Source: Acetomicrobium hydrogeniformans ATCC BAA-1850 (GTDB lineage Bacteria; Synergistota; Synergistia; Synergistales; Acetomicrobiaceae). From it: a stretch of 64,000 nucleotides of DNA. The position numbers and the translations under genes were made by a program. The notes under the pieces are model-generated. The model did no database searches. It was not told the origin of the DNA and saw only the letters and a list, made by a program, of their open reading frames with translations. The stretch's first letter is position 1; each line of letters begins with the position of its first letter. This document shows, one piece after another, positions 1 to 64,000 of the stretch. The stretch is from positions 62,001 to 126,000 of the forward strand of contig NZ_ACJX03000001.1 in assembly GCF_000160455.2 (NCBI RefSeq). The letters run 5' to 3'.

Positions 1-623
1 TCTCGAGCTTTGCCGCTATAAAACCGTTTTGCATGCTCGACCAACAGGGCGTGATATTCCTGGTAAAGAGTGACATCCCCGGGCAGGTTTGACTCAAACA
101 GATTTTTAAGTTCCATGTAGCCTGCTTTTCTTTCGGCAAGGCCCAAGGAAGTAACGATCCGCTTCGTGTAGGCATCTACGACGAACTCAGGGCGTTTGTA
201 GGCGTAAAGCAAGATAGAATCGGCCGTCTCGTTTCCAACGCCTTTGACGGACATAAGCTCCTTTCTGGATGGCGTCCTCCCCTTCAATCCCACGAAAAAG
301 TCGGCCATTTCCCTCAAATAAATCGCCTTCTGGTTGAAAAACCCTGCGGGCCTTATGGCCGATTTAAGCGCGCCCAAGCTTAAGGCAAGGATTTTATGAG
401 GGTTCAGCGCTTCGATGCGCCTCAAATTTTCAAGCGCCCTCTCAACCGACGTCCAGGCAGTGTTTTGCGTGAGCACCGCCCCTGCGATGATCTCAAAGGT
501 CTCTTCTTCGTTTTTGGGAACTCCGTAATCTCCGGCGTGGTAACTTCCTGCAACGGGCCACCACCCCTGTGGGCCGTAAGCATCAAGCAAAGCTTCGTAA
601 ATCGCAATTATCCCCTTGTCCAT
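1..623 (-). CDS. Endonuclease III-like DNA glycosylase (HhH-GPD), C-terminal end outside window
   Basis: The gene reads leftward from ATG at 623 and runs off the window edge, leaving about 207 residues. It has the HhH-GPD fold pattern: LTQNTAW near residue 52, a helix-hairpin-helix GVGNETAD, and the conserved aspartate in FVVDAYTKR. Family knowledge: these enzymes remove damaged bases in base excision repair. In bifunctional endonuclease III the hairpin carries a lysine (GVGRKTA) for the lyase step; here that position is glutamate, as in monofunctional MagIII-type 3-methyladenine glycosylases, so a monofunctional glycosylase is inferred. No clear Shine-Dalgarno precedes the start. The C-terminus, which would show whether a [4Fe-4S] cluster loop exists, is not in view. 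Confidence 0.8.
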   Translation of the reverse strand, partial: MDKGIIAIYEALLDAYGPQGWWPVAGSYHAGDYGVPKNEEETFEIIAGAVLTQNTAWTSVERALENLRRIEALNPHKILALSLGALKSAIRPAGFFNQKAIYLREMADFFVGLKGRTPSRKELMSVKGVGNETADSILLYAYKRPEFVVDAYTKRIVTSLGLAERKAGYMELKNLFESNLPGDVTLYQEYHALLVEHAKRFYSGKAR

Positions 624-666
624 AGCATTATTCTACCAAATCCAACGGCAGGCCAAACTTATGATA

Positions 667-711
667 CGTAAAATATTTGTAGGATATTTTTAAGGGAAAA
701 AATAAAGGGAT
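667..711 (+). repeat. Degenerate solo terminus of an ISLre2 element
   Basis: About 45 bp match the left end of the three ISLre2 copies in this window (starting near 12949 and 31790, and ending at 59504): cgtaaaatatttgtagga, then a T-rich stretch, then aataaaggga. No transposase or second end is nearby, so this is a solitary remnant. It lies just upstream of the pfp promoter. Confidence 0.6.
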
Positions 712-729
712 CGCGAACTTATCCGCTGA

Positions 730-758
730 TAGACAGAATAAACAAATGTAGTTAAAAT
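730..758 (+). promoter_or_regulatory. Putative sigma-70 promoter of pfp
   Basis: TAGACA at 730-735 and TAAAAT at 753-758 are separated by 17 bp and lie 27 bp before the pfp start codon. This is a sequence match only. Confidence 0.5.
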
Positions 759-784
759 ACGGTAAATAAAGGAGGTATGGACTT

Positions 785-2047
785 ATGAATTTTCAGGAGA
801 ACACATTGGCCCTAATCTGCGGAGGAGGACCCGCACCGGGCATCAACAACGTAATAGCTTCAGTCACTATAGAGGCTCGCAACAACGGTTGGGACGTCTT
901 GGGCATCTGCGACGGATTTTCAAGCCTTGCTACGGCCAACAAAAAGGTCATCCCCCTTACCATCGACAAGGTCAGCCGCATCCACAAGGAAGGCGGAAGT
1001 ATCATAAGAACCTCCAGATTTAACCCCACCAAAAGCGAGGCGACCATGCGCACCGTCGTGGAAAACCTAGTAGACCTGGGCGTTACCCACATCGTCACCA
1101 TCGGCGGGGACGACACGGCCTACGCTGCCTACAAGGTCTCGGAGTTCGCTAGAGAAAGGCTGGGGTTAAACATCCACTTCGTCCACGTCCCCAAAACCAT
1201 AGATAACGACCTGCCTTTGCCGGAAGGGCTGCCCACCTTCGGCTTTGAGACGGCCAGGGCACTGGGTGCGGAACTGGTGATGAACCTCATGGAAGACGCA
1301 AAGACCATGGGACGCTGGTTTCTGGTGGTTACCATGGGACGTTCCAGCGGGCACTTGGCCTTAGGTATAGGCAAAAGCGCAAGCGCCACACTCACAATCA
1401 TACCAGAGGAATTTGAAAGCGAAACCATAAGCCTCCAACACGTCATCGACATAATGAGCTGCGCCATCATAAAAAGGCTCGCCCTCGAGAAAGATCACGG
1501 CCTCATTGTAGCCGCCGAGGGCCTGATATCGAAGGTGTCCTCACAGGAACTTGCGGCCATCGACTGCATCGAAAAAGACGACTTCGGCCACGTCCGATAC
1601 GCCGAGATCAACTTCTCCGACGTCTTAAAAAAGCAGCTCAACTCCGAGCTAAAAAAGATGGGCATTCCCATATCGGTCCAAAACAAGGAGATAGGCTACG
1701 AGGTAAGATGCGCTCCCCCAAACCCCTTCGACGTAGAATACACCAGAAACCTGGGCTATGGCGCCTTTAAATTCCTCGTCGAGGGCGGCTCCAACGCTGT
1801 AATTGCCATCCAAAACAACGAGCTCAACCCCATCAAATTCGAGGACATCGTGGATCCCGAGACGGGCAAGATGAAGATAAGGCTCGTCGATACCGACTCT
1901 TTACAGTATCGCATCGCAAGAAAATACATGATACGCCTGGAGCGGCGCGACTTGGAATCGGAATTCCTTTTAAACAAGATGTCGCGCATCGCCAACATGA
2001 CGCCGCAGCAGTTCGTGGAAAAATACGGATATGTGGCGGGGCTGTAA
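785..2047 (+). CDS. pfp: Phosphofructokinase, pyrophosphate-dependent type
   Basis: A 420-residue phosphofructokinase-A family enzyme that phosphorylates fructose 6-phosphate in the cytoplasm. Seen: the glycine-rich phosphate loop near residues 13-20, GGDDT at 107-111, PKTIDND at 136-142 and MGRSSGH at 184-190. In the family, Asp at the second position of GGDD and Lys in PKTIDND block ATP and favour pyrophosphate, whereas ATP enzymes have GGDG and PGTIDND; PPi use is therefore inferred with good confidence. The start is ATG 785 with GGAGG ten bases upstream. The mfnD homologue follows after 30 bp on the same strand, so the two are probably co-transcribed. Confidence 0.9.
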   Translation: MNFQENTLALICGGGPAPGINNVIASVTIEARNNGWDVLGICDGFSSLATANKKVIPLTIDKVSRIHKEGGSIIRTSRFNPTKSEATMRTVVENLVDLGVTHIVTIGGDDTAYAAYKVSEFARERLGLNIHFVHVPKTIDNDLPLPEGLPTFGFETARALGAELVMNLMEDAKTMGRWFLVVTMGRSSGHLALGIGKSASATLTIIPEEFESETISLQHVIDIMSCAIIKRLALEKDHGLIVAAEGLISKVSSQELAAIDCIEKDDFGHVRYAEINFSDVLKKQLNSELKKMGIPISVQNKEIGYEVRCAPPNPFDVEYTRNLGYGAFKFLVEGGSNAVIAIQNNELNPIKFEDIVDPETGKMKIRLVDTDSLQYRIARKYMIRLERRDLESEFLLNKMSRIANMTPQQFVEKYGYVAGL

Positions 2048-2077
2048 TACGTCGATAATGCTACTTAAGGTGATATA

Positions 2078-3172
2078 TTGTCAATTTTAAGAAACGTATC
2101 AGGCTCATATCGGCAGGTAATAATATACGAACATTTTTCGTCGGGCGAAACTAAAGGAAAAAACGACATATCCTTTGCAAATGAAGGCCTCTTTATGGCC
2201 AAGACGATGCTTTCCTGTTTTTCTCGTCTGGATTACATAAAGCCCCTTTTGATCTTGAACGAAAGGTTCTCCTCCGCCTTTGACCCTACCGAAGGGCAAA
2301 ACCAATACATCGTGCACAATGACGAAGGAGAAATGGCACTGTTTGAGCTTTGCGGCAACAGGCCCGTTGTGCTCATTGCCCCAGAAACACAGGGGCTATC
2401 CGCGCGTCTTGCCTTAAAGGTGACTCAGGCCGGCGGTATAATTTTAGGGTCAGCCCCAGGTGCCGTAAAGATAGCATCGGACAAGGCCCGCCTTCTTGAA
2501 CTGCTTGCCGACAAAGGAGTGCCGTGTTCGCCTTTTGCCGTAGTCTGCGACCAAACCACGATAAAAGAGGCGGCTCTGTCGTGGGGTTTTCCTCTTGTCG
2601 TCAAGCCCTCCTGCGGGACCGGAGGAGAGGGAAGTATCTTACTTAATAACAAAATCGAACTTGATGAATTTTTAACGTCCAAGAAAGCCGATACAAGAGG
2701 TTTAATTATTCAGCCATTCATAGAAGGATTCCCAGCCAGTTTATCCATTTTGGCAACCGGCAGCGGAAAGGCATATCTCGTCTCGGTAAACGAGCAAAAG
2801 ATCGCCTTAAGCGAAAGCGATGATGGCAAATCCGCAAGCTTCAGGTACATAGGAGGAAAAACTGGCCTTTCCGAAGAAGACTATGCTGCCTACGGAGGCA
2901 CAAGCCTGGAATACCTTCAAGGGCTTAGTCAGACTGTCGTAGACGCGATACCGGGTCTTATGGGATATATTGGAATTGACCTGATCATGACTACGAAGGG
3001 CCCCCAGGTGCTTGAGGTAAACCCAAGGATTACTACGCCTTTGGCCTTCCTGGGGAAGTTTGCAACTTGGAACATAGCCGAGGCATTGATGGAAGCCTGT
3101 CTCCTCGACAAGCTTCCCTCAGATTCTGCTGTGCCGAAAATTGATTTCACCCTGGAGGGTTTATCATGCTAA
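2078..3172 (+). CDS. mfnD: ATP-grasp ligase, MfnD (tyramine-glutamate ligase) homologue
   Basis: A 364-residue ATP-grasp protein. Seen: an N-terminal EHFSSG segment typical of MfnD-type proteins, SDKARLLELLADKGVPC opening the ATP-grasp domain, KPSCGTGGEGS as the nucleotide loop (about 177-187) and LEVNPRITTP near the end as metal ligands. In methanogens MfnD joins glutamate to tyramine during methanofuran synthesis. Its own family match is moderate, but the next two genes are homologues of MfnF and MfnE, which supports the assignment. Start chosen: TTG at 2078 with AAGGTGAT upstream. It overlaps the next gene by 7 bp. The real substrate in this organism is unknown. Confidence 0.7.
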   Translation: MSILRNVSGSYRQVIIYEHFSSGETKGKNDISFANEGLFMAKTMLSCFSRLDYIKPLLILNERFSSAFDPTEGQNQYIVHNDEGEMALFELCGNRPVVLIAPETQGLSARLALKVTQAGGIILGSAPGAVKIASDKARLLELLADKGVPCSPFAVVCDQTTIKEAALSWGFPLVVKPSCGTGGEGSILLNNKIELDEFLTSKKADTRGLIIQPFIEGFPASLSILATGSGKAYLVSVNEQKIALSESDDGKSASFRYIGGKTGLSEEDYAAYGGTSLEYLQGLSQTVVDAIPGLMGYIGIDLIMTTKGPQVLEVNPRITTPLAFLGKFATWNIAEALMEACLLDKLPSDSAVPKIDFTLEGLSC

Positions 3173-4230
3173 AAACATACGACGTGATCGTAGGCTGGGA
3201 CATTGGTGGAGTACAGAGTAAGTGCGCCTGTATCTCAGGCGACTTTGCCTTTTTAAGCTCTAAGGATATGACCTTTGAGATATGGAAGGACCCCGGCAAG
3301 CTTTCGACGGTGCTTGAGTACCTTGCCTCAGACATCCCCCTCTCCGACACAGCCATGGCTATCACCATGACGGCTGAACTTTCCGATTGTTTTACCACCA
3401 AAGCTGAAGGTGTGCGCTTCGTGCTGGAGGCTTTCATCGATACCTTTCCTGGCATCCAACTTATGTGCCTTGGCACGAACGAAAGGTGGGTGCCGGTAGA
3501 AAAAGCTATGGGCGATCCGATCAACTTTGCGGCAACGAACTGGATAGCGGCCGCTCGTGAAATGGCAAGGTCCATCGGCGACGGAATATGGATAGATGTG
3601 GGAAGCACCACAACGGACATAATACCCATCAAAGAAAATGCCCTGTACGTTAGAGGAAGAAACGACACAGACAGGCTGCGCTTCGGTGAGCTGGTCTATA
3701 CGGGCTTAATCCGCTCAAATCCCAACGCCCTAGCCTCACGGCTTCCCTTTAAGGGAGACTGGTATCGTACTTCCAACGAATATTTTGCCCTCATGGGAGA
3801 TTGCTACCTTCTTTTAGGTGAAATCGACCCGGAAGACTACAGCTGTACCCCGCCTGACAGCGGATCCGTTAACACCGAGGGCGCTGCCCGTCGCCTGGCT
3901 CGACTTATATGTGCAGACGCTTCTCTCGCAAAGCCAGAAGATCTGTTGCCATTGGCCGGATATTTGAGGGAACGTCAAATCGGGCTGATAGTTGACGCGC
4001 TGTATCAAGTTTGCTCCGAGCCTCACGTAAAGGGGCCTGCCGCAGTCACGGGAGCAGGCCAATTCTTAGGAATTCAGGCAGCCCTCCGGACAAATCTGTC
4101 AATCTTAAATGCCGAGGCGATCATCCCTGATGTGGTTAAGAAACATTTTCCGCCTATGCTGCTGCCAAGGATTTGGCCATTTACCTGTCATGTCTGTCGA
4201 AGTCGTAGTAAAATTTGGCGGAAGCCTTGA
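3166..4230 (+). CDS. mfnF: MfnF homologue (H4MPT-linked C1 pathway / hydantoinase-fold family), probable 3' frameshift
   Basis: The product belongs to the ASKHA-fold hydantoinase/oxoprolinase-like family known from methanofuran and tetrahydromethanopterin gene clusters. Seen: N-terminal VGWDIGGVQSKCA phosphate loop, WIDVGSTTTDIIPI (about residues 144-157) as the second phosphate motif, and GAGQFLG before the C-terminal helix. MfnF couples the aminomethylfuran diphosphate to gamma-glutamyltyramine. ATG 3166 has GGAGGG seven bases upstream. The last 28 residues look wrong for the family; adding one T in the T-run near 4145-4149 would restore an AYAAAKDLAIYL-type ending and a stop at 4206-4208. 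This may be a real mutation or a base-calling error. Confidence 0.72.
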   Translation: MLKTYDVIVGWDIGGVQSKCACISGDFAFLSSKDMTFEIWKDPGKLSTVLEYLASDIPLSDTAMAITMTAELSDCFTTKAEGVRFVLEAFIDTFPGIQLMCLGTNERWVPVEKAMGDPINFAATNWIAAAREMARSIGDGIWIDVGSTTTDIIPIKENALYVRGRNDTDRLRFGELVYTGLIRSNPNALASRLPFKGDWYRTSNEYFALMGDCYLLLGEIDPEDYSCTPPDSGSVNTEGAARRLARLICADASLAKPEDLLPLAGYLRERQIGLIVDALYQVCSEPHVKGPAAVTGAGQFLGIQAALRTNLSILNAEAIIPDVVKKHFPPMLLPRIWPFTCHVCRSRSKIWRKP

Positions 4231-4801
4231 AAGGCTGCCACAATTTCTTGAGATATGCAGAAATTTAAGCGAGTCACTGCGAGGCCACAAATCCATAGTG
4301 GTACCGGGAGGCGGTAAATTTGCCGATGTGGTGCGCCTATGCGACAGACAATGGAAGCTAGCGGCTTTCACTTCTCACTGGTTGGCCGTGCTGGCGATGG
4401 ATCAATTTGGTTACGTGCTTGCCGAAAAGGTACCACACTCCGTAACGGCCTACGGCAAAGAAGATATATCAAAGGCCTGGCTTTCAGGAAAGATCCCTAT
4501 ATTTTTGCCATCTAGCTGGCTTAAGGAGCAAAGAGGAATACCCGAAAGCTGGGAAACAACCTCTGACAGCTTGGCCTGCTTTATCGCCGCAGCCTTCGAC
4601 GCCTCAAGACTTGTCTTGCTTAAAGACAACATTCCTCCCTATGACGTGAAGGACCTTAGGGGCACAAGTTGGGTCGATCCAATGTTCTTCCGGTTCCTTT
4701 CCCGCTACAATGGAGAGGTCTGGCTGTGCGACGGAAGTAAGAAGCTTTCGCTACAAGACACCGTCAGCTGCGGCGACAGGTGCTGCTTTCGCCTGCAATG
4801 A
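4190..4801 (+). CDS. mfnE: Amino acid kinase family protein, MfnE homologue
   Basis: A 203-residue kinase of the amino-acid-kinase fold. Seen: VVVKFGGSLERL at the N-terminus, IVVPGGGKFADVVR near residue 40, and VLLKDN followed by TSWVDPMF near the C-terminus. In methanogens MfnE phosphorylates aminomethylfuran phosphate to the diphosphate used by MfnF. ATG 4190 is chosen because it begins directly at the first beta strand; it overlaps the mfnF end, as expected of a translationally coupled gene. The 3' end overlaps the convergent mfnB gene by 38 bp. Confidence 0.72.
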   Translation: MSVEVVVKFGGSLERLPQFLEICRNLSESLRGHKSIVVPGGGKFADVVRLCDRQWKLAAFTSHWLAVLAMDQFGYVLAEKVPHSVTAYGKEDISKAWLSGKIPIFLPSSWLKEQRGIPESWETTSDSLACFIAAAFDASRLVLLKDNIPPYDVKDLRGTSWVDPMFFRFLSRYNGEVWLCDGSKKLSLQDTVSCGDRCCFRLQ

Positions 4802-5519
4802 GCGACGAAATTTCCAGGACCTTTCTTGACGAAAGCTTGCCCGACCGACCCCCTTCGCAAAGCGCGCCTCTAAAGCCCAGGTAATCAGGCCTAAGGGGCA
4901 ATAATAAAGGTATATCTTCGAGTTTTAAAGAACCAGCCAAGGCAGAAAAAAGGCCCCATTCCCTGCAGGCCGAGACAAAATCCCTTACCCGCTCCATAGA
5001 GGCAATCTCAAGCAAGTTGTGGCCGAAGGATTTATCAAAAGTATCAAGAAGACAACCTGCAGCTTTTGCCTCTGCCGCCATGGACGGGACAGCGAGAAAG
5101 TCTATGCCGCCAAAAAATTGAGCATCCGCGTAAGCTCCGACAACCAATGAAGATTCTGGGCAATACTTTTTTAACGCAGTCGATACCGAAAAAAGCAGCT
5201 TCAGGACTTCATCCGGAGTTTTAGCTCCATAAAGGCCCACTTTAATGATCGAAGCCCCCGCCTGGGCTGCTCCAATGGCTGCAAGCGCTGCCGTACCCGG
5301 AAGATAGGGCATGTCTCCGATGGCGGCGCTCACGGGGATTGTCTTGGGGACGACGCCTCTTATCTCGCTTATCGTCTCCGGCAAGGCTGCCCCCAAAGCC
5401 CCTTCCGCTGGGTTTTTTACGTCTACCACGTCAATATGGGCTTTCAGTGCCACAATAGCTTCTTCCTTTGAGACGACACTTGCCAAAAATGCCGTTCTAT
5501 CAGGAAATAATGAGTTCAT
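4764..5519 (-). CDS. mfnB: (5-formylfuran-3-yl)methyl phosphate synthase homologue (MfnB, former DUF556)
   Basis: A 251-residue TIM-barrel protein. The block VDVKNPAEGALGAA near residue 32 is the family signature and carries the lysine expected to form the Schiff base; KVGLYGAK and DFLAVPSMAAEAKAAG follow. MfnB condenses two glyceraldehyde 3-phosphate molecules to the furan phosphate that starts methanofuran synthesis. The gene is last in the leftward row, overlaps the preceding hisA-like stop by one base, and converges on mfnE. The C-terminal 40 residues are more divergent. This is the most diagnostic mfn homologue here. Confidence 0.78.
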   Translation of the reverse strand: MNSLFPDRTAFLASVVSKEEAIVALKAHIDVVDVKNPAEGALGAALPETISEIRGVVPKTIPVSAAIGDMPYLPGTAALAAIGAAQAGASIIKVGLYGAKTPDEVLKLLFSVSTALKKYCPESSLVVGAYADAQFFGGIDFLAVPSMAAEAKAAGCLLDTFDKSFGHNLLEIASMERVRDFVSACREWGLFSALAGSLKLEDIPLLLPLRPDYLGFRGALCEGGRSGKLSSRKVLEISSLIAGESSTCRRS

Positions 5520-6256
5520 TACGCAAGCTCCTTTATGTCCTTTTTATTGATCCATCCTTCATGAAGTGCTGTAGCCACAAGCACCCCCGCCATGTTCGAC
5601 TTCTTTATGTCAAAAAGCTCGTCCTTGGACTTAAACCCTCCACCGCCGTAAAAGCTCATATCGGGCGCCATTTGCGTCGCTGTTTCATACATCTTCAATG
5701 GCAATCCCCTCCCCGTCCCAACGCCATCCAACGTAAGCAGGATAACCCTCCTCCAGCCCGCCAACCTCAATAGATCAATTCCCTCCTCTAAAGTCTTGCC
5801 TGCAAGGGGCGATTCGCTGCGAGTCAGGATATTGCCTTTCTTCATGTCCAGGCTGAAGATCATACGATCCTCTTGACATGCTTTGCTTATCCTTTCAAAT
5901 TCGTCGCTGCTTTGAAGCGTCTCAGAGCCAACGACAACCTTGCAGGATGGGATCTCGGACATCAGGTAAAGCACTTCATCCAAGCTTCCTGTTCCCGCAT
6001 CTATCCAAAGGGTTGCCATTGTCTCCTCCCGCACTTTTTTCAAGATCTCGAGATTATCTCCCATGTCTTGAATGGCGTTGAGATCGGCGACGTACAGGTC
6101 ACTTCCTCCTGTTACGTAAAGCAACGCCTTTGCCACTTCCACAGGATGGGGCGAATTTACCAAAGGACTTTCCATAGGGCGATATTTGTTCCTCTCTCCC
6201 CTGTATGCTCGCACGGTTAAACCATCCAAAAGATCCATTACCGGGATAACTTGCAA
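5519..6256 (-). CDS. HisA/HisF-like TIM-barrel protein of the methanofuran-type cluster
   Basis: A 245-residue HisA-like beta/alpha barrel. Seen: MQVIPVMDLLDGLTVRA at the N-terminus, LYVADLNAIQ, LWIDAGTG, and the phosphate-binding end YGGGGFKSKDEL followed by GVLVATALHEG. Genuine HisA starts IIPAIDL with GGKVVRL; this one diverges there, and no other histidine genes are near. HisA-like proteins are known in bacterial and archaeal clusters for C1-carrier cofactors, so a role with the neighbouring mfn genes is more likely than histidine synthesis. It lies 2 bp after lipB and overlaps mfnB by 1 bp. The reaction is not known. Confidence 0.72.
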   Translation of the reverse strand: MQVIPVMDLLDGLTVRAYRGERNKYRPMESPLVNSPHPVEVAKALLYVTGGSDLYVADLNAIQDMGDNLEILKKVREETMATLWIDAGTGSLDEVLYLMSEIPSCKVVVGSETLQSSDEFERISKACQEDRMIFSLDMKKGNILTRSESPLAGKTLEEGIDLLRLAGWRRVILLTLDGVGTGRGLPLKMYETATQMAPDMSFYGGGGFKSKDELFDIKKSNMAGVLVATALHEGWINKKDIKELA

Positions 6257-6258
6257 AT

Positions 6259-6930
6259 TTACGACATCCCCTCTGATATTTCCTTTTTAAAGTTAGTTTC
6301 AAACACTAAAGAGAATTTTTCTTTTACTTTTTTTACTACCTCGCGAAAATCTACATCCTCGACGTAGTCATCGAGCGAGGCCACGGAAAATTCCTTTATA
6401 CCGCAGGGGTTGATGAGCTCGAAGTGGGACTTGTCAACCTTTACATTAAAGGCAAAACCGTGCATGGTGATCCACCTTTCGGCGGCGATCCCTATGGCTG
6501 CGATTTTTTTGTCGGCGACCCAGACGCCCCTGTATTTAGGCTTTCTGCCGGCCTTTACATTGTAATCTTTCAGCACTTGTATAATCACTTCTTCAAGGCA
6601 TGAGACGTACCATTGGAGGTCCTTTTTCCATTTGCTCAAATTAAATATGGGGTAGGCGACGATCTGCCCAGGACCATGGTAGGTTATGTTTCCTCCCCTG
6701 TTCGTCTCGTATAGCTCTATCCCGTAAGCTTCAAGAGTCCTTTTGTCCGCGAGCAGGTTTTCCCTTCCCCCCGATCTTCCTACGGTAAAAACGGGCTTGT
6801 GCTCCAAAAGAAGGAGTATGCCATCGGCCTCGCCCGCGGAAACTTTTTCAAAAGCTCTTTCCTGGAGGGTAAGGCCGTCGCCGTAACCCAGGGGCTCTTT
6901 AAATTCCACGACAGAGCATCTCCTGCTCAA
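6259..6930 (-). CDS. lipB: Lipoyl(octanoyl) transferase LipB
   Basis: The 223-residue product moves octanoate from acyl carrier protein to lipoyl domains. Seen: FTVGRSGG, RGGNITYHGPGQ (substrate pocket), KKIAAIGIAAERW with the catalytic lysine, HGFAFNV, and INPCGI with the catalytic cysteine. TTG at 6930 is chosen as start because GGGAGGTG lies about eight bases upstream; an upstream in-frame ATG at 6966 would place the ribosome site inside the gene and add a hydrophilic tail absent from the family. It sits after acoC, the lipoylated E2 subunit, and would act together with LipA, whose gene is broken here. Confidence 0.9.
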   Translation of the reverse strand: MSRRCSVVEFKEPLGYGDGLTLQERAFEKVSAGEADGILLLLEHKPVFTVGRSGGRENLLADKRTLEAYGIELYETNRGGNITYHGPGQIVAYPIFNLSKWKKDLQWYVSCLEEVIIQVLKDYNVKAGRKPKYRGVWVADKKIAAIGIAAERWITMHGFAFNVKVDKSHFELINPCGIKEFSVASLDDYVEDVDFREVVKKVKEKFSLVFETNFKKEISEGMS

Positions 6931-6951
6931 CTGGCCACACCTCCCAAAAGT

Positions 6952-6981
6952 AAGGTGTAGGGGCATTTTCCCCTACACCTT
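6952..6981 (-). promoter_or_regulatory. 12-bp intercistronic hairpin between acoC and lipB
   Basis: AAGGTGTAGGGG and its exact complement are separated by 6 bases. On the transcribed strand the stem is followed by ACTTTTGGGAGG rather than a long T-run, so it is a weak terminator or an mRNA-stabilising element at the acoC 3' end. Confidence 0.65.
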
Positions 6982-6999
6982 GTACTATTATGTTATATC

Positions 7000-8214
7000 T
7001 TATTTCAAGACAGCCAGAAGCAGCAAGGGATTTTCAAGCAGCTCTTTTACTCGCCTGATAAACATGGCCCCTTGGGCGCCGTCGACGATCCTGTGGTCGA
7101 AGGTCAAAGAAAGCGTCATCATGGGCTTTACTACCATTTGGCCATCGCAAATGCAGGGCCTGTCTTTCATCTCTCCAACCCCCAAAATAGCGCACTGCGG
7201 AGGATTGATGATGGGAGTAAAGTCTCGAACGCCAAACATTCCGAGGTTAGTGATCGTAAAAGTGCCCCCGGTCACGTCGTCTATAGCAAGTTCGCCTTTG
7301 CGGGCCTTTTCGATCAAGGCATCACCGTCAGAGGCAATTTCGTACAAGTTCTTGCCGGCAACGTCCTTCACCACGGGAACGAGCAACGCCTCTTCCGTCG
7401 CCACAGCAAGGCCGATGTTGATCTCGTCGTAGAGGACTACCTCGTTGCCTTCCAAGTAGGAATTGAGCATCGGCTGTTCTTTCAAAGCGACGGCACAGGC
7501 TTTCATTAATATATAATTGTAAGAGAGGTTAAGCCCCTTTTCCTTAAAAGAGGATTTTAGGTCTTCCCGCAGTTTTTTTAACAAAGTGCAATCTACGTCG
7601 GCATTTAATGTAACCATTGGCGAGTTCTGCCAGCTCGTGGACATCCTCTCGGCTATGACCTGCCTGACATCGGATAGGGCGATCCTTTTAAGCTGAGCTG
7701 CCTCAACTGCTGGCTTTGCCCTTTCGGCTTTTTGTCTTTCGATGAAGTCAAGCACGTCTTTTTCTACTATCCTCCCACCCGGACCCGTGCCGGTAACCAA
7801 GGCTAAATCGATGCCCTGTTCCTTGGCTATCTTTTTTGCGATGGGCGTGGCTTTGATTAAAACCTCTTCGCCTGCCGGTTTCGCGGCCACCGGGGCGGGC
7901 TTGGCTTCCGGTTGAGCGGGCTTTTCAGCTGCAGGAGCCGTAGGAGCTTCCTTTAAAAGCTCGCTTATATCTTCGTCTGGGGCTGCTATTATGCAAAGCG
8001 GCGTACCGATGGGCACCTTAGTCCCCGGTTGCGTTAAGATCTTTCTCAGCACCCCGCTTTCGGGGGCTTCGACCTTATAGGTGATCTTTTCCGTGGAGAC
8101 CTCCAGGACCACCTCTCCCTTTTCGACCCTGTCTCCTTCCTTTTTATGCCATTTGGCCACCGAGCCGGATGTCATGGTAAGGCCAAGCTTGGGCATTGTA
8201 ATGACTGTTGCCAT
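7000..8214 (-). CDS. acoC: Dihydrolipoamide acetyltransferase (E2) of the acetoin dehydrogenase-type complex
   Basis: A 404-residue E2 subunit. Seen: N-terminal lipoyl domain with the lipoylated lysine in EVSTEKITYKV (Lys43), an Ala/Pro-rich linker (about 85-120), a peripheral-subunit-binding domain (ATPIAKKIAKEQGIDL), and the catalytic domain ending in the DHRIVDG motif. It transfers the acetyl group from E1 to CoA. ATG 8214 is preferred to an in-frame start 60 bp upstream because GGGAGGTG precedes it and the lipoyl domain starts there. The start lies 14 bp after acoX. The protein needs lipoate, which makes the state of lipA relevant. Confidence 0.92.
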   Translation of the reverse strand: MATVITMPKLGLTMTSGSVAKWHKKEGDRVEKGEVVLEVSTEKITYKVEAPESGVLRKILTQPGTKVPIGTPLCIIAAPDEDISELLKEAPTAPAAEKPAQPEAKPAPVAAKPAGEEVLIKATPIAKKIAKEQGIDLALVTGTGPGGRIVEKDVLDFIERQKAERAKPAVEAAQLKRIALSDVRQVIAERMSTSWQNSPMVTLNADVDCTLLKKLREDLKSSFKEKGLNLSYNYILMKACAVALKEQPMLNSYLEGNEVVLYDEINIGLAVATEEALLVPVVKDVAGKNLYEIASDGDALIEKARKGELAIDDVTGGTFTITNLGMFGVRDFTPIINPPQCAILGVGEMKDRPCICDGQMVVKPMMTLSLTFDHRIVDGAQGAMFIRRVKELLENPLLLLAVLK

Positions 8215-8228
8215 AAAACTACACCTCC

Positions 8229-9230
8229 CTATTTGCCGTGATTGGTCATGCGCCCTCTTTGAACGGCAAGCCACATAGTCCTTTCGATGTCTACGACTCG
8301 CGGGCCACTTCCGCTTAAACGAACTGAAGCCTTCTTTCCCGGGAGCAATTCCACTTCCCTCTCACCGTCAAGGGCGATCACTGCCGGGCTCATATCGAAA
8401 CATATCTCATCTCCTATCGATATTGAGTTAAATTCCAGGACCCTTACAGGCTTTATAAGCCCTGGGGCGACAGGAGCGGTTACTATGAAACCTTCCTCAG
8501 AATCGGAAGATCCTAAAATTACGTGCAATCCTTTATCCTGTGGCATTGGCCATTGAATGACCATGCCCCCGATGGACGAAAGGCCTATATTGCTCGGTTT
8601 GGCCTGGGTCAGCACAAGTTCTTTAACCCTATTCATATCCCATATGGCCTTTGAGCCCAAAAATATATCGTCGTAAAGGGCGACGTCCACCAAGGCGATG
8701 TCCACGACCTTTCCGTCGATCATAATATCGATGCGTTTCGTTGGAAAGGTAGCATCTTCGACGGAGACTGCACCGGTAGCTACGTAGCCCGCCGCCATCC
8801 CCGCTATTGTCCCTTCAACCATACAGGGAAAGATGTTGTTCGTCCCCGTGGACACGGACATGAAGGGAACGGAAATGCTCCCCTTCGCAACGGCGCGATT
8901 TGTCCCGTCTCCTCCGAGAATCACGAAACACTTGGCCCCCTCCTCTTCCAACAGCTTGGCGGCCAAAGTGGAGTCTTCCTGCGTTCCCTCACATCTCATG
9001 TTCAATGGTTCGACGCTAATTTTGAGGTGAACGTTTTCCAAAGCCCTGGGTACGATATCGAAGTAATCGGGCATGTAAAGCACTTTGTCCACGCCCGCGG
9101 ACTCGAGTCCCAAGAGGATGCGCCTAACGATGTTTACCTTTTCGATATTATCGAAGACCGAGCCGTGAGCAACGAGCCTCCTAATGTCCTTGCCCGAAGC
9201 GGGGTTAGCTATGATCCCTACTAATGTCAA
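8229..9230 (-). CDS. acoX: AcoX, ATP-NAD kinase-fold protein of acetoin catabolism
   Basis: A 333-residue protein of the NAD kinase/diacylglycerol kinase superfamily. Seen: MTLVGIIANPASGKDIRRL at the N-terminus and ILGGDGTNRAVAKG with the GGDG nucleotide motif (about residue 103), then SVSTGTNNIFP. AcoX genes regularly accompany acetoin dehydrogenase genes and are not needed for the core reaction; the function is unproven. Its presence between the SDR and E2 genes is the main reason to call this an acetoin-type complex rather than ordinary pyruvate dehydrogenase. Confidence 0.85.
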   Translation of the reverse strand: MTLVGIIANPASGKDIRRLVAHGSVFDNIEKVNIVRRILLGLESAGVDKVLYMPDYFDIVPRALENVHLKISVEPLNMRCEGTQEDSTLAAKLLEEEGAKCFVILGGDGTNRAVAKGSISVPFMSVSTGTNNIFPCMVEGTIAGMAAGYVATGAVSVEDATFPTKRIDIMIDGKVVDIALVDVALYDDIFLGSKAIWDMNRVKELVLTQAKPSNIGLSSIGGMVIQWPMPQDKGLHVILGSSDSEEGFIVTAPVAPGLIKPVRVLEFNSISIGDEICFDMSPAVIALDGEREVELLPGKKASVRLSGSGPRVVDIERTMWLAVQRGRMTNHGK

Positions 9231-9257
9231 GGATATCGATTCCCCTTTCCAATCAGA

Positions 9258-10076
9258 TTAAAATGTCATAGAACCTCCATCGACGTTGACCGACTGACCC
9301 GTCACGTGATCGGAGTAGACAAAAAACAACGCAAGTTTAGCCATATCCTCAGGTGTCTGCTCAACCCCTTGAGGTATCATGGTCGATACATTTCTGGCAA
9401 AGGACTCATCCCAACTTTCGCCTGGCATCTTCCAGACGTCAGCAAGCAGAGTCCACATCTGGGTTCGAACTATGCCGGGGCAGATGGCGTTTACAGTGAT
9501 GTTGTCCCTGGCAAGCTCCTTTGCCAAGGAATTGGTAAATCCCACCACAGCAAATTTAGACGCGCAATAAAGGGAAAGTCCTGGAAATCCCGATTTCCCC
9601 GCAATTGAAGCGACGTTTATTATGCGCCCCCATTTTCTTTGCTTCATGTAGGGAATGACCGCCTTCGAAAATAGAAAGACCCCTTTTGCGTTGACATTCA
9701 TCGTCAGGTCCCAGGCCTCTTCCTCCACGTTCTCCACGGTCGAGACCGACACAACTCCAGCGGCATTGACCAATATATCTATTGACCCCAGTTCATCGAT
9801 GGTCTGTTTTACTGCTTGAGCGACTTGTCCGGATTTACTTACGTCCGCGTTTATGGCTATAGCCCGTTTTCCGAGGGACTCTATCTCCTTTACCACTTCC
9901 TGGGCTGCGCTGTAACCTTTGATCTCCTTCGTGCCATAGTGGTTAAAGGAGCTGTCGAGAACTTCTGCCTCAACTATTGCAACATTAGCCCCTTCTCTAG
10001 CAAGGGCAAGTGCAATTCCTCGGCCGATTCCTCGTCCTCCCCCTGTAACGATCGCTACTTTTCCCTCCAGGCTCAT
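9258..10076 (-). CDS. Short-chain dehydrogenase/reductase, possibly acetoin/diacetyl reductase
   Basis: A 272-residue classical SDR. Seen: TGGGRGIGRG cofactor loop at residues 11-20, NAAGV near 108, catalytic Ser in NVASIAGKSG, Tyr-x-x-x-Lys in LYCASKFAVVG, and ICPGIVRTQMW. SDRs of this type reduce small ketones with NAD(P)H. Lying between acoX and the VOC gene in an acetoin dehydrogenase row suggests interconversion of acetoin with 2,3-butanediol or diacetyl, but sequence alone does not fix the substrate. Start ATG 10076. Confidence 0.82.
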   Translation of the reverse strand: MSLEGKVAIVTGGGRGIGRGIALALAREGANVAIVEAEVLDSSFNHYGTKEIKGYSAAQEVVKEIESLGKRAIAINADVSKSGQVAQAVKQTIDELGSIDILVNAAGVVSVSTVENVEEEAWDLTMNVNAKGVFLFSKAVIPYMKQRKWGRIINVASIAGKSGFPGLSLYCASKFAVVGFTNSLAKELARDNITVNAICPGIVRTQMWTLLADVWKMPGESWDESFARNVSTMIPQGVEQTPEDMAKLALFFVYSDHVTGQSVNVDGGSMTF

Positions 10077-10091
10077 TTCCCTAGCCCTCCT

Positions 10092-10589
10092 TTAAGAGTT
10101 CTTGGGATAGGTATCCTCGGGTTCAGGAAATTCCCAACCTTCTGGCTGGTTGTAAAGCTCCACGATAGTGGCCAAATCTTCCCTGGTGTCAAGATAGGTG
10201 TAAGTAAATCCAAACCATGTTCCACCCTGAATTACTTCTATTCCCCTCTCCTCTGCCAGCTTCATCACTTCTTCGTAGCTTTCGACCCCTAAAGCCACAT
10301 GATGTAGCCCTTCTCCGTGTTCTTTAAGGAAATCAGCATATATACTCTTATCATCAAGGGGTTGAATGAGCTCCCATTGAACGTTCCCGATCTCAGCAAG
10401 CGCAAGCCTCATAGCGTAATCTTCTCTTTTGCCATGCAATATCATGTCTTTAACGGTGTTTGGATCGAAGGTATAAACGCTCCAGGGACCTATGCCCCAT
10501 TTATCCCAGTAATTTTTCATGGCTTCTTCCAGGTCCTTAACGACCACTGCTATCTGAAGAACCTGGTTAAACAAACCTTTCTTTGTCAT
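10092..10589 (-). CDS. VOC (glyoxalase/bleomycin resistance) family protein
   Basis: A 165-residue single-copy VOC protein with the paired beta-alpha-beta-beta-beta pattern: QIAVVVKDLEEAMKNYWDKW in the first module and LHHVALGVESYEEVMKLAEE in the second. Candidate metal ligands are the first-module Gln13, His96 of the HHVALG block and Glu145 in IVELYN. Methylmalonyl-CoA epimerases and glyoxalase I share this fold; the sequence does not settle which. It lies 15 bp upstream of the SDR gene and 79 bp after acoB, beyond a hairpin, so it may be made at a different level from E1. Confidence 0.75.
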   Translation of the reverse strand: MTKKGLFNQVLQIAVVVKDLEEAMKNYWDKWGIGPWSVYTFDPNTVKDMILHGKREDYAMRLALAEIGNVQWELIQPLDDKSIYADFLKEHGEGLHHVALGVESYEEVMKLAEERGIEVIQGGTWFGFTYTYLDTREDLATIVELYNQPEGWEFPEPEDTYPKNS

Positions 10590-10624
10590 TTCTCTCTCCC
10601 CCTCTTTGTAACGGTTAGCAATGC

Positions 10625-10660
10625 AGGGAACGCTTTGACAATGGATGTCAAGCGTTCCCT
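10625..10660 (-). promoter_or_regulatory. Intercistronic hairpin between acoB and the VOC gene
   Basis: AGGGAACGCTT...TGAC pairs with GTCAAGCGTTCCCT around a 7-base loop (one bulged base). No T-run follows on the transcribed strand, so partial termination or 3' protection of the E1 message is more likely than full termination. Confidence 0.6.
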
Positions 10661-10668
10661 GAACTAGC

Positions 10669-11643
10669 TCACGCTACGGCTTCCTTTACGGCAGCGATGA
10701 TCTTTTCCTTGCTTGGGATGTACTCCTGTTCGAGCACGGGGCTAAAGGGTACGGGAGTAAAGGGAGCAGCTACGCGCTTTATCGGAGCATCCAAATAATC
10801 GAAGGCCTCTTCGGCGATCATGGCCGCAATTTCAGCGCCGGGACCGGCAAATTTGACCGCCTCATGGACGATGACCACCTTGTGGGTCTTCTTTACCGAT
10901 TCGATGATCGTCTCGCCGTCTAAGGGTTGCAGCGTCCGCGGATCGACGACCTCCACGCTGATGCCTTCCTTGGACAGCTCCTCGGCTGCCTCTAGTGCTT
11001 TGTGGACCATCGCCATCGTGGCAATAATCGTTACGTCGCTTCCCTGCCTTTTGACGTCAGCTTTTCCCAGGGGAACGGTGTAGGTATCCTCGGGCACTTC
11101 ACCTTCCAGGCCATATATGAACTTATGTTCTACGAATATGACGGGATTGTCATCTCTTATCGAGCTTATGAGCAACCCCTTGGCATCGTAAGCGGTGGAG
11201 GGAGCTACGACCTTCAATCCCGGAACGTGCATGAACCAGGCCTCAAGGGACTGGGAATGCTGTGCCGCCGCAGATCCGCCGGCGCCGCATGCCGTCCTTA
11301 TGACCATCGGTATTTTCGCCTTTCCGCCGAACATATAGCGCATCTTCGCCGCCTGATTGTATATCTGGTCCATGGTAACGCCCACGAAGTCCATGAACAT
11401 TATTTCTGCCACGGGCCTCAACCCCGTTGCAGCAGCGCCCAGGGCATTGCCGACTATGGCGCTTTCCGTGATTGGCGTATCTATTACCCGTTTAGGCCCG
11501 AACTCGTCTATCAGCCCTGCCGTCACGCCGAAACAGCCGCCGAATACTCCAACGTCCTCGCCAATGACGTACACGTTGGGATCGCGCCTCATCTCCTGGA
11601 GTAAGGCCTCATTTATCGCTGCACGCATTGTCAACTTTCTCAT
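10669..11643 (-). CDS. acoB: Acetoin dehydrogenase-type E1 component, beta subunit
   Basis: A 324-residue transketolase-like beta subunit. Seen: N-terminal [28 protein letters not shown] (about 28-36), [23 protein letters not shown] and the C-terminal transketolase domain with [13 protein letters not shown]. With AcoA it forms the thiamine-diphosphate-dependent E1 that oxidises acetoin (or a 2-oxoacid) and acetylates the E2 lipoyl arm. It starts 21 bp after the acoA stop, consistent with coupled expression. Confidence 0.9.
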
Positions 11644-11664
11644 CGTCTTCGCCTCCTCTCTCGC

Positions 11665-12624
11665 TCACGCGTACACATCTTCCAAGACTTCTTCCGGAGA
11701 AGGCCAGGGGCTCTCTTCGGCAAACTTCACGGCTTCTTCGATCTTGCTGGCAATCTCCTCACGAACCTGTTTCATCTGTTCTTCGGTCATGATCCCCATC
11801 TGTGCAAGCTTCTCCTCAAATCGCGGAATGGGGTCTTTTTTCTTCCACTCCTGGACCTCTTCCTCCGGGCGGTAGACGGTCGGATCTCCCTCGAAATGTC
11901 CCCTGTAACGATAGGTCTTGCACTCAATTAATGTCGGCCCTTCTCCGGCCCTAGCCCTTTTTACTGCCTCTTGGACTGCCTCATAAACGGCGAGCACGTC
12001 GTTGCCGTCGACCACTACTCCGGGAATGTTATAGGCTGCCGCTCTGGCTGCCACATCTGGCACGTTCATAGATCGCCTTTGCGATAGTGAGATCCCGTAG
12101 AAGTTGTTCTCGTTGATGAATATGACCGGCAGCTTCCAAATCGATGCCATGTTCAACGCCTCATGAAACGTCCCCTGGTTAGATGATCCGTCGCCAAAGA
12201 AGCAGGCCGCCACATGATCGGTACCCTTGTACTTGGCCGTAAAGCCTGCACCCACGGCAATGGGAAATCCGCCGCCCACTATGCCGTTGGCACCCAGGAT
12301 CCCAAGTTCCACATCGGCGATGTGCATCGATCCGCCCTTGCCCTTACAATATCCCGTACGCCTTCCAAAAAGTTCGGCCATCATAAGCTTGAGATCTCCG
12401 CCCTTGGAAATCAGATGTCCGTGTCCCCTGTGCGTACTGGTTATATAGTCATCCTTGCGCAGGTTTGCACACGCCCCCGTAGCCACAGCCTCCTCGCCTA
12501 CGTAAAGGTGCACAAAACCGAAGCACTTTCCGGCTGCAAAAAGCTCAGCCACTCGCTCCTCGAAATATCTTATAGTGAGCATGTTCCTGTACATCCACTG
12601 CAATGTTTCCCTTTCAATTGCCAT
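11665..12624 (-). CDS. acoA: Acetoin dehydrogenase-type E1 component, alpha subunit
   Basis: A 319-residue E1 alpha subunit. Seen: TIRYFEERV near the N-terminus, YVGEEAVATG, STHRGHGH, and the thiamine diphosphate motif starting GDGSSNQG at residue 144 and ending NENN at 174. The conserved TYRYRGHFEGDP block of E1 alpha follows. GGAGG lies upstream of ATG 12624. The next gene upstream is lipA, now interrupted by an IS whose transposase is read in the opposite direction, so transcripts from the lpd promoter may no longer reach acoA efficiently. Confidence 0.9.
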   Translation of the reverse strand: MAIERETLQWMYRNMLTIRYFEERVAELFAAGKCFGFVHLYVGEEAVATGACANLRKDDYITSTHRGHGHLISKGGDLKLMMAELFGRRTGYCKGKGGSMHIADVELGILGANGIVGGGFPIAVGAGFTAKYKGTDHVAACFFGDGSSNQGTFHEALNMASIWKLPVIFINENNFYGISLSQRRSMNVPDVAARAAAYNIPGVVVDGNDVLAVYEAVQEAVKRARAGEGPTLIECKTYRYRGHFEGDPTVYRPEEEVQEWKKKDPIPRFEEKLAQMGIMTEEQMKQVREEIASKIEEAVKFAEESPWPSPEEVLEDVYA

Positions 12625-12948
12625 GATATCCTACCTCCTTCTCTCATAATGTTGTTTAATTAAGCTAACGGTAATCTGACCTTGATCTGTCACCTCCTAT
12701 CTCTAAGTGAAATTTTATCGTGACGACACCCCTAAGGCTGATAGGCACCAGCCTTATAGGAACTCCTCACCAGTGGGCCGGCAACTACATATTTAAACCC
12801 AAGCTCGAGACCCTTTTGTTCGTAAATTTGATATTGTTTTGGATGCACAAACTCCCTCACGGGAAGATGAGATGAAGAAGGTTGTAAATACTGTCCTATT
12901 GTAAGTATATCACATCCTACTGATATCAAATCGCTCATTACTTCTATT

Positions 12949-14520
12949 GATAGCGTAAAATATTTGTAGGAGTTTTTTAGGGAGGAAAAATAAAGGGGCC
13001 GCTCCTTTTGGTAGAATCTTTGTAGCACACAAAAATTCATAAAGGAGGGTCCCAACTTGAACAAGGTTATTTTACTACAAATTGTCTCAAACTTCATCTC
13101 CGAGATATTGAAGTTTTTTTGCAGTTCCCATGTCAGGACGCTGGCTGAAATAGAAGATGAGCTTTTTCGCATGACGAAGGCCTTCATCCGGGAGATCGTA
13201 AAGGCTTACCTTGAGCTTGCAGACGAAGCCATATTAAAGGACAAAACGTCTCGAAAGCAAAGAGGATTGGTCGTAGAAAGGCGTGATGACAAAAGAAGCG
13301 TTTATACCATATTTGGAGATATATCCTTTGACAGGACCTACTACTTTGATAAAAGTCATGATAAATACGTATACCCCTTAGACGAAGCCCTGGGGTTGGA
13401 TAAATACGAAAGGTTGAGCAAAACAGTGACGGTAAAGCTGGTAGAAACGGCAGGCCAGGTATCTTACGCCAAAAGTTCGATGAACGTAACTGAGGGTGAG
13501 CTATCCAGACAGACCGTCAAAAACAAGATCCACAGCTTAAACCTGGAGGCCTTAAAGACAAAAGTTCCTAAAAAAAGAGGCGTAGAGGTATTACATATAG
13601 ATGCAGATGAAGACCACGTATCCTTACAGGAGGGCAGAAATACGAATCTTCCTTTGATCTGTATATACGAGGGCACCTTTAAAGAGGGATCCAAAAACAG
13701 ATGTATAAACCCCATATACATGAGCGGTTACGGAAAAGACACAGATGAGTTTTGGCTTGAGGTAACAGATAGGATATACGAGCTTTACGACCCGGAGGAC
13801 ATAAAGGACATATACATCCATGGAGATGGTGCAAATTGGATAAGACAGGGGATAAACTGGCTGCCCGAGTCAAAGCTGGTGCTCGATAAATTTCACCTAA
13901 ATAAAGCGATCCTTGAATCCACGGCAAGGCAGCCTGAAAAAAGACGTGATATATACAGGGCCATAAATACAAATGACTTGAACTTTTTTAAAAAGATTAG
14001 CTTTGAGATGTTAAACGATGCCCTGGATGAAAAGGAAAGAAGGAGGATAAAAGATTTCAGGAGGTATATAACCAACAACTGGCAGTCTATAACCATTCGA
14101 AACGAAGAGGATTGCGGCAGTTCAAGCCCCGAGGCCCACGTAAGTCACGTGCTTTCTTCTAGGTTAAGCTCCAGGCCTATGGCCTGGAGCAGGAAGGGCT
14201 TAAAGGCCATGTCTGCTTTAAGGGCCTACATCTGTAGCGGTGGCATGGTGACGTCAGAACAGGTAAAGAAAAAAGACCAAGAAGGTGAGAATGCGGACAA
14301 AAGACACAAATTCACCTTGAACCTGGGGGATATCTTCGGTTCCGTTGCAAGTGAGCTTGGATGCATAACGGTACTTAAAACGGGAAAAGTAACGCCTTTA
14401 TACACTTCTTTAAAGGGCATATGTCATAGCGGGTTTGATTTTTAGCTGACTCGCAGACGTTACCCTTTAAGATACATCGGGGAGTGGTTCCTAAAAATCC
14501 TACAAAAACTTGACGCGGTC
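12949..14520 (+). mobile_element. ISLre2-family insertion sequence, copy 1 (1572 bp), inside lipA
   Basis: The ends are imperfect inverted repeats: GATAGCGTAAAATATTTGTA on the left and GACCGCGTCAAGTTTTTGTA read inward from the right. The 8-bp repeat CTTCTATT flanks both sides (12941-12948 and 14521-14528); the other copies have 9 bp, so one base may have been lost. It encodes one UPF0236 transposase and is nearly identical to copy 3 except in one patch. Confidence 0.93.
13057..14445 (+). CDS. UPF0236 family (ISLre2) transposase, copy 1
   Basis: A full-length 462-residue transposase of the UPF0236/ISLre2 family. Seen: LEADEAILKD-like N-terminal region, ERRDDKRSVYTIFGDISFDR, LHIDADEDHVSLQ and IHGDGANWIRQGINWLPES, which contain the acidic residues expected of the catalytic core. 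The start is TTG 13057 with GGAGGG seven bases upstream, the same arrangement as in the other two copies. It is read against the surrounding lpd-lipA-aco row. Confidence 0.92.
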   Translation: MNKVILLQIVSNFISEILKFFCSSHVRTLAEIEDELFRMTKAFIREIVKAYLELADEAILKDKTSRKQRGLVVERRDDKRSVYTIFGDISFDRTYYFDKSHDKYVYPLDEALGLDKYERLSKTVTVKLVETAGQVSYAKSSMNVTEGELSRQTVKNKIHSLNLEALKTKVPKKRGVEVLHIDADEDHVSLQEGRNTNLPLICIYEGTFKEGSKNRCINPIYMSGYGKDTDEFWLEVTDRIYELYDPEDIKDIYIHGDGANWIRQGINWLPESKLVLDKFHLNKAILESTARQPEKRRDIYRAINTNDLNFFKKISFEMLNDALDEKERRRIKDFRRYITNNWQSITIRNEEDCGSSSPEAHVSHVLSSRLSSRPMAWSRKGLKAMSALRAYICSGGMVTSEQVKKKDQEGENADKRHKFTLNLGDIFGSVASELGCITVLKTGKVTPLYTSLKGICHSGFDF

Positions 14521-15166
14521 CTTCTATTACCTCTTCATACGTCTCGCCAAGGCCGACCATGATCCCCGATTTTGTCAGCACCTTCGGGGCAATGGTCTTT
14601 GCCATCTCAATCACGGCCAAGCTCCGTTCGTAGTCAGCCTGCGGCCTCACGGCCGGATAAAGAGAAGGAACAGTTTCAACGTTATGGGCTAAGACTTCTA
14701 AAGGAGCTTCAAGTAAGGTTTTTAAGGCGTCCCTGTTGCCCGCCAGGTCGGAGGTCAAAAGCTCTACTCTAGCGCCGGGGTTTAATTTCTTTACTTCCTT
14801 CACCACCAAGGCCATGTGCGATGCGCCGCCGTCGGCTAGGTCATCTCGGGTGACACAGGTTAAGACCACGTATTTAAGGCCAAGGGCTTTGCACGCCTCA
14901 GCGATATGTCGAGGTTCATCGGGGTCTAAGGGCAAAGGGTTTCCGTGTCTTACGGCGCAGAAGTTGCAATTTCTGGTACATACGTCTCCCATGAGCAGAA
15001 AAGTGGCCGTGCGAGACTTGAAACACTCCCCGACGTTGGGACATAAGGCTTCCTCGCAGACAGTATGAAGGGTCATGCCCTTTATTAAGTCCTGCATTTG
15101 TCTTAAGCTTTCTTCGTCAGGCGCCGGTATCTTAAGCCACTCCGGAAATTCCTGATTCATTTATCC

Positions 15167-16561
15167 TTACCCTTCCTTTGGAAGATGTATGGCTCTGCCT
15201 TGAACGGACAAAGCCGCTTCCTTCAACGCCTCACCTACGGTGGGATGGGCAACTATAAGTTGAGCTATCTCCTCGGCTGTCGCCTCCAGCTTCATGGCCA
15301 TACAGGCCGTAGATATCAACTCCGTAGCGTTAGGACCCAATATGTGCACGCCTAATACCTTTTCGTACCTTGAGTCCGCTACGACCTTTACCATTCCTTC
15401 AGCTTCACCCAGCGTCAATGCCCTTCCGTTGCCGACCATGGGAAACCGTCCCACCTTTACGGGAATACCCGCTTTTTGGCAATCAAGCTCGCTCATCCCC
15501 ACGGAGGCCAACTCCGGTGAGGTAAATATGCAGGCAGGAACGACGGAGTAATCCATCTCCCGCATACCGCCGGCGACGTTTTCTGCCGCGATCTCGCCTT
15601 CGGCCATGGCAACATGGGCAAGCATGTAAGGAGACGTGCAATCACCTACCGCGTAGATGTTGGGCACATTAGTCCTCATGAATTTATCTGTTTTAATTCG
15701 GCCACGCTCCGTCTCGACTCCTGCGTTCGTTAAATTTAAAGTTTGCGTGTTTGTAACGCGACCTGCGGCCAGGAGCAAATGTCCTGCCTCCACGGTTATA
15801 TTTTCTCCGCTCATTTTTTGAACCGAGACGACAAGGGAACTTCCCCTTTCTTCGATCTTCGTTACCTTGGCAGCTACGTGAATGGTTATCCCCTTTGACG
15901 ATAAAATCTCGTGCACGTAAGAGGCCATCTCCTCGTCGATGTTTGACAATATCCTCGGCAAAAACTCTACCACCGTTACATGGCAGCCGAGGCCTGAAAA
16001 AAGGGTTGCAAACTCTATTCCTATCACGCCGCCGCCAACTATGAGCATCGACGAAGGAATTTCTTGGATCTGCAATACGTCATCACTGGTTAAGACGTTT
16101 CGGCATTGCAGACCCTCAATTGGAGGCATCGAGGGCTTTGAACCCGTCGCTATGATGAAGCTGTCTGACTTTAATGTTGAAGTGCCATTGCCGTTTTTCA
16201 CGACGATTTCCTTAGAATTGACGAACGAAGCCTCTCCGTAAACTACATCTACTCCCCACGATTCCAAAAGCGTAGCCACGCCATCGGTGAGCTGCTTTAC
16301 GGTAGCATCCTTGCGATCCATGAGCACCTTCCAATCAAAAGTACTTTCCTTGACCGAAAAGCCGTAATCCCGCGCCATATCGAAGTTGCTTTTAAGCTCT
16401 GCGGCATGAAGCAAGACCTTAGTTGGTATGCAGCCTCGATTAAGACAAGTCCCGCCTACCTTTTCCCCTTCAATCAGCCTGACATTGCATCCAAGCTGGG
16501 CTGCCCTTATTGCGGCTACATATCCTCCAGGTCCGCCTCCTATGACTGTTAAGTCCGCCAC
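15167..16561 (-). CDS. lpd: Dihydrolipoyl dehydrogenase (E3)
   Basis: A 464-residue flavoprotein disulfide reductase. Seen: FAD loop TVIGGGPGGYVAA at residues 5-17, redox pair GGTCLNRGCIPTK (Cys39/Cys44), NAD loop IVGGGVIGIEFATLF, YAVGDCT, and the C-terminal catalytic HPTVGE. It reoxidises the lipoyl arm of AcoC with NAD+. As first gene of the leftward row it starts (GTG) about 150 bp after a good promoter. The other genes of the complex follow on the same strand. Confidence 0.93.
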   Translation of the reverse strand: MADLTVIGGGPGGYVAAIRAAQLGCNVRLIEGEKVGGTCLNRGCIPTKVLLHAAELKSNFDMARDYGFSVKESTFDWKVLMDRKDATVKQLTDGVATLLESWGVDVVYGEASFVNSKEIVVKNGNGTSTLKSDSFIIATGSKPSMPPIEGLQCRNVLTSDDVLQIQEIPSSMLIVGGGVIGIEFATLFSGLGCHVTVVEFLPRILSNIDEEMASYVHEILSSKGITIHVAAKVTKIEERGSSLVVSVQKMSGENITVEAGHLLLAAGRVTNTQTLNLTNAGVETERGRIKTDKFMRTNVPNIYAVGDCTSPYMLAHVAMAEGEIAAENVAGGMREMDYSVVPACIFTSPELASVGMSELDCQKAGIPVKVGRFPMVGNGRALTLGEAEGMVKVVADSRYEKVLGVHILGPNATELISTACMAMKLEATAEEIAQLIVAHPTVGEALKEAALSVQGRAIHLPKEG

Positions 16562-16708
16562 GATTCGTTCCCCCTTTGCAGCTTAGAATCAAATACACCG
16601 ACGATTTAGCAAGAAATATGTTTCATGAGGTTGCAGTTTCTAACCTGTTGTCGAAATTTAAGAATGTTATAACAATATATAAGCATAATATAGCACTACA
16701 TCAATTAT

Positions 16709-16736
16709 ACTATAGTACAGTCGACAAACCTGTCAA
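16709..16736 (-). promoter_or_regulatory. Putative promoter of the lpd-aco-lip row
   Basis: On the minus strand TTGACA (16731-16736) and TATAGT (16709-16714) are 16 bp apart. A palindrome TACTATAGTA overlaps the -10 box and could be an operator. Confidence 0.6.
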
Positions 16737-16754
16737 GGTATTCGTATTTCTAGA

Positions 16755-16804
16755 CAAAAAACACTACGGCCATGCAGCCTCGTGGGCTTACATGGCCGTA
16801 GTGT
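16755..16804 (-). terminator. Rho-independent terminator of the dicarboxylate symporter gene
   Basis: CACTACGGCCATG and its complement at 16791-16803 form a 13-bp stem, followed on the minus strand by TTTTTT. It lies about 30 bp after the symporter stop and separates it from the lpd promoter. Confidence 0.85.
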
Positions 16805-16834
16805 GCAACTTTTAATAATTCTGTAATCAGGTCG

Positions 16835-18052
16835 TTACTTTCCTACAAACTGCGGTTCCCTAACGTTTGATTCCTCTCGCCTTACGCCCATCTTCATCTT
16901 AGAGGCGATTTTGTCGACGACTATGGCGATAGCGTTGTCTCCAGAAACGTTGCAGGCCGTTCCGAAGCTGTCTTGGGCGATGTAAAGGGCTATCATCAGG
17001 CCGAGCTGGGCCTCGCTAAAGCCGAGAATGCTTTCCAGCACGCCTAGGGCAGCCATAACGGCTCCGCCGGGAACGCCGGGAGCTGCGACCATGGTAATGC
17101 CAAGCATGGCAATAAAGCCGACCATGGAGGCAAAGGTAAACTGCGTTCCGTGAAGCATCATGACCGCCAGGGAGCACATTGTGATCGTTATCGTAGAACC
17201 TGCTAGATGTATGGTGGCGCCAAGGGGTATGACGAAATCCCTTACCGCCTTGGAAACGCCGTTTCTTTCGGCGCACTGGACATTTACGGGAATCGTAGCA
17301 GCCGAGGACTGCGTTCCTAAAGCAGTAACATAGCCGGGGATCTGGTTTTTAAGGCACTGAAAGAAGTTTTTGCCTCCGTAGGTGCAGGCTATGGCAAAAT
17401 AGACAATTATCAATGTGAGATGGGAAGCGATGACGAGCAGAAAGACTTTGCCAAAAACGGACATTATCCTGCCCACTTCTCCCGCATGGGTCATGTTCGC
17501 AAATATGCCCGCCACGTGAAAGGGAAGCAGGGGAATTACCACGTAAACAATGACCATGTTCACGATCTTTTGAAATTCGACCGTTACGTTGTAGAGGGTT
17601 TTTTCCTTCAGCGCGGATATACCGATCCCGAGGATAAAAGCCAGCAGAATAGCCGTCATCACGCCCATGAGCGGCGGCATGTCGATCACAAAATAAGGGG
17701 GCAACAGGTGCTCTTCGGGGTTGGTAGCCATTATGTTGGAGGCGAAGTTGATTATCTTAGGCATAATATTAGTCCCGACAAAGAAGGCAAAAAGGCCGGC
17801 CAGTACAGTAGAGCCGTAGGCAAACGCGACCGTCATCCCAAGGAGCTTTCCCGCTCCCTTGCCCAGATCTGCTATGCCGGGGGCGACGAAACCGAGGATA
17901 ATGAGGGGAATGACAAACCCCAGGAAATTTCCGAAAATGCCGTTGAAGGTGGCAAGAAGCCCGACACACCACTGGGGAAAATATTTCCCGATCAAGATAC
18001 CGCAAATAATGGCAATGATCAGCCTTGGCAGTAAGCCCATCCTCTTAAACAT
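16835..18052 (-). CDS. Dicarboxylate/amino acid:cation symporter (DAACS family)
   Basis: A 405-residue membrane carrier of the GltP/SstT family with about eight hydrophobic segments. Seen: LIIAIICGILIGKYFP at the N-terminus, the serine-rich re-entrant loop TALGTQSSAATIPV, VIPLGATIHLAGSTI, and the second loop around GVPGGAVMAALGVLE, ending with QDSFGTACNVSGDNA. These regions bind Na+ and the acidic substrate in the family. ATG 18052 is chosen because AGGAGGT lies six bases upstream; a start 18 bp earlier has none. It has its own terminator. Substrate (glutamate, aspartate, serine or C4-dicarboxylate) cannot be told. Confidence 0.88.
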   Translation of the reverse strand: MFKRMGLLPRLIIAIICGILIGKYFPQWCVGLLATFNGIFGNFLGFVIPLIILGFVAPGIADLGKGAGKLLGMTVAFAYGSTVLAGLFAFFVGTNIMPKIINFASNIMATNPEEHLLPPYFVIDMPPLMGVMTAILLAFILGIGISALKEKTLYNVTVEFQKIVNMVIVYVVIPLLPFHVAGIFANMTHAGEVGRIMSVFGKVFLLVIASHLTLIIVYFAIACTYGGKNFFQCLKNQIPGYVTALGTQSSAATIPVNVQCAERNGVSKAVRDFVIPLGATIHLAGSTITITMCSLAVMMLHGTQFTFASMVGFIAMLGITMVAAPGVPGGAVMAALGVLESILGFSEAQLGLMIALYIAQDSFGTACNVSGDNAIAIVVDKIASKMKMGVRREESNVREPQFVGK

Positions 18053-18070
18053 CGAAAGACCTCCTATCAT

Positions 18071-18643
18071 TTGTTATAAAGATAACTTAAATGAGTAAAA
18101 TAATGCTTACACAACCGATCCGACCTGCTGTAACCTCGAGCATCACCTCCGCATGTGTATTTATTCCATAATCACATGTATATTATATACGCAAAGTCTC
18201 TTTGTCTATGTATACATGTCAGGAAGAGCTATCAAAATATTTACGGTAAGGGGGATGCAAAATTTCATTATATGTGTTAGGCTAACTACGGTTTTTAAAA
18301 TTCCATTCACAAGAAAGGTGGTGGCAGTGCGTGGACGCTGGACCCGGTAGTCGTCGGTACAGTGCAATGAAGGATGAAGTTACGTTTTTAAATGAAGGAC
18401 ATCGCCTCAAGCGCGCTCTTCTTCCTTCGGAAGGTCGCAGCTACACTGCCGCCGCTTTGACAGCTTCAGCCTCTCGATACTCTCGATAGCCTCCGTTTAA
18501 AACGTTTTCCAAATAAGCGGCAGAACCTTCCGATAAGATGAGAGCAGCCTTTGAAGGCCCCGGGCAATCGGCTTGGGCAACGTAATGTTGCCTCCATATT
18601 CCTTTGCCCTTTAACCAAAAAAGCTCTCTGGGAGGTGATTTGC
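18071..18643 (+). other. 573-bp divergent intergenic region with a structured mgtE leader
   Basis: The region separates the leftward symporter from rightward mgtE. GGTGGCAGTG at 18320-18329 can pair fully (one G-U) with CACTGCCGCC at 18444-18453, enclosing about 115 bases that include a small TTCG-loop hairpin near 18421-18434; GGCAAC/GTTGCC forms another hairpin at 18577-18593 just before the ribosome site. This suggests a folded 5' leader. It does not carry the full M-box consensus. No gene is seen here. Confidence 0.4.
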
Positions 18644-20005
18644 ATGGAACAGAGAAACATCGATTTCTTCAAGGAAACGGTCGAAGAAATGCTCGAAAAA
18701 CAGGACCTGGAAGCTTTGCGCCTTTATTTGGAGGAGCTTCACCCCTACGAGATAGGCGCGCTCTTGGACGAACTCGAAGAGTCCGAACAGCTCGTCATCC
18801 TCTCTCTCACTCTGCCGGAAGCAGCAGCTGAGGCTTTGGAGCACCTTGATTACGACGACCAATACAGGCTCCTCGATCATCTGGACGAAGAGTCAGCAAG
18901 CAAGATAATCGCCGCCATGGGACGGGATGCTATAGCCGACCTGCTTATGGCCATACACCCAAACAAAGCCCAGGAGATCATGGCCATGATTCCCCGGGAG
19001 TACCTCGAAAGCATAAAGTTTCTCATGTCCTATCCCGAGGATTCCGCCGGGGGCATAATGTCCTTGGACTACATCCAGGCCAGGCAATACTGGACTATAG
19101 AGCGGGTGATAGAACACTTCAGAAAGGTCGGCAGAAAACAAAGCGTTGCAAACTACATATACATCGTAGATGCCGTGGGCAAGCTTGTCGGCGTCCTCTC
19201 ACTGAAGGAGCTTTTATTAAACGAGCCTAAGACAAAGGTTGAAGACGTAATGCACACCAACATCATAACGGTTTTGGCTACGGCAGACCAGGAAGAGGCT
19301 GCCAAGCTCATGAGCCAGTACGACCTCATGATACTACCAGTGGTGAACGAACAGGCTCGCCTCGTAGGCGTCATCACGGCCGACGACATCATGGACGTCA
19401 TCGAGGAAGAGGACACTGAAGACATCCACAGGCTGGGTGGAAGCCAACCTTTGGACCTGCCCTACTTAGAATCGACACTGACGACGCTTTTCAGCAAGCG
19501 CATCGGCTGGCTCGTGGTTCTTTTCGCAACACAGGCAGTGACGAGCAACATCCTGAAACATTACGAGGGAGTTTTAAGCAGCGTCGTGGCCCTTACTTTT
19601 TTCATGCCCCTGCTTGCGGGAGTGGGAGGCAATTCCGGGACCCAGGCTTCTTCTTTAATCATAAGGGGTCTTGCCCTTGGCGAGATCACGGTCCATGACA
19701 TAGCCGTCATACTCTTCAAGGAGCTTCGCGTAAGCGCCCTCATCGGAATTGTGATGGGAACGATCGGGTATTTCTTCGCCTGGACTGTCAGCGGTTCAAC
19801 TGGCGTCGCAACTGTCGTCGCCGTAACCGTAACAGTGGTTTTGATCGTAAGCTCCACCATCGGTGCCATACTTCCCATCGTCGGGAGGGCCTTCAGGCTG
19901 GATCCGGCCGTCTTTTCCGCCCCTCTTATAACCACCGTGGTGGATATCACGTCGCTGATGGTTTATTTCAACATTGCCATAAAGCTGCTCAAGTTAGGCG
20001 GATAA
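18644..20005 (+). CDS. mgtE: Magnesium transporter MgtE
   Basis: A 453-residue MgtE channel. Seen: the helical MgtE N domain (about 1-125, with repeated HPYEIGALLDEL and HPNKAQEIMAM motifs), two CBS domains (about 130-255) containing VEDVMHTNII, and five membrane segments with the pore helix region AGVGGNSGTQASSLIIRGLA. It takes up Mg2+ (also Co2+) and is gated by Mg2+ binding to the CBS/N domains. ATG 18644 is preferred because GGGAGGTGAT precedes it and the length matches the family; the longer ORF from 18551 runs through the leader. Confidence 0.93.
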   Translation: MEQRNIDFFKETVEEMLEKQDLEALRLYLEELHPYEIGALLDELEESEQLVILSLTLPEAAAEALEHLDYDDQYRLLDHLDEESASKIIAAMGRDAIADLLMAIHPNKAQEIMAMIPREYLESIKFLMSYPEDSAGGIMSLDYIQARQYWTIERVIEHFRKVGRKQSVANYIYIVDAVGKLVGVLSLKELLLNEPKTKVEDVMHTNIITVLATADQEEAAKLMSQYDLMILPVVNEQARLVGVITADDIMDVIEEEDTEDIHRLGGSQPLDLPYLESTLTTLFSKRIGWLVVLFATQAVTSNILKHYEGVLSSVVALTFFMPLLAGVGGNSGTQASSLIIRGLALGEITVHDIAVILFKELRVSALIGIVMGTIGYFFAWTVSGSTGVATVVAVTVTVVLIVSSTIGAILPIVGRAFRLDPAVFSAPLITTVVDITSLMVYFNIAIKLLKLGG

Positions 20006-20013
20006 GATTTTCG

Positions 20014-20202
20014 AATGCATATTTGATACCCTGGAACACCTGCGGCGCCTATCATGCGAGCCTTTTTGGCATACCTACCCTTGAGTTCGCGCCCTTCGCC
20101 TTCTTTAACTACATCAACCCAATAGTGGCCATAATTCTGACGGCCATGGGCAAGTTCATATTCTGGCGCAAGGATACTGACGACGACATAATAACCGAAT
20201 AG
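20014..20202 (+). pseudogene. C-terminal fragment of an NhaC-type Na+/H+ antiporter
   Basis: In-frame translation gives LIPWNTCGAYHASLFGI and then FNYINPIVAIILTAMG, the conserved last membrane segments of NhaC family antiporters, ending in TAG at 20200-20202. Only about 60 codons remain and there is no start codon or ribosome site; the fragment begins 8 bp after the mgtE stop. It is a deletion remnant, now probably transcribed as the mgtE 3' UTR. Confidence 0.75.
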
Positions 20203-20214
20203 TTTACGAAAAGA

Positions 20215-20246
20215 AAAAGGCCACCATCTTACCGGTGGCCTTTTTG
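20215..20246. terminator. Bidirectional rho-independent terminator
   Basis: AAAAAGGCCACC / GGTGGCCTTTTT with a short loop works in both directions: it ends the mgtE transcript on the plus strand and the carbinolamine dehydratase gene on the minus strand, whose stop codon lies within it. Confidence 0.88.
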
Positions 20247-20588
20247 GAGTTCCTTTAGGATTTCCTCTATCTTGGCAGCCATTATAAAATCATTTAAGAA
20301 CAGTCCCTTTATGGCATAGGTGAATAAAGTTACGATCACGCGGTTATAGTGGACCGATATGTCAGGATGATGTCCTTCGGACTCGGCCAGCTCAGCTATT
20401 CTATCGAAAAACTGCCAGGATTCCCTGAAGTTGTTAAATTTAAAGGTCTTATTAAGTTTAAGAATGCCCTCATCATCCACGATTCTCCATGAAGGCACCT
20501 GGCTCAAATATTCTTCGGCCTCCTCCTTTGTCATGGGAGGAATGCCTCCCTCGCAGGGTACGCATCTTTGATTCGTCAATTTTTCCAT
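20229..20588 (-). CDS. Pterin-4a-carbinolamine dehydratase family protein
   Basis: A 119-residue protein of the PCD/DCoH family, which dehydrates 4a-hydroxytetrahydropterins. Seen: WRIVDDEGILKLNKTFKF, AELAESEGHHPDISVHYNRV with the active-site histidine pair, and TYAIKGLFLNDFIMAAKIE. No phenylalanine hydroxylase gene is present. In such bacteria the role is uncertain: pterin recycling or pterin biosynthesis. The unusual N-terminal CVPCEGGIPPM segment occurs in some family members. The gene is single, ends in the shared terminator and lies 22 bp after the glycosidase gene start region boundary on the other side of a short gap. Confidence 0.85.
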   Translation of the reverse strand: MEKLTNQRCVPCEGGIPPMTKEEAEEYLSQVPSWRIVDDEGILKLNKTFKFNNFRESWQFFDRIAELAESEGHHPDISVHYNRVIVTLFTYAIKGLFLNDFIMAAKIEEILKELQKGHR

Positions 20589-20610
20589 ACCCTACACCTC
20601 CCGCAAAGAA

Positions 20611-22368
20611 TTATTCAAGATAAACTATATATGGAAGAGGCCTTTCCCTGCCGCCGGGCGAGTGGTTGATCAAAGCACCCTTCCACCAAAGCCCGGATGA
20701 GCCTCCCCCGTCTAAATTGACGGCTTCTTTCATGCCGAATTGTTTGGCAAGGGACTTTAGCTCCGACAGGGTCATGCCCCTGGAGTGCCACGGGTCGCGG
20801 CCATCGACCACAACCCAGTAAATCCGCCTTCCGTCGTATCCCCAAAGCGTCCTAGGGTGTCTTTTATCGGTGAAACTCGGCTTAAAACCTTCGTTTGCAT
20901 AGACCTCTCTTCCATTGCGCAAAAGAGGCGGCCCTGCCTGGAAAGCCCACTTTGCGCCGTTAAACTCCTCGGGGACAAGAGATGATTTTATTTCAACTTC
21001 CGTTCCCAATACCACGTTTGCGAAGTACTGCCTGCTGTTACCCCTGGCGACGAGCAAAAAACCGTCGGGCGGGATATAGTGGCCTTTTGCCGTAGCAGCG
21101 CTTTGCTTCCAAGTGACCTTCCCTTCCCTCACCATTACTTCCAGGGCATCGGAGGGTAGTTTGGAAACCTCCATGCCGAATTCCGGCCTATATACGCTTA
21201 TGCCGTGATAGCTCGGCGACACGTTCACGCCATCTAGAGCGAATTCCGCCTTCGATCCCACCACTACCTTTGCTGCTGCTTCGACTTGTCCGATATAGAC
21301 CTTTCCGCTGTCGTCCCAGCCTATGGCGGTCCTGCCTCTGTAGGGCATGTAAGAGATAGCTCCGTCAGTCAGCACGAGCCCAATGGGTCTCGTTTCGCTG
21401 AAATATCCTCCGTTTACCGCAGCCTTCGCCCCCGTCGCCTTGGCCATTTCGCTTAAAGGTTTAAATGTCCCGAATAGAGCGCTGGACAAAGCTATCTTCC
21501 CCGTCTCGGAAGTGGCGTCGTAGGAAAGGCAAACCCAATAAAGAGCTGGGCTTTCCTCGGAGCCGTTGTAGGGAACTATGGAGGCCGTCATACTTTTGGG
21601 GAGGCGTGCCTTCACGTCATGGGCTTTGACGTAGTCCATGAAGGGCCCGACGGTGACCAAATAGGCCCACTCCTGCTTCACGATGAATGCGGGAAATCCC
21701 AGATTTTTCAAATAGTCCGTCAGATCTCGGGCACGAGCTTCGGCGTTCAAGGGAATTTCGTCTATCAACACGAGCCACAGCTTCGGAGGTCGCCCGACAC
21801 CTTCCCTATGCATCGTCACCGCGATGGGTCCTTCTTCAAGGGTCTTTTCGAAGATAAATCCCCTCTTGCAATTTTTCAGCCAGCTTACGAGGGAATTCAA
21901 GCCTTCTCGGCTAACGTTGGCCGCAGGTTCGCTCAAAAGCAGTTCAGGTGCCTTTGGAGACATCGCTTCGGCCATGGTCAGATAGACCGTAAGATGGGGC
22001 GGAACATCCTCTTTTTCGCCAAACTCGCATATTTTGTCCAATATTTCGGCCTCGTTGAAAAGACCGAGAGCGCGAAGGGCGAACATCAAGGCCTCGGCGT
22101 TCGTCGCGTCCAAAGTTGGATAGAAATGTTCAAAGGGCGGCAATATTCCCAACGCTTTGGCTGCCTGAATGGACTCTCCGTGAAGAGTGAGCTTCGAGAC
22201 GTCGGCAAAACCAGCGCCGTCCTGCACCACCGGCAGGTCTAAAGCCGTCATTATTTCATAGACCACTTCGCCCCTCGAAATTGCGCTGGCTCCGCCAACG
22301 TGCGCAAACGCTATAATGCACACTAAAAAAATTAAAGACGCAACCCGAAGCCTCTTGAAAGCTCCCAC
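20611..22368 (-). CDS. Exported phosphodiester glycosidase (NAGPA/DUF2233) family protein
   Basis: A 585-residue protein with an N-terminal signal peptide (hydrophobic ASLIFLVCIIAFAHVGGASA, cleavage near residue 29). Residues about 30-180 are helical and may be a surface-binding region; about 195-270 resembles a SPOR-like module (KLWLVLIDEIPL, FIVKQEW). The C-terminal half is the NAGPA domain, with AVNGGYF, WGYDGRRIYWVVVDGR and the signature AVNLDGGGSSGL. NAGPA-type proteins cleave phosphodiester-linked sugars in the envelope; the substrate is unknown. Start GTG 22368 follows a GGGGG ribosome site. It probably acts in the cell envelope. Confidence 0.8.
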   Translation of the reverse strand: MGAFKRLRVASLIFLVCIIAFAHVGGASAISRGEVVYEIMTALDLPVVQDGAGFADVSKLTLHGESIQAAKALGILPPFEHFYPTLDATNAEALMFALRALGLFNEAEILDKICEFGEKEDVPPHLTVYLTMAEAMSPKAPELLLSEPAANVSREGLNSLVSWLKNCKRGFIFEKTLEEGPIAVTMHREGVGRPPKLWLVLIDEIPLNAEARARDLTDYLKNLGFPAFIVKQEWAYLVTVGPFMDYVKAHDVKARLPKSMTASIVPYNGSEESPALYWVCLSYDATSETGKIALSSALFGTFKPLSEMAKATGAKAAVNGGYFSETRPIGLVLTDGAISYMPYRGRTAIGWDDSGKVYIGQVEAAAKVVVGSKAEFALDGVNVSPSYHGISVYRPEFGMEVSKLPSDALEVMVREGKVTWKQSAATAKGHYIPPDGFLLVARGNSRQYFANVVLGTEVEIKSSLVPEEFNGAKWAFQAGPPLLRNGREVYANEGFKPSFTDKRHPRTLWGYDGRRIYWVVVDGRDPWHSRGMTLSELKSLAKQFGMKEAVNLDGGGSSGLWWKGALINHSPGGRERPLPYIVYLE

Positions 22369-22388
22369 GGCCTCGCCCCCCTTAGGTT

Positions 22389-23765
22389 TTAACCTTTCGT
22401 TTTGTCCTTCAAATAGTACCTTCCGTCAGTATAAAAGAACTCATTCTTTAATTCTACAACCTCTTTAGAAAGCAGGAGTAAAACTAACACGTTCGGTATC
22501 ACTATCATGGCCAGACTGATGTCGAGGAAATGCCAGAGCACCTTGGCCCCGCCCACGGCACCTATGTATATGGCAGCAATGTAGACGTACCTCGAAAGTT
22601 TTGCTGCCTTCAGGCCGAAGAGAAACTCCACCTGTTTTTCTGCGTAAAAAACTAACACCAAAACGGTGGTTATGACGAAAAGAAAGAGGCTTAAGGCGAC
22701 GAGGCCGCTTCCTAAGTTGCCGAAATACCTGCCAAAGGAAAGAGCTGCCAGGCTCGAGGGGTTGACGGCCGCTATCTCGCTCGTCCATATGCCGGAGATG
22801 AGAACGGCAAAGGCTGTAGCAGTGCAGGCGAGCGTATCCAGTATTACTTCTGTAACGGACCACAATCCCTGTCTAGTAGGATGGTCGGTGCTCGCCGTAG
22901 CGTGAGCGATGGGAGCGGTCCCCATGCCCGCCTCGTTAGAGTAAACGCCCCTCGCAAAACCCCACCTCAAAACGGCAGCCAGGCTCGCCCCCATAAATCC
23001 GCCAATGGGTGCCATGGGCACGAAGGCGCTTCGCAAGATGAGCCATATGACGGAAGGCAGCTTGTCTATCTCCATTACTATGATTATCACCACGCCCAGG
23101 GTATAAAGAAGGGCCATAATGGGCACCATCTTTTCCGTAACTTTTCCTATTCTTTTGATCCCGCCTATGACCACGACTCCGACGAACAGCATGGCGCCCA
23201 ACCCAACAAGGTATTCGGAAACGCCAAAGGACTCTGCCATGTTGCCAGCAATAGAATTGGACTGCACCATGATACTGCAAAAAAGTTCCACAATGAAAGC
23301 CAGGGCAAACCATATACCAAGCCATCTCCAACCAAGGCCCTTCGTCATGTAGTACATGGGCCCGCCAACGTATTCTCCTTCTTCGTTTCTTTCCCTGTAT
23401 TTGAGGCTTAGCACCGTCTCGGTAAACTTGGTGGCCATGCCCATCATAGCCACCACCCACATCCAAAATACCGCCCCAGGCCCTCCGTAATAGATCGCAA
23501 CAGAAACACCCGCTATGTTTCCTGCGCCCAGAGTGGAAGCGAGGGCTGAAGTCAGCGCCTGGAAGGGAGAGATTGTCCCCTCCCCTAATTCTTCCTTGGA
23601 AAATATCTTTCCCAGCGTCTGCTTAATGATGTAGCCAATGTACTTCACTTGAAAGAAACGAAGCCTGAAGGAGAGAAAGACACCTGTCACAACTAAAACT
23701 GCCATCATGGGAATTCCCCAGAGCCAGGCCGAGAAAGCCTCGACCGCCTGAATAAAACCTTCCAT
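22389..23765 (-). CDS. Sodium:alanine/glycine symporter (AGCS family)
   Basis: A 458-residue carrier with about ten membrane segments. Seen: FQALTSALASTLGAGNIAGV (family signature near residue 65-84), YYGGPGAVFWMW, GGPMYYMTKGLG and SNEAGMGTAPIAHATA. AGCS proteins import alanine or glycine with Na+. ATG 23765 has AAGGAGGT upstream. The gene lies 20 bp upstream of the glycosidase gene on the same strand, so they may share a transcript. A minus-strand promoter TTGAAA-16-TATCAT is possible near 23.9 kb. Confidence 0.9.
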   Translation of the reverse strand: MEGFIQAVEAFSAWLWGIPMMAVLVVTGVFLSFRLRFFQVKYIGYIIKQTLGKIFSKEELGEGTISPFQALTSALASTLGAGNIAGVSVAIYYGGPGAVFWMWVVAMMGMATKFTETVLSLKYRERNEEGEYVGGPMYYMTKGLGWRWLGIWFALAFIVELFCSIMVQSNSIAGNMAESFGVSEYLVGLGAMLFVGVVVIGGIKRIGKVTEKMVPIMALLYTLGVVIIIVMEIDKLPSVIWLILRSAFVPMAPIGGFMGASLAAVLRWGFARGVYSNEAGMGTAPIAHATASTDHPTRQGLWSVTEVILDTLACTATAFAVLISGIWTSEIAAVNPSSLAALSFGRYFGNLGSGLVALSLFLFVITTVLVLVFYAEKQVEFLFGLKAAKLSRYVYIAAIYIGAVGGAKVLWHFLDISLAMIVIPNVLVLLLLSKEVVELKNEFFYTDGRYYLKDKTKG

Positions 23766-24274
23766 TACTCTGCTACCTCCTTTATATGGGTTTGACCAAA
23801 GGCCGACATGCTCCTGCAGGGCTAAATGATTTTGCTATAAAAATCTGAGACAAGGACGCTTTTACTCGTGGTTTTGGCTTTGAATAAAGCTAAAGGGAGG
23901 ACCGGCGATATGATAATAAACCGAATAATGATTTCAATTTAATATATTATGCATTGTATTACTTCTTTTTTTGAATAATCTCACTTTGCTACGGCATTGT
24001 CGTCCCTCCCTTTGAGGGAATTTTAGGACAAGATACTTTGAAAAGTAAACTTGATCATTACAACAGTTACTATAATTGACAAATGAGAATTATTCAAGAA
24101 AAAATTACATTAAAAATATTTCATAAATATCGTCTGCCTTCCCCATAGTCATGAACTTAAGTTTATTGACAAGACTTCCGGCTGCATATATATTTAAATC
24201 ATCGAAGGGCTTTAAATAGTTTGAATCGTTCTTTCATGGGAATTATCTGTAAGTATCGTCGGGAGGTGCATGTA
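23766..24274. other. 509-bp AT-rich divergent intergenic region
   Basis: The stretch separates leftward AGCS and the rightward ABC transporter operon. It is much more AT-rich than its neighbours. I see promoter elements (see the next entry) but no ORF with a ribosome site and no RNA gene. Confidence 0.6.
24166..24194 (+). promoter_or_regulatory. Putative promoter of the amino acid ABC transporter operon
   Basis: TTGACA (24166-24171) and TATATT (24189-24194) are exactly 17 bp apart, about 80 bp before the binding-protein start. Confidence 0.65.
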
Positions 24275-25009
24275 ATGAAAAAATGTTTATTTTATCTGTC
24301 GGTTATCGCTTTGGCTTTGTTCGTATCGGTAGCTCCTGTCTCTGCCAAGACTTACGTTGTAGGCACGAGCGCCGGGTTTCCTCCTTTTGAGTACATCCAA
24401 GAGGGCAAAATCGTTGGCTTTGACGTCGATCTCATGAAGGCCATTGCAGAAAGCCAGGGCTTCGAGGTCGAGTTTCAAGACATCAGCTTCGACTCCCTCA
24501 TCCCGGGGCTTAACGCAGGCACTATCGACATCGTGGCGGCAGGAATGACCATCACCGAGGAGAGGGCCAAAGTAGTAGATTTCACCGAGCCTTACTACTC
24601 GGCAAACCAGGCTCTGCTGGTCAAAGAAGGCAGCGGCAATACCTTAACGGTCCTTTTCGGCAATCACAATATCGCCGTCCAGACGGGCACCACAGGCGAC
24701 CTCTGGGTCGAGGAAAATTTGGAAAAGACGGGGATTTTAACGGGCAAGGTTACGCGCTTTGACACCTTCGTGCTCGCCATTCAGGACCTGATCAACGGAA
24801 ACGTCGACGGCGTGGTCCTCGATACTCCCGTCGCCAAAAGGTACGCGGCCGAAAAGCCCGTCGTCATGGTGGCGGAAATAATCACGGGCGAACAATACGG
24901 CCTTGCCGTGGCCAAAGGCAACAAGGAGCTCCTCGAAAAGCTGAACAAGGGGCTTGAGGAAGTAAAGACGAGCGGCAAGATGGACGAGCTTTTAAAGAAG
25001 TACTTTTAG
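24275..25009 (+). CDS. Polar amino acid ABC transporter, substrate-binding protein
   Basis: A 244-residue family 3 extracellular solute-binding protein. It begins with a signal peptide (KKCLFYLSVIALALF, then SVAPVSA-KTY as cleavage site). Seen: GTSAGFPPFEY, GFDVDLMKAIAE (family signature), LNAGTIDIVAAGMTIT and VDGVVLDTPVA. ATG 24275 is chosen because GGGAGG lies eight bases upstream and the signal peptide starts there. It is followed by permease, ATPase and second permease, then the regulator and urocanate hydratase, which suggests histidine or another amino acid as substrate. Confidence 0.9.
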   Translation: MKKCLFYLSVIALALFVSVAPVSAKTYVVGTSAGFPPFEYIQEGKIVGFDVDLMKAIAESQGFEVEFQDISFDSLIPGLNAGTIDIVAAGMTITEERAKVVDFTEPYYSANQALLVKEGSGNTLTVLFGNHNIAVQTGTTGDLWVEENLEKTGILTGKVTRFDTFVLAIQDLINGNVDGVVLDTPVAKRYAAEKPVVMVAEIITGEQYGLAVAKGNKELLEKLNKGLEEVKTSGKMDELLKKYF

Positions 25010-25039
25010 CCTTTATTAGCGAATAAATGAGGGATTTCC

Positions 25040-25705
25040 TTGCTTGATGCTCTTGTTTTAATACAAAAGTCCCTCCCAACTCTGTTGGAAGGGACTTTTG
25101 TAACGATAAAACTAACCATATTGATTGTGGCCATGGGGCTTGTTTTGGGCTTAATTTTGGCCTTTTGTCAGACCTATGGAAGCAAGACCCTTCGCATTGT
25201 GGTGGCCGTCTACGACAGGATCTTCAGGAGCATACCGGAGCTCGTTCTGCTGCTTTTAGTCTTTTACGGCATGCCGGGCATCGGTTTGAGGTTGAGCCCC
25301 TTTTACGCAGCCGTGGTCGCCCTGGGGCTTCGTGCCGCCGCCTACATGGGCCAAATCTTCAGAGGAAGTTTCATGTCCGTAGGCTCGGACCAGCTGACTG
25401 CCGCCTACTCCCTCGGCATGAGCGAATACAAAGCCTTCATTTACGTCATCTTCCCCCAGGCGATGAGGGCCTTCATCCCGCCCTTCGCAAACGAGTACGC
25501 TATCATATTAAAAGACACTTCTTTAGCTTACGCCATAGGCGTAGTAGAGCTCCTTAGACAAGGACAATACATAATCACGGTGGAATACGAACCGCTGCCC
25601 ATCTTCCTCGCCATCGCAGGCATCTACTTCGTCTTGACCTTCGGCGTGGCGAGGCTCTTAAAAAAGCTCGAAAACAAACTTAAGATCCCCGGGATAGGAG
25701 TGTAA
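25040..25705 (+). CDS. Polar amino acid ABC transporter, permease 1
   Basis: A 221-residue HisM/GlnP-type permease with five hydrophobic segments. Seen: the EAA-loop [20 protein letters not shown] (family form EAA-G, contact with the ATPase) and [18 protein letters not shown]. Start TTG 25040 follows GAGGGA by five bases. Codons 8-21 contain a strong hairpin (separate entry). It forms the membrane pore together with permease 2. Confidence 0.88.
25063..25101 (+). promoter_or_regulatory. Strong hairpin inside the start of permease 1
   Basis: CAAAAGTCCCTCCCAAC pairs with GTTGGAAGGGACTTTTG in 16 of 17 positions around a TCT loop. It lies within the coding sequence just after the binding-protein gene. 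A leaky terminator or 3' protection signal that raises binding protein over permease is a likely role. Confidence 0.7.
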
Positions 25706-25715
25706 AGAGGTCAAA

Positions 25716-26474
25716 ATGGCAGGTAAACCGCTTCTTAGAGTCGTAAACGTAAAAAAGAGGTTCGGGGACAAGATCGTCCTCGACGGGGTTTCCTTTACGC
25801 TGAACAAAGGCGAGACAAAGGTAATCATAGGTCCCAGCGGCACCGGAAAGAGCACCTTGCTTAAGTCCGTAAACCGCCTCGTCGTCCCCGATGAGGGCGA
25901 GATATGGCTCGAGGACAAGGAAATCATAAGGTGCAAGAACATAAACGCCGTGCGCCAGAAGATCGGCTACGTATTTCAGGATTTCGGGCTCTTTCACCAC
26001 CTGACGGCTTTGGAAAACGTCATGATCGGCCTAACCAAAGTGAAAAAGATGCCCAAAAAAGAAGCCATGGAAAAGGCCCGTTACGAGCTGAACAGGGTCG
26101 GACTAACGGGAATAGAAGACCTTTATCCCGCCCAGCTTTCGGGAGGGCAAAAACAGCGCGTCGCCATAGCCAGGGCGCTCGCCATGGAGCCGAAACTGAT
26201 GCTTTTCGACGAACCGACGTCAGCACTTGACCCGGAACTGATTGGAGAGGTGCTGGCCGTCATGAAAGAGCTTGCCGAATCGAAGATGACGATGCTCGTC
26301 GTAACCCATGAGATGGGCTTTGCCCGCTCCGTCTCCGACGAGATTATTTTCATAGAAAAGGGCAAAATAGTCGAGCAGGCCCCTCCGGAAAAGATGTTCA
26401 GGGAGCCCGAGCATCAGCGAACGAGGGAATTTCTCTTTAAGCTAAAGGATCTTTATGGGGAAGGCGGCGAATAG
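25716..26474 (+). CDS. Polar amino acid ABC transporter, ATP-binding protein
   Basis: A 252-residue ABC ATPase. Seen: Walker [10 protein letters not shown] (about 40-48), Q-loop [18 protein letters not shown], signature [15 protein letters not shown], Walker [13 protein letters not shown] and switch His in VTHEMGFA. It powers the two permeases. It begins 10 bp after permease 1 and ends 3 bp before permease 2. The protein fits HisP/GlnQ in length. Confidence 0.92.
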
Positions 26475-26477
26475 ACC

Positions 26478-27176
26478 GTGCTTGAATTTTTAAGGCAATT
26501 CCTGATCGTTGACATCTTCATCTCCAACTTCGGCACGTTAATGAAGGGCCTTGCCTTCACCTTTGAGCTTGCTATCGTCGCCATGTTTTTCGGCACAATA
26601 CTTGGGGTTTTGCTTGCCCTGGGTCGAAGCTTCGGCAATAGACTTCTCTCCTGGTTATGCACAGCTTACGTTGAGCTGATCAGGGGCACTCCTCTTTTAG
26701 CACAGCTTTTCATACTTTACTTCGCTCTCCCGCCTTACGGCATCAGGTTATCTGCCGTATCCGTGGCCTTTTTGGGCTTCATCCTCAACTCGGCAGCCTA
26801 CCAGGCCGAGTACACTCGCGGATCCATCGAGGCCGTTGGCGAAGACCAATTCAAGGCAGCCTACTCCCTCGGCATGGGCAAATGGCAGACCATATTTTAC
26901 GTAGTCCTTCCCCAGGCCATTCGCTGGTCCATCCCGGCCTGGATGAACGAATTCATATATCTTTTAAAGTGCACCTCCATCGCCTACATAATAGGCGCAC
27001 CCGACCTTCTGACCCAGGGGAAGTTCATAGCAAGCAGAAACTACCAGTTCTTCAGGGTCTACCTCATCGTAGCAATCATTTATCTTGTGATAGTGCTTGC
27101 AGCCACCTGGATCGTCGGCAAAATAGAACAAAAGGTCCAAATCCCCGGCTTCGGTTACGACAAGGCAAGGCGCTAA
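26478..27176 (+). CDS. Polar amino acid ABC transporter, permease 2
   Basis: A 232-residue HisQ/GlnP-type permease. Seen: GTLMKGLAFTFELAIVAMFF, IRGTPLLAQLFILYFALPP and the EAA-loop AAYSLGMGKWQTIFYVVLPQ. Start GTG 26478 lies 3 bp after the ATPase stop; GGGGAAGGCGG at the ATPase end serves as ribosome site. Last gene of the transporter; a weak stem followed by a T-rich tract at 27207-27252 may terminate the operon before the regulator's own promoter. Confidence 0.88.
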   Translation: MLEFLRQFLIVDIFISNFGTLMKGLAFTFELAIVAMFFGTILGVLLALGRSFGNRLLSWLCTAYVELIRGTPLLAQLFILYFALPPYGIRLSAVSVAFLGFILNSAAYQAEYTRGSIEAVGEDQFKAAYSLGMGKWQTIFYVVLPQAIRWSIPAWMNEFIYLLKCTSIAYIIGAPDLLTQGKFIASRNYQFFRVYLIVAIIYLVIVLAATWIVGKIEQKVQIPGFGYDKARR

Positions 27177-27253
27177 CCTTTTTTTCGCCAAAATTTATAC
27201 GCTGTAAGCCCTTAGAGCTTTTAAAGGCTTTTAGGGGTTTTCTTCTTTTTCAA

Positions 27254-27307
27254 TTGACATATGAAAGAATATTTTATATCTTATATATATGTGGGACAGT
27301 ATGTCCC
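27254..27307 (+). promoter_or_regulatory. Promoter and palindromic operator in front of the IclR gene
   Basis: TTGACA (27254-27259) with TATCTT 17 bp later (27277-27282) is a plausible promoter. Immediately downstream lies a perfect inverted repeat GGGACA-GTA-TGTCCC (27293-27307), 18 bp before the IclR start. Its position suggests repression or autoregulation by the IclR protein. Confidence 0.6.
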
Positions 27308-27325
27308 GTTTTTTGGGAGGAGAAG

Positions 27326-28063
27326 ATGGCAGAGAGATCTTTCAAGGCCGATACCGTCGGAAAAGTAACTGCTGTGATGGAGCTTTTGTGTTCCTCCGAT
27401 GGCACCTACAGCTTAAGGGAGATAGAAAGCCTGACGGGGATCCCGAAAAGCACCCTCCATCGTCTGTTGAAATCCCTGGAAAGGGAAGAGTGGGTTTACG
27501 CCGATTCCGAGACGGAACGATACCGCCCGGGCGTGAGGTTTTTTCTCCTTCACAACGAAAGGCTCTTCCACCAGGCTCTGATCAACACATCCTCTCCCGA
27601 AATGGAGCGCCTCGTCCGTGAAACGGAGAAGACCGCCATCTTAAGCGTCCTGGAGGGTTCGGTTGGGCTATGTATACACCATGTTGAACCCTCAAGCCCC
27701 GTAAAATACGTAGCCCATCGTGGAATGACCATACCCTTGCACGTAAGCGCCACGGGAAAGGTGCTTCTCGCCTTCAGCCCCAAGGATCTGCAAGAACGAA
27801 TCATATCTTCATGCCTTCCTTCCGATGTCGATGCTCATCGCCTTATAAGTGAGCTTGAAAAGATCAAAAGCGACGGATTTGCCTACAGCAGAGAAGAATG
27901 GATAACCCACGCCGGCGATATAAGCGTACCTCTCTTCGATTCGAGGGGGACCTTCGTCGCCCAGCTGGGGCTGGCGGGGTTGGCCGCCAGCTTCGACGGC
28001 CGAGAAGAGGCCATCGTGCAGATGTTGAAAGAAGCCTCCCGCCGCATAGGATCAAAACTTTAA
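27326..28063 (+). CDS. IclR family transcriptional regulator
   Basis: A 245-residue IclR protein: winged helix at residues about 8-65 (LREIESLTGIPKSTLHRLL) and a C-terminal effector domain (LHVSATGKVLLAF, SREEWITHAGDISVPLFD). ATG 27326 is chosen because GGGAGG lies seven bases upstream; an open frame extending back to 26882 overlaps permease 2. The urocanate hydratase gene starts 65 bp after its stop, so it probably controls histidine/urocanate use and perhaps the ABC transporter. Confidence 0.9.
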   Translation: MAERSFKADTVGKVTAVMELLCSSDGTYSLREIESLTGIPKSTLHRLLKSLEREEWVYADSETERYRPGVRFFLLHNERLFHQALINTSSPEMERLVRETEKTAILSVLEGSVGLCIHHVEPSSPVKYVAHRGMTIPLHVSATGKVLLAFSPKDLQERIISSCLPSDVDAHRLISELEKIKSDGFAYSREEWITHAGDISVPLFDSRGTFVAQLGLAGLAASFDGREEAIVQMLKEASRRIGSKL

Positions 28064-28128
28064 GAAGAATTTATAAGTTTATAAAAGAAAGTCTTAAATA
28101 AAAAGTACGAAGAAGGAGGTAGTTTGAC

Positions 28129-30162
28129 GTGAAAGAGATAAACGAACTGAACGGTAAGGCGATGACCATCAAACTCGACCCCGAACTTCCCGAATACCCT
28201 CCCTTTGAACCAAACGTAAGGCGCGCTCCCAACAGAGGATTTACTCTAACCCAAAAGGAGGCGGAACTGGCGCTTAAAAACGCCCTTCGCTACGTCCCGG
28301 AGGAGCTTCACGAAAAGCTTGCGCCCGAGTTCATGGAAGAGCTCGTAACCCGAGGCCGCATCTACGGCTACCGCTTCAGGCCGAAGGGCCGCATCTGGGG
28401 ACGGCCCATCGACGAGTACAAGGGAAAATGCATCGAAGGAAAGGCCTTTCAGGTGATGATCGACAACAACCTCGATTTCGAAGTGGCTCTCTACCCTTAC
28501 GAGCTCGTCACCTACGGCGAGACGGGACAGGTATGCCAAAACTGGATGCAGTACAGGCTCATCAAAAAATATCTCGAAATCCTCGACAGAGAACACACCC
28601 TGGTCGTCATGTCGGGACACCCCTTGGGACTTTTCAAATCCCATCCCGAGGCACCGAGGGTAATCATCACCAACGGCCTGCTCGTGGGCATGTACGATGA
28701 CCAGCAAAACTGGCACAGAGGGATGCAGCTTGGCGTGACGAATTACGGCCAGATGACGGCAGGCGGCTGGATGTACATAGGGCCTCAGGGAATAGTTCAC
28801 GGCACGTACAACACCATTTTAAACGCCGGAAGGCTGCACCTCGGCCTCAAACCGGGCGAGGACATGCGGGGACATCTTTTCATATCTTCAGGACTGGGCG
28901 GCATGAGCGGCGCTCAGCCGAAGGCCTGCGAGATCGCGGGAGCCGTCGGCATCATCGCCGAAGTCGACCCCTCCAGGATCGAGACGCGAAGAAAACAAGG
29001 CTGGGTATCCTACGTCTCCTCCGACTTAGACGAGGTATTCCGCGTCGCCAACGAGCACCTCAAGAAGAAGGAGCCTATATCCATAGCTTACTACGGAAAC
29101 ATCGTCGATTTGCTCGAATACGCAGTGAAACTCGGCATAAAAGCGGAGCTCATATCCGACCAAACGTCATGTCATGCGGCCTACGACGGAGGCTACTGCC
29201 CCAAGGGGCTGACCTTTGAAGAGCGGACAAAGCTGCTGTCCGAAGACAGGGAAAAATTTAAACTACTTGTGAATAAGAGCCTGCGCAAGCACTTCGAGCT
29301 CATAAAGACCCTCGTCGACCGCGGGGCCTACTTTTTCGACTACGGCAATTCCTTCATGAAGGCCGTCTACGACGCAGGCGTGAAAGAAATTTGCAAAAAC
29401 GGCACCGACGAAAGGGAAGGCTTCATATTCCCCTCCTACGTGGAGGACATCATGGGGCCGCTCCTTTTCGATTACGGTTACGGACCTTTCAGATGGGTAT
29501 GTCTTTCGGGCAAAAGAGAAGATCTCCTCAAGACGGACAAGGCAGCCATGGAGTGCATCGACCCGGACCGCAGGCCACAGGACAGGGATAACTACATCTG
29601 GATAAGGGACGCCGACAAAAACAACCTCGTCGTAGGAACCCAGGCAAGAATTCTTTATGCCGACGCAGACCTTCGCCTTGCCATCGCCCGAAAGTTCAAC
29701 GAAATGGTGAGAAAGGGCGAAATAGGTCCCGTCATGCTTGGCAGAGACCACCACGATACGGGCGGCACGGACTCCCCCTTCAGGGAGACGGCAAACATCA
29801 AAGACGGAAGCAACATCACTGCCGACATGGCCGTGCAGTGCTATGCAGGAAACGCCGCCCGAGGTATGTCTCTTATCGCTCTTCATAACGGTGGCGGAGT
29901 CGGAATCGGCAAGGCCATAAATGGGGGCTTCGGCTTGGTATTAGACGGTAGCGAAGGGGTAGATAAGGTCATAGACAGGGCCCTATCCTGGGACGTATTG
30001 GTGGGAGTAGCGAGGCGATCCTGGGCCAGAAACGACGGTGCCATGGAAGTGGCCAGATCGGTCAACGAAAAATCCAAGGAAAACTACCACATCACCCTTC
30101 CCTACATTCCCAACGACACACTGGTCGCCAACACGGTCGCCGAAGCGTTGAAAAAGAATTAA
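28129..30162 (+). CDS. hutU: Urocanate hydratase
   Basis: A 677-residue urocanase, which converts urocanate to imidazolonepropionate in histidine breakdown using tightly bound NAD+. Seen: GQMTAGGWMYIGPQGIVHGT, LFISSGLGGMSGAQPKA (NAD-binding region), DQTSCHAAYDGGY and GRDHHDTGGTDSPFRET. It is longer than the about 555-residue Pseudomonas type and matches the long form found in many anaerobes. GTG 28129 is preceded by AAGGAGGT. Other hut genes are not in the window, so they must lie elsewhere. A terminator follows directly. Confidence 0.93.
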   Translation: MKEINELNGKAMTIKLDPELPEYPPFEPNVRRAPNRGFTLTQKEAELALKNALRYVPEELHEKLAPEFMEELVTRGRIYGYRFRPKGRIWGRPIDEYKGKCIEGKAFQVMIDNNLDFEVALYPYELVTYGETGQVCQNWMQYRLIKKYLEILDREHTLVVMSGHPLGLFKSHPEAPRVIITNGLLVGMYDDQQNWHRGMQLGVTNYGQMTAGGWMYIGPQGIVHGTYNTILNAGRLHLGLKPGEDMRGHLFISSGLGGMSGAQPKACEIAGAVGIIAEVDPSRIETRRKQGWVSYVSSDLDEVFRVANEHLKKKEPISIAYYGNIVDLLEYAVKLGIKAELISDQTSCHAAYDGGYCPKGLTFEERTKLLSEDREKFKLLVNKSLRKHFELIKTLVDRGAYFFDYGNSFMKAVYDAGVKEICKNGTDEREGFIFPSYVEDIMGPLLFDYGYGPFRWVCLSGKREDLLKTDKAAMECIDPDRRPQDRDNYIWIRDADKNNLVVGTQARILYADADLRLAIARKFNEMVRKGEIGPVMLGRDHHDTGGTDSPFRETANIKDGSNITADMAVQCYAGNAARGMSLIALHNGGGVGIGKAINGGFGLVLDGSEGVDKVIDRALSWDVLVGVARRSWARNDGAMEVARSVNEKSKENYHITLPYIPNDTLVANTVAEALKKN

Positions 30163-30175
30163 AAATTAAACAACA

Positions 30176-30206
30176 TAAGGCGGCTTTTAAAGCCGCCTTA
30201 TTTTTT
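30176..30206 (+). terminator. Rho-independent terminator after hutU
   Basis: AAGGCGGCTTT and AAAGCCGCCTT form an 11-bp stem followed by ATTTTTT. It may also serve the convergent YfcC gene. Confidence 0.88.
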
Positions 30207-30212
30207 ACGGAT

Positions 30213-31604
30213 CTAAAAGGGCCCGTACCCGACTAAATGGGCAATAATTACCATGGCCGTGCCTATTAAGTGCCAGAATATCATGAGAGGCCAGATGAAC
30301 TTAAACCACCTGTCGTAGGGAATTTTGGCCATGCCTAATGTGGCCATGAGCACGCCCGACGTGGGGATGATCTGATTGGTAAATCCGTCGCCGTACTGAT
30401 ATGCAAGCACCGCAGTCTGCCTTGTTACGCCTATGAGGTCGGCTATTGGGGCCATTATGGGCATCGTTGCCATGGCCTGCCCGCTTCCCGAGGGGATGAA
30501 GAAATTAATTACCGACTGAACCCAAAACATCCCCGCTGCGGACAAAGCTCCCGGTAAATGGGAAACCCAGTTGGCCAGAGCATATATAACGGTATCGATT
30601 ATCTGGCCTTCCGTCATCACGACCAATATGGCCCTGGCTATGCCCACTACGAGGGCACCAAAGGCAATGCTTTTGGTCCCGTCGGCGAAGGCCCTCCCGA
30701 TTGCGTTGGGAGTAAGACCTCCCACAAACCCGGAGATGACGCCCATGGCAAGAAATATGGTGGCAAGTTCCATTATGTAATACCCCTTCGCCATGACGCC
30801 GTATATCATATAGGCAAAAAACAGCACCACAACCAACAAAACCAACTTATGGGAAGAAGTAAGCTTGGTCGATTCGCTAGTATAATGGCCTGGAACCTCT
30901 TCGTCCTTAAAGAGGTCGTAGACGATGCTGCTTTTAGGGTCCTCTTTGACCTTTGAGGCATATCGCATCACATAGTAACAGGCCCCGAGGAAAAGCAGGG
31001 CGTAGCCTGCAACCCTGATCCCTATCCCAGAAAAAAGCGGAAGTTCGGCGATGCTTTGCGCTACCCCGACGGTGAAAGGATTCAGGATGCCGCCGGCAAA
31101 GCCAACGGCAGCACCGGTAGATATAATAGCCGTCCCGACTATGGGATCGAAGCCGACGGCCCTGGCCAAAGCAACGCCCATGGGAATGAAGACTATCGTC
31201 TCCTCTGCCATGCCAAAGGAAAGTCCTCCCAGGGAAAAGACGAACATGGTCGCGGGGATGAGAAGCTTTTCCCTTCCCTTTAATTGCAACACGACTTTCG
31301 ATATCCCTGCGTCAATAGCGCCCGTCGCCTGAATTATCGTAAAGGCCCCTCCGACGATGAAGATGAAAAATATCACCTCACCGGCAGCGATCATTCCCTT
31401 TGGAACGGATGCAAAGACATCGAAAAAGCCAACGGGAGTCGGTTCGACGTGGTGAAAGCTGTCGGGATCGACGAGCGTTCTTCCCGTCGCCTCGTCCCTA
31501 TACCTCTCAAACACCCCGGCAGGAACTACGTAAGTACCTACCGCCACCACGATAACGATCATAAACAAAAGCACATAAGTATGCGGTATGGCCAACTTTC
31601 GCAT
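30213..31604 (-). CDS. YfcC family (C4-dicarboxylate/basic amino acid) membrane carrier
   Basis: A 463-residue protein with about twelve hydrophobic segments. Seen: IPHTYVLLFMIVIVVAVGTY with VVPAGVFER at the N-terminus, FGMAEETIVFIPMGVALARA, GFAGGILNPFTVGVAQSIA and FFIPSGSGQAMATMPIMAP, all typical of YfcC/DcuC-related carriers. The family includes putative arginine/ornithine and dicarboxylate exchangers; the substrate is not fixed. ATG 31604 is preceded by AAAGGTGG. It stands alone between two terminators/IS elements. Confidence 0.85.
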   Translation of the reverse strand: MRKLAIPHTYVLLFMIVIVVAVGTYVVPAGVFERYRDEATGRTLVDPDSFHHVEPTPVGFFDVFASVPKGMIAAGEVIFFIFIVGGAFTIIQATGAIDAGISKVVLQLKGREKLLIPATMFVFSLGGLSFGMAEETIVFIPMGVALARAVGFDPIVGTAIISTGAAVGFAGGILNPFTVGVAQSIAELPLFSGIGIRVAGYALLFLGACYYVMRYASKVKEDPKSSIVYDLFKDEEVPGHYTSESTKLTSSHKLVLLVVVLFFAYMIYGVMAKGYYIMELATIFLAMGVISGFVGGLTPNAIGRAFADGTKSIAFGALVVGIARAILVVMTEGQIIDTVIYALANWVSHLPGALSAAGMFWVQSVINFFIPSGSGQAMATMPIMAPIADLIGVTRQTAVLAYQYGDGFTNQIIPTSGVLMATLGMAKIPYDRWFKFIWPLMIFWHLIGTAMVIIAHLVGYGPF

Positions 31605-31789
31605 TTTTAGCCACCTTTCTTTTCAAAAAGTCCGTAAATACGCTGTTTGTGATATTTACTAATTCTCTGGGCAGCTACACACCCCCTTTACAGCCCCTTC
31701 CCCCATTCATAGATTTTGTTAACATGTAGACTTTTTACCACGATCGCAAGGAAACTGTCAAGGCGCTCCTGGGGGTATAGGAGAACAAA

Positions 31790-33360
31790 GATCGCGTAAA
31801 ATATTTGTAGGAGATTTTCAGAGGTAAAAAGAAAGGGACCCCTCCTTTTGGTAGAATCTTTGTAGCACACAAAAACTCATAAAGGAGGGTCCCAACTTGA
31901 ACAAGGATATTTTACTACAAATAGCAATAAACTTCATCAAGGAGTTGCTTGAATTCTTCGGTGATTCCGAGGTCAGGACATTAGCGGAAATTGAAGACGA
32001 AATCTCTCGGATCATGAAGGCCTTCATCCGAGAACTGATAAAGGCTTACTTCGAGCTTGCAGATGAGGCCATATTAAAGGACAAAACATCTCGAAAGGAA
32101 AGAGGGTTAGTCGTAGAAAGGCGTGAGGACAAAAGAAGCGTTTATACCATCTTTGGGGATATATCTTTTAGCAGGACCTATTATTACGACAAAAAGCGAA
32201 ACGCGTACATCTACCCCCTGGACAAAGCATTAGGGTTGGATAAATACGAAAGGCTGACTGAAGCGGTGGCCATAAAGCTGGTAGAAACGGCAGGACAGGT
32301 ATCTTACGCCAAAAGCTCGATGAACGTAACTAATGGCGAGTTATCCAGGCAGACCGTCAAAAACAAGATACACAACCTAAACCTTGAGGCCTTGAAGACA
32401 AAAGTTCCTGAGAAAAGAAGCGTAAATGTATTACATATAGATGCGGATGAGGACCACGCATCGTTACAAGACGGCAGAAGCACGAATCTTCCTTTGATCT
32501 GCATATACGAGGGCACCTTTAAAGAGGGATCCAAAAACAGATGTATAAACCCCATATACATGAGCGGCTATGGAAAGGGCAGCGATGAGTTTTGGCTTGA
32601 GGTAACAGATAAGATATACGAGCTTTATGACCCGGAGGACATAAAGGGCATATACATCCATGGAGATGGTGCAAATTGGATAAAGGAAGGGATAAACTGG
32701 CTGCCCGAGTCAAAGCTGGTGCTGGATAAATTCCACCTAAATAAAGCAATCCTGGAAGCCACGGCAAGGCAGCCCGAAAAAAGACGTGATATATACAGGG
32801 CCATAAATACAAGTGACTTGAACTTGTTTAAGAAAATAACCACCGAGATGGCTAAATGTGCTTCAAGCGAGAGGGAAAGAAAGATGATCGCAGATTTTAG
32901 GAGATATATAACCAACAACTGGGGCTCCATTACCATTCGAAACGAAGAGGACTGCGGGAGCTCAAGTCCCGAGGGTCATATTAGCCACGTACTTTCCTCT
33001 AGGTTAAGTTCTAGGCCTATAGCATGGAGCCGCAAGGGCTTAAAGGCCATGTCTTCTTTGAGGGCTTACATCTGTAGCGGTGGCAAGGTGACGTCAGAAC
33101 AGATAAAGAAAAAAGACCAAAAAGGTGAGAATGCGGACAAAAGACACAAATTCACCTTGAACCTGGAGGAGATCTTAGGTCCCGTTATAAGTGAGCTTGG
33201 ATGCATAACGGTACTGAAAACGGGAAAGGTAACGCCCTTATACACGACCTTAAGGGGCATATGTCATGGCGGGTTTGATTTTTACCTAACCTAAAAGACG
33301 TTGCCCTTTAGGACACATGGGGAGTGGTTCCTAAAAATCCTACAAAAACTTGACGCGGTC
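31790..33360 (+). mobile_element. ISLre2-family insertion sequence, copy 2 (1571 bp)
   Basis: The left end begins GATCGCGTAAAATATTTG and the right end, read inward, GACCGCGTCAAGTTTTTG. A perfect 9-bp target duplication GAGAACAAA flanks it (31781-31789 and 33361-33369). It is more diverged from copies 1 and 3 than they are from each other. Insertion was immediately upstream of the tRNA-Val promoter, which remains intact. Confidence 0.93.
31897..33294 (+). CDS. UPF0236 family (ISLre2) transposase, copy 2
   Basis: A 465-residue full-length transposase, collinear with copies 1 and 3 but with many substitutions, such as RTYYYDKKRNAYIYPLDKAL in place of a DKSHDKYVYP stretch, and an extra three residues at the C-terminus (DFYLT). 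The acidic motifs VLHIDADEDHAS and IHGDGANWIKEG are kept. Start TTG 31897 with GGAGGG upstream. It appears intact. Confidence 0.92.
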   Translation: MNKDILLQIAINFIKELLEFFGDSEVRTLAEIEDEISRIMKAFIRELIKAYFELADEAILKDKTSRKERGLVVERREDKRSVYTIFGDISFSRTYYYDKKRNAYIYPLDKALGLDKYERLTEAVAIKLVETAGQVSYAKSSMNVTNGELSRQTVKNKIHNLNLEALKTKVPEKRSVNVLHIDADEDHASLQDGRSTNLPLICIYEGTFKEGSKNRCINPIYMSGYGKGSDEFWLEVTDKIYELYDPEDIKGIYIHGDGANWIKEGINWLPESKLVLDKFHLNKAILEATARQPEKRRDIYRAINTSDLNLFKKITTEMAKCASSERERKMIADFRRYITNNWGSITIRNEEDCGSSSPEGHISHVLSSRLSSRPIAWSRKGLKAMSSLRAYICSGGKVTSEQIKKKDQKGENADKRHKFTLNLEEILGPVISELGCITVLKTGKVTPLYTTLRGICHGGFDFYLT

Positions 33361-33376
33361 GAGAACAAACTTCTGC

Positions 33377-33405
33377 TTGCAGAATGCATAGGGGTGTTTT
33401 ATAAT
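33377..33405 (+). promoter_or_regulatory. Promoter of tRNA-Val
   Basis: TTGCAG (33377-33382) and a consensus TATAAT (33400-33405) are 17 bp apart, 12 bp before the tRNA. The IS target repeat ends only 7 bp upstream of the -35 box. Confidence 0.75.
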
Positions 33406-33417
33406 CGAATACGCAGT

Positions 33418-33492
33418 GGGCGACTAGCTCAGCGGGAGAGCGCTTCCCTCACACGGAAGAGGTCACAGGTTCGAAACCTGTGTCGCCCACCA
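33418..33492 (+). tRNA. tRNA-Val (anticodon CAC)
   Basis: Acceptor stem GGGCGAC/GTCGCCC, D-arm CTAGCTCAGCGGGAGAGC, anticodon stem-loop CTTCC-CTCACAC-GGAAG giving anticodon CAC, T-arm CACAGG-TTCGAAA-CCTGTG, discriminator A and encoded CCA (33490-33492). All arms pair. A degenerate copy lies at 48.56-48.65 kb. Confidence 0.95.
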
Positions 33493-33495
33493 TTT

Positions 33496-34506
33496 TTATT
33501 GGATTTCCTTAGGCAGACGCATATCCTCAATATCGTAAAGCCCCGATGCTATGGATAGGGCATCGGTGATACCGCACTCCACCAGGGGAGCGAGATAGTT
33601 AGCGCCTCCAAAGATCAACATATAACCTCGCGTACGATCTTTTATGCTCATCTGATATTTTGGCGGCATTAGATACCCCAACTCGAAAAGTCCGCTTATG
33701 TTGTCGTTTTTGCAGTCTTTGATGGCCTCCACGACCTTTTCGTACATAAAGGAAGGAAAGGTTTTGATGGCGGCCGTGACGCAGCCTTTCCCCGTGCGAA
33801 CTGCAGACATCACGTCAGTGAAGCCTCCCCTTATCAAAAGCTCTCCCGGGCTCAAGGTAGTGCCCGAATGGGATATAACATCGACGAAGCCCTTGCCTTT
33901 GTAGCCCTGCAGCCTGAAAAGTCCTGTAGCAACGGTCTCCACATAGACGCCGCAGCGCCTCAAGGCCACATCGTAATTGGCCGAAGAAAGGCAAAGGATG
34001 GCGCAGCGACCTTCCGGAACCCTGTAGTTCCAAATCCTCTTTCCCTGGGGTAAGACTGCAACCAAGGGCGAGACGATGACGTTGGACTCAGACACCTCGG
34101 CCAACAACGACAGAGCTTCATCTTTTAGCTCCTCTGGAACGGAGGTGATGTTCACGATGACCTTGCCCTTGTTAGAACAAGGGTCCAGGTCGCTTTTCAT
34201 GATCAGCATTTCCGTCTCCATGGAAGAAAGGCCTATGCGATCGAAGACGAAGATGGCTCTAGCCTCCTCGCTGCCTTCTACGGTAAGCATCACGCCCTTT
34301 CTACCAAAGCGTGTGATGAGGCCTTCCTTCTCCAGGTTGGACAGGTGGTAACGAACGGTTCTGTCATCGATGGAAAAACCGCGCTTATCGAGCTGTTCCT
34401 TCAATTCGACAGAGGTCAACGGATCCTCCGAAAAATAGAGGCTCCTAAGTATCTCTATAACTGTTGGCGGATATTCTTCTGCGTTGTTTCCCATCGGTAT
34501 CTCCAT
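33496..34506 (-). CDS. NrpR-like (DUF128) transcriptional regulator
   Basis: A 336-residue regulator: N-terminal winged helix (residues about 12-75, SIDDRTVRYHLSNLEKEGLI) followed by one NrpR/DUF128 effector domain (FDRIGLSSMETEML, VEGRCAILCLSS-like block, GLFRLQGYKGKGFVDVISHS, LFELGYLMPPKYQM). Archaeal NrpR senses 2-oxoglutarate. Standing just downstream of a dicarboxylate/tricarboxylate catabolic set on the same strand, it may sense an organic acid of that pathway. The stop is 3 bp from the tRNA 3' end (convergent). Confidence 0.82.
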   Translation of the reverse strand: MEIPMGNNAEEYPPTVIEILRSLYFSEDPLTSVELKEQLDKRGFSIDDRTVRYHLSNLEKEGLITRFGRKGVMLTVEGSEEARAIFVFDRIGLSSMETEMLIMKSDLDPCSNKGKVIVNITSVPEELKDEALSLLAEVSESNVIVSPLVAVLPQGKRIWNYRVPEGRCAILCLSSANYDVALRRCGVYVETVATGLFRLQGYKGKGFVDVISHSGTTLSPGELLIRGGFTDVMSAVRTGKGCVTAAIKTFPSFMYEKVVEAIKDCKNDNISGLFELGYLMPPKYQMSIKDRTRGYMLIFGGANYLAPLVECGITDALSIASGLYDIEDMRLPKEIQ

Positions 34507-34578
34507 CGGCTATCAACTCCCGTTGTATCTGTATAAATTTCAGCATTTATATTAGTATATCTCAAGAAGGTATGGCAA

Positions 34579-34624
34579 ATCGGAGAGCTGTCAAGCGACG
34601 CTCAAACGTAGCTCTCCGATTTTT
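34579..34624 (+). terminator. Long inverted repeat with T-tract on the plus strand
   Basis: ATCGGAGAGCT at 34579-34589 and its exact complement at 34610-34620, then TTTTT. The T-tract faces the plus strand although both neighbouring genes are read leftward; on the minus strand the stem has only a short T-pair after it. It could end antisense transcripts or form a folded element upstream of the regulator gene. Confidence 0.5.
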
Positions 34625-34673
34625 GCGATTTAGTTAAAAGGCCAATCCCTAGCTCCGACGGAAGAACAGAGCC

Positions 34674-35561
34674 TTAAGGAATGTATTCGGGCAAAAACGC
34701 CTTTTCAAGATCTCTATATTTATTAAAGCCTATCAACTCTTTAAATTCCCCGAAGGGGACCACGAGGTCCGTCTTTCCTTCGGCGATACCGTCTTTTATC
34801 ACATCGAGGTAATTGACCATGCCCTTTATGGCAGCGAACAAAGGACCTACGGGGATGCTTATGCGAGCTACTCCCATCTCGCGAAGCTCGTCAATACTGA
34901 TAAGAGGAGTCTTGCCGCCGCTTACGGCATCGAAGAGATTAATGCTAATGGGTGCCTGAATCTCCCTTGTTAATCTTTTTATGTCTTCTTTGGTGCGGGG
35001 AGCCTCGATGAATATTAAATCCGCTCCCGCTTCAGCATAGGCATTGCCTCTGCGTATGGCCTCCTCCACCCCGCTCACGGCTATGGCATCGGTCCTGGCG
35101 TTAATGACGAAATCAGGGTCCAATTTCTTTTTGACCTCTATGCAGGCCTTTATCTTGAGCACCATTTCCTCCATCGGAATTATCTGCTTTCCTTCAAGGT
35201 GCCCGCAACGCTTGGGGAAAACCTGGTCTTCTATATTCATTCCCGCCGCACCCGCTTTTATGAACTCCTCCGTAACCCTCATGGCGTTTATTGCGTTGCC
35301 AAAACCTGTATCGGCATCCACCATGACGGGTATGTTCACCGCATCTATTATGTTTTTGGAAAAACTTAAGGCCTCGGAGAAGGACAAAAAAGCCATATCG
35401 GGAAGCCCGAGGTAGGTAGCCGAAAGACCGAAGCCGCTGACCTGACAGGCCTTAAAGCCTGCGCGCTCTATGAGCTTAGCGGAAATAACGTCGTGAGCGC
35501 CAGGACAAACGAGGGCTTTTCTTTCCAAGATCATATTTTTTAACAAGGTCGATTTCTTCAT
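34674..35561 (-). CDS. Isocitrate lyase/PEP mutase superfamily lyase (2,3-dimethylmalate or 2-methylisocitrate lyase type)
   Basis: A 295-residue barrel enzyme. Seen: CPGAHDVISAKLIERAGF, VDADTGFGN (metal-binding, 81-89), EDQVFPKRCGH with the catalytic cysteine signature KRCGH at 117-121, and INARTDA. Members cleave 2-methylisocitrate to pyruvate and succinate (PrpB) or 2,3-dimethylmalate to pyruvate and propionate (Dml). The company of an aconitase-like large/small subunit pair, as in the Eubacterium barkeri nicotinate pathway (DmdA, DmdB, Dml), favours a dimethylmalate-type reaction, but this is inference. ATG 35561 overlaps the permease stop by 4 bp. Confidence 0.82.
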   Translation of the reverse strand: MKKSTLLKNMILERKALVCPGAHDVISAKLIERAGFKACQVSGFGLSATYLGLPDMAFLSFSEALSFSKNIIDAVNIPVMVDADTGFGNAINAMRVTEEFIKAGAAGMNIEDQVFPKRCGHLEGKQIIPMEEMVLKIKACIEVKKKLDPDFVINARTDAIAVSGVEEAIRRGNAYAEAGADLIFIEAPRTKEDIKRLTREIQAPISINLFDAVSGGKTPLISIDELREMGVARISIPVGPLFAAIKGMVNYLDVIKDGIAEGKTDLVVPFGEFKELIGFNKYRDLEKAFLPEYIP

Positions 35562-37468
35562 GCAGACGATCCCTCCAGATCAATTTTTTTGCTGACCATC
35601 TTTTCTATTATCAAAAAACCGACGGCGACGGCAAGCCCAATCATCGAATAAAGATGATGGGGAAAGAGCAGCAGCACCCCTCCTGCGAAAAAGAATGCTC
35701 TAAACAAAAGGTTCACCTTGCTGTTTATGTGTCCGAAAAAGCCGTAGGCCATGAATATTGCTCCCAAAAAGCCGGTGACTGCACAGATTAAAATCTGCAT
35801 AGGCGTCCCCCTGCCGACGAAGGCGGGGTTCCAGACGAAGAAAAAGGGCATGATAAAGGCCACGATGCCCAATTTCACCGAATTAATTCCCGTCTTAAAC
35901 CAGTCGCCCTTTGCTATGCCTGCAGCCACGATAGCCTGGGTACATGTAGGTGGTGTTAGACCGCCGAGCAGCGACCAATAAATGAAAAACAGATGGAGCG
36001 CCACAGCATCAGCTCCGAGCCTGAGCAGGGAAGGAGCCAGAATGGAAAGGGAGAGGACGTAAGTGGGAACGACGGGAAGCGAAGTCCCCAAGATAAAGGG
36101 GACGAACGTGCTTATAATCAGGGCGAATATGAAGCTGTCCTGCCCCACGCTCATTATCAGGCTGCTTATCTTGGGAGCTATGCCCGTTATCCCCACCATG
36201 TTTACCAATATGCTGACCGAGACCAGTATGGGAACGATCCTGGCAAGGCTTATGCCACCTTCAGCCAGAGCAGCGATCATTTTTTTTATGCTTTTCATAA
36301 GTCCGCTTTCGGGAATTTCATTTATGAACATGAGAATTATGGTAGAAAGACAAGTATAAAATCCTGCGGTAAGGAGTGGCCTCCCGACGGCAACAAGGCC
36401 AAGCAAAATGACGATGGGAATAACAAGACAGGAGAGGCGCCTGAAGGTCAATATTTCCTTCCACTCGGGAATCTCATCTTCCGGCACGGGAGCCAGGCCC
36501 AACCTCAAGGTCATGAACTGCACGCCGGCATAGACACTCGTGTAGTAGAGGACGCAGGGAATGATGGCGTAACCTATTATCTTTAAATATGAAATTCCCA
36601 AAAATTCGGACATCATGAAGGCGGCGATGCTCATTATAGGGGGAGTGATGCCGCCTCCTGTAGAGGCGACCGCCTCAACGGCTCCGGCAAAGTTGGGAGG
36701 ATATCCCAGTCGTTTCATCATCGGTATGGTGTAGCTTCCCGTGACGGCGACGTTTGCCACTCCGCTTCCCGATATGCTTCCAAAAAGCGCGCTGGCCACT
36801 ATGGCAGCCTTGGCAGGGCCTCCCTTCCATTTGCCCGTCAATGCAAAGGCTATATCTATGAAGGTCTTCCCTCCCCCACCGGCCGACAACAAGGCCCCAA
36901 AGATTATGAAAAGGGATATGAAGGTGGCCGACATGGCGGTGACGCTACCGTAAATACCTAAGGGGGAGAAATAGATCGAGTTTACTACGAAGTTCCAGGA
37001 CAACCCTCTCAATTTCCACATTCCGGGAAATATGTCTCCAAAGAGTGCGTAAAATATCAAGCCGGCAACAATTATCGGGATGGCCCAACCCACGGCCCTC
37101 CTGGTAGTATCGAGGATTATGACGGTTAAGGCGATCCCAAGCAACAGATCTAACATATCTGCGCTTCCGGGATACATGTAAATATTTAGCGTCTTGATGT
37201 ATATATTCACATTTGCCGCTATTATGAAAAGAAGTTCTAAGATGTCCAGCGTAGTCAGCCTGTTCGTCTCGTACTTTTTCTTAAAGGGAAACACCAGCGC
37301 GGCCAAAGATATGCCGAGGCCTACGTGAATCGCCCTAAGCTGCAAATCGAGCAGGTGAAAAAATATCGGGACAGTAAGCTGCGCCACGGAAAGCGCTACA
37401 GCCAACCAAAAGATGACGGAGGTCTTCACATCGGGAGCATCGATTCTGTCTTTGGTCATGTCAAACAT
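35558..37468 (-). CDS. TRAP transporter fused permease (DctQM type, TAXI system)
   Basis: A 636-residue fused permease. The N-terminal part (to about 180) holds small DctQ-like membrane helices; the rest is the large DctM domain with SGSGVANVAVTGSYTIPMMK, GGGITPPIMSIAAFMM and GTSLPVVPTYVLSLSILAP. Fused permeases of this size work with TAXI binding proteins, one of which is encoded just upstream. They drive Na+-dependent uptake of di- and tricarboxylates. Start ATG 37468 with GGAGG upstream. Confidence 0.9.
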   Translation of the reverse strand: MFDMTKDRIDAPDVKTSVIFWLAVALSVAQLTVPIFFHLLDLQLRAIHVGLGISLAALVFPFKKKYETNRLTTLDILELLFIIAANVNIYIKTLNIYMYPGSADMLDLLLGIALTVIILDTTRRAVGWAIPIIVAGLIFYALFGDIFPGMWKLRGLSWNFVVNSIYFSPLGIYGSVTAMSATFISLFIIFGALLSAGGGGKTFIDIAFALTGKWKGGPAKAAIVASALFGSISGSGVANVAVTGSYTIPMMKRLGYPPNFAGAVEAVASTGGGITPPIMSIAAFMMSEFLGISYLKIIGYAIIPCVLYYTSVYAGVQFMTLRLGLAPVPEDEIPEWKEILTFRRLSCLVIPIVILLGLVAVGRPLLTAGFYTCLSTIILMFINEIPESGLMKSIKKMIAALAEGGISLARIVPILVSVSILVNMVGITGIAPKISSLIMSVGQDSFIFALIISTFVPFILGTSLPVVPTYVLSLSILAPSLLRLGADAVALHLFFIYWSLLGGLTPPTCTQAIVAAGIAKGDWFKTGINSVKLGIVAFIMPFFFVWNPAFVGRGTPMQILICAVTGFLGAIFMAYGFFGHINSKVNLLFRAFFFAGGVLLLFPHHLYSMIGLAVAVGFLIIEKMVSKKIDLEGSSA

Positions 37469-37510
37469 TGATCCTCCTTCTCATATCCCCTTATATCAGG
37501 GATATATATA

Positions 37511-37555
37511 GGGCAACCGACGAGAGATATACCATCCTGAATGATCGGCTGCCCC
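37511..37555 (-). promoter_or_regulatory. Intercistronic hairpin between TAXI binding protein and permease
   Basis: GGGCAACCGA and TCGGCTGCCC pair with one mismatch around a loop of about 25 bases. No T-run follows on the minus strand. Like the hairpin after the ABC binding protein at 25.06 kb, it may protect the upstream message or reduce readthrough to the permease. Confidence 0.5.
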
Positions 37556-37571
37556 TTTGCCTTATTTGGGT

Positions 37572-38582
37572 CTACTTTTTGTATTCTGGAGGTATAAACC
37601 TCTCAGGAACTTCGATGCCCCTTTCCTGGGCGTAACGTATCAGACCTGCATGAGCGTAAATTTCACCGCCCTCAGGGACGTTTTCGAAGAAATCTGCCAC
37701 GGGATCCCAACCCTTAATTGCGGGATAGGCGGATGCCACTTCATCGAACCCTTCGACGTAGGCTTTAACGATTTGATACCCGATTTCCTCGGGCAGATTG
37801 ACCGATGCTACGGCCCCTACTATGGCGCACTCTTCCATGACGGGTCCCACGTCCGGCAACTGCTTGATCTTGCCCTTGGGCGTCTCGAGGAAGATCATGT
37901 AGGGGTAACGCTCCCTTATCTTAGCCACGTCATCTTCGCTGTAACCTATAACCGTGATGGGAAGGGTGAGGTTGACCTCGATCATGGAAGCATCCAGGCT
38001 GTCCAAGGGTGATGTCTTTTGAAGTCCCGCTATCCTTCCGTTTTTCAAGGCATCTATGGCATCTCCGTAGGCTGCAGGAACGAGGTCTATTCCGACTTTA
38101 AGGAGTTCGTTAAATTTAAAGACATAGTCGGCCGATGCGGAGCCTGGGATGCCGGGGCTGAACTTCTTGCCCTTCAGCTCTTTAAAGGTAGTGACGCCTG
38201 AGTCCTTTCTCACATACAGACGATCGGCAGTAATATTGCGCATGAAAAGCCAGCGAACGTCTTCCCACTTCTCCTTCTCGAAGGTATCCATGCCCTTCAC
38301 CATTTGATAAGCTGAAGGCAGATCGACACATAACGCAAAATCGAACACACCCGACTTGATCTTTCTCAAGTTATCGAGGGCCGCGCCACTTTCGATGACC
38401 GTAACCTGAATGTCGTTTTGGGCCTCGTTTATCACGTTTGCCGTAGCGACGCACCAGGCATAGACCCCCGAGGTGGAGGACGTGCTCCCCATGTTGAGGT
38501 ATTGTTTTTCCGCCATTGCCGGCGAAGTTAAAAGACATAAGGCTATGGCGAAGAAAAGGAACCAAAATCCTTTCTTTTTCAT
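37572..38582 (-). CDS. TAXI family TRAP transporter solute-binding protein
   Basis: A 336-residue exported binding protein with a signal peptide (KKKGFWFLFFAIALC, then SPAMA-EKQ as cleavage site). Seen: NMGSTSSTSGVYAWCVATA, corresponding to the ligand-binding start of TAXI proteins, and FSPGIPGSASADYVFKFNEL. ATG 38582 is used because AAGGAGGGG lies directly upstream. It delivers its ligand to the fused permease; ligands known for the group include glutamate and C4-C6 organic acids. Confidence 0.88.
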   Translation of the reverse strand: MKKKGFWFLFFAIALCLLTSPAMAEKQYLNMGSTSSTSGVYAWCVATANVINEAQNDIQVTVIESGAALDNLRKIKSGVFDFALCVDLPSAYQMVKGMDTFEKEKWEDVRWLFMRNITADRLYVRKDSGVTTFKELKGKKFSPGIPGSASADYVFKFNELLKVGIDLVPAAYGDAIDALKNGRIAGLQKTSPLDSLDASMIEVNLTLPITVIGYSEDDVAKIRERYPYMIFLETPKGKIKQLPDVGPVMEECAIVGAVASVNLPEEIGYQIVKAYVEGFDEVASAYPAIKGWDPVADFFENVPEGGEIYAHAGLIRYAQERGIEVPERFIPPEYKK

Positions 38583-38671
38583 CTTTCTCCCCTCCTTAAA
38601 ATTATGACTGCTCAAAATATCTTCCCTTCAGGACTCGCTCCATACCGCTTTCTCGAATTTTGACCGTACAC

Positions 38672-39178
38672 TTATCCTGCCGCGAAATCCCCGTACTTCT
38701 TAAGGTAAGGTACCAATCCTCCTTCTTTTAAGATGGCTTTCATGATATCGGGCATCTTTTCCGTGGGAATTTTTATTTCCTTAGATATGTTCAAAACAAA
38801 CCCGCTTTCCAGGTCCACCTCAAGTTCGTCTCCGTCATCTATTTCGTCGGTATCACATACCAGGGCGGGAAGGCCGATGTTGATGGCATTTCTGAAGAAA
38901 ATCCTGGCAAAGGACTTCGCCAGCACAGCTGATACGCCCGATTCCTTTATAGCGATGGGAGCCTGTTCGCGCGAGGATCCGCAGCCGAAGTTTTTGCCCG
39001 CCACGACCATGTCTCCGCGCTTCAATTTCTTCGAAAATTCGGGGTCGATGTCCTCGAACAAATGGGCTGCCAGATCGTTTAAATTCAAAGTTTTTGTGTA
39101 TTTGCCGGCTATTATGTAGTCGGTGTTTATGTCATCGCCAAACTTGTGGGCCTTTCCCTTCAATAAAAGATCGCTCAT
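38672..39178 (-). CDS. Aconitase superfamily small subunit (LeuD/DmdB-like)
   Basis: A 168-residue swivelling-domain subunit. Seen: FGDDINTDYIIAGKY, GKNFGCGSSREQAP (substrate-binding GCGSSRE) and SFARIFFRNAINIGLPAL. It pairs with the large subunit encoded 23 bp upstream to form a [4Fe-4S] hydro-lyase. Families sharing these motifs: isopropylmalate isomerase, homoaconitase and 2,3-dimethylmalate dehydratase. No leucine genes are nearby, whereas a lyase and TRAP uptake genes are, so a catabolic dehydratase is inferred. Confidence 0.85.
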   Translation of the reverse strand: MSDLLLKGKAHKFGDDINTDYIIAGKYTKTLNLNDLAAHLFEDIDPEFSKKLKRGDMVVAGKNFGCGSSREQAPIAIKESGVSAVLAKSFARIFFRNAINIGLPALVCDTDEIDDGDELEVDLESGFVLNISKEIKIPTEKMPDIMKAILKEGGLVPYLKKYGDFAAG

Positions 39179-39201
39179 CTTCCATCACCTTTCTGCCGAC
39201 T

Positions 39202-40458
39202 TCAGTCCAAGTATTTTCTGGGGTCGGCTATTCTGCCCTCTATCGCCGAAGCTGCGCACGTAGCGGGTGAGGCCAAATATATGTTCGATTTGTTGTTGCC
39301 CATTCTGCCCTTGAAGTTTCTGTTAGCCGTGGAGATGACGTTTTCTCCCTCTCCCGGCACACCAAGATGTGTGCCCGGACAGGGTCCGCACCCCGGCGGG
39401 ATGAGCGTAGCTCCTGCTTCGACCAGGGAGGCTATGATGCCCTGCTTTGCGGCCTCAAGCATAACCTCCCTCGAAGCGGGACATAGGAGCAGCCTGACAG
39501 AATCATTTACCTTCCGCCCTCTTAGGATACTTTCGGCTTCCTTTAAATCCTCCAAACGTCCGTTGGTGCAGGTGCCTATGAAGACCTGCTGTACGGGAAT
39601 TCCGATGGCTTCGTCCACGGGATGGACGTTGTCGACGGCGTGGGGAAAGGCCACCTGAGGTTCGAGGTTAGCTGCGTCGATATGGAGAACATCTATGTAA
39701 TTTGCATCTGCGTCGCTCAGCTTGGGAGTAAAGAAACGAGATGAACGGTGGCGAACCCATTCGAGCGTCTTTTCGTCCGGCGGGACTATTCCCCCCTTGG
39801 CCCCTGCTTCGATCGCCATGTTACAAAGCGTCATCCTGCCTCCCATTGACATGTCGTCGATGCAGCTGCCTGAAAATTCGAGACAGAGGTAGTCTGCCCC
39901 GTCGGATTTCAATATTCCTATGATGTGAAGCATGAGGTCCTTGGGATAGACTCCACGGGTTAGCCCCTTTTCGACGACGATCTTCATGGTTTGGGGAACC
40001 TTAAGCCATAATTTGCCCGTAAGGAGCACGCCGCTTGCGTCGGTTGATCCTATGCCGAAGGAAAATGCCCCGACGGCACCGTAAGTGCAGGTATGAGAAT
40101 CGGTCCCGAGGGCGATGTCGCCAGGCAAGACCATCCCCTTCTCCAGCATCAGTTGATGGCAGATCCCTTCGCCGACGTCAAAGAACCTTATTCCCTGCTC
40201 CTTCGCGAAGCTTCTCAACATGTCGTGGAGACCGCTGATCCGTTCGTTTGGGCTTGGCGTGGCATGGTCAAGGACGAAGGCAACCTTTGTGGGGTCCCAC
40301 ACCCTTTCCCTTTCAAATTCCCTGAAGGCCTTGATCGCAAGCGGGCCCGTGGCGTCGTGACACATCAACATATCGACGGGTACCACGCAATAATCTCCTG
40401 CCTTAACTTCTTCGCCGACGTGACCGGAAATTATCTTTTCGATAATCGTCTTTCCCAC
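39202..40458 (-). CDS. Aconitase superfamily large subunit (LeuC/DmdA-like)
   Basis: A 418-residue [4Fe-4S] hydro-lyase subunit. Seen: DHATPSPNERISGLHDM, LGTDSHTCTYGAVGAFSFGIGST, VFIGTCTNGRLEDLKEA with the first cluster cysteine, and PPGCGPCPGTHLG with the other two cysteines; SNIYLASPATCAASAIEG closes the protein. The sequence is of the short archaeal-type isopropylmalate isomerase/dimethylmalate dehydratase class. GTG 40458 has AGGGGG eight bases upstream. First gene of the leftward set, with a promoter about 110 bp upstream. Confidence 0.86.
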   Translation of the reverse strand: MGKTIIEKIISGHVGEEVKAGDYCVVPVDMLMCHDATGPLAIKAFREFERERVWDPTKVAFVLDHATPSPNERISGLHDMLRSFAKEQGIRFFDVGEGICHQLMLEKGMVLPGDIALGTDSHTCTYGAVGAFSFGIGSTDASGVLLTGKLWLKVPQTMKIVVEKGLTRGVYPKDLMLHIIGILKSDGADYLCLEFSGSCIDDMSMGGRMTLCNMAIEAGAKGGIVPPDEKTLEWVRHRSSRFFTPKLSDADANYIDVLHIDAANLEPQVAFPHAVDNVHPVDEAIGIPVQQVFIGTCTNGRLEDLKEAESILRGRKVNDSVRLLLCPASREVMLEAAKQGIIASLVEAGATLIPPGCGPCPGTHLGVPGEGENVISTANRNFKGRMGNNKSNIYLASPATCAASAIEGRIADPRKYLD

Positions 40459-40967
40459 ATCGATGCCCCCTGTCGTCTCTTTCGTATAGGAGTGAGCGAT
40501 GTTTGAAGGTAAGATAGTTGTTCAAGCATGCAATATTGGAAGTGTCTTTCCATTGATTATTTTAAAAATACCACTAATATAATTTTTGTCAATAGTAGGA
40601 TGGCATGATTTTTAGTGATATCGATGATGTCTCTTAATATCCCTAGGGCGAACAAAAACATCATTAGTATAACGTAGAGTATAAGGTAGGTTCCGGCGAT
40701 CTTTGAAGGCGAGAGACCTCTGTATCTCCTTCTTCCCGCCGCGTACTGAGTTAGTTCCCTTGCTTATCAATAAAAAGAAATTTCATAACCGGCCCAATAC
40801 ACATATATGCATAGTATCATTTGGTCAAAGACAAATAGATAAATTTTTAGCGATATAACCCTTTTTCATATATTGACTTAAAGGTAAAGGAGTGATAAGC
40901 TCGACAAAGATAGGAAATATATATCCGCTATTATGATGCAAAGGGCATCACGATCGGAGGGATCGAA
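40459..40967. other. 509-bp divergent control region of the organic-acid locus
   Basis: It lies between the leftward aconitase-like set and the rightward AtuA/PrpD set. A leftward promoter is visible at 40565-40592; a weaker rightward one may start at TTGACT 40873-40878 with GATAAG 15 bp on. The middle is AT-rich, with no credible ORF. The control sites for the locus should be here. Confidence 0.55.
40565..40592 (-). promoter_or_regulatory. Putative promoter of the leftward aconitase/TRAP/lyase set
   Basis: On the minus strand TTGACA (40587-40592) and TATTTT (40565-40570) are 16 bp apart, giving a leader of about 100 bases before GTG 40458. Confidence 0.6.
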
Positions 40968-42350
40968 TTGGAAAAGGTTTCGTTATTGGTGTCAACGGGA
41001 AATTTGGGCGATAACATAATCGAGGAGGGATCCTTTTACGAAGGAGTGAAACGTCAGATCGATTGTTTCGCCGCAGATGCCGGCACTGCCGATGCAGGTC
41101 CCACCTTTTTGGGCGCCGACATGCCCCATAACCCAATCGAATGGGAGGAACACGACCTAGAACTTCTCCTGGTAGAAAGCAGAAAAAGAAACGTCCCCAT
41201 GATAGTAGGCTCCTGCAGCACTACGGGCACGGACAGCGCAGTGGACAGATATGCGGATATCATCAGAAGGCTGGCCACAAAACATAAGCTGGAGCCCTTC
41301 AAAATGGCCTTGATATACTCTCAGGTCAGCAAGGAGGAGCTGCAAAGAAGGCTCAAGGATATCGAACCTCTCGAAGCTCCCTACGAACTTACCGAAGAAG
41401 TCTTAAACGAGACGACAAACGTAACGGCATCCATGGGCATAGAGCAGATCGTACATGCCCTGGAAGAAGGCGCAGATGTAATTTTGGCGGGCAGGGCCTG
41501 CGACGACGCTGTCTTGGCGGCCTACCCCATCTATAAGGGCTTCCCCAAGGGTATCAGCTTGCATATGGGCAAAGCTGCCGAATGCGCATCGCTGGTCTGC
41601 TGGCCCCAGATGGTGAAGGAATCCATCATTGCCACGGTCACCAAGGAATACTTTTCGATAGAGCCGATGCATCCGGCACAGCGGGCAACACCCCACAGCG
41701 TGGCGGCCCACTCGATGTACGAGAGGACAAACCCCTTCGTACAAGGAGTGCCCGGCGGCATCTTAGACATGCACGAATCCGAGTACGTCGCCGAAACGGA
41801 CCGCATCACCAGGGTTTACGGAAGCAAATTCGTCCCTTCTCCGGACGGAACCTACAAGGTGAAGCTGGAGGGAGCCGGCGAGGTGGGCTACAGGGTGTAT
41901 CACCTGGTCGGCATCAGAGACACCAGGGCCATCGCCAACATCGACCAAATATTGAAGGATACGCGTAAAAAGGTCTCCCAGATAATAGGACCCAATAGGG
42001 ATAACGATTATCAACTGTATTTTCATATTTATGGCAAAAACGCGATTATGAAGGATTTCGAACCGCAAGAGCAGATAACAAGCCACGAGCTCGCCATAGT
42101 GATCGAAGCCATATCGAAGGATCAGGAGTTAGCCACCTCCGTGGCAAAGTGCGCCAAATTCCGCTTTTTCTACATGAGCTATCCCGGGCAGATGAACTCC
42201 TCCGGCGGATCGGTGGCGCTTCTTACGGACGAACCGCTTTATCCCAAAAACAAATGTTATAGATGGACGGTAGACCATCTGTTACGCCTTGATGATCCCT
42301 TGGACGACAAGATATTCAGATTCTCCTTTGAAACTGTCAGGGGAAGGTAA
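40968..42350 (+). CDS. AtuA-like acyclic terpene utilization family protein (DUF1446)
   Basis: A 460-residue protein of the DUF1446/AtuA family. Seen: LVSTGNLGDNIIEEGSF (close to the usual GDR-like start), FAADAGTADAGPTFLGAD, MIVGSCSTTGTDSAVDRY and ILAGRACDDAVLAAYPIYKG. The family's biochemical role is unproven; AtuA is essential for citronellol breakdown in Pseudomonas, and relatives sit in many anaerobe catabolic loci with DUF4387, as here. Start TTG 40968 with GGAGG seven bases upstream. It is the first gene of the rightward set. Confidence 0.82.
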   Translation: MEKVSLLVSTGNLGDNIIEEGSFYEGVKRQIDCFAADAGTADAGPTFLGADMPHNPIEWEEHDLELLLVESRKRNVPMIVGSCSTTGTDSAVDRYADIIRRLATKHKLEPFKMALIYSQVSKEELQRRLKDIEPLEAPYELTEEVLNETTNVTASMGIEQIVHALEEGADVILAGRACDDAVLAAYPIYKGFPKGISLHMGKAAECASLVCWPQMVKESIIATVTKEYFSIEPMHPAQRATPHSVAAHSMYERTNPFVQGVPGGILDMHESEYVAETDRITRVYGSKFVPSPDGTYKVKLEGAGEVGYRVYHLVGIRDTRAIANIDQILKDTRKKVSQIIGPNRDNDYQLYFHIYGKNAIMKDFEPQEQITSHELAIVIEAISKDQELATSVAKCAKFRFFYMSYPGQMNSSGGSVALLTDEPLYPKNKCYRWTVDHLLRLDDPLDDKIFRFSFETVRGR

Positions 42351-42352
42351 CG

Positions 42353-43753
42353 ATGAGCAAGCCGAGGGACGAAAAGGACACATTGCTCTGCAAACTTTCC
42401 CGCTACTACGCCTCGCTGTCGCACGATGACGTTCCTGCCAAAGTCATCGAGAAGGCAAAACGTTCACTGGTGGATTTCTTGAGCGAGCTGGCTGCGGGTT
42501 TCTATGTAGGTGAACTCGCTGAGGTGGTAAATCCTTACCTTGTGGAGCTAGGCGGCAAACCTGAGTCGACTTTGCTTTGTGTAGGCAAAAAGATACCTGC
42601 CCAAAACGCCGCCCTCGGGATGGGAGTAATGGCCCACGCTATAGAGCTTGACGACGGCCACAGGTGGGGAACGTCACATCCTGCCGTGGCAATTATGCCT
42701 GCCGTGCTGGCCATGGCCGAAAGGGAGAAAAGCTCCTACGGCGAAATCCTTTTAGCCATCGTCATCGGCTACGACATGATGCTTCGGACGGCCAGGGCGA
42801 TAAACCCCGCGCACCTTAAAAGGGGATTTCATTCGACCGGGACATGCGGCTCTTTAGGCGCTGCTGCAGCATGTGCCAAGCTTTTAAACTTGGACGAAGA
42901 AAAGACGGCTTACGCCATATCAATGGGCGGACTTCAAAGCGCAGGATTACAGGAAATGCTTCACGACCATCCGGGCGTGAAGCCCCTTCAGCCCGGAAAG
43001 TCTGCCTCCGCCGGCGTCCTGGCTGCAGACTTGGCAAAGTGCGGCGCCAAATCCCCCAGGACCCTTTTTGAGGGAGAACACGGCTGGCTTAAGGCCATGT
43101 GCGATTCAAATTACTCCACCGAAGCCCTTATAGGAGACCTTGGAACCCGATTTGAGATCCTATATACTTACACGAAACTTTATCCCACCTGCAGGCACTG
43201 CCACGCCGCCATAGACCTGGCACGGGAGGCCAGAGAAACGCTATCCTGTGATCCGGCCGATATTGAATCCATCGAAGTCAAAACTTACAGGCTCGGCATC
43301 GTGGAAGTTGGCCGAATACAGGTGCCAAAGACCCAGCAAGAGGCCATGTTCAGCCTGCCCTTTGCCGTAGCAATAGCATTGACTCGAGGAAACGTCACGC
43401 TACAAGACTATACACCTGAGACGTTAAGCGATCCGAAGCTCATCTCCTTGGCAGAAAAAGTTAATGTAATAGAAGATGAAAAATTAAACGACCTGTACCC
43501 CGAAGAAAGGGGTGCCCATATGAAAGTAGTTTTAAAAGACGGCCGAAGCTTTGAAAAATACATCCCCGTCGCCAAGGGAGAGCCGGAATTTCCCGTCACC
43601 GACGATGATTTAAAGAAAAAGTTACAGGCTATGTTATCACCCTATTACCCCAACGCATTTTTCGAAGGCTTGTGGACAATGACGGTAGATGGGGATATTG
43701 AAACTCGAAGTTATGAAGAAACCATTGAACACTTTGGGAGGTATTGTTCATGA
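42353..43753 (+). CDS. MmgE/PrpD family protein 1
   Basis: A 466-residue member of the MmgE/PrpD family (2-methylcitrate dehydratase, cis-aconitate decarboxylase, iminodisuccinate epimerase). Seen: AHAIELDDGHRWGTSHPAVAIMP with the conserved ELDDG and His, RGFHSTGTCGSLGAAAA, and LYPTCRHCHAAID with the conserved cysteine/histidine segment. It begins 2 bp after the AtuA-like stop and overlaps the DUF4387 start (ATGA). The substrate is probably a branched tricarboxylate or dicarboxylate; the three paralogues here differ clearly from one another. Confidence 0.85.
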   Translation: MSKPRDEKDTLLCKLSRYYASLSHDDVPAKVIEKAKRSLVDFLSELAAGFYVGELAEVVNPYLVELGGKPESTLLCVGKKIPAQNAALGMGVMAHAIELDDGHRWGTSHPAVAIMPAVLAMAEREKSSYGEILLAIVIGYDMMLRTARAINPAHLKRGFHSTGTCGSLGAAAACAKLLNLDEEKTAYAISMGGLQSAGLQEMLHDHPGVKPLQPGKSASAGVLAADLAKCGAKSPRTLFEGEHGWLKAMCDSNYSTEALIGDLGTRFEILYTYTKLYPTCRHCHAAIDLAREARETLSCDPADIESIEVKTYRLGIVEVGRIQVPKTQQEAMFSLPFAVAIALTRGNVTLQDYTPETLSDPKLISLAEKVNVIEDEKLNDLYPEERGAHMKVVLKDGRSFEKYIPVAKGEPEFPVTDDDLKKKLQAMLSPYYPNAFFEGLWTMTVDGDIETRSYEETIEHFGRYCS

Positions 43754-44076
43754 AGACAAAAAATGTTTGTGATTTGGCTCGAACGGTAAGAAGCAAGAAC
43801 GCCGGGAGCTTCATGATAACCCTTGAGATAATATTCGACGACCGGCAAGTGTACGAAAAGGTCAAGAAGAGCGGCGCTATAACCAGGGAAGCAATAGCTA
43901 AGGCCTATAACGTAGAACCCGAAAAGATCTTAGACTTCATGTTCTTCGATCCGGGCATGGGCATCAAGGCAAATTATCAGCGCCCGATCCCAAGCGGCGG
44001 ACCTGCCGAAACGGATGTCTACGGCTGTCAACAGTACGCTCCCCTCTTTTCCCTGGAGATACCGTGGGAGGACTGA
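43750..44076 (+). CDS. DUF4387 domain protein
   Basis: A 108-residue protein matching DUF4387: VRSKNAGSFMITLEIIFDD near the start, AKAYNVEPEKILDFMFFDP in the middle, and ETDVYGCQQYAPLFSLEIP at the end. The family is almost always encoded next to DUF1446/AtuA genes and may form a complex with it or serve as its missing domain. ATG 43750 overlaps the preceding stop as ATGA and has GGGAGG upstream, so it is preferred over TTG 43744. Function unknown. Confidence 0.82.
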   Translation: MKTKNVCDLARTVRSKNAGSFMITLEIIFDDRQVYEKVKKSGAITREAIAKAYNVEPEKILDFMFFDPGMGIKANYQRPIPSGGPAETDVYGCQQYAPLFSLEIPWED

Positions 44077-44078
44077 AG

Positions 44079-45443
44079 ATGACCAAAAGCGTCTCCGAAA
44101 GGCTGGCAGATTTCGTACAAAGGGCTACTTACGAAAACTTGCCCAAAGAGGTGGTCCACCAGGCTAAAAGATGCCTTTTGGATACCTGCGGAGCCGTCAT
44201 TGCGGGAAGCTATCACTCGACGTCAGGAAAGATAGCTCAAAATTACGCAAGGTCCCTGGAGGAGCCGCCCAAGGCTACGATAATTGGAACGAACATCATG
44301 AGATCTCCTCAAACGGCTGCCTTCGCAAACGGCATCGCAGCGCACGCTCTGGAGCTCGACGACGGCTCAAGGCATGCAACTTACCATCCCGGATCCTCGA
44401 TTATACCTTCCTCCCTCGCTCTATGCGAGGCGGAAGAAAAAACTGCTCGGGATTTGATCGCTGCCATCGCCGTTGGCTACGAAGTCTCCATAAGGATAGG
44501 AAAATCCATGAACCCACACCACTACCTCAAGGGATTTCATCCAACGGGAACGGTCGCTCACTTTGGCACGACGGCAGCCTCCTGCAAAATATTAAACTTA
44601 AGCGTCGAAGAAACGGTCAACGCCTTAGGGCTTGCCGGAAGCCTGGCATCGGGCATCAATCAATACGAGATAGACGGCTCTTTAGTGAAGCACTTACATC
44701 CTGGTAACGCTGCAAGAAACGGAATCTTGACTGCCCTACTGGCTAAAGAAGGCCTGACGGGCCCAAGGGGCATAATCGAGGGGCGTCTCGGGTTCTGCCA
44801 CTGTTTCTCTGACCGATACGACATCTCATCCATAACGAAGGGCTTGGGCAGCGAATACGACATATTGTCCATTTACTTCAAGCCATACCCCTCCTGCAGA
44901 TATGTCCACTACGCAAACGAGGCTACATTGAACATTCTAAAGGAGCACCCCATGAGGGCAGACGACGTCGATCATATACACATCCTCACACACCAAAACG
45001 CCAAGCAGGGATCTGATATCCCCGATTACCAAACGGTCTTGCACGCACGCTTGAGCATCCAATACGGGATCGCCTCAATATTAGTCAGAGGCAAAGCCGG
45101 GCTTCAGGAGTACACGGAAGAGGCGATAAAGGACCCAAAGGTGCATGAAATTGCAAAAAAGATCACCATAGAAATAGATCCTGAAATTCAAAAGCTATAC
45201 CCGAATCCTAGGAGCATGATCGTTCAAATTAAGGATAAAAAGGGCAATATCTATTCATCGCGCGTAGATTATCCAAAGGGTGACCCGGAAAATCCAATGT
45301 CAGACGAAGAATTGACAGATAAGTTCATCGACGTCACGGAAGGGGTAATTTCAAAGAAAAGACAGTCGGAGATCATCGAAAATACGTTACACGGATCAGC
45401 CGACGCGCCGGTAAGAAGTTTGATGAAACTGTTAAGTTTCTAA
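44079..45443 (+). CDS. MmgE/PrpD family protein 2
   Basis: A 454-residue MmgE/PrpD protein. Seen: AHALELDDGSRHATYHPGSSIIPS, KGFHPTGTVAHFGTTAA and YPSCRYVHYANEA, matching the active-site blocks of the family. ATG 44079 is chosen because GGGAGG lies seven bases upstream, rather than GTG 44064; it begins 2 bp after the DUF4387 stop. Like its neighbours it may dehydrate, decarboxylate or epimerise a carboxylic acid; which of these cannot be told. Confidence 0.85.
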   Translation: MTKSVSERLADFVQRATYENLPKEVVHQAKRCLLDTCGAVIAGSYHSTSGKIAQNYARSLEEPPKATIIGTNIMRSPQTAAFANGIAAHALELDDGSRHATYHPGSSIIPSSLALCEAEEKTARDLIAAIAVGYEVSIRIGKSMNPHHYLKGFHPTGTVAHFGTTAASCKILNLSVEETVNALGLAGSLASGINQYEIDGSLVKHLHPGNAARNGILTALLAKEGLTGPRGIIEGRLGFCHCFSDRYDISSITKGLGSEYDILSIYFKPYPSCRYVHYANEATLNILKEHPMRADDVDHIHILTHQNAKQGSDIPDYQTVLHARLSIQYGIASILVRGKAGLQEYTEEAIKDPKVHEIAKKITIEIDPEIQKLYPNPRSMIVQIKDKKGNIYSSRVDYPKGDPENPMSDEELTDKFIDVTEGVISKKRQSEIIENTLHGSADAPVRSLMKLLSF

Positions 45444-45479
45444 GGCATATTTTTAAAATTAATAGAGGGGGAAAAGAAG

Positions 45480-46868
45480 ATGTCGGAAAAACAGACAATG
45501 AGCAGACGGTTATCGGAATTCGCTGTCAGCCTGAAATACGAGGACATTCCTTCGGAGGTGATGGAACACCTCAAAAACGTCATGCTTGACGGTTACGGGT
45601 GCGGGCTTTTCGGATCCACCACCCCGTGGATGAGGATCTATAAAGACGTCCTGACGGCCAGGACGGACAGAAAGGAAGCCTCCATATGGGGAACGAAGGA
45701 CAAAACTTCTGTCACCGCCGCCATGATGATAAACGGCTCGGCCATAAACTCCTTTGAGCTCGACGACACGCATACCGACGGGATAATTCACGTTTCCACA
45801 GGCGTTTTGGGATGCGTCACCTCCTTTGCCGAGATGCTTGAAAGCGTAAGCGGCAAGGAATTTTTGGTCGCCGCCGCCCTGGCCTACGAAATATCCTGCC
45901 GCGTGGCCGCACCCATCGGCATGGAGCTGGCCCATCAGGGATTTAACAACACAGGAACCACCTGCGTATTCGGTTCGACAGCGGGCGTGGGAAGGCTGCT
46001 TGGCTTGAACGCTGAGCAAATGCAACACGCCATGGGAATTTCAGGAAACTGGGCAAGCGGCCTGCAGGCCGTACAGTTTGCCTCCATGGCAAAAAGGATA
46101 GTGCCCTCCAAATCCTCGGAAGGAGCCATCGTCGGAGCTTTGCTCGCCAAAGAGGGCTTCACGGGGATCGAAGATGTCTTCGAAAACGAATTCGGAGGAT
46201 TTTACCACTGCTTCACCGACAGAGTCTACAACGAAGAGAGAACCTGCGGCGAATTAGGCGACCGGTGGGAGCTCATGGGCATCGGACTTAAGTTTTACTC
46301 CACTTGCCGAAGCAAGCACACGACCATAGACGGCTTGAGAAAGTTCAGGGCAGAACATCCTGAGATAAAGCCTGAAGACATTAAAAAAATAGTCGTTCAT
46401 ACCACATCCATAACCCGAAAGTACTCCGTCGACGCAGACGATATCAAAAGCGTGGTCTCAGCCCAATTGAGCCACCCTTATGTCTGCGCCGTTACGCTCA
46501 TGGAAGGGAACGCCTTCATCGACCAGTTCACGGAAGACAAGATCAAAGATCCCAAGATATTGGAGTTCGCAAGAAAAGTAGAAGTCGTAGACGATCCTGA
46601 AATAGAAAACCTGCCAAGGGCTCTTCGCTACACCGTGAAAATAGACATCCACATAAACGACGGACGCGTGTTCAACCTGGAGGTAAATTATCCCAAGGGA
46701 CATCCCAAAAACCCCTTCACTAAGGAAGAGTTGCTTTGGAAGTTCAAAACCCTGGGCTACAAGGCAATCCCCGACGACAAAAAACTCGACAAGATCGCCG
46801 AGGCCTTATTTAACCTGGAAGAAGTCAAAAACGTCAAAAACTTCGTGGAGCTTTTGAGGAAGGAATAA
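45480..46868 (+). CDS. MmgE/PrpD family protein 3
   Basis: A 462-residue MmgE/PrpD protein, the most divergent of the three. Seen: SFELDDTHTDGIIHVSTGVL (ELDD kept, the following Gly/His region changed), QGFNNTGTTCVFGSTAG, and YSTCRSKHTTIDGL. In place of KHLHPG-type residues of copy 2 it has AKRIVPSKSSEGA. The altered blocks suggest a different substrate or reaction. ATG 45480 has a GGGGGAAAAGAAG ribosome site. It ends the rightward set, followed by a terminator. Confidence 0.85.
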   Translation: MSEKQTMSRRLSEFAVSLKYEDIPSEVMEHLKNVMLDGYGCGLFGSTTPWMRIYKDVLTARTDRKEASIWGTKDKTSVTAAMMINGSAINSFELDDTHTDGIIHVSTGVLGCVTSFAEMLESVSGKEFLVAAALAYEISCRVAAPIGMELAHQGFNNTGTTCVFGSTAGVGRLLGLNAEQMQHAMGISGNWASGLQAVQFASMAKRIVPSKSSEGAIVGALLAKEGFTGIEDVFENEFGGFYHCFTDRVYNEERTCGELGDRWELMGIGLKFYSTCRSKHTTIDGLRKFRAEHPEIKPEDIKKIVVHTTSITRKYSVDADDIKSVVSAQLSHPYVCAVTLMEGNAFIDQFTEDKIKDPKILEFARKVEVVDDPEIENLPRALRYTVKIDIHINDGRVFNLEVNYPKGHPKNPFTKEELLWKFKTLGYKAIPDDKKLDKIAEALFNLEEVKNVKNFVELLRKE

Positions 46869-46872
46869 CTTT

Positions 46873-46914
46873 TAAATACCGAGCGGGACAAGATAACCGC
46901 TCGGTATTTTTATC
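46873..46914 (+). terminator. Rho-independent terminator of the AtuA/PrpD set
   Basis: AAATACCGAGCGG pairs with CCGCTCGGTATTT; a TTTTT tract overlaps the end of the stem. Confidence 0.88.
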
Positions 46915-47034
46915 GAATATCACCTATCATCGCAGGGGATAAAATTTCCTTTTGAGCTCGTCGGTCCCGTATTTATCATATGGGTTGTATTTTCATTAGG
47001 AACTGCGGTAAGCATAATTATCGTGCTATTCTTT

Positions 47035-47364
47035 TAAAATATTCTCAAGTTGTATTTTCAAGGTAGGAAGTTCCTGCTTGATGACACCCCAAATAATTTT
47101 CAAGTCTATGTTAAAATACCCGTGAACAATCCTGTTTCTAAGGCCGACTACCTATTTCCAAGGGATGTCTTTATGACGAGTTTTAATGTCGTCAGGAATG
47201 TGCCCAGCGGCTTCTCCTATAGTCTCGAGATTTTTTATAACTGCATCGACCGTTTTGTCGTCTTTTTCGAAAAGTGTAAAATCCATGTCGCCGGTATATT
47301 TTTCAACCTTTTTGATGCATTCTAAAACGCCTTCAACGTAAAGCATCCAGTCCCTTTTAGACAT
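47035..47364 (-). pseudogene. HepT-like HEPN toxin with an in-frame amber stop
   Basis: The reading frame from ATG 47364 encodes a HEPN (HepT, DUF86) protein of 109 codons but contains TAG at codon 71 (47152-47154), right after KDIPWK. Beyond the stop the frame continues with VVGLRNRIVHGYFNIDLKII, which holds the toxin's R-x4-H RNase motif (RNRIVH), to the natural stop at 47035. A single G/C to T change in a GAG or CAG codon explains it. The start overlaps the nucleotidyltransferase gene by 8 bp, as in MntA/HepT pairs. The toxin should be inactive unless the stop is read through. Confidence 0.85.
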
Positions 47365-47839
47365 AACACAAATCTTCCATGACGTACTCTTTCCTGTTGG
47401 GCTTTATGCCGTCAGGTGTCGTAAGATTGACTTTTATGCCCAGGATGTCTTCCAGAAAATCGGCAAGGCCGAAGAACTTGAGACCCACGGGCTCGCTAAA
47501 CTCGACCATGATGTCGACATCGCTGTCTTTGGTCTGTTCACCGCGGGCATAAGAACCAAAGACAGCGATGCTTTTTACCTTGTACTTTTCTTCAAGCTCT
47601 TTCCTGTGGCTGTTTATGATTCTTTTTATCTCTTCAAGGGTTTTTGGCTTTGTTTTTTCTTCTTTGGCTTTGGGAACTTCGATCTCAAAGGGGAAACGCC
47701 CTTCTTCGGCAACGCGGACTAAAAACATGCGCACTGCGTCAGAAAGGGTGAGCCCCATACCATCTAGGACACGTGCGACCCTCTTCTTTGTTTCGCTGTT
47801 TATTCGCACCCTGATCATCGAATCGCAGGTTCGTACCAA
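47357..47839 (-). CDS. RelB-like ribbon-helix-helix/MNT nucleotidyltransferase fusion antitoxin
   Basis: A protein of about 160 residues with two antitoxin-type parts. The N-terminal part (IRVRINSETKKRVARVL, then GLTLSDAVRMFLVRVAEEG) is a RelB/DinJ-like DNA-binding domain; the C-terminal part is a minimal nucleotidyltransferase with FGSYARGEQTKDSDVDIMV (GS-x10-DxD). MntA antitoxins of this fold add AMP to HepT; the fusion supplies its own DNA-binding domain. TTG 47839 is preferred since AAGGTGG lies eight bases upstream and the promoter places the transcript start near 47857; ATG 47818 is the alternative. Confidence 0.8.
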   Translation of the reverse strand: MVRTCDSMIRVRINSETKKRVARVLDGMGLTLSDAVRMFLVRVAEEGRFPFEIEVPKAKEEKTKPKTLEEIKRIINSHRKELEEKYKVKSIAVFGSYARGEQTKDSDVDIMVEFSEPVGLKFFGLADFLEDILGIKVNLTTPDGIKPNRKEYVMEDLCYV

Positions 47840-47849
47840 TGTCAACACC

Positions 47850-47892
47850 ACCTTTGTAGATACATTGTAACTACATATACATACACTGTCAA
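47850..47892 (-). promoter_or_regulatory. Promoter with overlapping palindrome for the antitoxin/toxin pair
   Basis: On the minus strand TTGACA (47887-47892) and TACAAT (47864-47869) are exactly 17 bp apart. Overlapping the -10 box is the inverted repeat GTAGATAC-ATT-GTAACTAC (one mismatched pair), a good candidate operator for the ribbon-helix-helix domain encoded downstream. Confidence 0.72.
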
Positions 47893-48097
47893 GTAAGTGT
47901 ACCCTGTCTAATGCCGGCCTTAAAAGGTCTTTGTTTAATCGGGGCGAGGTTGCCATGCAGACTCGAAGGGGAATTATCCACGGAACAGGGGAAAGGCAGA
48001 TATCCCAGCGATAGATAAAGATGCCTTATTTTGACCTTATTGTTATAATATTACTATCAGAATAAGAGCATAAAAACAAAGCGAGGAATGAAAATTG

Positions 48098-48286
48098 ATG
48101 AAACAAAAATTTATATATTGGCAAGATGGCAATCTATGGATTGGTTATCTCGAAGAATTTCCAGATTATTGGACTCAAGGAGAAACGCTAGAAGAACTTA
48201 AAGAAAATTTGAGGGATCTATGGCGGGATTTGGCAAGCGAAAATATCCCCAATGTTCGCAGGGTCTCTGAATTAGAAGTTTCGTGA
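48098..48286 (+). CDS. HicB-like antitoxin (short form)
   Basis: A 62-residue protein matching the HicB N-terminal domain: IYWQDGNLWIGYLEEFPDYW followed by TQGETLEELKENLRDLW. It lacks the C-terminal DNA-binding domain of longer HicB proteins. ATG 48098 has GAGGAA nine bases upstream. Its stop overlaps the start of the hicA-like gene (GTGA). Confidence 0.78.
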   Translation: MKQKFIYWQDGNLWIGYLEEFPDYWTQGETLEELKENLRDLWRDLASENIPNVRRVSELEVS

Positions 48287-48459
48287 AAAGAAAAGAATTA
48301 ATTAAAATCCTGGAGGGGATGGGTTGCATTTTTATAAGGCACGGCGGTAAACATGATTGGTATCAAAATCCGAAGACAAAAGTTTCCCAACCTATTCCTA
48401 GACACAATGAAATCAGTGAAATGCTCGCAAAACATATTATAAAAATGCTCAAAGATTAG
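48283..48459 (+). CDS. HicA-like toxin (58 residues)
   Basis: Start GTG at 48283 overlaps the HicB-like stop. The product reads KRKELIKILEGMGCIFIRHG, then GKHDWYQNP and QPIPRHNEISEMLAKHIIKM. This matches the double-stranded-RNA-binding fold of HicA mRNA interferases; the catalytic His is in GGKHDW. The pair is complete, small and in the usual toxin-second order for this subtype. Confidence 0.78.
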   Translation: MKRKELIKILEGMGCIFIRHGGKHDWYQNPKTKVSQPIPRHNEISEMLAKHIIKMLKD

Positions 48460-48558
48460 CATCAGTCGTAATTACCTAATGAGGGCTTTAAGTATTGTTT
48501 TTCGTATGATATTTCCTGGGGTTTTTTAATGAAAGTTAAGCTGGCCCGTGCTGCCCTG

Positions 48559-48650
48559 AACTCAGCGGGAGAGCGCTTCCCTATACGTGAAATAGGTCAC
48601 AGGTTCAAAACCCGTACTCCTATCATTTTCATTGGATCTCCTGAGGCATC
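48559..48650 (+). repeat. Degenerate tRNA-Val copy with its downstream flank
   Basis: CTCAGCGGGAGAGCGCTTCC is identical to the D-arm/anticodon part of tRNA-Val at 33.43 kb; the T-arm is recognisable (GGTCACAGGTTC) but the acceptor stem no longer pairs. Similarity continues about 25 bp past the tRNA into sequence encoding PQEIQ-stop on the minus strand, matching the PKEIQ-stop end of the NrpR-like gene beside the real tRNA. It is not a functional tRNA. Confidence 0.75.
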
Positions 48651-49917
48651 AATTTTCCCGGACTTTCGTCTCATCGCATAATATAAATATCAAATCATTT
48701 ACGTTTGTGCCCGTCGGTCCCGTCTTTATCAAGCCATTGACTTTTTGTAAGGCGTGATAGGAATCGTTGTCGTTTAAGGCATCGTCGATATCTATGCCGG
48801 CTTCCTCTAGCGTATAGGCAGTCTTTCCGTCGACGATTCCGCCCGCCGCATCCGTCGGGCCGTCAGTGCCGTCCGTACCTACGGAGGCTATGACAACTCC
48901 CGGATAGTTTCTTATGCCTCGGGCAGCGGACAGGACAAGCTCCTGGTTTCTGCCTCCCTTTCCGGTTCCCTTTACGTGTACCACCGTCTCACCGCCCAAG
49001 ATTATCGCACAGGGCCTTTCTAAAGGCCTTTCTTTTTCAACCTCCTCTCTGGCAATCGAGGCCAAAAACAGGCCTGCTTCGCTTGCCTCACAATCTAGCG
49101 TAGTAGTCAGGATCATGGCATTGTATCCCAAACTTACAGCCACATTTTTTGCGCTTTCGCATACCTTGGAGACGCTTCCTATTATCCTGGTTTCAACGTT
49201 GTCGAGGCTTTTAGGGGTTTCTTCCCTTAGGCTTTGAAGTATATGCTTCGGCAATTTTAAGTCGTATTTCCTTATTATTTTTCTTACGTCTTCGCACCTC
49301 GTCGAGTCGGGATAAGCGGGGCCTGAGGCGATGCTATCGAGCCTGTCGCCCAAGACGTCCGAAAGAACGAGGGAATACACTCTGGCTGGCGAGGCCATCA
49401 GAGCAAACTTTCCGCCCTTTACCCGAGACATCCGCTTTCTTATGGCGTTTATCTCCACGATATTGGCCCCGCACCTTAAAAGCATATCGGTGACGTTTTT
49501 TATATCCTCCAGGCTCACCCCATCGACGGGAAGCTCAAAAAGTGCAGACCCTCCTCCGGAGACCAAAAACAGCATAGTATCGTCCTTCGATAGGCCCTTC
49601 GCAAGTTCTACGGCCTCTTTCGTGGAGCTGATCGTATTTTCGTCGGGTATGGGATGGCCCGCTTCGTAGATCTTAAGCCCCTCGATTGGACCTTGAGAAT
49701 GTCCGTATTTGGTGATGACAACGCCGCCTTTAACTTTTTCCTTAAGACAGTCCTTCGCGGACTTGGCCATCCTCCAAGCGGCTTTTCCTATGGCGACCAA
49801 ATAAATCTTGTCACCCAAATCCAGCTTTTTAAGCTCTTGTTCCACTGCCTTTTCTGGCAATACCGAGCTAATAGAATCCTCTATTATCCTAAGGGCATCT
49901 TCTCTTAAGCTTTTCAT
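48649..49917 (-). CDS. Glycerate 2-kinase (GckA/MOFRL family)
   Basis: A 422-residue glycerate kinase. Seen: LVAIGKAAWRMAKSA at the N-terminus, AGHPIPDENT, LFLVSGGGSALFELP, and the C-terminal MOFRL block GGRNQELVLSAARGI followed by VGTDGTDGPTDAAGGIVDG. It phosphorylates D-glycerate to 2-phosphoglycerate, feeding glycolysis. The stop lies at the edge of the degenerate tRNA repeat. The iron alcohol dehydrogenase gene ends 40 bp upstream on the same strand. Confidence 0.9.
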   Translation of the reverse strand: MKSLREDALRIIEDSISSVLPEKAVEQELKKLDLGDKIYLVAIGKAAWRMAKSAKDCLKEKVKGGVVITKYGHSQGPIEGLKIYEAGHPIPDENTISSTKEAVELAKGLSKDDTMLFLVSGGGSALFELPVDGVSLEDIKNVTDMLLRCGANIVEINAIRKRMSRVKGGKFALMASPARVYSLVLSDVLGDRLDSIASGPAYPDSTRCEDVRKIIRKYDLKLPKHILQSLREETPKSLDNVETRIIGSVSKVCESAKNVAVSLGYNAMILTTTLDCEASEAGLFLASIAREEVEKERPLERPCAIILGGETVVHVKGTGKGGRNQELVLSAARGIRNYPGVVIASVGTDGTDGPTDAAGGIVDGKTAYTLEEAGIDIDDALNDNDSYHALQKVNGLIKTGPTGTNVNDLIFILCDETKVREN

Positions 49918-49957
49918 TAGCAGCTTTCCATAGGCCTCAATTTAAAAGTGATAGGCC

Positions 49958-51121
49958 TCAATCCGCCAGCGCTTTTTTAAATAGCACCAGGTAATCTTCT
50001 TTGCTCATTTCACGAGGATTGCTCTCAGTAGAGATGTTTCCGGCTGCCATATCGGCCAACCTTTCAAGGTCCGATTCTTTCACACCAAGGCTCTTGAAAG
50101 AGGGCAGGCCCACTTCTTTTGCCAGTTTTTTGACCCTTTCTACGGCCTTCATGGCACCTTCCTGCGAAGTTCCAAAGGTCTCTCTCATTGCAATTGCGAT
50201 TCTTGCGTACTTTTCTATGCAAGACTCGGCGTTATATTCCATAACGTAGGGCAACAATACGGCGTTGCAAACCCCGTGGGGCGCATCGTAAATGCCACCC
50301 AAGGCCTCGGCCATGCAGTGAACGGAACCGACGTCGGAGTGGCTAAAGGCTATGCCCGCAAGCAAGCTTCCCACCAACATGCTGGCCCGCGCCTCAATAT
50401 CTTCCCCATCTTTCACCGCCTTTGCCAGATTGTGCGTTATCAGCTCAATAGAGTATAAAGCCAGCGCATCGCTGACAGGCTCGGAAACCTTGACGGTGTA
50501 AGCCTCGATGGCGTGTGTCAAGGCATCCATGCCCGTCGAGGCAGTTATATGAGGCGGAACGGTTACGGTAAGTCCGGGATCGAGCATGGCAACCTCTGCA
50601 GCCATGTAGGGACTTCTTACCGTCATCTTGTAGTTGTTTTCGGTGTCGGTGATTACCGCCGAAAAGGTAACCTCGCTTCCCGTGCCGGCAGTAGTCGGTA
50701 TGGCGACGAAGGGAAGGATGGGCTTTTTTACTTTAGTCCTTCCCTCGAAATCCTTTATCCTCTCCCCGCCGTGGGAAACCAAAACGCCAATTGCCTTGGC
50801 GCAATCAATAACGCTTCCTCCGCCTATGGCGACCATCGCATCGGCCTTAAAACCTCTTACTGCCTGAGCGCCGCTTTCGACGTTTCGGTCCTTCGGATTG
50901 GGATCTATCCCATCGAAAATGCTGTAGGAGATCCCTCCTTCATTTAGGATGGGCTTTATTTTTCCCAGCAAGCCTGCCTTTTCGATGCCGGGGTCTGTAA
51001 TTATGCATACTTTTTGGGCTCCAAGTTTCCTTAGTTCGTCCCCAAGCTTAACAACGATGCCCACTCCGTATTCGATCCTCGTTGGTAACTCGAAACTAAA
51101 TTGCCTCAACATGTTCGTCAT
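49958..51121 (-). CDS. Iron-containing alcohol dehydrogenase
   Basis: A 387-residue group III alcohol dehydrogenase. Seen: RIEYGVGIVVKLGDEL, MVAIGGGSVIDCAKAIGVL for NAD(P) binding, IPTTAGTGSEVTFSAVITD, and the metal-binding region DALTHAIEAYTVK and DAPHGVCNAVLLPYV. Such enzymes interconvert aldehydes and primary alcohols or diols in fermentation. ATG 51121 is used because AAAGGTGATG lies just upstream; earlier in-frame starts lack a ribosome site. Substrate unknown. Confidence 0.9.
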   Translation of the reverse strand: MTNMLRQFSFELPTRIEYGVGIVVKLGDELRKLGAQKVCIITDPGIEKAGLLGKIKPILNEGGISYSIFDGIDPNPKDRNVESGAQAVRGFKADAMVAIGGGSVIDCAKAIGVLVSHGGERIKDFEGRTKVKKPILPFVAIPTTAGTGSEVTFSAVITDTENNYKMTVRSPYMAAEVAMLDPGLTVTVPPHITASTGMDALTHAIEAYTVKVSEPVSDALALYSIELITHNLAKAVKDGEDIEARASMLVGSLLAGIAFSHSDVGSVHCMAEALGGIYDAPHGVCNAVLLPYVMEYNAESCIEKYARIAIAMRETFGTSQEGAMKAVERVKKLAKEVGLPSFKSLGVKESDLERLADMAAGNISTESNPREMSKEDYLVLFKKALAD

Positions 51122-51254
51122 TTTCATCACCTTTTTATACAGAGGTTGCCACAAAATCAAGACTACCGGATTCTTTTTCATATTCCCAGGATTTAAGTTG
51201 AAGTTTGGATCAAAGTAGATACCCTAAGTCCCACTGTATGTTTTAAGCTTTGAC

Positions 51255-52337
51255 CTAGAAATAAGTAAAATCTATTTCTCCGTTAGACATTACCATACTA
51301 TTTAAAATATTCAATAATCCAGTAGCATCATTCATATTAACAAGCTCAACAGGAGAATGAGAGTATCGCCGAGGCGTAGTCAGTAACCCTGTAGGAACAC
51401 CTGCCAAGGAAATATTCGTTGCATCAGTAGTGTAAGACTCACCGCTTAAAGTCACATATTGGACGTTTACCCCCGTTTTTTGAGAATGCCTTTCGATGCA
51501 TTCTGCAATTTTCGGGTGGACTACGTTGTTGGCAAATCCTCCTTCTATACCGTCAATGAGCGGACATACCGGGCCATGCCCCAGTTTAATCGGTAGTTCT
51601 GACTGGAAATTGATATCAGGCGTATCACCGCAAGGGATAGTATCCAACACAACAGCCCAATCGGGCTTTACCTTTTTTACCGCCATTGCAGCACCTCGAA
51701 GGCCAATTTCCTCTTGTACGCAGACAAGCCCATAAAGGGTCCCCGGAAAGTCTGCATGATTGAGATTGAAGAACAATTCTAAAATAATGGCACAGCTTAT
51801 GCGATTGTCTATCGATTTTGTCGATACGAGGTCAGGATTATACATTTCGGTAAAATCGCTTTGAAACGTAATGCGATGGCCGATCTTGATACCCATCGCT
51901 TCCGCATCCTTTTTAGAAGAAGCCCCAACATCTATGTAGCATTCTCTAATGGGCCGAACTTGCCTTTTTTCTTCCTCCTTTTGAAGGTGTCCTGCTTTAA
52001 TACCTATCACTCCAGGTACCTTACCCCTTATTAATACCTTTCTTCCCGGGAGCAAAACATCATTAACCCCGCCTACCCTATCAAAACATATGAATCCATC
52101 ATCGCGAATACTCTTTACCACCATCCCGATCTCATCAGAATGTGCGGACACCATCAATACAGGCCCATCTGCGCTACCTCTTTTTATGGCGTAAATATTA
52201 CCCCAGCTATCTACCTCAACAGAATCTGCAATTGGCGTGAAAGCATCCCTTAAATACCTCACTACTTCGCGCTCGTCACCCGATACTCCACATAGGGACG
52301 CCAAATCCTTGAGTCTTTCTTTAAGCCTTTCCTTCAC
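51255..52337 (-). CDS. M42 family metallopeptidase
   Basis: A 360-residue aminopeptidase of the M42 (glutamyl/lysyl aminopeptidase, FrvX) family. Seen: LCGVSGDEREVVRYLRD, MVSAHSDEIGMVVKSI with a metal His-x-Asp, TKSIDNRISC with the bridging Asp, VCVQEEIGLRGAAMA with the catalytic Glu pair, and SHSPVELVNM. It should remove N-terminal residues from peptides in the cytoplasm. GTG 52337 has GGGGAG six bases upstream. It follows the M20 gene by 75 bp. Confidence 0.9.
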   Translation of the reverse strand: MKERLKERLKDLASLCGVSGDEREVVRYLRDAFTPIADSVEVDSWGNIYAIKRGSADGPVLMVSAHSDEIGMVVKSIRDDGFICFDRVGGVNDVLLPGRKVLIRGKVPGVIGIKAGHLQKEEEKRQVRPIRECYIDVGASSKKDAEAMGIKIGHRITFQSDFTEMYNPDLVSTKSIDNRISCAIILELFFNLNHADFPGTLYGLVCVQEEIGLRGAAMAVKKVKPDWAVVLDTIPCGDTPDINFQSELPIKLGHGPVCPLIDGIEGGFANNVVHPKIAECIERHSQKTGVNVQYVTLSGESYTTDATNISLAGVPTGLLTTPRRYSHSPVELVNMNDATGLLNILNSMVMSNGEIDFTYF

Positions 52338-52412
52338 GATTATCTCCCCTTAGCACTGAAAGGTAAATTAAAAAAGGAGGAAAAGTCATCGCTTCTCCTC
52401 CCTCAAAAGTTA

Positions 52413-53609
52413 TTAATTCGAAAGAAAATCTATAGCCGTAGCACTCAATAAAAGTACGCCTTCCCACAAGATGTTCTCATCAATATCGAACTTTGAATTG
52501 TGGTGTGGATGTATCTGCCCATCTACCTCCCTGCAGCCGGCGAGGAAAAAGAATGTTCCCGGAACCTCGTTCAAGAAGTAAGCCATATCCTCTCCGCCCA
52601 TGGAAGGTTCGGGGATTTCCTTAACCATATCCTTGCCAAGAATTTCCGTTGCTACCTTCACAAATCTTTTAGTGAACTCAGGGTCGTTAGAAAGCGGTGG
52701 ATATCCATAAGTGTAAGTATACTCGACTTCAGCTCGCATTCCGGATGCAACGCCCTTAATTATTTCGCCGATGCGTTCATCTAAAAACTCTCGAATATCT
52801 TGTTTTAAAGCCCTCACGGTACCCTCGAAGGTAACATCCTGCGATATTATGTTATAAGCTGTACCTCCCTGAATTTTGCCAATGGTCACCACCACAGGCT
52901 CAAGCGGATTAATCTCACGACTGACTACAGTCTGGACAGCTGAAATAGCGTGGGCAGCGACCGAGATGGAATCAACCGATTTATGGGGCGTAGCGCCGTG
53001 AGCACCCTTTCCCTTGATTTTAACATCTATCCTATCTAAGCAAGCCATCATGGGGCCGTAACTCACGAAAACCTCTCCGGGCTTCTCATAATCCCAAAGA
53101 CATCCTGTATGCAGACCAATGATAGCGTCTACCTTTGGATTTTCTAAGGCACCATCTTCGATCATCGGCTTCGCCCCACCGGGGCCTTCTTCGGCAGGCT
53201 GGAAAATGAACTTGACGTTTCCGGCAAACTCTGAGGCCATTTCAGATAATAATTTCGCAGCACCGAGGGCTATAGCCGTGTGAGCATCATGACCGCAGCC
53301 ATGCATGCGTCCCTCAACTTTCGATGCAAAGGGAAGTCCCGTTTCTTCCTTAAGGTTTAAGGCGTCCATATCCGCCCTAATCGCTATGGTTGGTCCAGGT
53401 TTTGTGCCTTTAAGCACCGCCACAACCCCATGACCGGCTATACCCGCTCTCACGTCAAGACCCATTTCCTTAAGCCTTTCGACGACGAATTTTTCCGTCT
53501 CAGGCAACTCTAAACCCACTTCTGGATATTGGTGAAGATAGCGTCGCCATCCCACTAGTTGATCCTGAAGCTCCTTAGCTCTTTCCCTCAATCTATCAAA
53601 CCTTCCCAC
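52413..53609 (-). CDS. M20 family amidohydrolase (aminoacylase/carboxypeptidase type)
   Basis: A 398-residue M20D hydrolase. Seen: RRYLHQYPEVGLELPET, AIRADMDALNLKEETGLPF, HGCGHDAHTAIALGAA with metal ligands, FQPAEEGPGGAKPMIEDGAL with the catalytic Glu, and SMGGEDMAYFL. It removes acyl groups from N-acyl amino acids or cleaves dipeptides. GTG 53609 is chosen since GGAGGG lies seven bases upstream. It starts 25 bp after the membrane protein gene, suggesting its substrate is imported by that system. Confidence 0.9.
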   Translation of the reverse strand: MGRFDRLRERAKELQDQLVGWRRYLHQYPEVGLELPETEKFVVERLKEMGLDVRAGIAGHGVVAVLKGTKPGPTIAIRADMDALNLKEETGLPFASKVEGRMHGCGHDAHTAIALGAAKLLSEMASEFAGNVKFIFQPAEEGPGGAKPMIEDGALENPKVDAIIGLHTGCLWDYEKPGEVFVSYGPMMACLDRIDVKIKGKGAHGATPHKSVDSISVAAHAISAVQTVVSREINPLEPVVVTIGKIQGGTAYNIISQDVTFEGTVRALKQDIREFLDERIGEIIKGVASGMRAEVEYTYTYGYPPLSNDPEFTKRFVKVATEILGKDMVKEIPEPSMGGEDMAYFLNEVPGTFFFLAGCREVDGQIHPHHNSKFDIDENILWEGVLLLSATAIDFLSN

Positions 53610-53634
53610 AGTGTATCCCTCCAAACGTAGGATA

Positions 53635-54312
53635 TCATTTAATTAAGCCTTTTTTATAAAACACCCTCGCAATCCCAATAGTTCCAAAGACCGATGCAAG
53701 TATGATGATCCAAACGGGCACTTTTAAAATCAAAAGCACTATGGGAATCGCTAGTGCAAAGGGCGCTAGCTTAGGCTGTCGTAGCGAAAACTGGCCAAAT
53801 ACCGCACCAAATATCGCTGGGGCAGTATAGCTCCGAAAGGCATCGGCCACAGCCGGGGGAAATAACTTGATCAACGAATAGCCTACGAAAGCTGCAAGCG
53901 TTACGGCAACGAAGTTTACGATGATCGAGCCAATAATTCCCATTGTACCTATTAGCTCTGCTTGTCTTGTTCCCTCCTTGACCCCTAAAACTTCCTGAGC
54001 CATTGCAGAACAGGGCAACCTTAGGTTAGAGATATTGCCGCTCAAAAAGGACATATACGTGCCAGCTAATCCCAATATAGGATAGTAGGAGATGGGTTCG
54101 ACGATGTACATGGCGCCAAAGATTGCGGCTATAAGCCCCCATGCAGTTATTGCCGTTGACAGTTTAGGATATACGCCATATACGATGTAAAGATATATTA
54201 ATGGCAAAAAGCTTAATAGACATGCGGAAAGCATAGTTATAGCCCCTATTTTTACGACTGGGCGTGTCCACTGCTCATGAAAGTATGCATCATCGATCTG
54301 TTTCTCCGACAT
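53635..54312 (-). CDS. Membrane protein, partner of the DUF5058 protein
   Basis: A 225-residue integral membrane protein with about six hydrophobic segments (for example LSACLLSFLPLIYLYIVYGV and FALAIPIVLLILKVPVWIII). I do not recognise a named family. Charged residues are concentrated in the N-terminal 20 residues. It lies directly after the DUF5058 gene and before M20 and M42 peptidases, so it probably forms a two-subunit carrier for peptides or acylated amino acids. AGGAGGT precedes ATG 54312. Confidence 0.7.
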   Translation of the reverse strand: MSEKQIDDAYFHEQWTRPVVKIGAITMLSACLLSFLPLIYLYIVYGVYPKLSTAITAWGLIAAIFGAMYIVEPISYYPILGLAGTYMSFLSGNISNLRLPCSAMAQEVLGVKEGTRQAELIGTMGIIGSIIVNFVAVTLAAFVGYSLIKLFPPAVADAFRSYTAPAIFGAVFGQFSLRQPKLAPFALAIPIVLLILKVPVWIIILASVFGTIGIARVFYKKGLIK

Positions 54313-54342
54313 TTTCTTACCTCCTCTTCATCAAAAAAATCA

Positions 54343-55041
54343 CTAGAACAATATGGCCGCCACGGTCATGCCGATCAGCATAGCGATGCCCAATGTGTAT
54401 TCTTTAAGCCATGTCGCTTTTTTAGCTACATTTAAAAGGATAACCATTGACACACCACCAACCAGGGCTGCGGTTAGTGGACCATTGAGTGTGATTATGT
54501 TACGACCGTTCAAATAACCGAAAACACCGATCATGGCAGCAGATGTCAAAATTGCCAACCATACTGGGTCGCCAGCACCCATTTTCTCCCTAAAACCTTC
54601 GAGCTTATGGGCGAAAAGTCCCACCAATAGAAGCCAACCACAGCCGTTTATGCACATGGTCCACCAAGAAACTGACATGGCGTAAAGGTCGTAGCCCTCC
54701 CCGCCGAATTTAACTCCAACAGCATCAGCTCCGACTGTTGCTGCCGTAAGCTCTGTTGGGGCAGCACCTATAACTGCCAGACGCATCCATGCCATGGGGG
54801 CTCCTATAACAGACATCAGGCCAACCATAATGATAAAGATGGCTACAGAAGGTCCAATTGCTGTGATGGCACCAGCTTTAAACGCACGTTTGAGATGGTC
54901 ATCGGTAAGGTCGACCAACTTTGCTGTTTTCTTTATTTGTTTATAATACAAAAAAGCTTGGATGATTGTTAACAAAACAATAGGAGCTGCCGTTATCCAT
55001 ATGCCAAATGAATTCGCTACTGTAAGGACTTCTCCGCTCAT
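54343..55041 (-). CDS. DUF5058 family membrane protein
   Basis: A 232-residue membrane protein with about six hydrophobic segments. Seen: NSFGIWITAAPIVLLTIIQA at the N-terminus, AGAITAIGPSVAIFIIMVGL, GAPMAWMRLAVIGAAPTELTA, and SVSWWTMCINGCGWLLLVGL. This matches the DUF5058 family, known from anaerobes and unassigned. ATG 55041 is chosen because AGGAGGGAG lies just upstream; a GTG start 18 bp earlier would swallow it. It is followed 30 bp on by its likely partner. Confidence 0.8.
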   Translation of the reverse strand: MSGEVLTVANSFGIWITAAPIVLLTIIQAFLYYKQIKKTAKLVDLTDDHLKRAFKAGAITAIGPSVAIFIIMVGLMSVIGAPMAWMRLAVIGAAPTELTAATVGADAVGVKFGGEGYDLYAMSVSWWTMCINGCGWLLLVGLFAHKLEGFREKMGAGDPVWLAILTSAAMIGVFGYLNGRNIITLNGPLTAALVGGVSMVILLNVAKKATWLKEYTLGIAMLIGMTVAAILF

Positions 55042-55131
55042 AACTCTCCCTCCTGACACAATGTTTTATTGTTTATCTGAGTTTCTTCGCTTGACCATTT
55101 CTGTTCTATCACTCCCTTTATCACCGCCTTT

Positions 55132-56373
55132 TTACATTGCAAGTTTTAATAACGATCCTAACAACATATTGCACCCCAACTCGATATCCTCGTAACGGGA
55201 ATCTTCTTCTGGAACATGACTACGACCATTAACGCTAGGAATAAATATCATTCCAGCCTTAGTAACAGCAGACAAAATAGAAGAATCATGAACAGCGCCA
55301 CTGTTCATTCGCATAAAGGGTATGTTTCTTGCCTTAGCTTCATTTTCAAGAAGTTCCACGGTCAATTTATCTAAAATAATAGCATCCGAACTGCCTAGAA
55401 AGTGCATATTTGAACTTACGCCATGCAATGCAGATTCATCAATAAGCTTTTGTCTAACATCACTTACGAATTGATTTAAAATGCGATTGTCAACATCTCT
55501 TGCATCCAATGTAAAAAGCACATTTTCGGGAATTACATTTGATATGTTCGGTTCGCAAAAAATGCGTCCAACTGTAGCTACTGTACTACCCGAAGGTGTT
55601 ATTTTGGCTAAATCTTCAATATGTGCCATGATCTTGGCTGCCGTCGCCATAGGATCATTTCTAAGACTCATTGGCGTAGCACCGGCATGGTTGGCAACCC
55701 CCTTTAATACAATTTCAAAAGCTTGCATTCCAGCTATGGCTTCAACGATACCGATTGGAATATTCTTCGATTCAAGCACAATGCTTTGTTCTATATGTAA
55801 CTCTAACATGGCCTTAACTTCTCCATGTTTCAAGACTTGATGAGTAACCTTATCTGGATCATATCCCGCCCTTTTTGCCATGTCATACATGGAAATACCA
55901 AGTGGGTTTTTGAGTTTTTTCAGGTCATCTACGCCATAATATCCAACCATAGCCTTGCTACCAGCAAGTGTTGAACCGAAATTTGACCCTTCTTCCTCTG
56001 AAAAGACGACAAATTCTAAAGAATTTAACGTCTTTATCCCGTTTTCGATGATGGTCCTTATCGCCTCTAAAGCACCAATAGCACCAACTAGACCATCATA
56101 TTTGCCGCCATGATATACAGTATCAATATGAGAGCCACTCATTACTGATGGTGCTTGCGGATCTAAACCCTCGAGCTTGGCGCGAATATTACCAACACCA
56201 TCGGTAGTTACCTTTAAACCGAATTCCTGGCATTCATTAATCAAAAATTCCCTTGCTTGCATATCCTCCTTTGAGTATGAGAACCTTGTATATCCCTGAC
56301 CAGGTGTTGCATTAAATTCGCATATTGTTTCAATGTTATTCATAATCCTATCAATATTAACTTCAAGCATCAT
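55132..56373 (-). CDS. M20-family Zn-dependent hydrolase (N-carbamoyl-L-amino acid hydrolase/allantoate amidohydrolase type)
   Basis: A 413-residue enzyme of the HyuC/AllC subfamily. Seen: GYTRFSYSKEDMQAREFLI, SGSHIDTVYHGGKYDGLVGA with metal ligands, VFSEEEGSNFGSTLAGSKAM with the catalytic Glu, LELHIEQSIVLE, GVANHAGATPMSLRNDP and MNSGAVHDSSIL. It removes carbamoyl or related groups from amino acids. This gene is more AT-rich than the aco genes. It heads the leftward set ending with gckA. Confidence 0.88.
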   Translation of the reverse strand: MMLEVNIDRIMNNIETICEFNATPGQGYTRFSYSKEDMQAREFLINECQEFGLKVTTDGVGNIRAKLEGLDPQAPSVMSGSHIDTVYHGGKYDGLVGAIGALEAIRTIIENGIKTLNSLEFVVFSEEEGSNFGSTLAGSKAMVGYYGVDDLKKLKNPLGISMYDMAKRAGYDPDKVTHQVLKHGEVKAMLELHIEQSIVLESKNIPIGIVEAIAGMQAFEIVLKGVANHAGATPMSLRNDPMATAAKIMAHIEDLAKITPSGSTVATVGRIFCEPNISNVIPENVLFTLDARDVDNRILNQFVSDVRQKLIDESALHGVSSNMHFLGSSDAIILDKLTVELLENEAKARNIPFMRMNSGAVHDSSILSAVTKAGMIFIPSVNGRSHVPEEDSRYEDIELGCNMLLGSLLKLAM

Positions 56374-56505
56374 CTAGCACTCCTTATTGACTATGAAAAA
56401 TAAAAACTATATCAAAGTCTGTTGTTTAACCTGTAATCTTCAAAAGTTATCCACATTAAATACATAGTTAGAGTTCGCTGAAAAACTCCCCTCTTTATTC
56501 TTATT

Positions 56506-56602
56506 CTTTGCTTTATGTTATCATGATTCTAGAGAAAGTAAATAGGTGTTTAGTCATATTTTACATTTCCCACCTTTCCTTGCTCTATGCTATCATAATA
56601 CT
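56506..56602. repeat. Pair of 25-bp imperfect direct repeats upstream of the hydrolase gene
   Basis: CTTTGCTTTATGTTATCATG (from 56506) and CCTTGCTCTATGCTATCATA (from 56578) share 20 of 25 bases over the full repeat and are 72 bp apart. They may be tandem regulator sites for the leftward set or traces of a mobile element. The second overlaps the ISLre2 target repeat. Confidence 0.5.
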
Positions 56603-56624
56603 TAGACCGCGTCAAGTTTTTGTA

Positions 56625-57944
56625 GGCTCTATTTCAAATAGTGTGGAAACACTCCGGTGGTAAGAATCCCAACATTATCTTTTTTGTGTAGACCTCTACG
56701 TTTCTAAGACCAAAGGAGATTCGTTTTAGCATCTTCACCTTCGTATTACATCCTTCGGTATAGGCATTGGTAGTTTTGTTGTCGAAGTAGTTTAATATAG
56801 GCTGTCGCCACCGTTTTAGGGTATTGCCCCACCTGTACAACTCGGCATCGTCAGAAGCCTTCAGGTTCATGATGATCAGGTCTAAAAGCTTGGCTGCCTC
56901 GTCCTTGTCCTTCGCCCTATATACGTCCCTTAAGCGTTCCTTGGCCCAGTAAAAGCCCTTGAGGTTTGGATAAGTTTTTAAAAGCTCGTCTACCTTTTGC
57001 CTTCCTCTGTCGCTTAAATTCTCCCTTGCAATTAAGAATATCTTCTTTGGTATCCTTACCTTACCCTTATGCCTTACGTCCTGCTCAATCCTCCTGGCTT
57101 CGTCCATGCGCTTATTGGCATCCGCTATCACGTGGAAATGGTCTACCACCACATTGGCCTCAGGGAAGAGCTTATTGGCCGCCTTCCTGAAGGCCTCCTT
57201 CATGTCTATGCAGACTTCCTTGACCTTATGGGCAGGGATCTCGGATAAGAAGGCCTCCAATGTGGCTAGGCGGTCGTCTTTTAGGACCTCAAGCACCTTC
57301 TTTGCCTTAACGTCTGTTATTATGAGCACCATCTCCTGATGTTTGAAGCTATGCTCGTCTATCCCTAAGTGAAGCTTTTCTGCATCGTTTATTGCTGACC
57401 GCAAGAGGTCTGGTATCGTTTTTGCCTCCATCAAGATCTTTTTAGCCTTGCCGTAGGAGATTTTAAGCAGCTTCGATATTGCCTTAAAGCTCATCGAACT
57501 CAAAAGCCACAAGACCAACTTTTCCGCATAGTTGGTAAGCCTGCTACGAGGTTTTATTATCTTAAGCTCCTGCGTAAATGTGCGGCCGCAATGCTTACAC
57601 TTCCACCTCTGCCTGCCATGTATCTCAAGATATACTTTCTTTCCGTTGATTAACGTGTGCAGCACCTTCCTTGGTTTGGCTTTGCCGTGCCTGTAGAAAT
57701 CTTTTGAGTTACACTCGGGACAAACTGCTGTCTTGTCGGGTTTAACTTGCACCTCAATCACAAAAGCATCCTCTTCTTCACGCGTATCCGATATCTTGAA
57801 GCCTTTAAGTCCGAGCATTTTGGTGATATTATTATTATGGCCATTGGCCATGGTGGTAAGAGCCTCCTTTCTTAATGGGTTTGGTTGGTTCTTACCACCA
57901 TTATATTTTTTGTGTCAAATTTCCACACTAAAGATTATAGAGCC
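56625..57944 (-). mobile_element. ISL3-family insertion sequence (1320 bp), inserted in the terminal repeat of ISLre2 copy 3
   Basis: The terminal inverted repeats begin GGCTCTATTTCAAATAGTGT on the left and GGCTCTATAATCTTTAGTGT on the right (read inward). GTTTTTGTA occurs directly outside both ends (56616-56624 and 57945-57953) and is part of the ISLre2 terminal repeat, which proves the order of insertion. Confidence 0.9.
56634..57851 (-). CDS. ISL3 family transposase
   Basis: A 405-residue transposase. Seen: N-terminal zinc-finger CPECNSKDFYRHGKA, then RQRWKCKHCGRTFTQ; a helix-turn-helix-like SFKAISKLLKISYGKAKKIL; and the DDE core with LGIDEHSFKH, VCIDMKEAFRKAA, VVVDHFHVIADANKR and YTEGCNTKVKMLKRISFG. 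The gene appears intact. GGAGG lies 11 bases before ATG 57851. Confidence 0.92.
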   Translation of the reverse strand: MANGHNNNITKMLGLKGFKISDTREEEDAFVIEVQVKPDKTAVCPECNSKDFYRHGKAKPRKVLHTLINGKKVYLEIHGRQRWKCKHCGRTFTQELKIIKPRSRLTNYAEKLVLWLLSSMSFKAISKLLKISYGKAKKILMEAKTIPDLLRSAINDAEKLHLGIDEHSFKHQEMVLIITDVKAKKVLEVLKDDRLATLEAFLSEIPAHKVKEVCIDMKEAFRKAANKLFPEANVVVDHFHVIADANKRMDEARRIEQDVRHKGKVRIPKKIFLIARENLSDRGRQKVDELLKTYPNLKGFYWAKERLRDVYRAKDKDEAAKLLDLIIMNLKASDDAELYRWGNTLKRWRQPILNYFDNKTTNAYTEGCNTKVKMLKRISFGLRNVEVYTKKIMLGFLPPECFHTI

Positions 57945-58008
57945 GTTTTTGTAGGATTTTTAGGAACCACTCCCCGATGTATCTTAAAGGGTAACGTCTG
58001 CGAGTCAG

Positions 58009-59397
58009 CTAAAAATCAAACCCGCTATGACATATGCCCTTTAAAGAAGTGTATAAAGGCGTTACTTTTCCCGTTTTAAGTACCGTTATGCATCCAAGCT
58101 CACTTGCAACGGAACCGAAGATATCCCCCAGGTTCAAGGTGAATTTGTGTCTTTTGTCCGCATTCTCACCTTCTTGGTCTTTTTTCTTTACCTGTTCTGA
58201 CGTCACCTTGCCACCGCTACAGATGTAAGCCCTTAAAGCAGACATGGCCTTTAAGCCCTTCCTGCTCCAGGCCATAGGCCTGGAACTTAACCTAGAAGAA
58301 AGTACGTGGCTTACGTGACCTTCAGGGCTTGAGCTGCCGCAATCCTCTTCGTTTCGAATCGTTATAGACTGCCAGTTGTTGGTTATATACCTCCTGAAAT
58401 CTTTTATCCTCCTTCTTTCCTTTTCATCCAGGGCATCGTTTAACATCTCAAAGCTAATCTTTTTAAAGGAGTTAAGGTCATTTGTATTTATGGCCCTGTA
58501 TATATAACGTCTTTTTTCAGGCTGCCTTGCCGTGGATTCAAGGATCGCTTTATTTAGGTGGAATTTATCCAGCACCAACTTTGACTCGGGCAGCCAGTTT
58601 ATCCCCTGTCTTATCCAATTTGCACCATCTCCATGGATGTATATGTCCTTTATGTCCTCCGGGTCGTAAAGATCGTATATCCTATCTGTTACCTCAAGCC
58701 AAAACTCGTCTGCGTCTTTTCCGTAACCGCTCATGTATATGGGGTTTATACATCTGTTTTTGGATCCCTCTTTAAAGGTGCCCTCGTATATACAGATCAA
58801 AGGAAGATTCGTACTTCTGCCCTCCTGTAAGGATACGTGGTCTTCATCTGCATCTATGTGCAATACATGCGCGCTTCTTTTCTCAGGAACTTTTGTCTTT
58901 AAGGCCTCCAGGTTTAGGCTGTGTATCTTGTTTTTGACGGTTTGTTTGGATAACTCACCACTAGTCACGTTTGAAGAACTTTTAGCGTAAGATACCTGGC
59001 CTGCCGTCTCTACCAGCTTTACCGTCACTGTTTTGCTTATCCTTTCGTATTTATCCAACCCCAGGGCTTCGTCTAAGGGGTATACGTATTTATCATGACT
59101 TTTATCAAAGTAGTAGGTCCTGTCAAAGGATATATCTCCAAATATGGTATAAACGCTTCTTTTGTCATCACGCCTTTCTACGACCAATCCTCTTTGCTTT
59201 CGAGACGTTTTGTCCTTTAATATGGCTTCGTCTGCAAGCTCAAGGTAAGCCTTTACGATCTCCCGGATGAAGGCCTTCGTCATGCGAAAAAGCTCATCTT
59301 CTATTTCAGCCAGCGTCCTGACATGGGAACTGCAAAAAAACTTCAATATCTCGGAGATGAAGTTTGAGACAATTTGTAGTAAAATAACCTTGTTCAA
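58009..59397 (-). CDS. UPF0236 family (ISLre2) transposase, copy 3
   Basis: A 462-residue full-length transposase, nearly identical to copy 1 at both ends. Residues about 145-200 differ more (SSNVTSGELSKQ and KVPEKRSAHVLHI against SMNVTEGELSRQ and KVPKKRGVEVLHI), as if a short tract came from another copy. Start TTG with GGAGGG upstream. The reading frame is intact although the right end of the element is split by ISL3. Confidence 0.92.
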   Translation of the reverse strand: MNKVILLQIVSNFISEILKFFCSSHVRTLAEIEDELFRMTKAFIREIVKAYLELADEAILKDKTSRKQRGLVVERRDDKRSVYTIFGDISFDRTYYFDKSHDKYVYPLDEALGLDKYERISKTVTVKLVETAGQVSYAKSSSNVTSGELSKQTVKNKIHSLNLEALKTKVPEKRSAHVLHIDADEDHVSLQEGRSTNLPLICIYEGTFKEGSKNRCINPIYMSGYGKDADEFWLEVTDRIYDLYDPEDIKDIYIHGDGANWIRQGINWLPESKLVLDKFHLNKAILESTARQPEKRRYIYRAINTNDLNSFKKISFEMLNDALDEKERRRIKDFRRYITNNWQSITIRNEEDCGSSSPEGHVSHVLSSRLSSRPMAWSRKGLKAMSALRAYICSGGKVTSEQVKKKDQEGENADKRHKFTLNLGDIFGSVASELGCITVLKTGKVTPLYTSLKGICHSGFDF

Positions 59398-59540
59398 GTT
59401 GGGACCCTCCTTTATGAATTTTTGTGTGCTACAAAGATTCTACCAAAAGGAGCGGTCCCTTTATTTTTCCTCCCTAAAAACTCCTACAAATATTTTACGC
59501 TATCTAATACTTAAGAAGTTAACAGCTGCTTAGGAGATTA

Positions 59541-59879
59541 TGCCTTTGTAGGCTCTCATTTCAAAGCTTCTTGGGTTTGTTTCTTACAGATCCTGTCCCT
59601 GACAATACTACATTTACCCCTTTTAGGCAGAAGCTTCAAGAAAAAGGAGTGCTTGAAGAGCTGTTTTCTATCTTGGATTCAGAGTTTGACCTACTGGGCT
59701 TTTTAGTGAAGAAGGGGTCATTCATAAATGCCACTATAGTGCAAGCCCAAAGAAGGCCTCCTTCCAAAGAAAAGGATGACAAAGACGAAAAGAAAGAACG
59801 AGACCTTGATGCCATCCAAGCCCAATCTTCCACTAGGGAAGAAAACCCTTCCTTACACCACGATGATGAGAGGATCTAG
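59541..59879 (+). pseudogene. IS5-family transposase, N-terminal remnant
   Basis: The frame encodes SFQSFLGLFLTDPVPDNTTF, FRQKLQEKGVLEELFSILD and LVKKGSFINATIVQAQRRPP, matching the DUF772 N-terminal domain of IS5-type transposases. It has no start with a ribosome site, and the DDE core after the first acidic block is missing. The usual aspartate of VDATIV is Asn here. It ends at TAG 59877-59879, 16 bp before the GntR gene. Confidence 0.78.
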
Positions 59880-59895
59880 AGCAAAGAGAAAGACG

Positions 59896-60591
59896 ATGGA
59901 ATTCACGCCATTAAAACCTCAAAAGGTGTATAAAGACATAATCGATCAGTTCAGTAAAATGATCTACGAGGGAAAGCTTAAAAAGGGAGACAAGCTTCCT
60001 CCTGAGAGGCAGCTATGTCAAATGCTCAACGTAAGCCGAGCATCCATGAGGGAGGCCCTACGGGCCATGGAGATAATGGGCATAGCAGAAAGCCGTCCAG
60101 GAGAGGGCACCTTTATTGTAAATGAGGTCTCCTCCTCTATCTTTCAACCTCTTTCACTTCTCCTCGCCTTAGAAAAAAACCAGGAAGATTTTGTAGAGAT
60201 TCGAAAGGTCTTGGAAAGTGCCTGCGCAAAGATGGCCGCCGAAAAAAGGACCGAAGAGCATCTGGTAACCATGGAAGATCTTATTAAAAAGATGGAAGAA
60301 AGCAGGATCGAGGACGAAAAGGCCGTGGCTGACAAGGAGCTTCACAAAGCAATCAGCGTAGCGGCGGGCAACAAGCTGCTTGCCGATATGGTCGAGGCAA
60401 TCTCCGTCGGGATCGACCTTTATATAAAAGATGCTAGGGCTAGGCTCATGAATAACCCTCAAAACAGCAGCAAACTGCTCAAGCAACACAAGGCCATAGT
60501 TCAATATATAAAGGAAAGAAACGGCGATGCCGCTGCTAAAGAAATGGAGCGGCACATCGACTTCGTCGAGGAAAGACTAAAGCTGCTTTAA
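59896..60591 (+). CDS. GntR family regulator, FadR (FCD) subfamily
   Basis: A 231-residue regulator: winged helix in about 10-75 (GDKLPPERQLCQMLNVSRAS, then REALRAMEIMGI), then a helical FCD effector domain with DKELHKAISVAAGNKLL holding typical metal-binding Asp/His, and HIDFVEERLK at the end. ATG 59896 is used since it starts the conserved part; the open frame back to 59776 is IS5 remnant DNA. The IS insertions directly upstream may have replaced its promoter. The target is unknown; FadR-type proteins often control sugar-acid or organic-acid genes. Confidence 0.88.
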   Translation: MEFTPLKPQKVYKDIIDQFSKMIYEGKLKKGDKLPPERQLCQMLNVSRASMREALRAMEIMGIAESRPGEGTFIVNEVSSSIFQPLSLLLALEKNQEDFVEIRKVLESACAKMAAEKRTEEHLVTMEDLIKKMEESRIEDEKAVADKELHKAISVAAGNKLLADMVEAISVGIDLYIKDARARLMNNPQNSSKLLKQHKAIVQYIKERNGDAAAKEMERHIDFVEERLKLL

Positions 60592-60760
60592 AACTTATAG
60601 CAGTAAATGATATTGCCCATACGAAACACCATCGGTTTCCGGCCAGGATTTCTTACTGCAAAAATCGTGCCCTGGAAGCTGGACCAAGATACTGGAAGAA
60701 GGGGTTATAAGCAACAAAAAGATTAATTAGATGTTATGCTATATCTTGCTGGTGTAAAAT

Positions 60761-61102
60761 TTATAATCCCAAAAGGATGCGCAGCCTGTCTTCTGCTTCC
60801 GCAAGCGTTCTTTCTTCTACCCTACCAAGGCATCTAACAAGCCGTTCTTTTGCGACCGAACGAACGTCTTCGCATTTTATGAAGCTTTGCTCGTTCAGAC
60901 CGCCTTCCGGTGGGAAAACTCCAACGTGAAGGGGAATACCCTTATCCTTTGTGGTAATAGGAATTACAATCACAAGCCCGGCAGGTCCGTGATTAAACCC
61001 GTCGACTGAAACGACAAGGGCCGGACGTCTGTCTGCCTGCTCGTGACCACAAACGGGATTTAAGTCCACCAGCCATATCTCTCCTCGAGACGGTTCTGCC
61101 AT
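60761..61102 (-). CDS. MazF/PemK family mRNA interferase toxin
   Basis: A 113-residue PemK-like toxin. Seen: RGEIWLVDLNPVCGHEQADR at the N-terminus with the active-site Arg, RPALVVSVDGFN, VIPITTKDKGIP and SFIKCEDVRSVAKERL. It cleaves mRNA at short sequences. It begins 2 bp after the antitoxin stop on the same strand, forming a complete pair. Confidence 0.9.
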   Translation of the reverse strand: MAEPSRGEIWLVDLNPVCGHEQADRRPALVVSVDGFNHGPAGLVIVIPITTKDKGIPLHVGVFPPEGGLNEQSFIKCEDVRSVAKERLVRCLGRVEERTLAEAEDRLRILLGL

Positions 61103-61104
61103 TT

Positions 61105-61353
61105 TTAATCGCCCTTCAGCCCGTCAAGGAGTGTAACATTCCAGGCGGCTCTTTCTTCCTGCTCTTCCTTACACGCCTGTGAGTCTGCCTTCAAAGCGGC
61201 AAAGGCGGCGTTAGCTTTATCGAGCAGAAGCTTGCGGCGGTACAGCTCGACCGCTTCGCCCAAAATTTCCTGCATCTTGCGTCCCGTTTGAGCCGAAAGG
61301 CTCTGCAGCATCTTGTGGGTTGAAGAGTCGATGCGCACAGTGCTGCTTGCCAT
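61105..61353 (-). CDS. Antitoxin partner of the MazF-like toxin
   Basis: An 82-residue protein. The N-terminal STVRIDSSTHKMLQSLSAQT is a ribbon-helix-helix-type DNA-binding segment; the charged, Ala-rich C-terminal part (KANAAFAALKADSQACKEEQ) probably binds the toxin. GGGAG lies upstream of ATG 61353. The order antitoxin then toxin suits autoregulation. Confidence 0.82.
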   Translation of the reverse strand: MASSTVRIDSSTHKMLQSLSAQTGRKMQEILGEAVELYRRKLLLDKANAAFAALKADSQACKEEQEERAAWNVTLLDGLKGD

Positions 61354-61572
61354 TTTTCATCATCTCCCTTGAAAGTTTTATATTAAGTATATTTATAAGT
61401 AACAAATTAGTAACAAATTAGTAAACATAAATGTGTCATAAATATGAAGCAAGCTCTATGAGCTTTGAAAGCACATCCTCTAATCGGTCTAACTAACAAG
61501 CTTAACCTGCGTAAATACTGTAACGCCGATGCTTTATGCAGGCTATAATAAATAAAAAGGGGGCATCCGAAG

Positions 61573-62289
61573 ATGACGGACCGAAGAACTGTCGCTTTTT
61601 TGGCTTTAGGAATATGTTTAGCCTGTGGGCTCATAATCTCCAGTTACTTTTTAGGCAGCGCTATAAAGGAAATAAAGATGGCGGAGCGCTACGTTACGGT
61701 AAAGGGGTTGTCCGAGCGAATCGTGGAGGCAGACCTCGCAATATGGAACATCTCCTTCAGGAACTCCGCCAACGACTTGGAGGAGCTTCAAAGAAGCATC
61801 GACGATAACAAGACAAAGCTGTATAACTTCCTGCTTGAGTCAGGTTTCCCTGAATCCGAGATCTCAAGCATGCCGCCACAGATAACCGACACACAGGCGC
61901 TGCCCTACTACGATGCGGGTAAAGGCAGAGAATATCGCTACGTCGCCGTAACAAGGGTTACATTGCGGTCGGGCGACATGGCAAACGTTAAAAAGGCCAT
62001 GGAAAAGGCAGGCCAGCTTGTGTCTGCCGGAATTGCCATAGGCGAGGACAGCTCTACGCGTTTTTCCTTCACGAAATTAAACGACATTAAACCGGAGATG
62101 ATCGCCGAGGCGACCAAAAACGCCAGAGAGGCTGCCGAGCAGTTCGCCAGAGATTCGGGAAGCGAAGTCGGCGCCATAAGGCGGGCAACTCAGGGATATT
62201 TCACCATAGAAGACAGAGATGCGGGCTCGCCAGACTTCAAGATAGTAAGAGTCGTAACAACCATAGATTTCTTTTTGTCTTCCCATTGA
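61573..62289 (+). CDS. SIMPL (DUF541) domain protein, membrane-anchored
   Basis: A 238-residue protein with one N-terminal membrane anchor or signal (AFLALGICLACGLIISSYFL), then a SIMPL/DUF541 domain: RYVTVKGLSERIVEADLAIW, NDLEELQRSI, and FSFTKLNDIKPEMIAEATKN. The domain is widespread in the envelope of bacteria and of unknown biochemical function; links to oxidative stress or pore-like oligomers have been reported in relatives. ATG 61573 follows GGGGGCA. It stands alone. Confidence 0.85.
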   Translation: MTDRRTVAFLALGICLACGLIISSYFLGSAIKEIKMAERYVTVKGLSERIVEADLAIWNISFRNSANDLEELQRSIDDNKTKLYNFLLESGFPESEISSMPPQITDTQALPYYDAGKGREYRYVAVTRVTLRSGDMANVKKAMEKAGQLVSAGIAIGEDSSTRFSFTKLNDIKPEMIAEATKNAREAAEQFARDSGSEVGAIRRATQGYFTIEDRDAGSPDFKIVRVVTTIDFFLSSH

Positions 62290-62411
62290 TATATATCGTC
62301 AAATCTGGTATAAAGACATGTCATTTAATCTAAGCCGTCTAAATTGCAATCGCGACTTTCGTTAGTCAAAGCGATCCGACGGATTCACGGGCGTTGCTAG
62401 GAGGACGAAGC

Positions 62412-63443
62412 ATGGAAGAGTTGGTAATGGGGCTTGAATTGGATTACGACCAATGGACAGAAACCCTGACGGGGAAATTTGGCCTCCAGAGGTACAGGGC
62501 AGACCAGATATGTCAGTGGATATATCAAAAGAAGATCTTCGATTTTCAGGAGATGACGAACCTGAGCAAAGAATTAAGGGGAAAGCTGGCAGATGCGGTT
62601 ATGGTGGCACCTCCTATCTTAACCCGCGAGGAAACTTCTAAGGACGGAACTAAAAAGTACCTCTGGCAGTTTCACGACGGCGAAAGGGTGGAGTCGGTCC
62701 TGCTCTCCCAGGAGGGACGGCTTACGGCCTGCCTTTCCACTCAGGTGGGCTGTCCTCTGGCATGCACCTTTTGCGCATCGGGAGAGGGCGGTTTCGTGCG
62801 CGACCTATCGGGAGGGGAAATCGTGGGGCAGTTTCTTGCAATGGAAAAGCTTGCAGGCCGCGACATAGATAACGTCGTATACATGGGTATGGGCGAACCC
62901 TTTTTAAATCAGGAGTCGGTATTTAAGAGCATTAAAATATTAAACGAACCTAAAATGAGGGGCCTCGGTATCAGGCGGATCACTATATCGACGGCAGGCA
63001 TCGTCCCTGGGATACTTGCCCTGGCCGAAGCACAGATGCCGGTAAAACTTTCCGTCTCGCTTCACGCGCCAAACGACAGGCTGAGGAGCAAGCTAATGCC
63101 GATTAACAAAAAGTATCCTCTGGCATCCCTGCTGGAGGCGCTTCGCAGATACCAATCGGCTACTAACGACCGCGTTACCTTCGAATATCTGATGCTGGAG
63201 GGCGTAAACGACCTGCCCGAATACGCCTACGAGCTCGCTGCCCTCTTGAAGGGGTTGTCCTTTTATATCAACCTGATACCCTACAACCAGGTAGAAGGTT
63301 CGAAATACAAACGCTCCTCCGCCGGGCGCATCAAGGCCTTTAGCAACATCCTTTCTCAACTGAACATAGAGCACGAAATAAGGCGAGAGAGAGGCTCAGA
63401 CATAAACGCAGCTTGCGGACAACTGAAGCGGATTTCGGCGTAA
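62412..63443 (+). CDS. rlmN: 23S rRNA/tRNA adenine-C2 methyltransferase RlmN
   Basis: A 343-residue radical SAM methyltransferase that methylates A2503 of 23S rRNA and A37 of tRNAs. Seen: cluster motif CPLACTFC (Cys114, Cys118, Cys121), VVYMGMGEPFLN, ITISTAGIVPGI, LSVSLHAPND, YNQVEGSKYKR, and the C-terminal catalytic Cys in NAACGQL. ATG 62412 is chosen because AGGAGG lies eight bases upstream; a start 18 bp earlier lacks one. A strong terminator follows. Confidence 0.95.
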   Translation: MEELVMGLELDYDQWTETLTGKFGLQRYRADQICQWIYQKKIFDFQEMTNLSKELRGKLADAVMVAPPILTREETSKDGTKKYLWQFHDGERVESVLLSQEGRLTACLSTQVGCPLACTFCASGEGGFVRDLSGGEIVGQFLAMEKLAGRDIDNVVYMGMGEPFLNQESVFKSIKILNEPKMRGLGIRRITISTAGIVPGILALAEAQMPVKLSVSLHAPNDRLRSKLMPINKKYPLASLLEALRRYQSATNDRVTFEYLMLEGVNDLPEYAYELAALLKGLSFYINLIPYNQVEGSKYKRSSAGRIKAFSNILSQLNIEHEIRRERGSDINAACGQLKRISA

Positions 63444-63456
63444 TCCGACGCAAATT

Positions 63457-63501
63457 AAAGGATGCCGGGGAGACCCTGCTCGCCCTGGCATCCTTTTTTT
63501 A
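63457..63501 (+). terminator. Rho-independent terminator after rlmN
   Basis: AAAGGATGCCGGGG pairs with CCTGGCATCCTTT-type sequence and is followed by a run of seven T. It may also act for the convergent gene. Confidence 0.88.
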
Positions 63502-63514
63502 AATCCTTAGGTGG

Positions 63515-64000
63515 TTACTTTAATTCCACGATGATTTCTTGCAATTTCTCCATAGCTTCAGAGGGCAGCTTATCGAAACCGCCCTTTTCGGTTTCTTTTT
63601 CCCTTACGAACTTAATCCTATCCTCCAACCGCTCGACGAAGTGTTTTCTATAGGATTTGTCGTCAAAGTCAGGTGAAAAACCATCTATGGGCATGAAATG
63701 AAGATCTTTAAAAGGCTTCCACGAGACGAATTCGGCCTCATCTTCGGCGATGTCCTCTATAATTTTTAAAGTAAGGTCAGGACCTATCTTTTTTCCCATA
63801 AAATCTCCAGTGTTCAGGATGAAACAATCTATACCGTCAGACAAAAGCTCTTTGAAACCCAGATAATCTACGCTCAACGGATATACCCTGAAGGGATTGG
63901 CGTAGGGCTCAAAGACCAAGGCATTTGGGTCGATCTCAGGCAAAAGCCTCTCTGCCGTGGTCCTCTTGGTAGCGAGGGTAGCCCCCAGGACCGAACCCAA
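63515..64000 (-). CDS. Phosphoenolpyruvate carboxykinase (ATP)-like protein, C-terminal part
   Basis: The last 161 residues of a gene whose start is outside the window. Seen: SVLGATLATKRTTAERL, then FEPYANPFRVYPL, and CFILNTGDFMGKKIGP, which resembles the NTGW-GxGKR region of ATP-dependent PEP carboxykinases with altered residues. The family converts oxaloacetate to PEP. The divergence from classical PckA is large, so a distinct subfamily is likely. The P-loop region is not in view. Confidence 0.55.
   Translation of the reverse strand: MGSVLGATLATKRTTAERLLPEIDPNALVFEPYANPFRVYPLSVDYLGFKELLSDGIDCFILNTGDFMGKKIGPDLTLKIIEDIAEDEAEFVSWKPFKDLHFMPIDGFSPDFDDKSYRKHFVERLEDRIKFVREKETEKGGFDKLPSEAMEKLQEIIVELK

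What the first reader, a model, noticed from the sequence alone, without database searches (positions are those of the whole stretch)
2078..6256. Methanofuran-type biosynthesis genes in a fermentative bacterium
Seen: homologues of MfnD, MfnF and MfnE in a row, and MfnB with a HisA-like protein in the converging row, meeting by a 38-bp overlap. Known: in methanogens these enzymes make the furan-tyramine-glutamate core of methanofuran; in bacteria the cofactor is known from methylotrophs with formaldehyde oxidation. Here no formyltransferase, Fae, Mch or pterin genes are in view, and the genes are linked to PPi-phosphofructokinase and an acetoin dehydrogenase row. Either the genome has a hidden C1 branch or it makes a different furan-amine cofactor. 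MfnA and MfnC equivalents are not visible.
Basis: partly seen in the sequence, partly recalled or inferred. Interest (0 to 1): 0.82.

Follow-up and report, generated by a model that had tools for sequence, protein, structure and literature searches.

The report
Methanofuran-type cofactor genes in Acetomicrobium
These genes very probably make the furan cofactor for a one-carbon pathway that this sugar-fermenting bacterium does encode, 590 kb away and already published; the new twists are that the pathway seems to replace a widespread folate enzyme and that most relatives with the pathway lack the cofactor genes.

Summary
MfnD-, MfnF- and MfnE-like genes converge on MfnB and a HisA-like gene, with a 38-bp overlap. 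MfnB scores 249 bits to PF04476 and keeps the catalytic residues of Methanocaldococcus MfnB. The HisA-like protein is of the family of Orf17, which is required for methylofuran synthesis in Methylorubrum.

The puzzle is mostly solved. The genome matches Acetomicrobium hydrogeniformans OS1 in size and scaffolds. A full Fwd/Ftr/Mch/MtdB plus tetrahydromethanopterin-biosynthesis cluster lies about 590 kb away. Its Fwd, Mch and Ftr genes are listed in that strain's 2018 genome paper, and Synergistetes were named as carriers in 2016. So it is a hidden C1 branch, not a different cofactor pathway.

New from this work: (1) FwdB keeps the FeS and metal-ligand motifs of the archaeal dehydrogenase. (2) Fae is absent from all 188 Synergistota genomes, and FolD is absent here although two Fhs genes are present, so the branch may replace FolD. 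(3) Only 4 of 21 Ftr-bearing Synergistota genomes have MfnB. A same-species genome has an empty site with its C1 cluster intact, so its furan carrier is unexplained. (4) DUF2193, of unknown function, tracks Ftr. Roles are inferred; no chemistry was done.

The parts
2078..3172 (+). MfnD-like ATP-grasp ligase (tyramine/tyrosine--glutamate ligase; Orf1 of methylotrophs); annotated start is TTG, the true start may be further in
   Evidence: PF02655 98.5 bits, NF040722 MfnD 66 bits (below equivalog cut-off)
3166..4230 (+). MfnF (condenses furan-amine pyrophosphate with glutamyl-tyramine/tyrosine); last residues out of frame relative to relatives
   Evidence: TIGR03123 273 bits above cut-off 244, NF040623 184 bits; CC instead of CCC near 4150
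4190..4801 (+). MfnE (aminomethyl-furanmethanol-phosphate kinase), likely start ATG 4190
   Evidence: NF040622 83 bits, below equivalog cut-off; start inferred from UBA5826 and G011
4764..5519 (-). MfnB ((5-formylfuran-3-yl)methyl phosphate synthase)
   Evidence: PF04476 249 bits; 42% identical to MJ1099 with D25, K27, K85, D151, K155 conserved as D33, K35, K93, D159, K163
5519..6256 (-). HisA/HisF-family protein, likely Orf17 homologue needed for methylofuran synthesis
   Evidence: PF00977, TIGR00734 130 bits; beside MfnB in G019 and near MfnB/E/F in a methylotroph locus; orf17 deletion abolishes methylofuran (PMC8141765)
2052..6315 (.). mfn module: the stretch present in G000, G011, G013 and absent at the same site in same-species genome G015
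   Evidence: window 1-2051 and 6316-12948 align at 96-97% to L150 3193-5242 and 5318-11963 with only 75 bp of other sequence between

Best explanation
The five genes are the biosynthetic module for a methanofuran/methylofuran-type formyl carrier. MfnB makes the furan phosphate from glyceraldehyde-3-phosphate, an unidentified transaminase (MfnC) aminates it, MfnE activates it and MfnF joins it to a glutamyl-tyrosine or glutamyl-tyramine unit made by the MfnD-like ligase. The HisA-like protein acts at an early step not yet defined. The carrier serves the tetrahydromethanopterin/methanofuran branch encoded about 590 kb away: MtdB, Mch, Ftr and an archaeal-type molybdenum/tungsten formylmethanofuran dehydrogenase FwdABCD. 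Likely role: with Fae and FolD missing but GlyA and two Fhs copies present, this branch links the methylene level of C1 (from serine or glycine) to formyl, formate or CO2, doing the work of FolD in disposing of or supplying C1 units during fermentation. Shown: gene content, families, conserved active-site residues, absences by profile search. Inferred: the product, the reactions, the direction of flux and the role. The confidence given is for the carrier assignment; for the FolD-substitute role it is about 0.5.
For: Families and conserved lysines. Ftr found at C1:662079. Cluster C1:657169-674600 with MtdB, FwdA 694 bits, FwdB 548 bits, FwdC 252 bits, FwdD-like ORF, Ftr 413 bits, Mch 375 bits, FolK-MptA, beta-RFAP synthase, DHPS-like, AfpA, MptN-like ligase. 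FwdB aligns full length to tungsten FwdB 5t5i (426 bits) but gives only 58 bits to methylotroph FhcB 6s6y, and keeps C..C...CDD and S.CHGP in 17 of 17 Synergistota. No Fae in 188 genomes. No FolD in G000, two Fhs genes, one beside GlyA and one near ThyX. Among near-complete Synergistota, lack of FolD goes with Ftr: 6 of 11 against 9 of 105, Fisher p 5e-4, in about three separate lineages. Prior reports of the branch: PMC6025917, PMC5020050.
Against: FolD is present in five near-complete Ftr-bearing genomes (G016, G020, G021, G023, G156), so replacing FolD is not the general role of the branch. FchA/MtdA-type folate enzymes, MfnA, MfnC and electron-carrier subunits were not searched genome-wide. 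The Fisher test does not correct for shared ancestry. 8 of 11 near-complete Ftr-bearing genomes lack MfnB, so the branch and the mfn genes are not tightly coupled in evolution. I know of no detection of the furan carrier in this organism.
Confidence: 0.85

Rival explanations
1. The mfn genes make a different furan-amine compound unrelated to C1 transfer.
For: The mfn genes are far from the C1 cluster, and most Ftr-bearing relatives lack them.
Against: In Synergistota MfnB occurs only in genomes that also have Ftr: all four MfnB+ genomes are Ftr+. The full Fwd/Ftr branch that needs such a carrier is present in this genome.
Confidence: 0.04
2. The branch oxidises or detoxifies formaldehyde, as in methylotrophs.
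For: MtdB, Mch, Ftr and AfpA are shared with methylotrophs; formaldehyde reacts with tetrahydromethanopterin without an enzyme (general knowledge).
Against: Fae is absent from all 188 Synergistota genomes. FwdB is of the dehydrogenase type, not the FhcB of the hydrolase complex. No methanol or methylamine dehydrogenase was seen beside the cluster.
Confidence: 0.15
3. The branch runs in the reducing direction: Fwd fixes CO2 and feeds a reductive glycine-type pathway.
For: The FwdB active-site motifs of the reversible archaeal enzyme are intact. Expression of reductive-glycine-pathway genes was reported for an Acetomicrobium MAG (PMC11201294), and a flux model gave it that capacity after gap-filling (PMC9347119).
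Against: The organism ferments sugars with copious H2 (PMC6025917); an A. mobile-like MAG lacks CO dehydrogenase and acetyl-CoA synthase (PMC11201294). No autotrophic growth is reported in the papers read.
Confidence: 0.2
4. The mfn module is a relic or dispensable accessory; the carrier is salvaged from neighbouring methanogens or replaced by another compound in most of the phylum.
For: Empty site in same-species G015, whose C1 genes have no stops and mostly low dN/dS; 17 of 21 Ftr-bearing Synergistota lack MfnB and 18 of 21 lack MfnF.
Against: In the genomes that keep it the module is conserved (MfnE 93%, MfnD 90% between G000 and G011). Non-homologous synthesis enzymes in the other genomes were not excluded.
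Confidence: 0.25

Closest known systems
Bacterial methylofuran biosynthesis (Orf22/MfnB, Orf21/MfnE, Orf9/MfnF, Orf17, MyfA, MyfB, Orf1/MfnD) of Methylorubrum and Methylobacillus (PMC8141765)
   Same: MfnB, MfnE, MfnF, an Orf17-type HisA protein and an MfnD-like ligase are all present, together with an ATP-grasp protein and a RimK/MptN-type ligase in the C1 cluster that resemble MyfA and MyfB by family.
   Different: Module placed about 590 kb from the C1 cluster, in a strict anaerobe without Fae; about 32-40% identity to methylotroph proteins; absent from most Ftr-bearing relatives.
Archaeal methanofuran biosynthesis MfnA-F of Methanocaldococcus jannaschii
   Same: MfnB catalytic residues conserved; MfnD, MfnF and MfnE homologues in a row.
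   Different: Scores below the equivalog cut-offs; MfnA and MfnC not identified; extra HisA-like (Orf17-type) gene beside MfnB.
Archaeal tungsten/molybdenum formylmethanofuran dehydrogenase (FwdABCD, PDB 5t5i)
   Same: FwdB full-length match with the 4Fe-4S and metal-ligand cysteine motifs; FwdA, C and D present.
   Different: No FwdF/FwdG polyferredoxin genes seen beside the cluster; MtdB in place of F420-dependent Mtd.
Methylotroph formyltransferase/hydrolase complex (FhcABCD, PDB 6s6y)
   Same: Same gene set with Ftr, Mch and MtdB.
   Different: FhcB has little similarity to this FwdB (58 bits over a fragment).

Membership tests
MfnB / 4-HFC-P synthase (PF04476) | Profile match over most of the protein | tested here: met
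   249 bits, profile positions 2-227 of 228, cut-off 22.4
MfnB / 4-HFC-P synthase (PF04476) | Catalytic residues of MJ1099 (D25, K27, K85, D151, K155) | tested here: met
   D33, K35, K93, D159, K163. K155 is named catalytic/substrate-binding in PMC11365854; the others from general knowledge.
Bacterial methylofuran biosynthesis set | MfnB, MfnE and MfnF together | tested here: met
Bacterial methylofuran biosynthesis set | Orf17-type PF00977 protein | tested here: met
   window 5519-6256; beside MfnB here and in G019, near MfnF in a methylotroph locus; function known from PMC8141765
Bacterial methylofuran biosynthesis set | MyfA and MyfB glutamate ligases | tested here: inconclusive
   An ATP-grasp_3 protein and an MptN/RimK-type ligase lie in the C1 cluster; not compared with MyfA/MyfB themselves
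Bacterial methylofuran biosynthesis set | MfnA (or tyrosine used instead) and MfnC | not tested
Methylotrophic H4MPT formaldehyde pathway | Fae | tested here: not met
   No PF08714 match in G000 or any of 188 Synergistota; archaeal controls positive
Methylotrophic H4MPT formaldehyde pathway | FhcB-type (hydrolase-complex) B subunit | tested here: not met
   FwdB matches tungsten FwdB at 426 bits, FhcB 6s6y at 58 bits; FeS and metal-ligand motifs kept
Formylmethanofuran dehydrogenase (Fwd) | FwdB 4Fe-4S motif and metal-ligand Cys; FwdA, C, D present | tested here: met
Formylmethanofuran dehydrogenase (Fwd) | Bound Mo/W pterin and redox activity | not testable with these tools
   Needs purified enzyme
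Folate C1 pathway | FolD | tested here: not met
   No PF02882 match in G000; Fhs present twice

The most novel reading that the evidence does not exclude
In Synergistota the archaeal-type methanofuran/tetrahydromethanopterin branch has become a working substitute for FolD in fermenters, and in most lineages it runs without home-made methanofuran, by salvage from methanogen partners or with an unknown carrier, while the uncharacterised DUF2193 protein is its C1 entry enzyme in place of Fae.
Probability: 0.12. Interest if true: 0.85.

Novelty: new variant of a known kind. Interest (0 to 1): 0.5.

Why it matters
The role of H4MPT/methanofuran reactions in bacteria that are neither methylotrophs nor methanogens has been called enigmatic (PMC5020050). 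A cultured strain (A. hydrogeniformans OS1) that lacks Fae and FolD but has Fhs, GlyA and a dehydrogenase-type Fwd makes the question directly testable. The same-species genome without the mfn module is a natural experiment on whether a bacterium can run this branch on a borrowed or different carrier. Published reductive-glycine reconstructions for Acetomicrobium should be re-examined in the light of the missing FolD.

Tried and rejected
Functional linkage of the mfn genes to PPi-phosphofructokinase, LipB and the 2-oxoacid (acetoin-type) dehydrogenase row: rejected, because PFK and LipB lie side by side without mfn in G015 and the row is not beside LipB in G011 and G013. Mobile-element insertion of the module: no transposase in it and no evident target-site repeat at the junctions; G011 has the module at the same site, so loss in G015 is likelier than gain, but this is not proven. 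A replacement furan-synthesis gene in the C1 clusters of mfn-less genomes: none was evident by all-against-all comparison; only LarC recurred. Structure of DUF2193: AlphaFold model all-helical (pLDDT 74, pTM 0.81), but no PDB match by sequence (E up to 10) or by fold (E <= 0.001), so no function could be read.
Full report
What was checked. The five ORFs are real and belong to the families named. MfnB is the strongest case: 249 bits to PF04476, about 42% identity to the solved MJ1099, and all five active-site residues checked are kept. MfnF passes the TIGR03123 cut-off. MfnE and MfnD score 82 and 66 bits to equivalog models whose cut-offs they do not reach; their neighbours carry the assignment. 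The 38-bp convergent overlap is correct. MfnE most likely starts at 4190. MfnF in this assembly lacks one C near 4150 compared with UBA5826 and G011, which changes its last residues; it could be an assembly error.

Which genome. The held genome has 2,123,925 bases in 8 contigs with the largest 2,103,414. These are exactly the figures published for Acetomicrobium hydrogeniformans OS1 (PMC6025917), a Synergistota fermenter from oil production water.

The hidden C1 branch. Ftr was found at C1:662079. Around it, on one strand from C1:674600 down to 657169, lie DUF2193, MtdB, an ATP-grasp_3 ligase, a FwdD-like ORF, FwdB, FwdA, a FolK-MptA fusion, AfpA, a DHPS-like protein, DUF447, beta-RFAP synthase, Ftr, a chemoreceptor-like gene, FwdC, Mch, an MptN-like ligase and a CitG-like protein. 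FwdD was assigned from position and from its conservation beside FwdB in relatives, not by its own profile search. Its Fwd, Mch and Ftr genes are already on record for this strain (PMC6025917), and Synergistetes were named in 2016 (PMC5020050). I did not find the mfn module itself described in the papers read.

How the module probably works. In methylotrophic bacteria MfnB/Orf22, MfnE/Orf21 and MfnF/Orf9 are assigned to making the furan core by homology, and deletion of orf17, a PF00977 (HisA-family) gene, abolishes methylofuran (PMC8141765). The window's HisA-like gene belongs to this family and sits beside MfnB here and in G019, and near MfnF in the methylotroph locus L025. Bacteria can use tyrosine instead of tyramine, so a missing MfnA is no objection. 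MfnC has not been assigned in M. extorquens either.

What kind of branch. FwdB matches archaeal tungsten FwdB over its full length and keeps the C..C...CDD and S.CHGP motifs in all 17 Synergistota sequences tested, unlike the methylotroph FhcB. A true dehydrogenase exchanging electrons is therefore likelier than a formate-releasing hydrolase complex; this is inference from sequence. Fae is absent from all 188 Synergistota genomes searched. FolD is absent from G000 and absent or weak (E 4e-4) in the rest of its genus, while Fhs occurs twice, once beside GlyA and once near ThyX. In near-complete genomes (at least 90% complete, at most 5% contaminated), 6 of 11 Ftr-bearing ones lack FolD against 9 of 105 others (p = 5e-4). 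I counted these by hand from the tables, taking matches of E 1e-5 to 1e-3 as absent; the test ignores shared ancestry, and the six fall in about three lineages. The reading that the branch replaces FolD in these lineages fits, but five other near-complete Ftr-bearing genomes keep FolD.

The unexpected part. Only 4 of 21 Ftr-bearing Synergistota have MfnB, and only 3 have MfnF; of the 11 near-complete ones, 8 lack MfnB, including single-contig G020 and G021. In G015, the same species at about 96-97% nucleotide identity, the sequence runs from PFK to LipB with 75 bp in place of the 4.26-kb module, yet its Fwd/Ftr cluster has no internal stops in the genes compared and dN/dS mostly 0.02 to 0.2 against G000 (higher for FwdC, 0.34, and for AfpA, 1.9 on seven differences). 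Either the carrier is obtained from outside, or made by unrelated enzymes, or another compound serves. Pairwise dN/dS mostly reflects time before the loss if the loss is recent, so this does not prove present function.

DUF2193. This uncharacterised family is found in 20 of 188 genomes, 18 of them Ftr-bearing, sits directly upstream of MtdB, and is 69-79% identical to the G000 protein in other families where most other cluster proteins are 33-63%. No solved structure resembles it by sequence or fold; the only paper found reports it as conserved in methanogens with a possible Fe-S site (PMC9431491). It is a candidate for an unknown step of the branch.

Limits. Absences rest on profile searches of assemblies. 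No compound has been measured. Function and flux direction are inferred.

Noticed in passing
L084 10065-11600 (G000:C1:673065-674600): DUF2193 protein, function unknown, directly upstream of MtdB; in 20 of 188 Synergistota genomes, 18 of them with Ftr, and more conserved than the other cluster proteins.
   Followed up: partly
L083 16761-18068 (G000:C1:660760-662067): A chemoreceptor-like (MCP) gene sits between Ftr and FwdC in G000, G011 and G012 but not in G013, G014 or G015; FwdC of G013 and G015 is only about 80% identical to that of G000 where most neighbours are 95-99%.
   Followed up: partly
L114 4604-5794; L119 908-2083; L118 1024-1566 and 3740-4990: LarC-type nickel insertion protein (PF01969) lies inside or beside the C1 cluster of Ftr-bearing genomes such as G003, G005 and G020. 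Reason unknown.
   Followed up: partly
window 12949-14520 and 31897-33294: Two UPF0236 ORFs (PF06782); the first lies in a 1.57-kb stretch missing from G015, so it looks like a mobile element.
   Followed up: partly
window 3166-4230: MfnF 3' end differs from relatives by one base in a C run, overlapping MfnE; sequencing error or real.
   Followed up: partly
L084 3275-4741: FolK (HPPK) fused to GTP cyclohydrolase MptA, linking folate-type and methanopterin-type pterin synthesis in one protein; in G155 and G156 only the MptA part matches.
   Followed up: partly
window 33496-34506: NrpR-type regulator (PF01995, HTH_12), a family best known from methanogens (the link to methanogens is general knowledge).
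   Followed up: no
L178 6878-10909; L179 9122-13493: Two nearly identical Fhs (formate-tetrahydrofolate ligase) genes, one beside GlyA, one near ThyX.
   Followed up: no
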